Shown here: positions 1-37,873 of the stretch, one piece after another
How the letters are laid out: the number at the start of each line of letters is the position of its first letter
Position numbering within the stretch: position 1 is the stretch's first letter
Translations under genes and position numbers: made by a program
Origin: a virus
Strand: one strand, 5' to 3'
Virus record (IMG/VR): IMGVR_UViG_3300035698_011755
Span: 1-37,873 of that record
DNA length: 37,873 bases
Notes under the pieces: model-generated
Database searches by the model: none
What the model saw: the letters and a program-made list of their open reading frames with translations, nothing else
What the model was told of the DNA's origin: nothing

Positions 1-206
1 ACCCGCTCCTTCTTATTGAACTCCTTCTTGAGCTTGCGATCTGTCACCTTGCCCAAGGCTTTCTCTATGTCCTGCGTTTCCGTAAGACATGCTTTGCCCT
101 TGAAGCCGATAGCCTCAAGGTTTGTTTTCCCATCAGGGGTTACCGTGGCCTCGATCTTCTTGCCGTGGCCGTAGTCCAGTGTAATTACTTCGTTTTGTTG
201 ATACAT
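1..206 (-). CDS. DUF2997 family protein (partial, runs off left edge)
   Basis: A minus-strand frame opens with ATG at 206 and is still open at base 1, giving 68 residues without a stop. The central stretch GFKGKACL, followed by ET, an acidic helix ending EKALG and then TDRKLK, matches the DUF2997 pattern (a Gly-Phe-x-Gly-x-x-Cys-Leu core, then a helix and a basic tail). DUF2997 has no proven biochemical role. It is typically encoded beside DUF1257 and near a MoxR-type AAA+ ATPase. Here the DUF1257 gene ends two bases upstream, so the two are surely co-transcribed. The family assignment is from memory of the motif; the missing C-terminus is short, since the family is about 70 to 80 residues. 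Confidence 0.75.
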   Translation of the reverse strand, partial: MYQQNEVITLDYGHGKKIEATVTPDGKTNLEAIGFKGKACLTETQDIEKALGKVTDRKLKKEFNKKER

Positions 207-208
207 AA

Positions 209-604
209 TCAGGCCCAGACGTAGTTCTTCTTGGTTGCCAGTGTCTTACGTTTGATACGCTTGACACCTTTCTTTTTCTTCGCTGCCTTCATGATCTTAG
301 CAACAGCTACCTGTTGCATCAAGGCACTTGCCTTCTTGTCGCCCAGATATTTATCAAGGCCGTTGCCCCCATTATAGGGGTCAAACAGAAGGTTGATGTT
401 ACCATCCTTACCTTCCACTCCGACATCCCAACCAGCGGTGGGAAAGAGCAATGCATACTGGCACTTGCCCTTCTGACCACCCCAGTAACGGAAGTCTTTC
501 TGTTCGGATACGTGACCGCCAAGAGCTTCTGTTGCTGTCTTGAGGGCCTCGTGATTTTCAGGTGTGTCCTCTAGTTCGAGGACGATTGCTACTATATGTG
601 ACAT
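209..604 (-). CDS. DUF1257 (Ycf35-like) protein
   Basis: 131 residues opening MSHIVAI, which resembles the MSHF start of the DUF1257/Ycf35 family. The middle has the family-like order of a Tyr-x-Gly-Gln segment (YWGGQKGK), a hydrophobic strand, a GWDVGV turn and a helical C-terminal part rich in Lys. Ycf35-like proteins occur in chloroplasts, cyanobacteria and phages without a known reaction, commonly with DUF2997 and a MoxR-type ATPase. The next gene downstream is indeed DUF2997-like, which strengthens both calls. The basic tail (KKKKGVKRIKRK) is longer than I would expect and could bind nucleic acid, but that is only inference. Confidence 0.72.
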   Translation of the reverse strand: MSHIVAIVLELEDTPENHEALKTATEALGGHVSEQKDFRYWGGQKGKCQYALLFPTAGWDVGVEGKDGNINLLFDPYNGGNGLDKYLGDKKASALMQQVAVAKIMKAAKKKKGVKRIKRKTLATKKNYVWA

Positions 605-605
605 A

Positions 606-1622
606 TTATTCTTTGTCTAGTATTCTGATTTTCCTGTGGCCTGACTCGGTGAACCTCTTAATCAGCTCATCGTTGTCCTTGTCCACGATTCCTTTGATGT
701 TGTCGGTGAACGACTTCATCCCTGTCTGAAAGTTCTTCAGTGAACCCTCATCCTTTCGATAGTCCTTCGCACTTGTGCTAAGGAACTGTTCCTTGAACGC
801 ATCAAGCTCCGTCTGAAGCTCGGTGTTGTTCGTCCAGTCCATCAACTTCACATGGTCAATCATGTTCTTGATCTTGTTGATCGATGACTGGTGTACCCCG
901 GTAGTCTTACCCTTACCCATCTGCTCGAGCACATCAGAGCAGCATGTGCCTACCTCCTTGCGGATGGCTTGCATACACTCACCGAAGAACGTGCTGATGC
1001 TACCCTGTACCTCTTGGTATTCTTCTGCGATAGCTTCGTTACGTGCCAGTGTGGATACATTGCTCGCATCCAGTTGTTCAACCAGCTTTTCACTGAGCTG
1101 AAACGAGTGGGTGTGAACGATGAACTTGAACTGTGCTGCAAGCTCAGCCCGTGTCGGATACTCCTTCTCTATGCGAGCGACCAACACATCAGGGTCGACG
1201 TCAAGATCCCATGCCATGTCCCACCACATTGACTTGGAATCCCTGAAGATACTATCGTAGCTGGCCAGAAATATATCCTTACTCGGGATAAACAGGCCGT
1301 CCTTGATAGCGGTCAGTGCAGTCCTCGCCAATGCGAGCTTGGTGTTAGGCATGAAGTTGTAAACATCCATGAACGGGAAGGTGTTCTTCCGTATCAGTGC
1401 ATTCACCCTCGACTCTGCCAATCCGAACGGCTCCAGATACTTAGGGTCGCACAACTTGCGGTGACCCAGGGATAGCTGTCGCTTTATCTTCTCGGTTGAA
1501 TCTAACCCGATGTCCTCTGCCCTGAGCTTCTTGTTCAGCCGGGGATAGCGAACGGAGGTCTTGATTAACACACCAGATCTGAATATCTCTGCGAAGAGAT
1601 CATTGAATATGGTTTTCTTCAT
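606..1622 (-). CDS. DUF3150-like protein
   Basis: 338 residues from ATG at 1622; the frame stays open to 1712, but the internal start fits better because the upstream gene only ends at 1600. Near the N-terminus it reads SVRYPRLNKKL, then GLGHRKLCDPKYLEPF-type text (SLGHRKLCDPKYLEPF), like the 'lysine-rich arm, conserved Leu-Cys-Asp, then long helices' arrangement of DUF3150. The rest is predicted helical and charged, with no catalytic motif. DUF3150 genes often sit beside MoxR-type AAA+ and CobT/VWA genes in phages and bacteria. The DUF1257 and DUF2997 genes directly downstream support that this is the same kind of locus. A plain hypothetical helical protein is the alternative. Confidence 0.55.
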   Translation of the reverse strand: MKKTIFNDLFAEIFRSGVLIKTSVRYPRLNKKLRAEDIGLDSTEKIKRQLSLGHRKLCDPKYLEPFGLAESRVNALIRKNTFPFMDVYNFMPNTKLALARTALTAIKDGLFIPSKDIFLASYDSIFRDSKSMWWDMAWDLDVDPDVLVARIEKEYPTRAELAAQFKFIVHTHSFQLSEKLVEQLDASNVSTLARNEAIAEEYQEVQGSISTFFGECMQAIRKEVGTCCSDVLEQMGKGKTTGVHQSSINKIKNMIDHVKLMDWTNNTELQTELDAFKEQFLSTSAKDYRKDEGSLKNFQTGMKSFTDNIKGIVDKDNDELIKRFTESGHRKIRILDKE

Positions 1623-2022
1623 TGTTATTGCTGTTGTTGTGATCATCGTCAGTGATGATCTCAAAGTCATAGTCTTCTCCTGCTGATGCAACACCGCTCT
1701 TGATGGCGTCATCTATCTGCTCTTCCAACACGCTCACCATCTCTTCTGGCATGTTACGATACATCTCCTTCATCTCTGCTGCCTTGTCCACGCAGAACCT
1801 GTTGTAGTGCATCGCAATGAACATGGACAGTGGCTTATCCACTGCCTTGATAGACATGATGATCGCTGCCTTCTGTGCGACGTCGTTCTTCTGGCAGTAG
1901 ATGAGGGTGATTGCATCACGAACGAAGTCATGGTTCTTGTCAGTCACCCAGTCCAGTCCCTTCAGGGATAGTTCAACGTCTTGTTGGACGGCATCTCTTA
2001 TGTGATGTAGTACGCTTTTCAT
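1600..2022 (-). CDS. Hypothetical acidic protein, Asn-rich tail
   Basis: 140 residues if started at ATG 2022 (MKSVLHHIRDAV); the frame stays open upstream to 2082. I do not recognise a family. It is mostly helical by composition, with an acidic C-terminus (DYDFEIITDDD) followed by a short Asn-rich run. It overlaps the gene before it by about 50 bases and the DUF3150-like gene after it by about 20, as in tightly packed phage operons. The Asn-rich end comes from AAC/AAT repeats and may be a recent slippage product. Confidence 0.6.
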   Translation of the reverse strand: MKSVLHHIRDAVQQDVELSLKGLDWVTDKNHDFVRDAITLIYCQKNDVAQKAAIIMSIKAVDKPLSMFIAMHYNRFCVDKAAEMKEMYRNMPEEMVSVLEEQIDDAIKSGVASAGEDYDFEIITDDDHNNSNNNEENHIQ

Positions 2023-2416
2023 CAGTCGCAATGATAATGTCTTCCAATTCCCACACCCGGCACGCCAGCCTGGCATTCTCATGCTTTAATAGTCTTATCT
2101 CATTCAATAGCTTTAATACATCTTTTTTCGGTGCGAAGTGCGGAAACTTGTTTGTGTTACAGTATTCTTTCTGAGCATCACACTTATCCTGTATCGTCGG
2201 GACGTGTGGCTCAGGTATGTCATCCTCATCAAGGTTGAGCCTGTTGTACGCCCTCACTGCCTGTATCAAGGCTTGATAACCGGGTGTTTCTCTCGCCGTA
2301 TGATCCACATAGAGGCGATTATCTTCAACGCTACCAGACAGTTCTCGGAAGAGTACGAACTCATGCCCATCATCATCGCTCTTTCTGACAGCTGCAATTG
2401 CTATTGAATGTATCAT
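1973..2416 (-). CDS. Hypothetical protein with C-terminal coiled coil
   Basis: 147 residues. The N-terminal half holds a small strand-rich region beginning MIHSIAIAAVRKSDDDGHEF. Residues about 95 to 130 form a likely coiled coil (KKDVLKLLNEIRLLKHENARL). No enzyme motif was recognised. The ATG at 2416 overlaps the end of the upstream small zinc-type gene by four bases (ATGA junction), which supports both the start and co-translation. Function unknown. Confidence 0.65.
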   Translation of the reverse strand: MIHSIAIAAVRKSDDDGHEFVLFRELSGSVEDNRLYVDHTARETPGYQALIQAVRAYNRLNLDEDDIPEPHVPTIQDKCDAQKEYCNTNKFPHFAPKKDVLKLLNEIRLLKHENARLACRVWELEDIIIATDEKRTTSHKRCRPTRR

Positions 2417-2649
2417 GATTCCTTTTCAGGGTTGATATAGTTGTGTTCCCAAGGGAAGTAAGGCGTTCTCTCAGTTGATACCGAGACAGCCGCACATCTT
2501 TCTCCCTCTTTAATCGGTTCACCTGTTGAGTCACAGATGAAGTCTCTTTTAGCAGTGCCATACACTACCTTGACGTCCTCTCCCGGGTACCGTCCGATGA
2601 GATTCAACCACCGGTCTGCTTGTTCTAAGCAACAAATGTCCTGTTTCAT
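2413..2649 (-). CDS. Small phage protein, possible zinc-binding fold
   Basis: 78 residues. The segment FICDSTGEPIKEGERC, followed downstream by PYFPWEHNYI, resembles small phage and plasmid proteins in which a Cys-x-x-x-x-Pro-Ile-x-x-Gly turn precedes an aromatic WE motif. Cysteines at residues 6, 7, 39 and 48 could hold a metal, but the spacing is not a textbook zinc finger. It overlaps the neighbouring genes at both ends by four bases (ATGA), consistent with translational coupling. Function unknown. Confidence 0.6.
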   Translation of the reverse strand: MKQDICCLEQADRWLNLIGRYPGEDVKVVYGTAKRDFICDSTGEPIKEGERCAAVSVSTERTPYFPWEHNYINPEKES

Positions 2650-3317
2650 GATATTACCGCTGCCTCCTCTTTCGGCTCATACAGCGTGGCTATCTCCTCA
2701 TCGGAGAGCAACGCCTTGGCTTTGGGTGGTTCATAGTATCCGGGTATGAACACTGGCTCACCAGCATTCTTCCAAGCATCGAGGAACGAGAAGTTCTCAT
2801 CCTTGATTCCCCTCAGCTTCAGCAACGCCTTCGCTTCATCCTCGCTACGTGCTACCTCAGTGAAGGGCATCGACGTAGCTCCATACATCTCATACCGCGG
2901 TCCATACGCACGATACTCGGCAGGCAACACATCTTCTATCGGGATGTCCTTCCCGTGCCGGCCATCACGCACCAGTCTTACTGCTTTCATGACCTTGAGC
3001 CGTTCCAGCAACGCCACCGCATTACGTGATTGGATTTCGATGGTGTCATGATCGCCATACTCTCCCTTCTTACGATAGAAGAATACCTGTTGCACCAGTA
3101 AGGATGTCCGTTTTACTGCCGATGGACAGTCGCTTTCGATCTTGATGTGGCCCGAGTACCATCCGGTAGGGTTCCAAGCGTTAGCCTGATACTCGACCGT
3201 GAAGCACGTTGAAGCCCAGCCATCCTTGAACGGCATGTAGTCCTTGTAACGTGCTATGTCAACGGACAGGTGTGCAAACTCTCCGTTACACGATGTGTAA
3301 TGGTTAAGCCGGTACAC
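2646..3317 (-). CDS. Hypothetical protein, 223 aa
   Basis: Starts with ATG at 3317 (MYRLNHYTSCNGEF) and ends overlapping the next gene by four bases. I do not recognise the family. The N-terminal half is rich in aromatic residues and Gly (WASTCFTVEYQANAWNPTGWYSG), suggesting a beta-rich fold. The C-terminal third is helical and ends in an acidic and Ala-rich tail (SDEEIATLYEPKEEAA). There is no signal peptide or membrane segment. It is the first large gene of the leftward group that ends with the DUF1257 and DUF2997 pair. Confidence 0.65.
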   Translation of the reverse strand: MYRLNHYTSCNGEFAHLSVDIARYKDYMPFKDGWASTCFTVEYQANAWNPTGWYSGHIKIESDCPSAVKRTSLLVQQVFFYRKKGEYGDHDTIEIQSRNAVALLERLKVMKAVRLVRDGRHGKDIPIEDVLPAEYRAYGPRYEMYGATSMPFTEVARSEDEAKALLKLRGIKDENFSFLDAWKNAGEPVFIPGYYEPPKAKALLSDEEIATLYEPKEEAAVIS

Positions 3318-3341
3318 TACCGCTCTTGATTAACTTTCATA

Positions 3342-3662
3342 TCAGAATGACAACCGAACTCCCTCGCCTGCAAAGCAGATCATTCCCATGACTGCTGAGT
3401 CATAGACTTCTACCTTCCCGGGTGGCAATCCGTTGCCTAAGTAGGTGATCGCTGGTGTGGCGTTGTGCCTGGCCAGCAGTTTCTTTGCGTTGTTCTTCTC
3501 AAACGCCTCCAAGTTCTCTTTAACTGAGAGCTGGTTGAGCCAAGCATTGAATGCCCGCTCCTTCTCCTGCTCCCTGCGTTGGCGACCCATCTCTATTCGA
3601 TGAGCCAGCTCCGAGTTACGCCTCTTTCGAAACACGCTCCGCTTACGCTGTGTCTTGGTCAT
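3342..3662 (-). CDS. Small basic protein
   Basis: 106 residues. The first 40 are very basic (MTKTQRKRSVFRKRRNSELAHR, then RQRREQEKERAF), and a Gly/Pro-containing C-terminal part follows. Such a profile is common in phage nucleic-acid-binding or small structural proteins, but no family was recognised. Its ATG lies inside the 3' end of a candidate 57-residue ORF just upstream (3643-3816). Confidence 0.5.
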   Translation of the reverse strand: MTKTQRKRSVFRKRRNSELAHRIEMGRQRREQEKERAFNAWLNQLSVKENLEAFEKNNAKKLLARHNATPAITYLGNGLPPGKVEVYDSAVMGMICFAGEGVRLSF

Positions 3663-3816
3663 TGCTGTTCCCTTCTGTTGGGGGTTTCACGTAGACAATT
3701 ATCTTGCCTGCCGTGGTTGTCATCGGGATGCGGGATGGCACCGTTGGCTTACGCAAACCGTGTCCTCCACTCTTGCACCGTCGATCCATCTTGTTGCCGA
3801 ATCGTCCTCGTTTCAT
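3643..3816 (-). CDS. Candidate small basic ORF, 57 aa
   Basis: An ATG at 3816 opens a 57-residue frame that begins MKRGRFGNKMDRRCKSGGHG and ends 20 bases inside the next gene. It is strongly basic at the N-terminus and has a hydrophobic strand (GKIIVYVKPP) near the end. There is no clear Shine-Dalgarno site. It fills the space between the terminator at 3.88 kb and the 3342-3662 gene, where a first gene of the operon would be expected. It could still be chance. Confidence 0.35.
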   Translation of the reverse strand: MKRGRFGNKMDRRCKSGGHGLRKPTVPSRIPMTTTAGKIIVYVKPPTEGNSNDQDTA

Positions 3817-3870
3817 AGAGATTTAAGATGCCATCACACCATGTAATAGCATCAGCAAAGCTCCCAAAGG

Positions 3871-3896
3871 AAAACCCCCCTCAGCTACGAGGGGGG
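3871..3896 (-). terminator. Rho-independent terminator, minus strand
   Basis: On the minus strand an eight-base perfect stem (CCCCCCTC with GAGGGGGG), a six-base loop and a run of four T followed by a T-rich stretch lie just beyond the stop of the 3935-4261 gene. This is a good intrinsic terminator and would separate the 3.9-6.8 kb group from the genes to its left, which then need their own promoter. Confidence 0.75.
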
Positions 3897-3934
3897 CACT
3901 TAAAATCTATCTTTCTTTGTGTTTGGTTGGTGCG

Positions 3935-4261
3935 TTAGCACCTAGTAGAGTATGCCGGATGGCTCACCCCACTTCCTTTTACCCGGTGAGTTGGCAGTGC
4001 GTCTACGTATAGGAGGCTAGATTCATATATGTAATCTGCTCTCGTGGTGCGGACGCTTACGACACACACTGCGTCGTAGCCATAGGTCAACGGATCGATC
4101 ACGATGAAATGTATCACCGTGCCTGTGTCGTTGCTTACAATGGCAGGGAGACAGTCCTCCAGTGCAATTGGTGCCGTAACCGGCTTGCTCGTCATCAACA
4201 TCATCATCGCCATGATTCCCATGACCATGAAAGCAATAAACCATTGCTTTATATGACGCAT
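3935..4261 (-). CDS. Small membrane-anchored protein
   Basis: 108 residues from ATG 4261, which has a GGGAAAG Shine-Dalgarno-like site just upstream. Residues 7 to 24 (WFIAFMVMGIMAMMMLMT) form a Met-rich membrane segment or uncleaved signal; the remainder is strand-rich and would lie outside the cytoplasm. No family recognised. The same frame is open much further upstream, to about 4480, with protein-like text (SPFEGRYTTITKIVHWNGAK), so the real gene may be longer and joined to the ORF at 4447-4545 by a one-base shift. Confidence 0.5.
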   Translation of the reverse strand: MRHIKQWFIAFMVMGIMAMMMLMTSKPVTAPIALEDCLPAIVSNDTGTVIHFIVIDPLTYGYDAVCVVSVRTTRADYIYESSLLYVDALPTHRVKGSGVSHPAYSTRC

Positions 4262-4446
4262 ATCTTTCCCTTTCTCTTTCGTTGTTATCACTTCAGGCCT
4301 GAAGAATCCATCCTGATCCTTCAACATATCCTTAGCAAGTAAAATGAGAGCAGGCACGTTGCTGTTCACCGATTTCGCACCGTTCCAATGTACAATCTTG
4401 GTTATTGTTGTGTACCTGCCCTCAAAGGGAGATGAGTAATTACCAT

Positions 4447-4545
4447 TCAGTTCTTGATGGAGGAGGGGATTTCCAACGAGTCTGACTTGCCCTTAGCCTC
4501 TCGAAAGGAAAGAGAGGATGGTCCGTTTTTCTGTGGGTCACTCAT
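4447..4545 (-). CDS. Small ORF, possibly the 5' part of a frameshifted gene
   Basis: A 32-residue frame (MSDPQKNGPSSLSF...) starts at ATG 4545, overlapping the end of the preceding small zinc-type ORF by eight bases. It stops at 4447-4449. Re-reading one base at that stop (-1) enters the long frame that leads to the membrane protein ending at 3935. The combined product would be 203 residues, an exact codon count. Either a small peptide or the head of a frame-disrupted gene. Confidence 0.35.
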   Translation of the reverse strand: MSDPQKNGPSSLSFREAKGKSDSLEIPSSIKN

Positions 4546-4819
4546 CATAAATAGGTGGAGTCGTGAATGGGTCAACGTCGCTCTGGCTTACGCCTTGCCT
4601 ACTCGCCATCATCTTGGGGGCTGTGCCGATCGGTAAATCACAGTCCTCGCACACGACTCCGTTTTGTTGCAAACAAATAGCGTTCATGTAAGGCTGGAAT
4701 GGAACAAGAACATACGTTTCCTCATTCCCGAATATTAGACCAGCCCTACATGAACACCACCCATTGGTGGCATTCTTAAACTGTATGTGGGTTTAACAAC
4801 TACCGGTCAGGGTAGTCAT
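4538..4819 (-). pseudogene. Cys-rich small gene with in-frame TAA at codon 9
   Basis: A consensus AGGAGG lies five bases before ATG 4819, the best ribosome site in this area, yet the frame stops after eight codons (TAA at 4793-4795). The same frame then runs open for 84 more codons and reads like protein: GWCSCRAGLIFGNEE, a VPFQPYMNA stretch, and VVCEDCDLPIG, with CxC and CxxC pairs that could bind zinc. The end overlaps the next ATG. The gene is either nonsense-mutated, misread in the sequence, or recoded. No family recognised. Confidence 0.5.
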
Positions 4820-4888
4820 AGCAACCTCCTTTCTACACGTAGGGTTATATGGACACGTTTTACGTCAGGTGTCATCGACGCTCTGGTT

Positions 4889-5107
4889 TCAAGAGTCAGG
4901 TGGATCATTGCCTCCCCACTCCTGTAAATACGTTTCCTCAGCCTCGATCTCTGTCTCCAGACATTCGACTGCCACCATCAGGCTTACATGGCTGTGAGCC
5001 AAGTGCGATGCCTCGGCCTCACCAAGCATGAATGTCTCAAGCTTGTTCTTCGCCACCAACATGGCCAACCGGGCTTCCTGCATGGTCATTAAGTGTGCTT
5101 TGCTCAT
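4889..5107 (-). CDS. Small helical acidic protein, 72 aa
   Basis: Starts at ATG 5107 with a GGAGAAC site seven bases upstream. The whole protein is a likely helical hairpin rich in Ala, Glu and Leu (MQEARLAMLVAKNKLE, then VAVECLETEIEAEETYLQ). No motif gives a function. It is the only uninterrupted small gene between 4.4 and 5.3 kb. Confidence 0.6.
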   Translation of the reverse strand: MSKAHLMTMQEARLAMLVAKNKLETFMLGEAEASHLAHSHVSLMVAVECLETEIEAEETYLQEWGGNDPPDS

Positions 5108-5116
5108 AGCGTTCTC

Positions 5117-5245
5117 CTATTTACATTTCCGTGTGACAAACCATTCACCACACATCTAAATTCCCTTGCTCATCAAACACTTCCGTATCTCAACACGTTT
5201 TAATGCTTGACAGCCTTCTTCATAATCCCCCTCATGCTCCCCCAT
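5117..5245 (-). pseudogene. Small interrupted ORF
   Basis: ATG 5245 opens a 29-codon frame (MGEHEGDYEEGCQALKRVEI...) that meets TAG at 5156-5158 and then continues in the same frame for 12 codons (CGEWFVTRKCK) to a second TAG at 5117-5119. Another frame between them reads DTEVFDEQGNLDV, so shifting out and back would also make a smooth protein. The end lies just before the ribosome site of the 4889-5107 gene. Read as a possible decayed or error-containing small gene. Confidence 0.3.
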
Positions 5246-5507
5246 CAGCCAAAGTCCAAAGGGTCGCAAGGGGTTTACTTACATCACGCTCCCATACAGC
5301 TCACACGCTAGCCCAGCCGCTCACACGACGGTGCCTTGTAGAGTGTAACTCAATCACCCGCTCACGCGTCTCCTGTACCGTCAAAGTTTTTCGGGAACCT
5401 CGGTGGTGTCTTCCCACCGCTTCCAGTACGCCAGATTGTCGTCTCAGCAACCGCTCAGCATAGGGTGTGATTCGCATCACCGTATCTTCAGTTAATACTG
5501 TACTCAT
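5232..5507 (-). pseudogene. Small gene with in-frame TGA
   Basis: ATG 5507 has a GGAGAG site close upstream. The first open part is 68 residues (MSTVLTEDTVMRITPYAERL...VSGWASV), ending in TGA at 5301-5303. The same frame continues for 22 codons of protein-like text (AVWERDVSKPLATLWTLADG) to TGA at 5232-5234. The readthrough product would be 91 residues plus the recoded one. I do not recognise the family; the basic middle suggests nucleic-acid binding. The 68-residue version may equally be the full gene. Confidence 0.45.
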
Positions 5508-5519
5508 AACATCTCTCCA

Positions 5520-5576
5520 TTTCGGGGGTTAAATCTTCATTTCCAGTCGAGCTAAGTTTCAGGTAAACGAAGATTT
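5520..5576. repeat. Inverted and direct repeat cluster
   Basis: AAATCTTC at about 5530-5537 faces GAAGATTT at about 5569-5576, giving an imperfect stem around a 30-base loop. A TTCCAGTCG element occurs twice (about 5541 and 5581). The cluster lies just upstream of the 5507 start on the minus strand, where an operator or leader structure could sit. Role unproven. Confidence 0.3.
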
Positions 5577-5689
5577 TAAGTTCCAGTCGCCTTGGCGATT
5601 TTCGGATGCATAAGGCTTGCCCTTGATGCACCCGTTTGGAGTTAAAACCTTGCGAGTTTAACAGAACACTTAGCGTTCGTAAGTCCCAT
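5559..5689 (-). pseudogene. Tiny gene split by a one-base shift in a T run
   Basis: ATG 5689 shares its A with the TGA stop of the gene before it (TGATG). The frame MGLTNAKCSVKLARF stops at TAA (5642-5644) within GGTTTTAA. One extra T would join it to LTPNGCIKGKPYASENRQGD, which ends at TGA 5559-5561 and makes a clean 43-residue protein. Exact codon count and neighbour overlap support a real gene whose frame is broken or recoded here. Function unknown. Confidence 0.4.
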
Positions 5690-5892
5690 CACTTCTCATC
5701 CGCTTTCAATCGCATCGCTGCCAATACCGCAGCTTTACGCCCAGGTGCAGACTTCAGTACCTGTTCACCGTAGTTCTCCACGGTACCGCCTTTCGGCCAC
5801 TCTCCACAGTCACGCGTTACTGCATGACGTACCGTTCTTTTAGGCCACAAGGGCAACGGCTTCACGGTCTGCTCATATCTTACGTATAGCAT
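5689..5892 (-). CDS. Hypothetical protein, 67 aa
   Basis: MLYVRYEQTVKPLPLWPKRTV... to a basic and Ala-rich helix at the end (KAAVLAAMRLKADEK). It starts four bases after the stop of the previous gene. The stop overlaps the ATG of the next tiny gene. The frame is open for another 66 codons beyond the TGA, but the competing frames there look more protein-like, so I keep the stop as real. No family recognised. Confidence 0.5.
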   Translation of the reverse strand: MLYVRYEQTVKPLPLWPKRTVRHAVTRDCGEWPKGGTVENYGEQVLKSAPGRKAAVLAAMRLKADEK

Positions 5893-5896
5893 GGTA

Positions 5897-6133
5897 TCAG
5901 AATTTCTCCTTCGCTATCGCTGCGGGTTCATAGTACTTGCGAGCCAACGCTATCGCTTCATGCTGGATAACGCGGTCTATTACGGGTTCGAGTCGCTCAT
6001 ACGTGAGAATGTCCATCTCATCATAATAAACGACCTCACCACTCTTGGGGTCGATTACACCTTCGCGTAATCCCTTAGCCCGTCGTGCTCGACCTGCTGA
6101 TCGCTCACTCGGACGCCTTCGCTTCTGCTTCAT
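5897..6133 (-). CDS. Small basic protein, 78 aa
   Basis: The frame is open from 6229, but the ATG at 6133 (MKQKRRRPSERSAGRARR) is the better start because the preceding small gene uses another frame across 6105-6229. The first 25 residues are highly basic; the rest is helical (TYERLEPVIDRVIQHEAIALARKYY). Probably nucleic-acid binding, with no family recognised. Confidence 0.5.
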   Translation of the reverse strand: MKQKRRRPSERSAGRARRAKGLREGVIDPKSGEVVYYDEMDILTYERLEPVIDRVIQHEAIALARKYYEPAAIAKEKF

Positions 6134-6271
6134 CTTGAACCTTGAAACCACTGGTCGCAACGCCCATTTGCTTGGCTTTGGCATGGCTTTTACTGTTTGG
6201 TTTTGTTTCGTCCACACCACTGGACTCATCAGTCGGCTTAATGGTTACCGAGACAGCAGTTTAAATGTCAT
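6105..6271 (-). pseudogene. Small gene split by a one-base shift
   Basis: ATG 6271 gives MTFKLLSR and then TAA (6245-6247). Re-reading one G (CGG then GTA) leads into VTIKPTDESSGVDETKPN..., which ends at TGA 6105-6107 just inside the next gene. The joined product would be 55 residues, hydrophilic, ending in an acidic and Ala-rich tail. The second part has no start codon of its own, so the two halves probably belong together. No good ribosome site is visible. Confidence 0.35.
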
Positions 6272-6290
6272 GCTTAGGACAGTCCGATCA

Positions 6291-6776
6291 TCAGCCTTGA
6301 AGCTTTTTGATCTTAGCGTTGGCCTTCGTGAGTTGGCCAGACAGCGTGCGATGGGCTTTCTCCCACCTCGCTATTACATTCGCATAATCTTCATGCGTCT
6401 TGTAATACTTCGTGATGCCAGATTTCGTTTTCCGAACGCGATACGATTCCAGAACTTCATCCTGATTCGCCAACGCGGCCTTCAACAACGCCACCTTTTT
6501 GGTAGCACAATCGAGCATGACCGATTTACGCTTCGCCTTCACGACTTCATTCTGGGATTGACTCCACTGGAAGTGTTTGCGGGGTACGCAATCTTCTGGA
6601 GCTTCGTCCTCCGTTTCCATCGTGATCAGAACGCGAGCCAGTTGCGAAACAGTTGCGAATGGCAACGCTTCAACACCCAACTTACGTTCAGCAGCAGCCT
6701 TGCTCGAAAGCTCAGCCGCTGAGAGAAAGTGGATTTCACTTTCATTGAATTCAATTACTTTTTCAGATTCACCCAT
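6291..6776 (-). CDS. Hypothetical helical protein, 161 aa
   Basis: Starts at ATG 6776 with an AAGGA site nine bases upstream. Residues 20 to 60 are Ala-rich and helical. The C-terminal half has several Lys-rich heptads (ENVIARWEKAHRTL-type text and ANAKIKKLQG), suggesting a coiled coil. No catalytic motif. First clearly intact gene of the leftward transcript that leaves the 7.1-7.6 kb region. Confidence 0.65.
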   Translation of the reverse strand: MGESEKVIEFNESEIHFLSAAELSSKAAAERKLGVEALPFATVSQLARVLITMETEDEAPEDCVPRKHFQWSQSQNEVVKAKRKSVMLDCATKKVALLKAALANQDEVLESYRVRKTKSGITKYYKTHEDYANVIARWEKAHRTLSGQLTKANAKIKKLQG

Positions 6777-6797
6777 GACGGTTTTTCCTTCTTATAA

Positions 6798-7095
6798 TTA
6801 ACTTCGGGATCTATCTGGTTTAATAGATTTGCCGAGACAATCGTTCTGTCCAACCTGATACGTTACCGTATCATGAACTTTAACTCTCGCTCCAACCTCG
6901 CTAGAGGCTGGTGGTTCAGTAGTTGCTGCAAATGGTGACGGGGTTGCCCCTCTGGCCAAAACTGACTGCTATTGTATTTACAGTGGCCAGCTTAACTACC
7001 TGAGCTTTTAGTCTAGATTCCGTTTTCAAGTGACCGAGTATGACACACTTTGATCTGCCTTGATTAGGCCAGCATTTGATTTCAGAATACCCCTA
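6798..7095 (-). pseudogene. Possible frame-disrupted gene without a start codon
   Basis: Two overlapping minus-strand frames look coding. The upstream one (7092 to 6916) reads YSEIKCWPNQGRSKCVILGH and on to SFGQRG. The downstream one (about 6960 to 6798) reads SPFAATTEPPASSEVGARVK and on to KPDRSRS. Removing one G from a GGGG run near 6947 joins them into one protein with a Thr/Pro linker. No ATG heads the first frame, and a TAG at 7093-7095 precedes it. It could be a decayed early gene, or the translation may be accidental. Confidence 0.3.
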
Positions 7096-7098
7096 TAT

Positions 7099-7113
7099 GA
7101 GGAGCAACTCCTC
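7099..7113. repeat. GAGGAG/CTCCTC hairpin
   Basis: A six-base perfect stem with a three-base CAA loop. On the minus strand the arm AGGAG resembles a ribosome site, so a folded transcript would hide it. It lies just upstream of the doubtful frame that starts near 7092. Confidence 0.4.
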
Positions 7114-7253
7114 GCAGTCGACTGGTTGCCCAGCTAGCCCAGCGTTACCTTACGGCTACTATTCTACGTCCCTTCGGAGCCTTACGGCATCCCCTTGCAG
7201 GATGGGAAATCCTGATATTAAGCATTTTCGTGAAAAAATACGGTTTTAATGGT

Positions 7254-7263
7254 AAGGTACCTT
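7254..7263. promoter_or_regulatory. AAGGTACCTT palindrome, operator candidate
   Basis: A perfect ten-base palindrome in the divergent intergenic region. Its GTACCTT half also appears in the inverted repeat at 31814. It could be a binding site for a dimeric regulator such as the HTH or ribbon-helix-helix proteins encoded in this window, but nothing proves which one. Confidence 0.3.
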
Positions 7264-7285
7264 GATTACGCAAGCCCTCTGTCGG

Positions 7286-7317
7286 CCTCAGCCTCACCCG
7301 TTGGGGTGTTGCCGAGG
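7286..7317. repeat. Stable two-part hairpin
   Basis: CACCC (7295-7299) pairs with GGGTG (7304-7308) around a GTTG loop. After a 2x2 internal loop, CCTCAGC (7286-7292) pairs with GCCGAGG (7311-7317) with one mismatch. There is no T run on either strand, so it is not an ordinary terminator. A structured RNA leader or an origin element is possible. Confidence 0.4.
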
Positions 7318-7459
7318 TGGCACACTAGGCGGAACATGACCCCGAACCATACCTAATGTGTATTAAGTTAGCCTAAGACCCCGTGGGGGAAGGGTGGGAA
7401 ATCATCAGACACCCGGGTATAAATAATATCCCCCCCTTATACACTCGGAGCCCCCATAA

Positions 7460-7483
7460 ACATATCCGCATACGATGATATGT
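7460..7483. promoter_or_regulatory. ACATAT/ATATGT inverted repeat
   Basis: Six-base arms separated by 12 bases, about 115 bases upstream of the 7598 gene. The spacing and AT content suit a regulator operator. It also overlaps the ATG of a 27-codon frame (7475-7558). Confidence 0.3.
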
Positions 7484-7558
7484 GAGCTTATTGCACCAAA
7501 AGGAGGCATTAAAGTCCTAATTCTGGTAGGAATGTGTAGAACTGAAAAAAAATCGTAA
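7475..7558 (+). CDS. Candidate 27-aa leader ORF
   Basis: ATG 7475 opens MICELIAPKGGIKVLILVG, followed by a short polar tail and TAA. It is hydrophobic in the middle. The strong AGGAGG in this stretch lies inside the ORF, not before it. Could be a leader peptide for the 7598 gene or mere chance. Confidence 0.2.
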   Translation: MICELIAPKGGIKVLILVGMCRTEKKS

Positions 7559-7597
7559 AGTGGTTGCGTGGGAACTGGAGAAGAGTAGAAGAAGAAG

Positions 7598-8050
7598 ATG
7601 TGGCTGGAGAAGGAGATGCGAGGCTGGGTGGTAGAGTGGTTATTTAAAAAAGGCTACGATGCGGCTCATGAATGTTACAGTTTTAATAATTGCGATGTAG
7701 TGGGCTACCGCTTTGAAGAGCAGAGAGGCCGGAAGATCCCGGAACTTGAATCGGTGATGTGTATAGAGCTGAAGGTACGCGATTACAAAGGGGTGATTTG
7801 TCAGTGCCTTAATCACCGACATCGAGCGAATAAGGTGTATGCGGCGATGCCCTCTTGTGTGGTAGAGCAAGCCCGAGTGGAAACCCATATGAGATTCCAT
7901 GATGCGGGAATAGGCTTATTGTCAGTGTCGCCTGAAGTGATAACAAAGCGTCATGAATCACTGTCATATGCCAACGATATCCAGAGGTATAAGAAAATCC
8001 TGTGGGCCTGGAAAAAAGGCAGGAGAGGCCACGCTAGAATTGAAGCCTGA
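7598..8050 (+). CDS. DUF2161-like PD-(D/E)XK nuclease-fold protein
   Basis: 150 residues, start ATG 7598 after a purine-rich GAAGAAGAAG leader. The core shows NNCDVVGYR near residue 32 and CIELKVRDYK near residue 51, matching the Asp...Glu-x-Lys active-site layout of the PD-(D/E)XK fold. An HRANKVYAAMP strand and a GIGLLSV strand follow, as in DUF2161 proteins. Those are predicted phosphodiesterases without a settled substrate. As first gene of the rightward early transcript it may act in host takeover or DNA processing. The nuclease role is inferred from the motif. Confidence 0.6.
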   Translation: MWLEKEMRGWVVEWLFKKGYDAAHECYSFNNCDVVGYRFEEQRGRKIPELESVMCIELKVRDYKGVICQCLNHRHRANKVYAAMPSCVVEQARVETHMRFHDAGIGLLSVSPEVITKRHESLSYANDIQRYKKILWAWKKGRRGHARIEA

Positions 8051-8058
8051 AAAGGCTT
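8043..8058 (+). other. AAGCCT-GAAA-AGGCTT hairpin at the nuclease stop
   Basis: A six-base perfect stem with a GAAA tetraloop overlaps the stop codon of the 7598 gene. Only a weak T stretch follows (GCGTTCTT). It could slow ribosomes or act as a partial terminator. Confidence 0.4.
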
Positions 8059-8208
8059 GCGTTCTTATATGGGTCTGTGTAATGGGTACGGCTTAATACT
8101 TGACGGTATGTTTGGCCCCCCTGGCGGATGATATAGGTTTATGGAAAAAAAATAAGTGTTGAGCTTAATGATCCCGATGGGGGGTTCTTTTTAACAGCAA
8201 TAGAAAGA

Positions 8209-8502
8209 ATGGAAAAAAAACTAAAACAATTTCTCTTTGCGAAGATCGACGAGAACCAGTTGATTGGCCAGATCGCCCACTACAAGAGCCAGTTCCAGTT
8301 ACAGACGATCCGGCGGATAAACGCTGAGAACAAGCTACGGATGCTGAGGGGAACGGGTGGCGAAGACACCAAGCGTCTGAATTACCTGCTCAAGAGGCTG
8401 GCAGTAAAGCCGGTGGTGATGCACATCCTGGACTACAAGATCCATAACCGTGTCGACATCGATGCAGCTATGGCATTGGAACTTTGTAACAGCAAAAAAT
8501 AG
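8209..8502 (+). CDS. Small helical protein, 97 aa
   Basis: Starts at ATG 8209 after TAGAAAGA. The N-terminus is lysine-rich, and the rest is amphipathic helix (HYKSQFQLQTIRRINAENKL). There is no known family. A gap of 158 bases from the previous gene suggests it may have its own promoter; a TTGACG at about 8100 is a weak candidate for a -35 element. It is followed closely by the 8514 gene, with a GGAGATAC ribosome site between them. Confidence 0.6.
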   Translation: MEKKLKQFLFAKIDENQLIGQIAHYKSQFQLQTIRRINAENKLRMLRGTGGEDTKRLNYLLKRLAVKPVVMHILDYKIHNRVDIDAAMALELCNSKK

Positions 8503-8513
8503 GAGATACTGAA

Positions 8514-9140
8514 ATGAGTGAAGAAACTGAAATGAACGAGATGGGGCTGGATGAGTACCTACGGGAGCTACCGGAGAGCCATAAGGTAAACCGGGAGCGG
8601 TTTGAGGTATTGGACATAATCGGCTTACTCAACAGCATGATACTATCTGGTGAGAGTCACAGCAAGAACTCGCAGGTAGGGTTAGACCGAGCTATTAAGC
8701 TACTGGGACGTGAGGACACGGATCGAAGACCCGCCGAGAACGAACTTGCGGGTTGGATGGAAACAGCCGCCCAGAATCAGCGGAATACCGACTACTACCG
8801 CGATCTATTAGTTAAATGCGGCGAGGCAATTGGGCCACGGGCCTACACAGCAGATGACGGATCTGTGTCAGAAGACGTTCTGTGTGCGAAGGTTTCTGAA
8901 TTGGTGGCCGACTTGGAGAAACTGCATCCGAGTGAAGCTATCTATGGGTTTGCAGCGTGGCTTACGACTCGTAGCCAGAGCGTAACGATGGGTAGTCGTT
9001 ATGATGCAGCGGTGGTAGCGGAGCTTGTGGATGAGTTTTGCAAGTACAACAAGTTACAGGAGCCGCGGGAGAACTACACGGACTTTCTGGACATGCCGGA
9101 GCCCCGAACGAATCAGGAGATATGGAGGAGTAGGGTATAA
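8514..9140 (+). CDS. Conserved phage protein of unknown function
   Basis: 208 residues. The middle (ELAGWMETAAQNQRNTDYYR, then DDGSVSEDVLCAKVSELV) and the C-terminal half (GFAAWLTTRSQSVTMGS, then AELVDEFCKYNKLQEPRE) resemble two short modules that recur in many tailed-phage early proteins, often as separate ORFs. They have no assigned activity. Here they are fused in one chain. The stop overlaps the next ATG (TAATG). My recognition is from memory of these modules, not a search. Confidence 0.6.
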   Translation: MSEETEMNEMGLDEYLRELPESHKVNRERFEVLDIIGLLNSMILSGESHSKNSQVGLDRAIKLLGREDTDRRPAENELAGWMETAAQNQRNTDYYRDLLVKCGEAIGPRAYTADDGSVSEDVLCAKVSELVADLEKLHPSEAIYGFAAWLTTRSQSVTMGSRYDAAVVAELVDEFCKYNKLQEPRENYTDFLDMPEPRTNQEIWRSRV

Positions 9141-9346
9141 TGGAGCCAACAAAGTATCTCTGGATTGTGAGCTACCGTAGTGGATTGTTTGGGAACAAGG
9201 CGAACCCTTTGGTGAATGGGAAGATAAACGTGGTAACGGAGGAGAGGAATGTACCGATGCTTGAGGAGATGCTACGGCGGAAGATCGGGAAGAAGTCCTT
9301 GGAGATCGTAAGTGCGGATTACCGTGGGGAGGTGTTGGAGCTGTGA
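9140..9346 (+). CDS. Small hypothetical protein, 68 aa
   Basis: Starts on the ATG overlapping the previous stop. The sequence has an aromatic N-terminal strand (KYLWIVSYRSGLFGNK) and ends with an alternating charged and hydrophobic part (LEIVSADYRGEVLEL), consistent with a small beta-alpha fold. No family recognised. Last gene of the rightward early group before the convergent junction at 9.35-9.4 kb. Confidence 0.55.
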   Translation: MEPTKYLWIVSYRSGLFGNKANPLVNGKINVVTEERNVPMLEEMLRRKIGKKSLEIVSADYRGEVLEL

Positions 9347-9390
9347 GCCTTGAAGCAGGCCAGAGGTGTACAGTGAACCGGAATGGAGAT

Positions 9391-9915
9391 CTATTCCGTG
9401 TATTGGACTTGCAGTTGATGAACCTCCCTTTCGAGGAGCCTGATCCGTTCGATCTGCTTTGTCATACACATTTCAAGTTTACTGATGCGAGAGGCTTCCT
9501 GCTTTGGGATCTTATTATTCTGTTCAACTTCGATCGTTTCTACGTCCGGTAATTTGTGGACAGGAACGGCTTGAGCTGCCTTGGCGGCCTCCTCATTCTT
9601 TTTCCTGCGTCTGAGCTGTGTGATGCGGGTGAGGCGTCCTGATCGGACTAATACGCGGCCCATGTCTGGTTCGGTAATGTAAAAGGTCGAGTAAAGCCAC
9701 CGATAGGTAGTCCCTGCCTTTTTGGTCACTTCGATCTTAGCGATGAAGCCGAGTTGTTCCATGGCCCTGAATATAGGCGACGATGCTACGCCGTCTGATT
9801 TTGAGGCTTTACCAATCTTTATGGCAAAGAGGTCTTCCGGGTGGATGACGGCTTGATTCGTGTGGTTAATCAGCAGTTGCCTGATCTGTTCCTGGGTCTT
9901 GTATTTCTTGTTCAT
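9391..9915 (-). CDS. Putative winged-helix protein with C-terminal coiled coil
   Basis: 174 residues. The N-terminal part (EQIRQLLINHTNQAVIHPEDL, then SSPIFRAMEQLGFIAKIEV and TTYRWLY) has the helix-helix-wing pattern of a small DNA-binding domain. A basic linker follows (RITQLRRRKKNEEAAKAA). Residues about 140 to 172 form a clear coiled coil (EMCMTKQIERIRLLEREVHQ), likely for dimerisation. Last gene of the leftward replication transcript. A regulator or a replication accessory factor is possible. Confidence 0.6.
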   Translation of the reverse strand: MNKKYKTQEQIRQLLINHTNQAVIHPEDLFAIKIGKASKSDGVASSPIFRAMEQLGFIAKIEVTKKAGTTYRWLYSTFYITEPDMGRVLVRSGRLTRITQLRRRKKNEEAAKAAQAVPVHKLPDVETIEVEQNNKIPKQEASRISKLEMCMTKQIERIRLLEREVHQLQVQYTE

Positions 9916-10408
9916 TATTGGCCTTGTTTAACGGGTTCTCTGGGTTATCGGCAGCAAAGTGCTGTTTCTGCCGTTGAAGTATGGTAGCGAGCATTTGCTC
10001 TGCTTCCCGGATAAGCTCCTCATCCTTGGGATGTTGTGAGATCAGTTCAGCTACGCGTTCCGTAGCGAGAGTACCCCACTCACGTGGATCCTCTGACTTC
10101 TGCATGGCGGTGAGAATGTTTGTCTGGTAAAGGGAGATTTCACCCTTCTTCTCAAACTCTCTCATGTAGTCAGCCCTGCCCTTCCGCTCCTTGTTGCGTT
10201 CCAAGCGTTGCTGTTTGGGAGGGAGCTTGCCAAAGCATACGTCGCACACCCACTTGGTAGGGGGCATGTTGGCTCTCTTTTGCTCCGGACTACGCTTGAT
10301 CGATACCAGGTGCAGCTCTGTCTCCAGACGCTTCTGGTCGCAGTCGTGTGTTTCACAGGGGACGAGGGGATCTTCCTCATCGGGCATTAGTTTTGGTTTA
10401 TCGCTCAT
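9866..10408 (-). CDS. Zinc-binding hypothetical protein, 180 aa
   Basis: Two cysteine pairs, CETHDC near residue 18 and CDVCFG near residue 55, are spaced like a treble-clef or zinc-ribbon site. The rest is charged helix with a Gln/Asn-rich end. It overlaps the downstream winged-helix gene by 50 bases and starts three bases after the upstream stop. No specific family recognised. Confidence 0.6.
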   Translation of the reverse strand: MSDKPKLMPDEEDPLVPCETHDCDQKRLETELHLVSIKRSPEQKRANMPPTKWVCDVCFGKLPPKQQRLERNKERKGRADYMREFEKKGEISLYQTNILTAMQKSEDPREWGTLATERVAELISQHPKDEELIREAEQMLATILQRQKQHFAADNPENPLNKANNEQEIQDPGTDQATAD

Positions 10409-10411
10409 AAT

Positions 10412-10933
10412 TTAAAAGGGAATGAATTGATCGGTAAATTTTGTGGTCAGCACTTCTGATAATTCGCTCTGCGTGGGAACCGGGTATGATCCATCCGAGT
10501 GCGGTCGTCCCCTCCTCCTCCAGGATGCCTCTGTCAGAAAGAAGTATCTGCCTTCGTGTTCGAAATACTCCTGCGGGAGTCCCTGCGTGGGGCCACAGGT
10601 AATTCTATTGATGGCCCCATCTGCGTCTGGATGCCAGCCCCCTACGGCCCTTCGTATCTGGTTGAGCGGGGATAAGGCGTTGCTGGGCTGGTCGTTGCTT
10701 GGAACTCCCCGATCGGCCCATGACCCTTCATAGCCGGGTGCATTGACATGGTAGAGGGCATCGTCACCGAAGCGGGCCTCTTGCAAAAGCTGTTGTTGCA
10801 ACATCGAGGCAGCGGCCGGGCCGAATACTTTTCTGACCTCATCGGCCAGATCATTCATAACGGCCTTCTCGTCCTTCTTCTCAATAGGACCGGACACTTC
10901 GACAAACTGATGCTGTGGTCTTTTAACCCTCAT
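10412..10933 (-). CDS. Hypothetical protein, 173 aa
   Basis: The frame is open to 10960, but the ATG at 10933 (MRVKRPQHQFVEVSG) is chosen. AGAAGG lies six bases before it, and this ATG overlaps the TGA of the tiny upstream frame (ATGA junction). The N-terminal half has a helical segment with Ala-Gln-rich text (FGPAAASMLQQQLLQEA); the C-terminal half is Gly/Pro-rich with aromatic residues (YFEHEGRYFFLTEASW). Function unknown. Confidence 0.6.
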   Translation of the reverse strand: MRVKRPQHQFVEVSGPIEKKDEKAVMNDLADEVRKVFGPAAASMLQQQLLQEARFGDDALYHVNAPGYEGSWADRGVPSNDQPSNALSPLNQIRRAVGGWHPDADGAINRITCGPTQGLPQEYFEHEGRYFFLTEASWRRRGRPHSDGSYPVPTQSELSEVLTTKFTDQFIPF

Positions 10934-11035
10934 TTCCATCCTTCTTTTGCACGGAGCCATTCATAGTTTTTAAAGGCTGAGGGTTTGTTCTCTTTTAGCA
11001 ATCAGGGTCAGGCCGACAAGTATGATGACTCTCAT
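10930..11035 (-). pseudogene. Tiny membrane-peptide gene with one extra A
   Basis: ATG 11035 overlaps the methyltransferase stop (ATGA). The frame reads MRVIILVGLTLIAK and then departs into a 21-residue end with TAA at 10970-10972. Dropping one A from the AAAA run gives MRVIILVGLTLIAKENKPSA and on to YEWLRAKEGWK, stopping at TGA 10930-10932, which overlaps the next ATG. The composite meshes with both neighbours and has an exact codon count. It would be a 34-residue membrane-anchored peptide. Sequence error, decay and +1 recoding all remain open. Confidence 0.45.
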
Positions 11036-11724
11036 ATAATAAACTCCTGTTTGAATGCGAGGCCGGTGCCGTGCATGTCTTGTAGATTACTGTAGTACGA
11101 AAAGTGATCGGAGTGTTTCTGCCTGAACTGTCTCCAGACCTTGCCGAGCGTGTGGCGTGAATGGGTGATGTCATCAAAGACGATCATGCCTCCGTCTGCG
11201 ATAAGCGGGACTACCGCCTCGAGGTCTGCCATGGCACCCTTGTTGGTGTGATCCCCGTCCACGGTGATGATGTCGAAGGGGCCTTGCATACCTAATGAAA
11301 CCGACAGCTTTTTATTGAATACCTGGCTGCTGGGCTGGACATGAAATAGAATGTTCCCCTTAAAACCACATCGATCCAGTTCGCTATGAACGAACGAAGG
11401 CCCGGGATTAGGGTTACCCCCGTAGTCCTTATGGAACGGATCGATTCCAATGATGTTGCACTCAGGAGCCATCGATGCCACCTGAGCCATGGATCGACCA
11501 GTTCTTACACCGATCTCCAGGTATCGCTTTGGATGGTAGAGCTTGGCGTACAGGTTCAACGCACAGCACATCTCCCAGAAGCAGGGCTTGTTCTGCTTGA
11601 GAACAGTCTTAAAGAGCTTGATGTTCTTCGTCAGAGGAGCATCCGGTGTGAGCTTTGAAAAGACAGCCAATACATCTTTGATGTTGCGTGGCCGGCCGAG
11701 TTGGTTAATGAATTCTTCAGTCAT
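11032..11724 (-). CDS. Class I SAM-dependent methyltransferase
   Basis: 230 residues. The SAM-binding signature is clear: YLEIGVRTGRS at residues 68-78, IIGIDPF at 91-97 with the acidic residue that binds the ribose, ITVDGDH at about 153-159, and GGMIVFDDI at about 178-186. The arrangement fits the Methyltransf_24 / cephalosporin-hydroxylase-like group, which often methylates sugars or small molecules. The target here is unknown. It may serve the glycan cassette at 32-37 kb even though it is transcribed with replication genes. Its ATG overlaps the start of the opposite-strand gene at 11723 by two bases. Confidence 0.8.
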   Translation of the reverse strand: MTEEFINQLGRPRNIKDVLAVFSKLTPDAPLTKNIKLFKTVLKQNKPCFWEMCCALNLYAKLYHPKRYLEIGVRTGRSMAQVASMAPECNIIGIDPFHKDYGGNPNPGPSFVHSELDRCGFKGNILFHVQPSSQVFNKKLSVSLGMQGPFDIITVDGDHTNKGAMADLEAVVPLIADGGMIVFDDITHSRHTLGKVWRQFRQKHSDHFSYYSNLQDMHGTGLAFKQEFII

Positions 11725-12073
11725 GAGAGTTGATCGATTTTGGAGTTTTGGATTGAGAAAGGAACGATTGGCCGAGTGGAAGTGCGTACTCGCTGCGGAA
11801 AGAGTGGAGCCTGCCTCAGTTCTTCACATGGTATGGGGTGCATTAACATGCCTCGTTTTCCCCGTCCGGAAGCAGATAGCGGTTGCACGGTACTTCGAGT
11901 GCCAGCGATGTCCGGTCTTTGACCCCGGCTTAAAGCGGTGCCGTCAGGTGAATCCATTGGATCCGAACCTGCGTTATGGTTGTGGTTGTTATTGTCCATA
12001 TCTTGTCCTTACTCGTCCGAAGGGGGGTTGCTGGTTGAAACGGAACATGCCCGAGGTTGGGGGATGGGATTAA
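11723..12073 (+). CDS. Cysteine-rich zinc-ribbon-type protein (plus strand)
   Basis: 116 residues if started at ATG 11723. The C-terminal half carries ECQRCPVFDPGLKRC, then GCGCYCPY and GCWLKRN, a Cys pattern (C-x2-C, C, C-x-C-x-C, C) resembling short phage zinc-binding proteins that read 'C..CP.yd..l..C..cGCy'. The opposite strand is also open here but is low-complexity Asn/His/Pro text, so I read the plus strand as coding. It stands alone among minus-strand genes. Its 3' end may overlap a small convergent gene by about 65 bases. Function unknown. Confidence 0.6.
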   Translation: MRVDRFWSFGLRKERLAEWKCVLAAERVEPASVLHMVWGALTCLVFPVRKQIAVARYFECQRCPVFDPGLKRCRQVNPLDPNLRYGCGCYCPYLVLTRPKGGCWLKRNMPEVGGWD

Positions 12074-12209
12074 GGTTGTTGACCTTCCCGTTTGTTTCAA
12101 GGAACAGGATCAGGCTATTGAACTGCTTGTTCGTAAGCGTTGATCCATACTCCTTGGCGTAGAATTTATGGATCGTCTTAGCGATCTTCGTTGCTGTCTT
12201 GTTTATCAT
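12009..12209 (-). CDS. Small hypothetical protein, 66 aa
   Basis: Starts at ATG 12209 inside the 3' end of the upstream gene. The first 45 residues look like an ordinary small alpha fold (KTATKIAKTIHKFYAKEYGS, then NKQFNSLILFLETNG). The last 20 are Pro/Ser-rich and overlap the plus-strand Cys-rich gene, so one of the two 3' ends may be misjudged. No family recognised. Confidence 0.45.
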   Translation of the reverse strand: MINKTATKIAKTIHKFYAKEYGSTLTNKQFNSLILFLETNGKVNNLNPIPQPRACSVSTSNPPSDE

Positions 12210-12528
12210 TGTTTCGCGTATCCTCGTTCCGCATCCGCCATGCGATGGCTTCAAGAGCCTTATAAGCTCCGTTCTTCCAAGCAATTTCTGACACTCGGCG
12301 TACGTGTTCTTCGGCATCTTCTTCCGGTAACGGGGGCATCCCCGAACCTTCATTGTACCACCATATTTCAAAGTCTTTATTCATTGCGTCGTCAGGTTCA
12401 AAAAGCTGTTCGTCGAATGGCACCGCTTTCAGCTTCAGATAATCCCTTTGCTCGGAAGCCGTCCGTTCTAGAGATTCCAGTGTTTTCATTTCTCCGTTAT
12501 CTAACTGCATTGTTCGTTTCTTCACCAT
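12178..12528 (-). CDS. Acidic hypothetical protein, 116 aa
   Basis: MVKKRTMQLDNGEMKTLE..., with an acidic central region (FDEQLFEPDDAMNKDFEIWW) and a helix at the end (AWKNGAYKALEAIAWRMRN). It overlaps the RusA gene by seven bases and the small gene after it. Function unknown; its place next to rusA suggests a replication-era role only by association. Confidence 0.6.
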   Translation of the reverse strand: MVKKRTMQLDNGEMKTLESLERTASEQRDYLKLKAVPFDEQLFEPDDAMNKDFEIWWYNEGSGMPPLPEEDAEEHVRRVSEIAWKNGAYKALEAIAWRMRNEDTRNNDKQDSNEDR

Positions 12529-13052
12529 TTCAAGTCCTCCAATGTTATCTCTTCGTTTCTTTGTGGAACTATATAATCAGCGATTTGTGCTATCTCTGTA
12601 AGCTCCTGAATAAATATTGCAGCACCTATTTGTTGTTTTGGATTTGCGTATAGCTTCGTTAATACAACCGTTACATTTGCATTGTCGTCTTTCCAGACAA
12701 CGTTCTTCATAGCATCCTCTGTGCTTCTTCCTAGTTTAAGGACATCTGGCATTTTGACACGAAACTTAGAAGCCGAAGGCTTGAGCTTTCCTGCGTTTCT
12801 TCCGGTTCCGTAATCGCCCATCGGTCTTGGAACATAAAAAGTCATCATAACAAGAAGAGGTTTATCTGTTGGCGGTTCCCGTCGCATGGCTTTAGCAACA
12901 AAATACTTCACGTCAGTTTTCCATTGCTTGTTCTTTTTACCAGCAGCGTCGGTCACATTTGCTCGTCCAGTGTAATGGCCATCCTTCTTAATGGCATAGG
13001 CTGTTTTACTTCCGCCCGGGGCTGGAAGTCCGGGTATGAATAATTTCATCAT
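12522..13052 (-). CDS. rusA: RusA-family Holliday junction resolvase
   Basis: 176 residues from ATG 13052 (a second ATG follows directly), with GGAGGG four bases upstream. The N-terminus (FIPGLPAPGGSKTAY) and especially MPDVLKLGRSTEDAMKNVVWKDD match RusA. An Asp sits near the start of that stretch, a second acidic residue about ten on, and a KDD pair at its end, which serve as metal-binding catalytic residues. RusA enzymes cut four-way DNA junctions made by recombination or replication. In this phage it would act after RecT-driven recombination and before packaging. Slightly longer than typical RusA because of a C-terminal tail. Confidence 0.85.
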   Translation of the reverse strand: MMKLFIPGLPAPGGSKTAYAIKKDGHYTGRANVTDAAGKKNKQWKTDVKYFVAKAMRREPPTDKPLLVMMTFYVPRPMGDYGTGRNAGKLKPSASKFRVKMPDVLKLGRSTEDAMKNVVWKDDNANVTVVLTKLYANPKQQIGAAIFIQELTEIAQIADYIVPQRNEEITLEDLKW

Positions 13053-13077
13053 TTGACCCTCCTTAATGAATGGCCTT

Positions 13078-13332
13078 TCATAATCCTGATGGTTGAAGTT
13101 TTGGATAATCGATAATGCCGAAGTGGTGTGTCGGGTAACAACGTGGCTCAAAGCTCTCATCAAGTTTTACAACGAGAACCGTGTATGAATTCCACCGTAT
13201 AGCAAACAGGTCGCCCTCTGCCGGGTCCCCTTCCGCATAGGTGTAGTGCGTTGGGTTGTCCAAGAAATCTTTAGCCGCCTTCTCTGCAAACTCAACGGCC
13301 TTATCGTCTTCTGTTAAATTCATTACTCTCAT
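13078..13332 (-). CDS. Hypothetical protein, 84 aa
   Basis: The ATG at 13332 overlaps the TGA of the upstream gene (ATGA), which decides the start over the longer open frame to 13350. It is a small alpha-beta protein: an acidic N-terminal helix (EDDKAVEFAEKAAKDFL) and strands around FAIRWNSYTVLVVKL. Function unknown. Confidence 0.55.
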   Translation of the reverse strand: MRVMNLTEDDKAVEFAEKAAKDFLDNPTHYTYAEGDPAEGDLFAIRWNSYTVLVVKLDESFEPRCYPTHHFGIIDYPKLQPSGL

Positions 13333-13571
13333 ATCGGGTGTATCTCCCATCCTTTGTGGCCTGAAACTACAATTACAAACACCTCAAGCAATTCTGTGCT
13401 AACCCAGTTCTTGGGAGCAAGTTGAACTACCCATCCGAGAAGGTGTTCAGGTGTTTTGATCTGTTCTAGAGAGATTTCGTATGGGATCTTTTTGTTCACA
13501 ATTACGAACCCATTATCGATTGTTACTAATGGAGGTTCGTTTAGGATATCGCTCACATGCTTTACATTCAT
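13329..13571 (-). CDS. Hypothetical protein, 80 aa
   Basis: MNVKHVSDILNEPPLV..., followed by alternating strands (VTIDNGFVIVNKKI, then LLEVFVIVVSGHKG). It starts 30 bases after the helicase stop and is coupled by an ATGA overlap to the next gene. No family recognised. Confidence 0.55.
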   Translation of the reverse strand: MNVKHVSDILNEPPLVTIDNGFVIVNKKIPYEISLEQIKTPEHLLGWVVQLAPKNWVSTELLEVFVIVVSGHKGWEIHPI

Positions 13572-13601
13572 ATCGTTCTTCCTTTTTCGGTTTTCAAAAT
13601 A

Positions 13602-14951
13602 TTAACTCCGGTCTACTTCCTCCAGCGAATTGCTGGGGACTTCTTGGTGTTCTCCTGCGTAGTTGTCGAACCGAGCCAGATGCTCCGTCCATGTTAAAAA
13701 TATCTCCCCTGTCTTTCCATCCCGCTGCTTGGCAACGTCACAAAGTCTTTTGCAGTTGTTTTCAGTTTTAGACAGGAGTAGCACAATATCTGCGTCCTGT
13801 TCTATTGAGCCCGATTCTCTAATATCCGATAACCTTGGCTTGCGGCCAGTGGCTGTAAGTTCCCGGTTCAGTTGGGATAGAACAATCACTGGCAGATTGA
13901 GTTCCTTAGCCATCGCCTTCATGTTCCGTGATAACCCGGCAACGACCTGTTCACGGATCTTGACAGACTCAATTGAATCAGCGAGTTGAAGGTAGTCCAC
14001 GATGATAAGCCCCAGGTTCTTTTCTCGGGCTGCTATGTGGCGGGAGGTAAGCCTGATATCGGTTGAGTTTATGTCGGATCGTTCCTCAACCCACATCGAT
14101 CCAACATCGATTTCCTCACGGGCTTTTTCGACATCGGCATTCTGCCGCTTATTGGTTAATTTATCAAACCAGCGATCACGCGAAACCCTTGCTCACGTGA
14201 ATGCCATGCGTAAGGACAGAGCATTGGATGACATTTCAATCGAGAAGAACAATACTACTATGGGTTCCCTGCCGGGTTTCGGTAAAATATTAGCCTCTGC
14301 TATCTTCAGGGCCAAGGATGTCTTGCCTACGCTTGGACGGGCTGCAATGACAGTGACTTCCTGTGGCTTAAATCCCATTGTCATTTTATCCAAGTCAATG
14401 AGGCCCGATGTGATTCCCATCAGATTACCACCCTTCTCTCTGAGTTCACGAAGTTCTTCCATAGCCGGTCCCATGATCTCATTCATTTTCTTCAGCGTTC
14501 TCCCCTTGGGCATTGCCAGCGTCATCATACGGGCATTCATATCACCGAGGATACCCGAGGATGAGTTCTCGGGGTCTTCGCACTTTAACTCCGCCTCTTT
14601 GCATATCTGCCGTATCTGGGCGATGGCATGGGCTTCTGTGAGTATTCCAAGCCACTCATCCATCCGGTGAGTCATCGCCATGTCAAAGGTCGTGAATATC
14701 TTGTTGATCCCGGCGTAACCTCCCACTTCATCCAACACCCCACGCTTGCTAAGGGTGTTGGTGATTACAAGTGAATCTACAAAGCCGGTCTTCTCGTAGG
14801 TGTCGATAATCACGTTCCACAGTGTCCGGTTAGATTCGTCTGTAAACATCGCTTCTGTTACACGGCTGTCCACACACTTCTGGATGGCTTCGTTCTTGTC
14901 ATCCAGCATACAGGTCGAAAGAATTGCTATTTCAACTTCAATATTTATCAC
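13602..14951 (-). CDS. dnaB: DnaB-type replicative helicase, interrupted by in-frame TGA
   Basis: GTG start at 14951, preceded by GGAGGAGG and overlapping the replication-protein stop (GTGA). Residues 1-100 match the DnaB N-terminal domain. Walker A is ARPSVGKTS (204-212) and SIEM follows. Codon 253 is TGA (14193-14195). The same frame then continues ARVSRDRW..., through Walker B (LIIVDYLQL), SQLNREL and the hallmark SDIRESGSIEQDADIVLLL to the stop at 13602. The full 449-codon frame has normal DnaB length. A 252-residue stop product would lack Walker B and be inactive. Unwinds the replication fork and likely recruits a primase. The interruption could be error, mutation, or readthrough. Confidence 0.85.
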
Positions 14952-15883
14952 CAGTTTTCCTCCTCCTTCTGGTAGAGTTCTCGTATCTCATTAAAAATTG
15001 ATGCACACGTTGCCCAACTGTTCACTACGGCATTACGACCAATCTCCTCGGAATCCTTGAGCATTGCCACATATCGCTCCCACCCAGGTATCGGCTTGTA
15101 GCGATCGTAAACCTTCAGATGCTTGTTGTTGTCAGTCATCTCGGTCTGGTCTGCGTCTTCCCATCCACAAGCATTAACAAATGTCGATGCAATCTTGATA
15201 TGTTTTATATCCATTTCGACCCATGCAGGTATTTTCTTCTTCAGGATATTAACCTTTGATATAATTTCATCGGCCTGTTTCTCATAACCCATCTTCACCC
15301 AAGTCTCCAAAGCTCCCCGCTTTCCTTCCTTCCTTGGATAAGCTTCGTAGAATTTATTGAAGCCCGGATAATCGGGGTATTTCGATTGCTTTTTAACACG
15401 AACACTCTTCCCCTTTGAGGGGGATAAAGGGGGTGTATTTAAGTTCTTCTCATTCTTATCATTCTTCTCATTCTTGTTAGGGTCTGGTCTGTGGTTTTTC
15501 TGTGGTTTTTCTGTGGTAAGGTCTGTGGGCGAGTCTGTGGTCTGGTCTGTGGTCTGGTTTCCTTGATATTGTTTATAGTTAGTTATTGATATTAAAGAAC
15601 TTACGTTTGTTTTTCTGTGGTCTATTCGTTCGTCGTCGTTTAGTTCAGCAAGAAATTTTCTTACTTTATCTCTGCTCCATCGCCATCTTGGGGCTAATCT
15701 TCGTTCACTCCATCCAACTTCTCCTCGTTTAACTTTCACCCTAATACCTCTTACGCGAATGTATCCATCAGTATGATTTGCAAGACCGATTAGGTCAGCC
15801 CAAGCTTGTCCACGGGTAAATTTTTCAGATAACCACAAGTTGGTATCTTGAAGAATTCGATGGAATTTCCAATAGCCTTCCAT
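14948..15883 (-). CDS. Replication initiator / helicase-loader-like protein
   Basis: 311 residues. The N-terminal 100 form a winged-helix-type domain: WKFHRILQDTNLW, an aromatic helix with WADLIGLANH, VKRGEVGWSERRLA, and a recognition-helix-like SRDKVRKFLAEL. This is like the N-terminal part of phage O/DnaD-type proteins. A Thr/Pro/Asn linker follows (about 110 to 160). The C-terminal part (GFNKFYEAYPRKEGKRGA, then WVKMGYEKQADEI) is the motif of phage DnaD/helicase-loader tails. It sits directly before dnaB, the usual order for an initiator plus helicase. Likely binds the phage origin and loads DnaB. Confidence 0.75.
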   Translation of the reverse strand: MEGYWKFHRILQDTNLWLSEKFTRGQAWADLIGLANHTDGYIRVRGIRVKVKRGEVGWSERRLAPRWRWSRDKVRKFLAELNDDERIDHRKTNVSSLISITNYKQYQGNQTTDQTTDSPTDLTTEKPQKNHRPDPNKNEKNDKNEKNLNTPPLSPSKGKSVRVKKQSKYPDYPGFNKFYEAYPRKEGKRGALETWVKMGYEKQADEIISKVNILKKKIPAWVEMDIKHIKIASTFVNACGWEDADQTEMTDNNKHLKVYDRYKPIPGWERYVAMLKDSEEIGRNAVVNSWATCASIFNEIRELYQKEEENW

Positions 15884-15886
15884 TGG

Positions 15887-16051
15887 TTACTTTTCCAGTT
15901 CGTCAAGAAACCGTTCAATAGCCTTCCGAACAAACTCGGCCTTTTTGATTTCAAAGCCTTCTGCGACTTTGTATCGGGCCTTGTCGATTCGTTCCATCAA
16001 CTCCTTCTCCATTCGGACTGTGAGGTTTACAAATCCATCTTCCATTTTCAT
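15887..16051 (-). CDS. Ribbon-helix-helix (CopG/Arc-type) DNA-binding protein
   Basis: 54 residues from ATG 16051, or 52 from the second ATG, which is better spaced from AGGAG. It reads a short strand (FVNLTVRM), then KELMERIDKARYKVAEG, then KKAEFVRKAIERFLDEL, the strand-helix-helix order of the RHH fold. Such proteins are dimeric repressors or plasmid-type regulators. It ends four bases before the replication-initiator ATG, so it could tune its own replication operon. Confidence 0.75.
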   Translation of the reverse strand: MKMEDGFVNLTVRMEKELMERIDKARYKVAEGFEIKKAEFVRKAIERFLDELEK

Positions 16052-16103
16052 TTCTCCTGTTTATGCTGTTTGCTGTGACTGTCAAATTAAATCGTGGATT
16101 AAA

Positions 16104-16134
16104 GTCCCCCTCCTGTACTTGGCAGGAGAGGGAC
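16104..16134 (-). terminator. Hairpin after the 16145 gene
   Basis: GTCCCCCTCCTG and CAGGAGAGGGAC pair with one mismatch over 12 bases around a seven-base loop. On the minus strand it lies just beyond the stop at 16145 and is followed by only three T, so termination may be partial. It separates the nuclease-side genes from the RHH/initiator/helicase set, and a TTGACA on the minus strand just after it is a possible -35 for that set. Confidence 0.5.
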
Positions 16135-16144
16135 GGTTCCATCC

Positions 16145-16588
16145 TCAAGCAACTACCAGTGAATCTTTGTTTTGCTTCAGGACGAGTTGTTCACCGAGGA
16201 TCTGGGCAAGCTTCATCTTGGCCTCAGTCCCGGTTAGACCGTATGCGTCTTTAACGATTGTCTCCAGTGCCGGTACTCCAAACGTCGCCGCCTTCAACAA
16301 TACGTTGGGTGGGACGAGCCGGTTGTCGGCCTTGTCGACCAACGAAAACAGGATCTGGATGACCGCTGAAGTGTTCTTCAGCTTTCGGGTTGTTGAACCC
16401 TTCTTGATCTTGTGACCGGGAAGCGAGTCCGGGCTTTCGAGCTTTTGCTCAAAGGCCATCTTCTTACGCTCCGCGATGATGTCTACAATGATCTTGTAGG
16501 ATTCGAGTTCTTTATCGGTGACCGGTGCCGTCAGGTCGAGGCGTTCCAGTACAGCGATAGCTTCGGTTTCGGTTTGGTTTTCACTCAT
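16145..16588 (-). CDS. Hypothetical helical protein, 147 aa
   Basis: MSENQTETEAIAVLERLDL..., mostly helical, with an internal basic patch (GHKIKKGSTTRKLKNT) and a C-terminal helix set (EAKMKLAQILGEQLVLKQ). No enzyme motif. It lies between the recombination nuclease and the replication initiator and shares their operon. Function unknown. Confidence 0.6.
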   Translation of the reverse strand: MSENQTETEAIAVLERLDLTAPVTDKELESYKIIVDIIAERKKMAFEQKLESPDSLPGHKIKKGSTTRKLKNTSAVIQILFSLVDKADNRLVPPNVLLKAATFGVPALETIVKDAYGLTGTEAKMKLAQILGEQLVLKQNKDSLVVA

Positions 16589-16875
16589 GATGTAAGGTTC
16601 ACCCGGTTGATGACCGTTGTTAAGTGCAGATGCAGACTCTTGATTCTGAACGCAATCTCATTCAGCTGCGAAGAGGTTTCACAGTTACCTGTGCAGTTCG
16701 CCTTCGCCTTTTTATCCTCCACGGCTTCTGCGGTCCTGAGAACCGGCTGAACCCTTAATTCAAGTTCACCAGCCGCTTCTGTGACTTGATCGAGTTGACG
16801 ATTAATCGCGTCGATGAATTCATTGACCGTTGTTGGTGCTGCTGGTTCGGGTGTTGCTGCTATTGGTCCTTGCAT
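16585..16875 (-). CDS. Small helical protein, 96 aa
   Basis: The start ATG at 16875 overlaps the nuclease stop. The N-terminus is Ala/Pro-rich (ATPEPAAPTTVNEF), followed by two helices (AINRQLDQVTEAAGELEL and LNEIAFRIKSLHLHLTTV) around a Cys pair (CTGNC). It looks like a coiled or four-helix assembly piece. No known family. Confidence 0.6.
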   Translation of the reverse strand: MQGPIAATPEPAAPTTVNEFIDAINRQLDQVTEAAGELELRVQPVLRTAEAVEDKKAKANCTGNCETSSQLNEIAFRIKSLHLHLTTVINRVNLTS

Positions 16876-17615
16876 TATATCTCCTTTGGTTGGAATTGCT
16901 GTAGTACTTGTGGAATAAGGGCTCTGGCTTCTGGACAGTAGCGTTTGCCCCTACAAAATTTACACTGTGCTGGGCCAGGTATGCGGGGTGCATGTGGGTT
17001 CATGCAGCGTTTGTGTATGTCGATGGCCTTCTTGACCCCCAGCTTCAGGTCATCCTCATCATACACCACCCAGCTCATTGTGTTATCGAACACTCTGGGT
17101 TGGTTCATTATCCCTACGATGCGTTTGAAGCGTAGATTCTGGTAGATTGCAGACACATTCACCAGTACCTGACGGTTCATATTGGCATACATCGCACCCT
17201 TCCAGCCCATCTTATACTCCTCGTATATCCCCATTTCACCCCCGTTTATCACGTATAAGGTGTCATACCGGCCCGAAAAGACCGGTTTCATGGTGGCTGG
17301 GTCGTGGATCCAGAACCGTTGCTCGTGAAAAGTCTGTGTGATGTTCTTTAACCGTAGGTTCAAATTCCACAATACCTCTTCGGTCAGGTCTTTGGAGCGG
17401 TTAATCACCCATCGCTGGTGATATTGTAGTTCGTCTTCGGGGATGAACCCCATGCGTACGGCATGTAGGAATGTTCCCTCTGTTGCGTCATCATCCTCTT
17501 CTTCGGTGATGCCCAGAACTTCCGTAACGTACCGCTCTAACCAATATGCTCCTGGGCACAGGTCGAGCTGGAGTCCACGGGATGCTGATGGTGTTATGCC
17601 TCGTTCTTTATCCAT
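16875..17615 (-). CDS. Cas4/RecB-like PD-(D/E)XK exonuclease
   Basis: 246 residues from ATG 17615; an apparent GTG start at 17636 lies inside the terminator and is rejected. Motifs in order: TPSASRG and LCPGAYW near the N-terminus (Cys20), EGTFLHAV near 47-54, FSGRYD near 114-119, and EEYKMG near 134, which give the His, Asp and Glu-x-Lys of the PD-(D/E)XK site. CKFCRGKRYC near 218 adds three cysteines that, with Cys20, likely bind an iron-sulfur cluster as in Cas4/AddB-type nucleases. Beside RecT it would trim DNA ends to single strands for annealing. Confidence 0.8.
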   Translation of the reverse strand: MDKERGITPSASRGLQLDLCPGAYWLERYVTEVLGITEEEDDDATEGTFLHAVRMGFIPEDELQYHQRWVINRSKDLTEEVLWNLNLRLKNITQTFHEQRFWIHDPATMKPVFSGRYDTLYVINGGEMGIYEEYKMGWKGAMYANMNRQVLVNVSAIYQNLRFKRIVGIMNQPRVFDNTMSWVVYDEDDLKLGVKKAIDIHKRCMNPHAPRIPGPAQCKFCRGKRYCPEARALIPQVLQQFQPKEI

Positions 17616-17620
17616 GACGG

Positions 17621-17660
17621 TAAAAAAAGGGGCCACGACAGACGAAGGCCGTGACCCCTT
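17621..17660 (-). terminator. Rho-independent terminator, minus strand
   Basis: On the minus strand AAGGGGTCACG pairs with CGTGGCCCCTT (one G-T pair) around a 12-base loop and is followed by a run of T. It lies between the 17678-18136 gene and the nuclease gene, so the nuclease needs readthrough or its own promoter. The T run reaches almost to the nuclease start. Confidence 0.8.
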
Positions 17661-17677
17661 AGTGTTATGATCTCAAT

Positions 17678-18136
17678 TTACCATTCCTTCGGGTCATCCG
17701 AAGTTCCGGGTTTGCTGTCGGCCTCGGTGTCTGCCGTCTTCTCTTCCTCTTCATCGGGAAACATATCGGGCTGAGCGGCCTCTTGGATTTCTTTGTTGGT
17801 CATGTCCTCGACACCAACCGACACTTCTTCCAAGGGGTCTTCAGATACCCGCTTGTAAACCGTCTTCTTTCCCGCTCTAGGGTCATTCCAAACTACGGTC
17901 ACATCGAACTCCCGTAGCTCCTGACCCTCACGGATCTTCGAGCAGAACTCATCGATCTCCTCGGACTTGGCCGCGATTTGCTGATTCAGCCGTTTGGTTG
18001 TCTCCTTCTTCTCATCTTCAACTTCGGAGCGAACTCCCAAGGCTTCGACAAGATCACGGCCAAATGATTCAGTCTCCTCGTGGGTAAACTCATAGCTGAG
18101 CCTACGCTTCTCTTTTCGTTTTTGCTGTTCCATCAA
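17678..18136 (-). CDS. Conserved phage protein with coiled coil, 152 aa
   Basis: An N-terminal basic patch, then a long charged helix (EDEKKETTKRLNQQIAAKSE), then a strand-rich part (LREFDVTVVWNDPRAGKKTV), and a very acidic tail (DEEEEKTADTEAD). The helix followed by a 'D..PGxKxxxR' strand unit is seen in unnamed phage proteins encoded near RecT. It overlaps the recT stop by four bases. Function unknown; a recombination accessory role is inferred from position. Confidence 0.65.
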   Translation of the reverse strand: MMEQQKRKEKRRLSYEFTHEETESFGRDLVEALGVRSEVEDEKKETTKRLNQQIAAKSEEIDEFCSKIREGQELREFDVTVVWNDPRAGKKTVYKRVSEDPLEEVSVGVEDMTNKEIQEAAQPDMFPDEEEEKTADTEADSKPGTSDDPKEW

Positions 18137-19164
18137 AATACTTCGTCCTGTATTTCCTTGATGACCTTGTCGATACCAGCGAATAGATCCTGAAGCTTAC
18201 CGATCGGCAGTTCATTCAGTCGCTTGTAGTTTTTATCAACCCACTCGTTATCGAGCAACCAGAGGTTAAACCGATTACGCGTTACCTTCGCGTCCTGAAG
18301 CTTGCGTTGAATATTCTGGGCAAGCTGTTCGATCTGTTCGAGGGTCTTGGCAGGATCTTTGTCATCAAACAACTCGTTGGCCGGATCCGAATCAACCACT
18401 TCGACTTCCTCAGCCTTCTTCGGCTCAGCCTTCTTCGGCTCGGCCTTCTTCTTCGGCTCGGCCTTCTTCTTCGGCTCCTCCTTCTTCTTCGGCTCCTCCT
18501 TCTTCTTCGGCTCCTCCTTCTTCTTCGGCTCCTCCTTCTCAACGTCTGCCCCTTCGGTCAGAAGAAGCGACGGATCGGGCTTATCGACCACGGTATCGGT
18601 CACGTTGGTCAGTCCGGCAATACGCCGCTCGTCCTCGTCAAAGGGCAAACCGTGGATCACCTGTCGGGCCGCTTGCTTCAGGGCTCGCAACTGTAACATA
18701 TGGCGGGGCCGCGTGTTCCAGTTTGGATTAACCTTGATGTGCCATTCCGTAAACCAAGCGGTGTAGGTGATTGGCCGTTTCTTGTCGACAAGGTAGATAC
18801 TGGCTACCGCGTAGACTGGTTTCTCTTCCTCCTTGGGGAATACTTCGACTTCCCATGAATCAACGGAATTATGATCCATTAGTTTCTTATAGACCCCATC
18901 AGGGCCGATAATCGGGACGATGCCGCCCCTGTCTGGGTATGCGTATAACATACCGGGAATGAGCGGGTTAAGTTCCAGCTCATTGGCTATCTGGCTATAT
19001 GTGTACAGCTGCTCATCCGTGATCTTGTTAGGATCCACCGAACGAAAGCACTGGGCCTTGATGGTGGAGATTAACAATTCCGGATCGATCTTCAGCCGTG
19101 ACGCTAATATATCCATCACTTGTGGTCTGACAGCTAATGCTGTGTCTTTGTTTTCTTTAGTCAT
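18133..19164 (-). CDS. recT: RecT/Bet single-strand annealing protein with KKKEEP repeats
   Basis: 343 residues. Residues 1-200 fit the RecT/Redbeta core: IANELELNPLIPGMLYAYPD, a PIIGPDGVYKKL strand and ITYTAWFTEW, then RPRHMLQLRALKQAARQVIHGLP. RecT proteins coat single strands and anneal complementary DNA. Residues about 209-252 are a tandem KKKEEP / KKKAEP / KKAEP repeat (18-base units), a highly charged flexible linker. The final 80 residues form another helical domain (EQIEQLAQNIQRKLQD). The linker length may vary between relatives by repeat slippage. Pairs with the nearby nuclease. Confidence 0.85.
   Translation of the reverse strand: MTKENKDTALAVRPQVMDILASRLKIDPELLISTIKAQCFRSVDPNKITDEQLYTYSQIANELELNPLIPGMLYAYPDRGGIVPIIGPDGVYKKLMDHNSVDSWEVEVFPKEEEKPVYAVASIYLVDKKRPITYTAWFTEWHIKVNPNWNTRPRHMLQLRALKQAARQVIHGLPFDEDERRIAGLTNVTDTVVDKPDPSLLLTEGADVEKEEPKKKEEPKKKEEPKKKEEPKKKAEPKKKAEPKKAEPKKAEEVEVVDSDPANELFDDKDPAKTLEQIEQLAQNIQRKLQDAKVTRNRFNLWLLDNEWVDKNYKRLNELPIGKLQDLFAGIDKVIKEIQDEVF
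18408..18538. repeat. Tandem 15/18-base repeat within recT
   Basis: Four near-identical copies of an 18-base unit that ends CTTCTTCTTCGG are followed, toward lower coordinates, by two variant 18-base copies (CTCGGCC start) and two 15-base copies (CTCAGCC start). It encodes the KKKEEP-type linker. Such an array expands and contracts easily by slippage. Confidence 0.9.
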
Positions 19165-19220
19165 GATGATACGTTTGGGTTAGAGAAAAGGCAGGGGCCG
19201 ACGTTTGTTGAATAAACGAT

Positions 19221-19481
19221 TCACTCCAATGATTTCGCTTCGTCGCCCCCGCCATAAAATTCATTATCCTTAATAAATTTCTCAAAAGACTCCCGTGGTA
19301 TTCGGGTAATCTTTGTTGATGGCTTTATTACGGGTGATATCTTCCCGTCTGCTATAAAGTTCTGGACGGTTCTTTCGGTCACTTTGAGGATGGTCGCTAC
19401 TTGTTCGATGGTTAACATCCTTCTATTAAATGGAGTGATCTTGTAGCGGGAGATATTGTTTTCGTTGTCTGTTTCCGTCAT
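19221..19481 (-). CDS. Excisionase/MerR-type helix-turn-helix protein
   Basis: 86 residues if started at ATG 19481. RRMLTIEQVATILKVTERTVQNFIADGKIS is a clear winged HTH of the excisionase (HTH_17) family, followed by KPSTKITRIPRESFEKFI as the wing. It likely binds DNA near its own gene. Its coding start sits at the divergent point between replication and packaging genes, so it may control either direction. No integrase is present in the window, so an excision role is unproven. Confidence 0.8.
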   Translation of the reverse strand: MTETDNENNISRYKITPFNRRMLTIEQVATILKVTERTVQNFIADGKISPVIKPSTKITRIPRESFEKFIKDNEFYGGGDEAKSLE

Positions 19482-19483
19482 AT

Positions 19484-19518
19484 TCGTCAATGTGGCTCTA
19501 CATAAAAGGCTCGTCAAT
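19484..19518. promoter_or_regulatory. Repeated TCGTCAAT elements in a divergent region
   Basis: TCGTCAAT occurs at 19484-19491 and 19511-19518, 27 bases apart, directly in front of the HTH gene. On the minus strand each reads ATTGACGA and contains a TTGACG like a -35 element. They may be operators of the HTH regulator or paired promoters. Confidence 0.4.
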
Positions 19519-19562
19519 ATATTTCTTGAAAAAAAACTTCATCCGTTGATTATGAGTGGTTT

Positions 19563-20309
19563 ATGAACAGCAAGCCTCTGGCTCAATTAGACCGGAAGGA
19601 CATAAACCGATTACTCAACGAGACTAATGGTAGTATCACGGACGCGGTAAAGTTCCTTTCTCACATAGGGTTCGACGTAAGTAAAGGCGTCCTGCTTACG
19701 TATGTTAAAAACGATCCTGTCCTGTCGGATATGTGGCTGGACACAAAGTCGTTCTCCGATACCGAGGCACCCACCGATGAGGAGAGGGAAACAAACCCAA
19801 ACCTTCCCACCTCGCCCTTTGCCGGGAACAAGTTGACCTCTGCCCGGTTGATTCAGGATTCCATTGTTGCTCGCCGTGGCCTCAAGGCTGTTGGTTTCAC
19901 TGAAGATGAGCAGAATAAGATGATCGGCTTCCAGAGTTATGCCGCTCAGAATTTCTCCGGGACACTCGATGCCACCCATGGGCAAATGGTCATTATGCAG
20001 TTCCGTGCCGAGGAACGTGCCGAATGGATCAGGAAAAACAAGCTCGAAGGTGACGATGCCAAGGAAATTCCTCCCGAGGAGCAGCTCAAGTGGCAGAAGA
20101 TGTACAATGACCTTATCGAGCAGGTGCGACGTATTGCCGATACCGCGAACAAGGCATCCGAGATCCGGGTCAAGGCAATGCTCAAGGATGTGAACAATCG
20201 CATGGGAGTTGGTGGAAAGGAAGAGAAGCCAGTGACAGGTGCTACTGTCACCGATGTCCCGGACGGCCCGCTGAAACCAGATCGTAAACGTAGTCAGAAA
20301 AGAACATGA
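19563..20309 (+). CDS. terS: Small terminase subunit (TerS), putative
   Basis: 248 residues. The N-terminal 50 form an HTH (DINRLLNETNGSITDAVKFL, then a second helix) suited to recognising packaging-site DNA. The middle and end are long helices (EDEQNKMIGFQSYAAQ and RRIADTANKASEIRVKAML), consistent with oligomerisation. It is placed directly before terL with a four-base overlap (ATGA), the standard position. No family signature is decisive, so the call rests on position, HTH and size. Confidence 0.7.
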   Translation: MNSKPLAQLDRKDINRLLNETNGSITDAVKFLSHIGFDVSKGVLLTYVKNDPVLSDMWLDTKSFSDTEAPTDEERETNPNLPTSPFAGNKLTSARLIQDSIVARRGLKAVGFTEDEQNKMIGFQSYAAQNFSGTLDATHGQMVIMQFRAEERAEWIRKNKLEGDDAKEIPPEEQLKWQKMYNDLIEQVRRIADTANKASEIRVKAMLKDVNNRMGVGGKEEKPVTGATVTDVPDGPLKPDRKRSQKRT

Positions 20310-21961
20310 ATGATATTCTGGCAGAAGCGATCCACAAGGAGCTTGAACAAGAACAGGGTGGCCCGGTTGTTGAACGTCCAGAATTCTGGGTGCCAGAGAT
20401 GGGGCCAACGCAGGAACGCTTCTTCTGGGACAAACGTAGACTGATACTCGCTGACGGAGAACGTGGATCGGGTAAGACGACAACGGCCATTGATAAGTTG
20501 TTGCTGCATATGTGGAAGTGGGACAACGCTCTGGCTGTCATCTATGTTATCGTAAAGAGTGCAGGGATCATCGGCGGTTGCTGGGAAAAGCTGATCTCCA
20601 TGGAAAGGTTCCCGGATGGGGAACCCGTTGGAGCGTTGGAGAAGTGGAGGAAATACCTCAAGATGAATTACTACGATGCCACGATGGATCCTGAAAAGAA
20701 TCGATTCGTAGACATCATTAACCGCAACGGGAACCGTAACCGTATCATTTACAAGGCTTTGCCTCCTCGATCACAGATTGCCGGACGTATGAAGGGGGCT
20801 GAGTTTTCCTACGCCTTGATAGAGGAAGCCGCAGAAACGGATGAACGCCAGTATTTTTACAGCCTTATGCAGCAGATCGGACGCAGGGCCGGTATTCCCG
20901 CAGCAGAGCAACAGCTCATCATCACATGCAATCCACCGGCCAATGGCCCCGATCACTGGTTGTTCGAGGAGTTTGGCACTGTTCCGGGAATTGCTCACTC
21001 AGAGAAGGACGGGGCAGAGGGCGTATGGGACAAGACGGGTAATGATGATGTTGCACGCTTTCACATTCCCATGCGGGAGAATAACTTCGGTCAGTTCAAA
21101 GACCCGGAGAACAAGAGGGTGTATCTTCGCAATGTTGAGCTTGAGTGCCGTAGTGATCCTACCGCGTATGGCCGGCTTGTTGAGGGCAAGTGGATCAAGA
21201 AGACTGTTGGTTACGGGATCTTTGAAGGATTCTGGCTTTACGATGCCCATGTCCGGGGATCTCTCCCCAACTCCGGACTGTTCCCGCTCGTTGGCGATAA
21301 CATCATTGTCGGGTATGACGGCGGTGACGTTCACAATGCCAGGGTCATGTGCCAACGCAACTGGAGTACCGAAAAGAATAAATGGATTTACCGATTCTTT
21401 GATGAGCTGATGGACTACAACCGCAAAAAGAGTATCAACTCTATTGTTGAGGGGATCATGCTCAAGATGCTCTACTGGTGGGAGTTTGCGGAGAAGCGAT
21501 GGGGGCCGGACTTTAGTGTCTGGAACTTCCAGCACATCTCCGACTCCAACATGATGGAACGGTGGAACCCGCAGGGGTCTTTTGACTATAAGCGGTATAA
21601 TGAAATTTCCCGTGAGCTGATGAAGAACCATCAACGGTTCGGCAAGATCAAGCAGCCTATTGTGATGAAGGCTCCCAACAAGGGAGCGGGTAGTGTGGCC
21701 AAGAGAGTTCAGATCACAAAGGATCATCTCTTCAATGAAACCATCCTGGTAAGTGCGACCTGTCCGAAAATAATCGATATGTTCACGAACCTGAAAAAGC
21801 ACAAGGATCAACGCGGAGTTGAAGATGACCTCAAGCCCATGAGAACGAGACAGATCCACGTATTTGATGCAGTTTCTCTCATACTTCTATATTTCTCAGA
21901 GCGTGGTGAACGGCCACCGGAGGCCAGAAAGTCAGGAACCGTTTCTTCACATTCCATATAA
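20306..21961 (+). CDS. terL: Large terminase subunit (TerL)
   Basis: 551 residues. Walker A GERGSGKTT (51-59), Walker B-like SYALIEEA (168-175), and a coupling motif TCNP (207-210) form the ATPase. The nuclease domain begins around IIVGYDGGDVH (333-343) with metal-binding Asp. It drives DNA into the prohead and cuts concatemers. It starts on the ATG overlapping the terS stop, and the full length matches the family. Acts with TerS and the portal (24430). Confidence 0.93.
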   Translation: MNDILAEAIHKELEQEQGGPVVERPEFWVPEMGPTQERFFWDKRRLILADGERGSGKTTTAIDKLLLHMWKWDNALAVIYVIVKSAGIIGGCWEKLISMERFPDGEPVGALEKWRKYLKMNYYDATMDPEKNRFVDIINRNGNRNRIIYKALPPRSQIAGRMKGAEFSYALIEEAAETDERQYFYSLMQQIGRRAGIPAAEQQLIITCNPPANGPDHWLFEEFGTVPGIAHSEKDGAEGVWDKTGNDDVARFHIPMRENNFGQFKDPENKRVYLRNVELECRSDPTAYGRLVEGKWIKKTVGYGIFEGFWLYDAHVRGSLPNSGLFPLVGDNIIVGYDGGDVHNARVMCQRNWSTEKNKWIYRFFDELMDYNRKKSINSIVEGIMLKMLYWWEFAEKRWGPDFSVWNFQHISDSNMMERWNPQGSFDYKRYNEISRELMKNHQRFGKIKQPIVMKAPNKGAGSVAKRVQITKDHLFNETILVSATCPKIIDMFTNLKKHKDQRGVEDDLKPMRTRQIHVFDAVSLILLYFSERGERPPEARKSGTVSSHSI

Positions 21962-21989
21962 AAAGGCTTGATACCCGCCACATATAGGT

Positions 21990-22005
21990 TTAATTACCTA
22001 ATTAA
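21990..22005. promoter_or_regulatory. TTAATTA-CC-TAATTAA inverted repeat with ACCTAAT
   Basis: Perfect seven-base arms around CC, in the 50-base gap between terL and the 22011 gene. It overlaps the ACCTAAT element (21996-22002) eight bases before the ATG. It may be a promoter or a regulator site. There is no Shine-Dalgarno here. Confidence 0.4.
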
Positions 22006-22010
22006 TAGAT

Positions 22011-22253
22011 ATGGAAGCGAACAAATTAACGCTTAACCTAAGCGACGAAACAATTGCAAGTGTCCTCGCCGTTCACAAACCTGGCGATAAGTTGAATCTC
22101 GAAGTCGAGGTGCAGTACGATGAGGCAAACGATGAGATAGCGAATTTGACTGTCTTGTCCGTGAGCCCGACTGGTTCAAAGTCGGAAGAGGAAAAACCAG
22201 CCACCCCGGATACACCGGTAGGCGTAGTTATGTCTGAGGGAGGATCTTATTAA
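22011..22253 (+). CDS. Small acidic phage protein, 80 aa
   Basis: MEANKLTLNLSDETIASVLA..., acidic and mostly a beta-helix-like head (GDKLNLEVEVQYDEANDEIA) followed by a Ser/Pro tail. It lies between terminase and head genes, a usual spot for minor head or assembly factors. The stop overlaps the next ATG. No family recognised. Confidence 0.55.
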   Translation: MEANKLTLNLSDETIASVLAVHKPGDKLNLEVEVQYDEANDEIANLTVLSVSPTGSKSEEEKPATPDTPVGVVMSEGGSY

Positions 22254-22666
22254 TGCCACCAAATACCACATTTAATGTTAAAGCGAGTCAGTGGAATCGA
22301 GGTGGAAGAGAACAGCTCATCACGGCTGAGATGGGGAACGAACCCTTCTTGTTCGATTCGTTTGGAAGCCTTCTTGTTTCTCAGGAAAATGCTTCCATAA
22401 CAGCTGCGGCCTTCGCTCACGCTGTAAAGATCAATCCAGCGGGTGGAGTCTTACCGATCGGCACAACCCCCACACTCGTTGAGTCTGTTCTTATCAAGGC
22501 GAAGCATGGCAATACGGGCAACGTCTTCATCGGTGATTCTGGTGGACAGAATATGCCCTTACCCGTTTCAATCGGTGCCCCTCCAGGGAAGAAGATCGAC
22601 CTGTCAGACATTTATTACAGAGTTGATACGGCCGGTGATGGTGTCGTCATTCTAACTCTGGGATAA
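22253..22666 (+). CDS. Putative small head or fibre protein, 137 aa
   Basis: Gly, Ala and beta-rich (VESVLIKAKHGNTGNVFIGDS, then SDIYYRVDTAGDGVVILTLG), like a small virion decoration or stabilisation protein. GGAGG lies ten bases upstream of the ATG, which overlaps the previous stop (TAATG). Position between terminase and the FN3/LamG gene favours a structural role, but this is inference. Confidence 0.55.
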   Translation: MPPNTTFNVKASQWNRGGREQLITAEMGNEPFLFDSFGSLLVSQENASITAAAFAHAVKINPAGGVLPIGTTPTLVESVLIKAKHGNTGNVFIGDSGGQNMPLPVSIGAPPGKKIDLSDIYYRVDTAGDGVVILTLG

Positions 22667-22667
22667 A

Positions 22668-23714
22668 ATGCCATTAGGATTTGACACTTTAGAATCGGTC
22701 AACCCCTCCTGTCTTCGAGAAGTTGGGGATAAGAACAGTCGCTTTGGATTGGAAGCCGGAGGCGGAGGCGTAGGCCCTCCAACTCCTCCTAATGCCCCAA
22801 CCGGATTAACCGCAACGACTGTATCTGACGTTCGGATTGACCTTACGTGGGTTGATAATTCAACAGACGAAACGGGTTTTTCAATAGAACGAGCTCCTGC
22901 TGCAATAGGCCCGTGGGCCGAGATTGATACGGTAGGTGCGGGGATAACGGCATATCAGAGTATCGGACTCACCGCTTCCACTCAGTATTTCTATCGAGTC
23001 AGGGCATTTAATGGCCCTCTTTACTCAACTTACTCTAATATAGCAGACGACACGACAGATGCACCTTCCCCTCCCGATCTAGCCAATCTACTTGCTTGGT
23101 ATAAGGCTGAAACAAACTGGACACCTAATGGCGGCGACCTTGCTACGTGGGGAGACAACAAAAACAGTAATGACATTACTCAAGGAACCGGAACCAAACA
23201 GCCATTGATTATATCGCCAGGGTGCAATGGACTAGATACGGCTCAATTTGATGGTGTCAGCGAGTTCTTGACCGGAGCGTTTGTTAGCACACAGCCGACA
23301 ACGGTTTTAATGTTGTGTAAGCCAATCACATGGAACTCAGGTGATAAGTTTTTTGACGGCGGCGGTGGAACCAACAAGAACTATATTTCAGATACTACAG
23401 GAACACCGACAGTTCGTGCGTATGCCGGTTCATTCCTTTCCCTTGCGGCAACAGGTCCAACCATCGGAGCTTGGGGCGTAGTGACCGCCATTTTCAACGG
23501 TGCATCCGGGCTTGTTCAATTCAATAAGACCGCTGCGTCAACTGGTGCAATCGGAGCCAACGACGGCGATGGTTTCACAATGGCCGCACGACAAGATGGT
23601 TCTTTCAATACGAAGAACATTGAGGTATGTGAGGCACTTATTTATTCGGCGGCTCTTGATGCGACAATTAGAGGACTGGCACAGGACTATTTACTTGGGG
23701 TGGGAGGTCTTTAA
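22668..23714 (+). CDS. Fibronectin type III plus LamG-like surface protein
   Basis: 348 residues. After a Gly-rich start, residues about 42-130 form a fibronectin type III domain (APTGLTATTVSDVRIDLTW, GFSIERA, YFYRVRAFNG). Residues about 138-348 resemble a concanavalin/LamG-type lectin sandwich (LLAWYKAETNWT, FDGVSEFLTG, GAWGVVTAIFNG, then IEVCEALIYSAALD). Such domains bind sugars or decorate capsids and tails. It lies between terminase and portal, so a capsid-surface or accessory adhesin role is plausible. Confidence 0.7.
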   Translation: MPLGFDTLESVNPSCLREVGDKNSRFGLEAGGGGVGPPTPPNAPTGLTATTVSDVRIDLTWVDNSTDETGFSIERAPAAIGPWAEIDTVGAGITAYQSIGLTASTQYFYRVRAFNGPLYSTYSNIADDTTDAPSPPDLANLLAWYKAETNWTPNGGDLATWGDNKNSNDITQGTGTKQPLIISPGCNGLDTAQFDGVSEFLTGAFVSTQPTTVLMLCKPITWNSGDKFFDGGGGTNKNYISDTTGTPTVRAYAGSFLSLAATGPTIGAWGVVTAIFNGASGLVQFNKTAASTGAIGANDGDGFTMAARQDGSFNTKNIEVCEALIYSAALDATIRGLAQDYLLGVGGL

Positions 23715-23715
23715 T

Positions 23716-24042
23716 ATGCGCGTAAAATACCGAAGGTTTTCAACAGAGGAAAAAGCAGATGCGTTTATCGCGCGACTTAATACCTTATACGGTTATCCAA
23801 AACCGGAGACACACACCTTTACTATCGCTGAAGCTATTGTTCATCCACAAACCGGCCATGCTATTGTGGTATTAAAACCTGTCTTTGATCATAACAAGGG
23901 ACGCTATTCTAATATGGCATTACGGCTAACAAAAGAAGAAAAGGCAAACTCCACTGAGATGGTTGACCCTGATTTAGTGGCAGAAGGATTTGAAACGTCC
24001 CGAAGTTCCCGAAGACAAGGACATCAAGATACCGAAACCTGA
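23716..24042 (+). CDS. Small hypothetical protein, 108 aa
   Basis: ATG 23716, with GGAGGT seven bases upstream, is preferred over the open frame that extends into the previous gene. MRVKYRRFSTEEKADAFIARL, then VVLKPVFDHN, then a Lys/Ser-rich tail. Located in the head block. No family recognised. Confidence 0.6.
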   Translation: MRVKYRRFSTEEKADAFIARLNTLYGYPKPETHTFTIAEAIVHPQTGHAIVVLKPVFDHNKGRYSNMALRLTKEEKANSTEMVDPDLVAEGFETSRSSRRQGHQDTET

Positions 24043-24058
24043 CTACCTGAAGTGATGT

Positions 24059-24433
24059 ATGACCACGAACGAGGCACTCATAAAATCCCAGTTTATAGGG
24101 ATACGTGAACGCTGGAACAACGTTCGTGCTAAACAACTATGTCGCAAGCTTGGCTGGACAATGGGAGAATTTCAGCGGTTTCTACTGGCCACTAAGGCAG
24201 AGTTTAATTCGTATTTGAGGAACAAGTTCCCAGGGGCCGCCTGCAAACAAATGGAGGACTGGGAGAACTACTTGCACCATAAAACTCTAGGAGAAACGCC
24301 AAAAGTGTTGCCAGATCCGGTTGAGCCGTTCATTGCTATTTTTGAGTTTGTTAATAAAATAGCCGATGAGCAGTCAGATCATGCAACCGAGGCAAGACAA
24401 TTACTTGAACCATTTAAGAGGGACGAGGCATGA
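24059..24433 (+). CDS. Hypothetical phage protein before portal, 124 aa
   Basis: Helical and basic: KSQFIGIRERWNNVRAKQLCR, WTMGEFQRFLLATK, and an acidic helix at the end (NKIADEQSDHATEARQLLE). The stop overlaps the portal ATG (ATGA). Size, HTH-like N-terminus and position would suit a packaging accessory, but I cannot assign it. Confidence 0.5.
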   Translation: MTTNEALIKSQFIGIRERWNNVRAKQLCRKLGWTMGEFQRFLLATKAEFNSYLRNKFPGAACKQMEDWENYLHHKTLGETPKVLPDPVEPFIAIFEFVNKIADEQSDHATEARQLLEPFKRDEA

Positions 24434-26832
24434 TTGATTATAAGGTTTTAGACTCGTATGGAACCAACCGGGAGAGGATCGAGGCGATCTTCACTATGCA
24501 GAGTGCAACCACGCTGTCGCCGGCCGGAGAACGATTGTTCAATGTCGACAACCCTGAGCTGAATGCCGACAACCCCGATCTGGATCCGAAGCCGAACAAG
24601 AAGAAGGTAGCAGCAGCACAGAAGGCATACGCAGAAAAGTTGTGGGCGACAAAAGAGACTTGGAAAAAGAAACTCTGTTCCCGCAACGAGGAGGGTCGAA
24701 CCTTTACTTTTAAGAATTACAAATACTGGCTGGCCTGTGATATGGCCATGGACGGTTCACCTTTGATCCCCGAGAATTTACCCCTTAACCTGTACGCTCA
24801 GGGAAAGATAGATTTTGATTCCTGTTCTACTGAACTCGAGAAGCTTGAAGCGATGTCCAACCGGAAGTTCCTCAAGTGGGAGGGAGAAGGCGAAGATAAA
24901 AAGATCAAGGAACTCGACGTCCCCCGGTTATACGAGGTCTGCTTTAACATTGTCAGACCGTATGTTACACGACGTGTAGCCGCCCAACTCGCACGTATCC
25001 TCAACCGCGATCCTCACCTTCCCTTCAGAAGTCGTGATCGATCCATGATAGGAAAGCTCCGGGCTGATGTCATGGGACAACGCTCAGAGATGATATGGGA
25101 TCAGTTTGGCTATGGTCACCAGATGGATCAGTTCTTACGTGAAACATTCATGTACGCCCACGTTGTAGCCTTTGTTGATTCTGCATGGGAGAAGGAAAGC
25201 ACGGTCGTTCTTGATAAGCTGGGAGATCAGAAGGCCGTCATCAGCAAAGAGGGACCGGTCTTTACCAATCCTCACCCATCCCGGGTGTTCTGGGATCGGG
25301 CTTACCCGGTATCTTCCCTGAACTTTGATTCGGGTTGTAAGTGGTGCGGGTATTGGGACGTTGTTCGATATAGTCAGGTCTGTTCTCCGGACTTCTTCAA
25401 CATCGATCAGGTCAAATACACCGACAGCACATATAACGCCTTTCGTCTTTTCCCAAACTACTACACCCTTTACTACTACGCCAACGACGCGGAATGTATC
25501 CTCAAGGCACCAGCGGCGGGTGCGGATGATTACTTTATCAAGAATGATCGGACAGCTAACATCGGCTATTACTCGCAGGACAAGAAGGATGCCGGTGTAA
25601 TCATCGCCAACTACTACGAGAAGGTGATTCCAAGCCAGTGTGGCCTTGGCACCTACCCTCACCCGGTATGGTTGAAGCTTATCGTTCTCAATGACGAGAC
25701 TGTGATCCATGGAGAGTTCCTTCCCTCCCGTCCGGCCATGGTTATGTATTACAACGAGAATGACTCAAAGCTCATGTCTCCGAGCATGGTTCATGACATG
25801 CTTCCGTATAACGATCAGATTCAAATGCTTCTGTCCCAGATGGTGTACTTCATGAAGGTTCAGAGCATCCTCCTTTATGCAATCAACTCCGATATGGTTG
25901 ACCCCGAGATGCGTCAGACGATCAGAGCACACCTCGATGGGAACAAATACTATTCAAAGGCTCTCTCGTTTGATGCGAGCTTTACAGACTTCGAGGAGCT
26001 ATACGGCAAGAACTTCTCCTCAACGAAAGCGATCGAGATTATTACTACGAAGCTTGAGGGACAGATCAATGATCTTTTGCAGGCCATATCGACCATCTCT
26101 TTCTACCTCGAAAAAAACCAGATGATGTCCTCGCAGGAGTTGGGGCAGGTTGTTGGATCCGGGGAAACATCAGCAACGGAGATCGCTGAAACCTCATCCA
26201 CCACGGCTACCCTCTACAACTATATCTCGAGAGGCCCGAATGAATTTCTTAATGCCATGAAGGTGATTCTCTACGAGTCACTTATGGCAAAGGGCAGCAC
26301 GGATATCCGCGTTCCTATCACCAGCTTCTACCCCGACGATGTCATTGAAAAAGCAGGCTTTACCTCAGAAGGAACGGCACAGGATGGAATGACCATCATT
26401 GGCTCTAAAGAAAGCCTCGTGCATGATTACGTGTTTGATTCCTCTGACATGAATGAGAAGCCGCGTAGCATCGAGTCTGCCAAGGTCTTGATGCAGCTCG
26501 TAACCATGGTGCTTGGAAACGAACAAGTAGCAATGGCCGTCGGGCAGGACCAACTATCCGCGATGATAACAGAAACTTTCCGCATGGCCGACAGTGACTT
26601 CATTCTCAAGATGGATGAATCCACTCAAGATCCACAAGTGGCAACCAATCAACAGGTTCAACAAACGATACAGCAATTCCAAGAAGCATTGATGCAGCAG
26701 GCCGAGGGCTTAAAACTTTCCGCAGATAAGATCGCTGCAATTGAAGAAGGGCTTAACGATGTAGCTGAAAGCGTTAAAGAACTTTATCAACCGCAAGGTC
26801 AACCTCCAGAAGCAGCAACAGCAGCAATATAA
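24430..26832 (+). CDS. Portal protein
   Basis: 800 residues. It has the large portal profile: long N-terminal half with aromatic strands, a long central helix with SQELGQVVGSGETSATEIAE (clip-to-stem region), and a coiled Gln-rich end (QQTIQQFQEALMQQAEG). It forms the dodecameric ring through which DNA enters; TerL docks on it. It precedes the scaffold and capsid genes as usual. Length is in the range of podovirus-size portals. Called by context and motif, not by a search. Confidence 0.75.
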   Translation: MIDYKVLDSYGTNRERIEAIFTMQSATTLSPAGERLFNVDNPELNADNPDLDPKPNKKKVAAAQKAYAEKLWATKETWKKKLCSRNEEGRTFTFKNYKYWLACDMAMDGSPLIPENLPLNLYAQGKIDFDSCSTELEKLEAMSNRKFLKWEGEGEDKKIKELDVPRLYEVCFNIVRPYVTRRVAAQLARILNRDPHLPFRSRDRSMIGKLRADVMGQRSEMIWDQFGYGHQMDQFLRETFMYAHVVAFVDSAWEKESTVVLDKLGDQKAVISKEGPVFTNPHPSRVFWDRAYPVSSLNFDSGCKWCGYWDVVRYSQVCSPDFFNIDQVKYTDSTYNAFRLFPNYYTLYYYANDAECILKAPAAGADDYFIKNDRTANIGYYSQDKKDAGVIIANYYEKVIPSQCGLGTYPHPVWLKLIVLNDETVIHGEFLPSRPAMVMYYNENDSKLMSPSMVHDMLPYNDQIQMLLSQMVYFMKVQSILLYAINSDMVDPEMRQTIRAHLDGNKYYSKALSFDASFTDFEELYGKNFSSTKAIEIITTKLEGQINDLLQAISTISFYLEKNQMMSSQELGQVVGSGETSATEIAETSSTTATLYNYISRGPNEFLNAMKVILYESLMAKGSTDIRVPITSFYPDDVIEKAGFTSEGTAQDGMTIIGSKESLVHDYVFDSSDMNEKPRSIESAKVLMQLVTMVLGNEQVAMAVGQDQLSAMITETFRMADSDFILKMDESTQDPQVATNQQVQQTIQQFQEALMQQAEGLKLSADKIAAIEEGLNDVAESVKELYQPQGQPPEAATAAI

Positions 26833-26835
26833 ACG

Positions 26836-28437
26836 ATGTCAAAACAGCCAGTAATACCCGAACCAGAAACCGATAAAACAGACTTCGCATGGATGGAAGG
26901 TCCACTTGAAGTTCCAGAAGATGTAGCCAAGTCTCTTAATCCGCAGGAGGACGTTGACTTAGAATCGCTCCGCTATCAGGGCAGCGACATGGGTGCGACC
27001 ATTGAGCTACTCAACGCAGAGCCACCCAAGCCAGGTGATCCTCCCGATCCGCTCGCACCGGAAGAAACACCGACACCTGATGATGGGCCTCCTGATCCGC
27101 TCAAACCGGATGTGCCAGCCAAACCCCCGGCCAAGCCCGTAGAAGCTGCTGCTCCGGCAACCCCCGTAATTCCCGTAGAAGCTGCTCCGACCCCCGCTAC
27201 GCCCGTAGTCACCAAGGGCATTGACCTTCCGGATTTGGGTGAGGATGTCATTCCTAAGGATGTTCCCTCTATCCCCGCGATCAAAGCTGATGAGCTGCCG
27301 GTCATTCAGATCAGTAAGGCGGACGAAGCTTTCATAGGCAGGATTGATAAGGCATCCAAGAGTTCACTCGATTTCTTTCACTTTGCCGAACAGCTCGAAC
27401 CTGAAAAATACAAGGGAGCCCTCGAACGGCACATTGCTTTCCTCAAAGACCATTCGCAATATGTAACCAAGGCCAGAAGCGAAGATCCGGATATCAACCT
27501 TGAACAGGACGATGATTACCAGAAATGGGTGCGGGCCAATAAGCCTGTAATCATGGATCAGTACGAGATTCAGGATATGCGGGGACGCATCAGCGAGGAG
27601 AAGGCCTTACGCCGCTTCCGTACAGAGCAGGCCAAACAATTTGAACCGGTTCGACAATACATGGAGCGGGCCAAGACTGAACCAATTCTTCGTCAGGAAG
27701 TCGCAGCCTTCGGAGAGCAGTTGATGTCATCTCTTGCTTCGCCAACAAAAGTTGGTGATGTCGACAACACGACGGCTGAAGCCAATGAGTTTGTTAATAC
27801 GTTCATTGAAGCAGGCGGTGGGGTTAAGGGAGAAACACAGCTCCGGGAGAAATACTCCGATGATGAAACCGAACTGTTTAAGCAGGTCACTAAGAACAGC
27901 GTATCGCTGGCAAGGGAGTTTGTAAGGGTCAATGACTTCGACACCGCCCTGGACACCAGAAACCCTGTCCATGATATGTTGTTCAACAACATCAAGAAGT
28001 GGGGTAAGGATATGGCCACCAACCCCGCATACGAAAATCTTCGCAAGCGTGATGACGGAACCACGTTCCTGCCATTAGAGCAATACGGTGATCTTCAGGC
28101 CCGTAACCCGACTGAAGCGGCCAAGCATTTCACTTTCAGCCGTGAACAAATACTTCGGTTAATTGCAACTGAGGGTAAATTTACGCTGAATCAAGGGCTT
28201 GTTGCCAGAAAAAGTGCCATAACTCGGTATCTTGAACAGCATGGAATGACGAAAGAAGACATCGGAAAGCTCGCATCGGGTTCAAATGCACAACCGAAGG
28301 CACCACCTGCGGAGATAGAAAACTCTCCCAGATCCCCGCGTTCCTCTCCGGTCGCACCGGCTTCTACCACTCCGGCAACGGGTTCTGGTACGTTTATGGA
28401 TGACGTAATGGGGCCGATCGGTCAGAAGCCAGCGTAA
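26836..28437 (+). CDS. Putative scaffold / internal head protein
   Basis: 533 residues. Residues about 60-125 are Pro/Ala-rich (PPDPLAPEETPTPDDGPP), a flexible segment. The rest is charged helix (RRFRTEQAKQFEPVRQYMERA), typical of scaffolding. The C-terminus has SPRSSPVAPASTTPATG, also disordered. It starts three bases after portal and lies directly before the capsid gene, the common scaffold position. No protease motif was seen. A non-scaffold internal virion protein is the alternative. Confidence 0.6.
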   Translation: MSKQPVIPEPETDKTDFAWMEGPLEVPEDVAKSLNPQEDVDLESLRYQGSDMGATIELLNAEPPKPGDPPDPLAPEETPTPDDGPPDPLKPDVPAKPPAKPVEAAAPATPVIPVEAAPTPATPVVTKGIDLPDLGEDVIPKDVPSIPAIKADELPVIQISKADEAFIGRIDKASKSSLDFFHFAEQLEPEKYKGALERHIAFLKDHSQYVTKARSEDPDINLEQDDDYQKWVRANKPVIMDQYEIQDMRGRISEEKALRRFRTEQAKQFEPVRQYMERAKTEPILRQEVAAFGEQLMSSLASPTKVGDVDNTTAEANEFVNTFIEAGGGVKGETQLREKYSDDETELFKQVTKNSVSLAREFVRVNDFDTALDTRNPVHDMLFNNIKKWGKDMATNPAYENLRKRDDGTTFLPLEQYGDLQARNPTEAAKHFTFSREQILRLIATEGKFTLNQGLVARKSAITRYLEQHGMTKEDIGKLASGSNAQPKAPPAEIENSPRSPRSSPVAPASTTPATGSGTFMDDVMGPIGQKPA

Positions 28438-28553
28438 GTGCATTTGCACTACACTTCTGTTTTTGCAGAAATATTGCCTGATTATTAAGTTTATTTTGCT
28501 TTCTCAAAAAACGAGGGGGAAGGTTGAGGTCTAACTCAAAAGAAGGTAATTAA
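28438..28553 (+). promoter_or_regulatory. Leader region of the capsid gene
   Basis: The 116-base gap holds a GTGCA/TGCAC palindrome just after the scaffold stop, a TTCTG/CAGAA hairpin, AT-rich TTATTAAGTTTATTTTG, and an AGAAGG ribosome site before ATG 28554. A dedicated capsid promoter or mRNA processing site is plausible; no consensus promoter was certain. Confidence 0.35.
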
Positions 28554-30254
28554 ATGGGTGTAGCAGACCAAATCCTGAATCAATGTGGGCCTCGCGTCAT
28601 TAACGTATCGAACGTGTGTGACGGTTCTTTAACGAAGCTCGACATGCAGGGACTTACACCGGCAACGCTTGAGAGTATGAAGAACACGGCTTGGATGGAG
28701 TATTTCTTATACACACAGGCCGTCAAAGCACGTATGACCGGAGTCAGAGAAAACTCCCTCTACGATCTCATCCTTAGCCGGACGGCCCCGATCAAACTCG
28801 GGAAGGAAACAGTAAACAATAAGTCTTACTTCCTCCCCTACATTCTCAGAAACCAAGAGGACTATATTAACGCCAATGCGTTTAATATTGTCAGTGGTGG
28901 CCCCAATGCCAATGCCGGAACAACGGTTGACGGTGTTGTCTATCCCCTCTCCTCGTGGGATGTCGTTGTTCAAAACAGCCCTTCGGCGTTTGCAAGTCCG
29001 CTTGTTCACATCGAACGCTACTTTGTCCTCGGTGCTGATTGTGTTGTCCTCAATCTTTCCGCTGCTGGTGCAGTCCAGGAACCTTACATGAAGGTCATTA
29101 ACGCCGTTTATATCACGACTGCAGGTGGCGTTGAACAAGCTCGTGTCACCCTCGCAGCCAACGTCACCGACGCGGCTACCGGGTGGGGTGGAATGACCGC
29201 CGCAGAACGCTTACTGTTCCAGCCCACCGCGGGTGTTGTGCAGGTCGGCGTGAACAATGTATCGGATTATGAGAGCTGGTGTGAAATGCAGCCGGTCGAT
29301 TTATCGAACCGCCTCATCCACTTCTGGTGTCAGACTTCCCGGCATGTGTTCTGTTACGATGATGAAACCAAGAAGTATCTCGCATACATCATGGCGGGGA
29401 ATGTTAATCCATACCTCGACCTGTATAAAGAGCTGCCTCTCACTGAACAGAACCGGAAGGCTTACGCCAACTGGGAACGTCAACAGTGTATCTCGTTCTT
29501 CTACGGCCAGCAGATCGACGAACATCAGACGGCTGAAGATTATCGCAATCTTCCCAAGGTCTATGATCCTCGACATGGTATCTTCCTGGAATACAAGGCA
29601 AACGCCTTGGGGGTGAAAACCCTCCTCAACGAATGTAACCGCGTGATCGACTATGCGGGTGCTCCTCTGGATCTGAACGTCCTCGAAAACCAGCTGTATC
29701 AAATCAAGCGTCACCGTGAGGTCGACGGGGGTACAGTTACGGAAATCGATGCATGGACAAACCGTAACACGGCGGCCACGATCGACAGTCTGATGATGGG
29801 CTACTATAAGGCACGTAACCGCATGAATTATGAGCAAGACTGGAAGCCCCAGACAATCTCGGTTCAGGACAAAGTGTTGTGGAACTACCGTTCATACGAG
29901 TTCCGGGATGCTCAGGTTACTCTCAATGTGATTGTTGAGCCTTTCTTCGATGACCACAAGTTGCACTTCCCGGCGTCCATGGCGTCACGCGGCAATATGC
30001 TGTTGATTCCGGATTGGTCAGACATCAAACGTGGTGTCGCTGGTGCAGCTTCGCGGACAAGCCATACTCCTGATCTCGAAACGGATCCGGACTTCGCTTG
30101 CATCATCAAGGCGAACATCAAGCATTACGAGATGCAGAGTTTCGTTTGGACAGTCCTCCTGGAAGATCCTTCTCGCCACTTGTGGATTGAGAATTTCTCG
30201 GACGAATGTCCGACCTACGCCTTTACTCTCTGCGAGCCTACGCAGAGTTCATAA
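28554..30254 (+). CDS. Major capsid protein (putative)
   Basis: 566 residues with AGAAGG before the ATG. It is beta-rich, with few cysteines and long conserved-looking segments (SLYDLILSRTAPIKLGKETV, then FFDDHKLHFPASMASRGNML and HLWIENFSDECP). It lies after the putative scaffold and is followed by a strong terminator, as for the most expressed late gene. The fold family (HK97-type) is assumed, not proven. Confidence 0.7.
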   Translation: MGVADQILNQCGPRVINVSNVCDGSLTKLDMQGLTPATLESMKNTAWMEYFLYTQAVKARMTGVRENSLYDLILSRTAPIKLGKETVNNKSYFLPYILRNQEDYINANAFNIVSGGPNANAGTTVDGVVYPLSSWDVVVQNSPSAFASPLVHIERYFVLGADCVVLNLSAAGAVQEPYMKVINAVYITTAGGVEQARVTLAANVTDAATGWGGMTAAERLLFQPTAGVVQVGVNNVSDYESWCEMQPVDLSNRLIHFWCQTSRHVFCYDDETKKYLAYIMAGNVNPYLDLYKELPLTEQNRKAYANWERQQCISFFYGQQIDEHQTAEDYRNLPKVYDPRHGIFLEYKANALGVKTLLNECNRVIDYAGAPLDLNVLENQLYQIKRHREVDGGTVTEIDAWTNRNTAATIDSLMMGYYKARNRMNYEQDWKPQTISVQDKVLWNYRSYEFRDAQVTLNVIVEPFFDDHKLHFPASMASRGNMLLIPDWSDIKRGVAGAASRTSHTPDLETDPDFACIIKANIKHYEMQSFVWTVLLEDPSRHLWIENFSDECPTYAFTLCEPTQSS

Positions 30255-30288
30255 AGTATTTTGGCCTCGGTTATTGCTGTTAATCGGG

Positions 30289-30328
30289 AAGGGCTGTCAG
30301 GACGTAAAAATCCTGTCAGCCCTTTTTT
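30289..30328 (+). terminator. Strong rho-independent terminator after the capsid gene
   Basis: GGGCTGTCAGGA and TCCTGTCAGCCC form a perfect 12-base stem, extendable by A-T pairs, around an eight-base loop and followed by six T. It ends the head transcript 35 bases past the capsid stop. Confidence 0.93.
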
Positions 30329-30331
30329 CTT

Positions 30332-30365
30332 TTGACACCTAATTTTTATATGGCAGTTTTACGAT
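30332..30365 (+). promoter_or_regulatory. Putative promoter with ACCTAAT element
   Basis: Directly after the capsid terminator, TTGACACCTAATTTTTATATGG precedes ATG 30366, so a new promoter is needed here. The ACCTAAT (30337-30343) recurs at 7351, 21996 and 37283. TTGACA is a good -35 but no -10 lies at 17 bases; a phage-specific promoter is likely. Confidence 0.5.
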
Positions 30366-30794
30366 ATGATCCTCACACGGAACCAGTGGATGGACGAGAT
30401 TCACGATTATTCTCCCAATATGGATTGGGGGAAGATCGATCTACCGGACGCCACCTACCAGACGGTCACACGCGAGTTCGTTGAGAATAAATATAATCCG
30501 TACTGGGAGAAGGTACTGAAGATACTGCGGATTAAATACTCAAAGAAGTTTGACTGTAACCGGTTTGCTAAAGGAGCGAGATGGATCGCATCCGTAGTTC
30601 ACTCAAAGAGCGACAGCACGTTGGCCGCGATCGCAATGGCAGAGTTTGAATATAAGCGTGACGTAGATGACCAGTATCATGAGATAAACCTTTGGAGAAC
30701 TGAGAACGGAGTCGAGGCATGGGAGCCTCAAAATCAATCATGGCTAAACCTAACACAAACCGAACGCTTTTCTGGGCGGCGTGCTGCATCATAA
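30366..30794 (+). CDS. Cysteine-peptidase-like protein, lysis module
   Basis: 142 residues without a clear ribosome site. Cys64 in FDCNRFAKGARW, His105 in YHEINLWRTENG and a following WEPQNQ resemble the Cys...His-x-x-Asn...EPQ layout of transglutaminase/papain-like or CHAP-like proteins that phages use as peptidoglycan hydrolases or other peptidases. The position just before two lipoproteins and membrane proteins supports an endolysin role. The last 18 residues overlap the lipoprotein gene. Activity is inferred. Confidence 0.45.
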   Translation: MILTRNQWMDEIHDYSPNMDWGKIDLPDATYQTVTREFVENKYNPYWEKVLKILRIKYSKKFDCNRFAKGARWIASVVHSKSDSTLAAIAMAEFEYKRDVDDQYHEINLWRTENGVEAWEPQNQSWLNLTQTERFSGRRAAS

Positions 30795-30889
30795 TCCTGT
30801 TGGCAGGATGTGTAACCCCACCCGAAGCCACTCTGGACGACCTGTTTCCACCGGAAGACTACAAATACGAGGACTACGACAATGGATGA
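30740..30889 (+). CDS. Small lipoprotein, o-spanin-like
   Basis: 49 residues from ATG 30740 (an upstream in-frame ATG at 30719 gives 56). After a basic start and the hydrophobic stretch LFWAACCIIILLAGC comes a lipobox (LLAGC) with Cys25 as the lipid-bearing residue, then an acidic tail with DLFPPEDYKYEDYDNG. It is embedded in the cysteine-peptidase gene, and the next gene starts inside its stop. This suits an Rz1-like outer-membrane spanin, though it is shorter in Pro than classical Rz1. Confidence 0.65.
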   Translation: MAKPNTNRTLFWAACCIIILLAGCVTPPEATLDDLFPPEDYKYEDYDNG

Positions 30890-31229
30890 CCTACTTAAAC
30901 TGGCAATGAGCTACCTGATAGACCCTGAGTTCTACGCCTTTGTTGGTGCAATGATCGCAGCTCTGGGCAAGATCTGGCACAGCGGGAACAAGGTCACTAC
31001 CATTGAGAAGGTAGCCGAGACACTGGTTGTTACCAATCAGGCACTCATGAAACACCCTCAATATTCAGCAGCCGAAGAAACGGTTAAGGGATTTTTCAAA
31101 GAGGTTCAGACTGAAATGGGCAACCATACAGAAGTCCGTGCCATCATCAAGAAGTATCAAAATCAAGATAAGGCCGATGAGATTATCACAAAGGTAACTC
31201 AGCCGCCTTTCCCACACCACAGAATATGA
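30882..31229 (+). CDS. Membrane-associated protein of the lysis module, 115 aa
   Basis: A short hydrophobic helix at residues 17-29 (FYAFVGAMIAALG) is followed by a soluble helical part (IEKVAETLVVTNQALMK, then ETVKGFFKEVQTEMGNH). It could be a holin-like or inner-membrane spanin-like protein. Its ATG overlaps the lipoprotein stop. The weak single membrane segment leaves the role open. Confidence 0.5.
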   Translation: MDDLLKLAMSYLIDPEFYAFVGAMIAALGKIWHSGNKVTTIEKVAETLVVTNQALMKHPQYSAAEETVKGFFKEVQTEMGNHTEVRAIIKKYQNQDKADEIITKVTQPPFPHHRI

Positions 31230-31342
31230 CCGGCATTAGTGATTACCCGTTTCAGCTTATATCCAAGCGGGGTCAAAAACTTTTCAAACCATCGAAGCTC
31301 CCATTCAAGATCGTCCATCTTATGTTGTTCTATCTCGATATA

Positions 31343-31810
31343 ATGAAACATCGAATCCTATTGGCCTTCCTAACTCTCACCCTGTTCGGGTGCAGCGAAA
31401 CTTTTAAACAGACCGCCGTTCCTCTGGCAAAGATCGGTCTTCGCGTAGCCGTGAGAGGGCTAGTGCTGAGTAACCCTGCGGTTGCTCCATACGTGACCGG
31501 TCTTTCATTGGTTCTCCGACAGACGGATGTATTGTCACCGGCAGGAGTACGGACTGAAGTAAACACCTACATCAACCGTAAGGTGAACGATCCCCTATAC
31601 CGTGAAAGTATGAAGGATCTGGCCGATATGTTACTGGTATTCTATGACGGTGTTTATGAGAAGAACGCAGGAGCATTAGCCGATAATCAGGCGGTTGCTA
31701 TCCTCACACGCTTTGCAGATGTAATTGACATGGCAGTTGATCCGACGATTGCGGCCGCAGGGCCGGACGAGGTTATTCGCTTGGAGATGGTATCTGTATT
31801 AATCGAGTAG
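31343..31810 (+). CDS. Lipoprotein, 155 aa
   Basis: The frame is open from 31226, but ATG 31343 yields a signal peptide (MKHRILLAFLTLTLFGC) with lipobox LFGC and lipidated Cys17. The rest is helical and hydrophilic. Two lipoproteins so near one another in a lysis region is unusual; this one could be a superinfection-exclusion or structural lipoprotein. Confidence 0.65.
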   Translation: MKHRILLAFLTLTLFGCSETFKQTAVPLAKIGLRVAVRGLVLSNPAVAPYVTGLSLVLRQTDVLSPAGVRTEVNTYINRKVNDPLYRESMKDLADMLLVFYDGVYEKNAGALADNQAVAILTRFADVIDMAVDPTIAAAGPDEVIRLEMVSVLIE

Positions 31811-31813
31811 GAC

Positions 31814-31854
31814 GTACCTTAATTTGACTAGAGCAAATGCCAATTATTAGGTAC
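31814..31854. promoter_or_regulatory. GTACCT/AGGTAC inverted repeat
   Basis: GTACCTTAATT (31814-31824) faces AATTATTAGGTAC (31842-31854), giving a stem with a two-base bulge in the 79-base gap before the 31890 gene. No T run follows. It shares the GTACCTT half with the palindrome at 7254. Operator or promoter element. Confidence 0.35.
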
Positions 31855-31889
31855 TCACAAAACTAGAAAACAAACAGAAAGCTGATATA

Positions 31890-32291
31890 ATGGACGCCGA
31901 ACTACAAGCTGTTGTGACCGAACAAACGAAGCTACGCACTTTCGTTGAGGGCAAGTTTGAAACCATTGACGAGAAGTTGGATACGCAGAGCCATGTTACC
32001 GGGCAGCTCAGTGCCGACGTTCAGACTTTGACTATTGGGGTAGAGAAGCTGATTACAAAGTTTGAGGGGCAATACACACCGGGGGAAGCCCCGCAATGTG
32101 TTATTCATGATCAAAAGATCGGTCAGGTTGAGAAAGCGATAGCTGAAGTTATAGAAGAAGTTAAAAAAAAGATCGTGGTCATTGAGAAAATTGACCGGCG
32201 AGTTGGTTTTATCATTACCGTCCCGACTGTCCTTCTTGCTTTCTTCGGTATCCTGAAAGGCGTTCTCCTATATCTCGGAAAAACGGGGTGA
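31890..32291 (+). CDS. Coiled-coil membrane protein, holin/XhlA-like
   Basis: 133 residues. Residues 1-95 are a helical coiled coil (LRTFVEGKFETIDEKL, then IAEVIEEVKKKIVVI). Residues 107-127 form one membrane segment (FIITVPTVLLAFFGILKGVLL). This coiled coil plus C-terminal anchor is the layout of XhlA-type phage lysis proteins. The four-base overlap with the next gene links lysis and the glycan cassette. Confidence 0.6.
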   Translation: MDAELQAVVTEQTKLRTFVEGKFETIDEKLDTQSHVTGQLSADVQTLTIGVEKLITKFEGQYTPGEAPQCVIHDQKIGQVEKAIAEVIEEVKKKIVVIEKIDRRVGFIITVPTVLLAFFGILKGVLLYLGKTG

Positions 32292-33061
32292 GGCTCCACT
32301 TCCACAACACTTGGCATCTGGGGGATTGCTTTCTCCAACTGCATTTCTGTCGTAAGCTCGCAGAGAGAGGGCATGATGTTTTCTTCTATGTGAAAAAGGA
32401 CTACGTTTACGAACTTAACCAATACTGCGGGAGGGTAAACATCCGGCGTATGGATCAGATTCACAAAGAATCGATCAATACATGGCTCGGTCAGAAAGCA
32501 GAGTTCTTCGTAAACAGCCCGAATAAGAAGGATTACGCCCAATGTATGCTCAATGTTTTCGATTACATCGCCACACGGGCACATGTGGACAACCCGATCA
32601 AAACGAAAGATGCCCTTTGGATTGACTGGTCTGAGTATAACGAAGCCTTCCGGATACCGCCATGTGATGTGTTCATTGTAAACTCCCGTGGGCTCAGCGG
32701 TCAGACCACTGCCCAACCGAAGGATTGGGAATCGCTCATTAACAAGCTCTTGGCAGATGGCTACAAGGTGACAACCACGGCTCCGACTGATTGCGACTGT
32801 CCCTGCACAATGAAGATGGGTATGAACATGGTAGAACTCGGAGCTTCAAGTATAGGGGCAAAGATTATAGCCGGGGTACAAACCGCACCCTATCATCCCA
32901 CTGTCAACATCTGGAACAAGAACGCCCTGTTTTTAAATTTCCATCAGGAAACGTGCTTTCAAATGGGCAACACGCAGTGGGTCAGAAACTTAGACCAGAT
33001 CGAAAAGGTTATCCATGCAAATTCTGTTTGGACGTTGAAGGTTATGAACCGCAGGTTTTAA
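32288..33061 (+). CDS. Glycosyltransferase GT9-like
   Basis: 257 residues opening MRLHFHNTWHLGDCFLQLHF, which has the nucleotide-sugar-binding GD and alpha-helix style of heptosyl/ADP-sugar transferases (GT9). TVNIWNKNALFLNFHQETC would supply the second binding lobe. The last ten residues (VWTLKVMNRRF) run in another frame relative to a methyltransferase-like fragment that follows, so the end may be modified by recombination. Substrate unknown; likely adds sugar to a virion or host glycan. Confidence 0.55.
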   Translation: MRLHFHNTWHLGDCFLQLHFCRKLAERGHDVFFYVKKDYVYELNQYCGRVNIRRMDQIHKESINTWLGQKAEFFVNSPNKKDYAQCMLNVFDYIATRAHVDNPIKTKDALWIDWSEYNEAFRIPPCDVFIVNSRGLSGQTTAQPKDWESLINKLLADGYKVTTTAPTDCDCPCTMKMGMNMVELGASSIGAKIIAGVQTAPYHPTVNIWNKNALFLNFHQETCFQMGNTQWVRNLDQIEKVIHANSVWTLKVMNRRF

Positions 33062-33102
33062 GAGGCATTGATTTTAGCAAAGTGGCGTTCGGAGCTTCCT
33101 AA
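33025..33102 (+). pseudogene. FkbM methyltransferase motif fragment
   Basis: In the frame different from the neighbouring gene, LDVEGYEPQVLRGIDFSK is almost a consensus of the conserved C-terminal block of FkbM-family sugar O-methyltransferases. Nothing upstream in that frame looks like the rest of the domain. It ends at TAA 33100-33102. In the GT9 frame the sequence continues open as WRSELPKPVFVPVFGPTW to about 33199. Most likely a recombination remnant of a methyltransferase gene between two glycosyltransferases. Confidence 0.55.
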
Positions 33103-33170
33103 ACCGGTCTTTGTTCCTGTTTTTGGCCCCACTTGGCTACAAAATGATTATGGCCCTGATTGGATACACA

Positions 33171-33980
33171 ATGAAGATTCCAGTAATATTAATTCATAAA
33201 GGCTATAATGAGTTTGTGGGCTATGCTTTGAAGCAGGCTAATAAAAACAATTTTGTGCATCTTATTGGCGATACCAAACCGCCGTTCGATTTAAACCATT
33301 ATGAATTTAATTTAATAACCGACTTCAATGAAGGATGTGATTATTTTAAATCAATTTACGAGCACCTGAATACCACACCGCCACACTTTGAATTGTTCTG
33401 TTACCAGCGGTGGATCGTCCTTCGAAACTTTATGGTGCAGAATAATTTAGGCATCGTATTCTATATCGATTCAGACGTGTTGTTGTTCTCTAATGTAACC
33501 GAAGAATGGGAGAAATATAAACAATATGAGATGACATTATTTTATAGAACAGCAGCCGTTGCATCCTTCATTACTTTAGACGGCATTAATAATTTCTGTG
33601 AGTTGATCTTGGATACCTATTCCAATAAAGATTCATATTATTTTAAAAAAATAGCGGCAGTTTTTAGAGTAAGGCAGGAATGTCATCTTCGAGGTGGTGC
33701 ATGTGACATGGCGTTGTTTGAACTTTACTCCTCCCAGGGGTTGGTTGGTGAAATGATGCAGATAATTAACGACACCACCTACGATCATAATATTCATGTG
33801 GCGCAAGGATATGATTTTATTGATGGCCATAAAAATTTTGTGATCAAAAACGGCGTCCCCTATGTCTACAATCTTAGACTATCAAAGGATATAAAATTTA
33901 ACTCACTTCATTTTCAGGGTAATAAAAAAGCCCTGATGAAATCTGTTTATGAAAGTACACGCCATAACGCCACGATCTAA
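33171..33980 (+). CDS. Glycosyltransferase, nucleotide-sugar-transferase type
   Basis: 269 residues from ATG 33171; the longer open frame to 33111 has no good start. GT-A style: MKIPVILIHKGYNEFV, then HLIGDTKPPF, FELFCYQRWIVL, and FYIDSDVLLFSNV with the DSD metal-binding motif. The gene is markedly more AT-rich than its neighbours (long A/T runs), suggesting recent acquisition. It overlaps the next gene by 32 bases. The sugar is unknown. Confidence 0.75.
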   Translation: MKIPVILIHKGYNEFVGYALKQANKNNFVHLIGDTKPPFDLNHYEFNLITDFNEGCDYFKSIYEHLNTTPPHFELFCYQRWIVLRNFMVQNNLGIVFYIDSDVLLFSNVTEEWEKYKQYEMTLFYRTAAVASFITLDGINNFCELILDTYSNKDSYYFKKIAAVFRVRQECHLRGGACDMALFELYSSQGLVGEMMQIINDTTYDHNIHVAQGYDFIDGHKNFVIKNGVPYVYNLRLSKDIKFNSLHFQGNKKALMKSVYESTRHNATI

Positions 33981-34761
33981 GGCATGGTTGATCTACCATG
34001 GTTGTATCCTCACTGACCCGGACAGTGCCGATTACATCATTTACGAGAAGGAAGGTGAGGTTAATCCAGCCCCGATCAAGGCACGCTATGACAACAAGAA
34101 GCTTGTCTTCATTGCACCGGGCGACCAATCCATCAACAACGACAATGTGTGCATGTGGTTTGTGAACAATGACTCGAACAAAACACCTCGAACCACACAG
34201 ATATGGGTGACAAACCCCCGTATCCAGCGAAGCCCATTCAAGGTGGATCGTCCGTTGATGGCGTATTTTAAAGGGACGCTCTGGCCCTCGCATTCACGTA
34301 TTGCTATCAAGGCAATACAAGCTCCCGGATTCAAAGTTGTTGACTTCAATTTCTGGACGTTCCGTGTCGGTAAAAGTCCCAAGGAGTTGATGGGAGTTGC
34401 CTTGTCAATGTATGCTGAAATGGAGCGGGCCAAGTTCACGCTCTGCCCAAAAGGAAAGGGACTGTCGAGTATGAGGGTGGTTGAGGCGATGGCTTGCGGT
34501 TCTATCCCCGTTATGATTGACGATTGGACGAATCCATTTGACGGGGAATTCAAGCGGTTATGTGTGCGGATCCACTCGAACGAGGTTCATAAGCTCCCCA
34601 CAATGCTCCCGCAAATTTATTCGACAAAGCGAGCCAAGGAGTGTATTGATTATTTCAACGATGTTATTTATAAGGACAGTTTGCCGTGGACTCCATGCTC
34701 TTGGTTCTCATACAAAATTTTAGAAAGGCTCCATGAAGATTCCAAAAACACTGTTCGTTAG
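33949..34761 (+). CDS. Exostosin-type glycosyltransferase (GT47-like)
   Basis: 270 residues. AKFTLCPKGKGLSSMRVVEA, then MACGSIPVMIDDWTNPFDG, is the clear exostosin/GT47 nucleotide-binding region. The N-terminal half is strand-rich. It overlaps the previous gene by 32 bases and the sulfotransferase by 29 bases. The enzyme class transfers sugars from nucleotide donors; here it likely extends a glycan with its neighbours. Confidence 0.8.
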   Translation: MKVHAITPRSKAWLIYHGCILTDPDSADYIIYEKEGEVNPAPIKARYDNKKLVFIAPGDQSINNDNVCMWFVNNDSNKTPRTTQIWVTNPRIQRSPFKVDRPLMAYFKGTLWPSHSRIAIKAIQAPGFKVVDFNFWTFRVGKSPKELMGVALSMYAEMERAKFTLCPKGKGLSSMRVVEAMACGSIPVMIDDWTNPFDGEFKRLCVRIHSNEVHKLPTMLPQIYSTKRAKECIDYFNDVIYKDSLPWTPCSWFSYKILERLHEDSKNTVR

Positions 34762-35332
34762 CTTTCCCCGGACGGGGCATCATTACCTCGCATCGCTGAT
34801 TCGCGGCTACTATGGCGATGAGTTGAAATACTGCGACCCTTACACCAATCCAGAGCGGGTTAAGATAGCCAATCTTACCAAATGCCACGACTTTAAGCTT
34901 GATGCCAAGCCGTATCCATCAACGATCGCATTGACTCGTGGGCCACTCCCTTCTTTGATGTCATATTTCGAGTTCGGGGTGAACAGTGGATGGTTTCACG
35001 ACACGAATGAAAAGTGGGAATGGTTTGCAAAGTCGAAATATTTATTTTATCGACAGTGGATGTGTAAATGGCAAGCGATAGCTTATTTGAATGGATTCCC
35101 GTTCATCAATTACGGTAAGTTGATAAGATCCCCTGCCCATACACTTATGGATGTGTTGCATTATTTTGGTGAAGACCCCAAATGGGATGACGTCATGAAT
35201 GCAGTATCACAACCGGTAGCAGCTCCAACATTGGGTTACTACCACAGAAATAAAAGTACAAGAGAAATAAAAGAGTTCAAACATTATGACCGACGCTTTC
35301 TACAAAGGATCGGTCTATTAACAGCAAAATAA
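34733..35332 (+). CDS. Sulfotransferase-like protein
   Basis: 199 residues starting MKIPKTLFVSFPRTGHHYLA. The SFPRTGHHYL stretch matches the PAPS-binding 5'-phosphosulfate loop (SFPRSGT-type) of sulfotransferases. The TIALTRGPLPSLMSYFEFG segment matches the 3'-phosphate-binding 'R...S' region. It would add sulfate, probably to a sugar made by adjacent glycosyltransferases. Short for the family, so the C-terminal part may be compact. Unusual in a phage. Confidence 0.75.
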   Translation: MKIPKTLFVSFPRTGHHYLASLIRGYYGDELKYCDPYTNPERVKIANLTKCHDFKLDAKPYPSTIALTRGPLPSLMSYFEFGVNSGWFHDTNEKWEWFAKSKYLFYRQWMCKWQAIAYLNGFPFINYGKLIRSPAHTLMDVLHYFGEDPKWDDVMNAVSQPVAAPTLGYYHRNKSTREIKEFKHYDRRFLQRIGLLTAK

Positions 35333-35333
35333 T

Positions 35334-36347
35334 ATGAACTGGTTATTAGTTACAGCCATCAATAGTGAAGGCACGATAAGACATGGCGTGAATGACCCCG
35401 GGGCCAACAACTGCGGTGATGATTTCATAAGACTCGGTGTAGAAAAGCTTGTCCGAGAAGTAGATTCGGAAGCACAAATACACCTGATTGATAAAGACGA
35501 CGAAAAGAATTACAGCAATCCCATCCCATTTGATCGATGTATCTGGTGTGGAATGCCTGTGTTCTGGTCACATGAGAAAACACAGAATCACACTCACATC
35601 TGGTGGAGGAAGCTCATGATGAATTGGGTTTCCAAAGACCCGAAGAAGTTTATGGTTCTAGGGGCCGGTGTCTTCATAGGAGGAACAGCCCATAATCTAA
35701 ACGATATGTATTGGAGCTGGGAGCAGCTCAAGAAGCGGATATGGGGACTTACGTTCCGTGAGCCATTCATGGCTGAATTGAATTATCCATGCCTGCCGTG
35801 TCCGGCTATTTTCTCGATCGGTGATTATCGCAGGGATAACATCTTCAAACTGTGCAATCTGATGGAGTATGGGAGTCACTATAAGTTCATGAATCCAGCG
35901 GAATATCGTGTCTGGGCAGAGAACTTACAAGAGATTGCCGACATCCTACTCGAGAATCGATTCCGGTTTATCTCCCACAACACAAAAGAAACCGCCCTTG
36001 CCGAGCGTTTAGGATGGGATGTGAAGGATGTCTATCGTCCCAACTTCGAGAAGCCAGAGGAGCTACTCAAGGTCTATGGCCGGTGCGGTAAGTTCTTCGG
36101 TAACCGTATGCACGGCGGCGTTGTTTCGCGTGGCAATAATGCCGATGTGTGGAACGTGGGATACTGTACCCGCCTGGGGATGGTAAGCAAGGTTGGTGGT
36201 CGGACCTGCCAGCCATCACAACTTAAACTTGATGAACTTCAAGAATGGGCCTCAACAACGAATGAAGTTCCTGAATTCTATTTCGATGAAGAGTTTGAGA
36301 AACAGGTTAATATAGTCCGTAACTTCATGAATCAGGACGATGAGTGA
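35334..36347 (+). CDS. Polysaccharide pyruvyl transferase family protein
   Basis: 337 residues. ANNCGDDFIRLGVEKLVRE near the start is the 'N.GD...G...L' motif of the family, and FFGNRMHGGVVSRGNNADVW matches its conserved C-terminal RxHG(A/G) region. Such enzymes add pyruvyl ketals to polysaccharides; some relatives are only sugar transferases. It overlaps the next ATG by eight bases. No ribosome site is obvious at its own start, two bases after the sulfotransferase stop. Confidence 0.75.
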   Translation: MNWLLVTAINSEGTIRHGVNDPGANNCGDDFIRLGVEKLVREVDSEAQIHLIDKDDEKNYSNPIPFDRCIWCGMPVFWSHEKTQNHTHIWWRKLMMNWVSKDPKKFMVLGAGVFIGGTAHNLNDMYWSWEQLKKRIWGLTFREPFMAELNYPCLPCPAIFSIGDYRRDNIFKLCNLMEYGSHYKFMNPAEYRVWAENLQEIADILLENRFRFISHNTKETALAERLGWDVKDVYRPNFEKPEELLKVYGRCGKFFGNRMHGGVVSRGNNADVWNVGYCTRLGMVSKVGGRTCQPSQLKLDELQEWASTTNEVPEFYFDEEFEKQVNIVRNFMNQDDE

Positions 36348-37260
36348 TCTCTCAGTAGCAATAGCCTTCAGCCATAAAGACATTTACCCGGCCCGATGGT
36401 GGTCGAAGTGGGTTAATATTATTGGGGGCCTCAAGGATGTGACGCTTTATGTATCTATCACTGATGTGGCAAAGGATACAAAAGATAAGCATCATCTTGT
36501 CATACTGGAATATTTGAGAAAAGCTTTCGGGACGGTTCATGTTTTCGACATGATCGATCCAGGGATTGGTTATCCGGGCGGTGCCAATGCGATGTTTGTT
36601 AAGACCATGCGTGAAGCTTCGAAGGGGACGCAACTGGGTATCCTGTGGATGGAAGCAGACCTGATCCCGCTGAAGATGGGGTGGTTCCAGCGGATCGAAC
36701 AGGAATATAAAAAACGTGCTAAGCCTTTCCTTGGCCCGATGATCGCTGGTAATCACATGAATGGAACGGGTGTTTATCCCCGCAACTGGGAGGAGCTGGT
36801 TCCCGCCTATGCTCAGGCACCGAATCGAACTCCGTTTGATTGTTACGCTGGCGCGAGGGTTCTACCCATGCTGCACAACACCCGGATGATACAGCATCAC
36901 GGGAATACCAAAAAGTATTTTACGGACGGAAGCGATATGTCCCACATCTGGCCGGAAGCGGTTCTATACCATCCGTGCAAGACCGTGAGCCTTATCCGCG
37001 TTCTTAATACCTCCCGCTTCGGCGGGATTCTTAAAGACAGTGATGAAATGTTCTCCGTGAACAAGCGGTATTTTTTGTGCGAATCAAAGAATCATCCTCT
37101 GATTTTTAAGTCTACACTGGAACCTAAATCAACTCGACGCATCCCCAACTGGGGTGTTCTGGAGAGTAAAACTGTTGATGATGAGGCTACTATTCTCACG
37201 ATTATGAGGGAGGCGGCCATCCAAGAAATATCAGAATCAGACTATTATAAACTTCTTTAG
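36340..37260 (+). CDS. GT-A-like glycosyltransferase
   Basis: 306 residues. LGILWMEADLIPLKMGWFQR carries an EAD in place of DxD, the metal-binding site of GT-A enzymes. GPMIAGNHMNGTGVYPRNWE would form the acceptor side. The rest has HMSH-like His-rich segments (MIQHHGNTKKYF). Last clear member of the glycan cassette. Substrate unknown. Confidence 0.65.
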   Translation: MSDLSVAIAFSHKDIYPARWWSKWVNIIGGLKDVTLYVSITDVAKDTKDKHHLVILEYLRKAFGTVHVFDMIDPGIGYPGGANAMFVKTMREASKGTQLGILWMEADLIPLKMGWFQRIEQEYKKRAKPFLGPMIAGNHMNGTGVYPRNWEELVPAYAQAPNRTPFDCYAGARVLPMLHNTRMIQHHGNTKKYFTDGSDMSHIWPEAVLYHPCKTVSLIRVLNTSRFGGILKDSDEMFSVNKRYFLCESKNHPLIFKSTLEPKSTRRIPNWGVLESKTVDDEATILTIMREAAIQEISESDYYKLL

Positions 37261-37282
37261 AGTTGATCTAATAGAAAAAAAC

Positions 37283-37303
37283 ACCTAATTACTTATACAT
37301 CCA
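37283..37303 (+). promoter_or_regulatory. ACCTAAT element before the 37304 gene
   Basis: ACCTAAT followed by TACTTATACATCCA lies 14 bases before ATG 37304, with no Shine-Dalgarno. Matches the element after the capsid terminator (30337) in order and spacing to an AT-rich TATA stretch. Confidence 0.45.
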
Positions 37304-37635
37304 ATGAAATATTACCTGAACGAACGAGCAAATATGCCCATTAAAGCAATGGGATTGGAGATCAAATTCGACATTACCCACATGGTGGCTAATTCCAACT
37401 GGGGCGTAATCGCCGCAGAAGATAACAGCAAAGAAGCAAAGGCCCTCGACTCTATGAAAGGCACTCAAGGTGTCACAGGAATAAGCATCGCTGACTACCA
37501 AGCGTATCTAAAAAAAAAGAGAAACTCGAGTTACTCTCGACCACCGGAACCAAGGATACATCAACCGTCACCGAGATCCCCAAGAAAGCCTGCTGTGGAG
37601 GCGGTCGCCTCGGGGCCAGACTCTTCGGAGGTTGA
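37304..37635 (+). CDS. Small phage protein with A9 slippery run (frameshift candidate)
   Basis: The zero frame runs 172 residues to 37822, but after residue 71 it turns into Ser/Pro/Arg text. The run A9 (37510-37518), containing A-AAA-AAG, allows a -1 shift to EKLELLSTTGTKDTSTVT and on to IPKKACCGGGRLGARLF, stopping at TGA 37633-37635. That joined product is about 110 residues and reads better. N-terminal part: GLEIKFDITHMVANSNWGVI. Either programmed frameshifting or one missing A in the sequence. Function unknown. Confidence 0.55.
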
Positions 37636-37646
37636 ACAACCGACAG

Positions 37647-37873
37647 ATGTCAAGGGAAGATCAGAGGAAGAGCTGGAGGCAACCGCTGACAGTGAAGTTT
37701 CTGACAGACCACCTTTTCGTTACCAATCAAAAGGATCTGGCCAACGAGCTTGGGAGTTGGGCCCTTTTGGAGAGCTGCGTAAATATCTGCCCCACAACTC
37801 ATTCCCCGTTAAGACAGATTGATGGTTACAATGTTTCCGAGTGCCGCGAGTATGTTGAGGCACAACGGAAAAA
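37647..37873 (+). CDS. Unknown protein (partial, runs off right edge)
   Basis: ATG 37647 opens a frame that is still open at the end of the window (75 codons). It reads MSREDQRKSWRQPLTVKFLT, then NQKDLANELGSWALLESCV and YNVSECREYVEAQRK. The text is protein-like, unlike the overlapping 172-residue frame. A GGAGG lies 15 bases upstream, rather far. It could begin a new glycan or tail gene; no domain is recognisable from this fragment. Confidence 0.45.
   Translation, partial: MSREDQRKSWRQPLTVKFLTDHLFVTNQKDLANELGSWALLESCVNICPTTHSPLRQIDGYNVSECREYVEAQRK

Follow-up and report, generated by a model that had tools for sequence, protein, structure and literature searches.

The question raised by this locus is why a gene with the hallmarks of a replicative DnaB helicase should carry, between the motifs needed for ATP hydrolysis, a single in-frame TGA. 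The window analysed is the whole stretch of 37,873 nucleotides of the viral record IMGVR_UViG_3300035698_011755. The first-pass annotation offered four meanings for the TGA: a sequence error, a mutation, stop readthrough giving two forms of the protein, or a truly split helicase. The first two fit all the results described below; readthrough gained no positive support, and the results oppose a split helicase. We consider the best explanation, with a probability of roughly 0.86, to be a young single-base nonsense change, be it a real (perhaps defective) allele or an error of consensus or assembly, the estimate covering these two undivided. The interrupted dnaB looks like neither a new way of coding nor a split enzyme.

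Translation of positions 14951–13600 on the minus strand gives 449 residues and a terminal TAA, with the TGA at 14195–14193 as the sole internal stop; retranslation agreed in every detail checked with the coordinates, the placing of the stop at codon 253 and the 449-codon length recorded at first pass (Table 1). The GTG start is preceded by AGGAGGAGG, with an AGGAGG-type site just upstream, and the length with the TGA read through is normal for the DnaB family (near 449 aa). The claim that DnaB hallmarks lie on either side of the TGA was likewise borne out. Residues 1–252, which include Walker A, match both the Pfam DnaB N-terminal family PF00772 (1.3e-11) and the first 68 positions of DnaB_C, PF03796 (2.7e-18), and residues 254–449, which include Walker B, match the remainder of the DnaB_C profile, positions 85–255 (1.9e-43). 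The read-through protein as a whole matches phrog_19, DnaB-like helicase, over residues 2–437 (2.3e-72), and aligns from residue 3 to 435 with 6bbm, a replicative DnaB of known structure. Membership of the family thus rests on an N-terminal domain followed by DnaB_C, both present, in the right order and parted by the TGA; the uninterrupted frame that belongs to the DnaB-like family is broken here, owing to that codon, and the gene is accordingly classed with interrupted dnaB genes, not with working helicases.

Table 1. Features of the dnaB locus, with positions numbered along the window.
Feature	Position	Strand	Basis or remark
dnaB-like replicative helicase gene, interrupted once	13602..14951	(-)	449-codon frame, GTG 14951 to TAA 13602
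In-frame TGA, codon 253, between Walker A and Walker B	14193..14195	(-)	Translation of the frame
Codons 1-252: N-terminal domain, linker, Walker A (RPSVGKTS)	14196..14951	(-)	Pfam PF00772 and start of PF03796
Codons 254-449: Walker B (LIIVDYLQL), SDIRESGSIEQDAD and KQRDG motifs	13605..14192	(-)	PF03796 positions 85-255
First possible restart after the TGA: ATG 14096, 164 aa	13602..14096	(-)	Judged to be no real gene start
DnaD-like helicase loader gene	14948..15883	(-)	phrog_2514, 9.2e-24; overlaps the dnaB start

Some local causes for the TGA can be set aside at once. No sequence is inserted or missing at the site, where the alignment with DnaB is gap-free, which rules out an intron or an intein. 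An antisense ORF on the plus strand (14002–14670) was considered as a reason for the TGA and rejected, having neither a PHROG match nor a coding score. Selenocysteine at codon 253 found no support either, with no Rfam element nearby and no cysteine among the residues found at this column in the tblastn alignments of 80 loci.

A change in the genetic code, in which phage or host would read UGA as sense (code 4 or 25), deserves consideration since phages with recoded TGA are on record, their genomes being dense in in-frame TGA (PMC10746230). In this phage, TGA ends 30 of the 56 listed ORFs, about half, and when every stop was read past, no other TGA-ending gene proved to have a long in-frame coding continuation. 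The continuation past the dnaB TGA, at +37 bits over 196 codons, is the sole case of its kind for TGA; two of the other long continuations lie beyond TAA stops, each with a normal gene starting at an ATG one codon later, and a weaker one, beyond dnaB's own TAA, coincides with the frame of the small gene that comes next. Since nothing comparable lies beyond the other TGAs, TGA is a genuine stop in this phage, as the first-pass annotation had stated of its other genes. The many in-frame TGAs of a recoded genome are absent, and a search of the window, which may be an incomplete record and has many genes of no assigned function, found no tmRNA and no tRNA, suppressor or other. Global recoding is ruled out by stop usage together with the coding test past each stop, and UGA as a sense codon in phage or host is, in our judgement, scarcely credible.

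Counted over the read-through protein, 42 of the 45 columns conserved at 90% or more in an alignment of 79 distinct homologues are kept, Walker A and Walker B included; 16 of 17 lie before the TGA and 26 of 28 after it. The codon score in the same frame is 0.27 bits per codon before the TGA and 0.19 after, the other two frames being negative, and a run of 196 open codons beyond the TGA arose in none of 5000 base shuffles. The C-terminal half has not drifted, its conserved columns being kept as well as those ahead of the TGA; column counts, codon scores and shuffles together suggest that this half was under selection within one protein until recently.

Comparison of the codon-253 region with DnaB homologues, one of the checks proposed at first pass, showed the column to be variable among the 79 sequences (E 33, R 9, L 6, Q 6, T 4 and others), which suggests a site tolerant of many residues. 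That alignment was made from open frames, so the test for stops rests on tblastn alignments of about 95 homologue loci (80 + 15 besides the window's own), in which no stop was found. Alignments of this type can run through stops, as the window's own did, so that a stop in a homologue would have shown.

These results bear on programmed or tolerated readthrough, by which some full-length helicase would be made beside the truncated form. Of the bacterial stops UGA is the leakiest, and the conservation of both halves and a site that accepts many residues would suit such a mechanism. Set against this are the homologues themselves, distant ones at about 95 loci, none of which has a stop at codon 253, and the RNA, which over 60–100 bases at or after the TGA folds within the range of shuffled sequence (z -0.22 to -1.44), with no stem-loop beyond that of the shuffles. 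No Rfam family or element was found, nor a suppressor tRNA, and it is hard to see what a hexameric replicative helicase made in small amounts would be for. We regard readthrough as quite unlikely.

Alternatively, residues 1–252 and a restarted C-terminal piece might together form one active enzyme. Two small PHROG families suggest that in some viruses pieces of DnaB are annotated as proteins in their own right: phrog_11530 (184 aa, function unknown) corresponds to a stand-alone C-terminal piece beginning near the position of ATG 14096, and phrog_23150 (217 aa) stops a little past Walker A. However, a single codon parts the two halves here, and the next ATG, GTG or TTG after the TGA is ATG 14096, 33 codons downstream, preceded by AGGAAATCGATGTTGGATCG with merely a weak GGA close by; no second start with initiation signals lies just past the stop. 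A Shine-Dalgarno-like tetramer occurs within 16 bases of 14 of the 41 gene starts examined, which may bear on the host, and with such sites scarce in these genes the weak one at ATG 14096 would not by itself be a bar to initiation. A C-terminal restart product would be without Walker A. The 79 homologues are all single-frame, and when relatives were examined for two separately started proteins, the eight taken from among the better-annotated phage matches to the C-terminal half all proved to be single full-length genes of 422–461 aa. A split enzyme is therefore very unlikely. Literature searches gave no title on point for DnaB with readthrough, nor for a split DnaB or split helicase, and a leaky UGA setting the amount of full-length helicase, or a naturally split DnaB, taken together, is unlikely.

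The nonsense change preferred here is argued for by the lone TGA, the normal length, the preservation of sequence on both sides and the use of TGA as a normal stop elsewhere. One base change would have placed a stop inside a phage dnaB that was functional until recently and is otherwise intact. Were the phage that was sampled to carry the nonsense allele in reality, the product would be a truncated helicase without Walker B, which should be inactive; the same sequence could also arise by an error in the consensus of this single assembled contig. We infer that the change is recent and the truncated product inactive. Two considerations count against a nonsense change: a phage that loses its replicative helicase should pay a high price, and the remaining genome is densely filled with open genes. 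Given the DnaD-like loader upstream, that price might conceivably be lowered by borrowing the helicase of the host. If, as is likely, a simple nonsense change is all there is here, the case concerns annotation only, and the gene should be recorded as an interrupted dnaB; were the stop kept and full-length protein made, it would represent an unusual translational control of a replicative helicase.

Searches of viral contigs, genomes and phage records for a close relative, using five proteins (DnaB, terminase, the 800-aa protein described below, the RecT-like protein and the loader) and the DNA as queries, found none. Relatives of the loader reach 43% identity, and tblastn of their flanks gave no DnaB match; the best DnaB relative is at only about 35%, so that none is near enough to document a sense codon for this lineage. 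As judged by sequence comparison, the phage is an orphan within the collections searched. Its terminase, RecT-like, RusA-like and DnaB genes are recognisable and it is otherwise very divergent. The structural-looking half (22253–37822, plus strand) is mostly without PHROG match, with weak matches to tail or virion proteins at 22668–23714. In this half, genes for proteins of 800 and 533 aa (24430–26832 and 26836–28437, plus strand) lie in one frame with a TAA, one codon and an ATG between them; they have no PHROG or Pfam match and are likely two adjacent genes, or possibly one interrupted gene. The same arrangement occurs on the minus strand at 9866–10408 and 10412–10960, where the two proteins are mutually unrelated and without a family match. 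A DUF3150 protein (606–1712, minus strand; 1.5e-12) is unusual beside the unmatched genes at that end.

It is useful to set this gene beside known systems. With phages in which TGA is reassigned (codes 4 and 25) it shares the presence of TGA inside a conserved phage gene; in contrast to these, the in-frame TGA is here a single one, TGA is commonly a stop, and the record is without a suppressor tRNA. With DnaB-like helicases such as Ban of phage P1 and DnaB of E. coli it shares the domain order, Walker A and Walker B, the SDLRESGSIEQDAD and K-x-R-x-G motifs, a length near 449 aa and an adjoining helicase loader; it is distinguished from known members by one in-frame TGA at codon 253, at an identity of about 30%.
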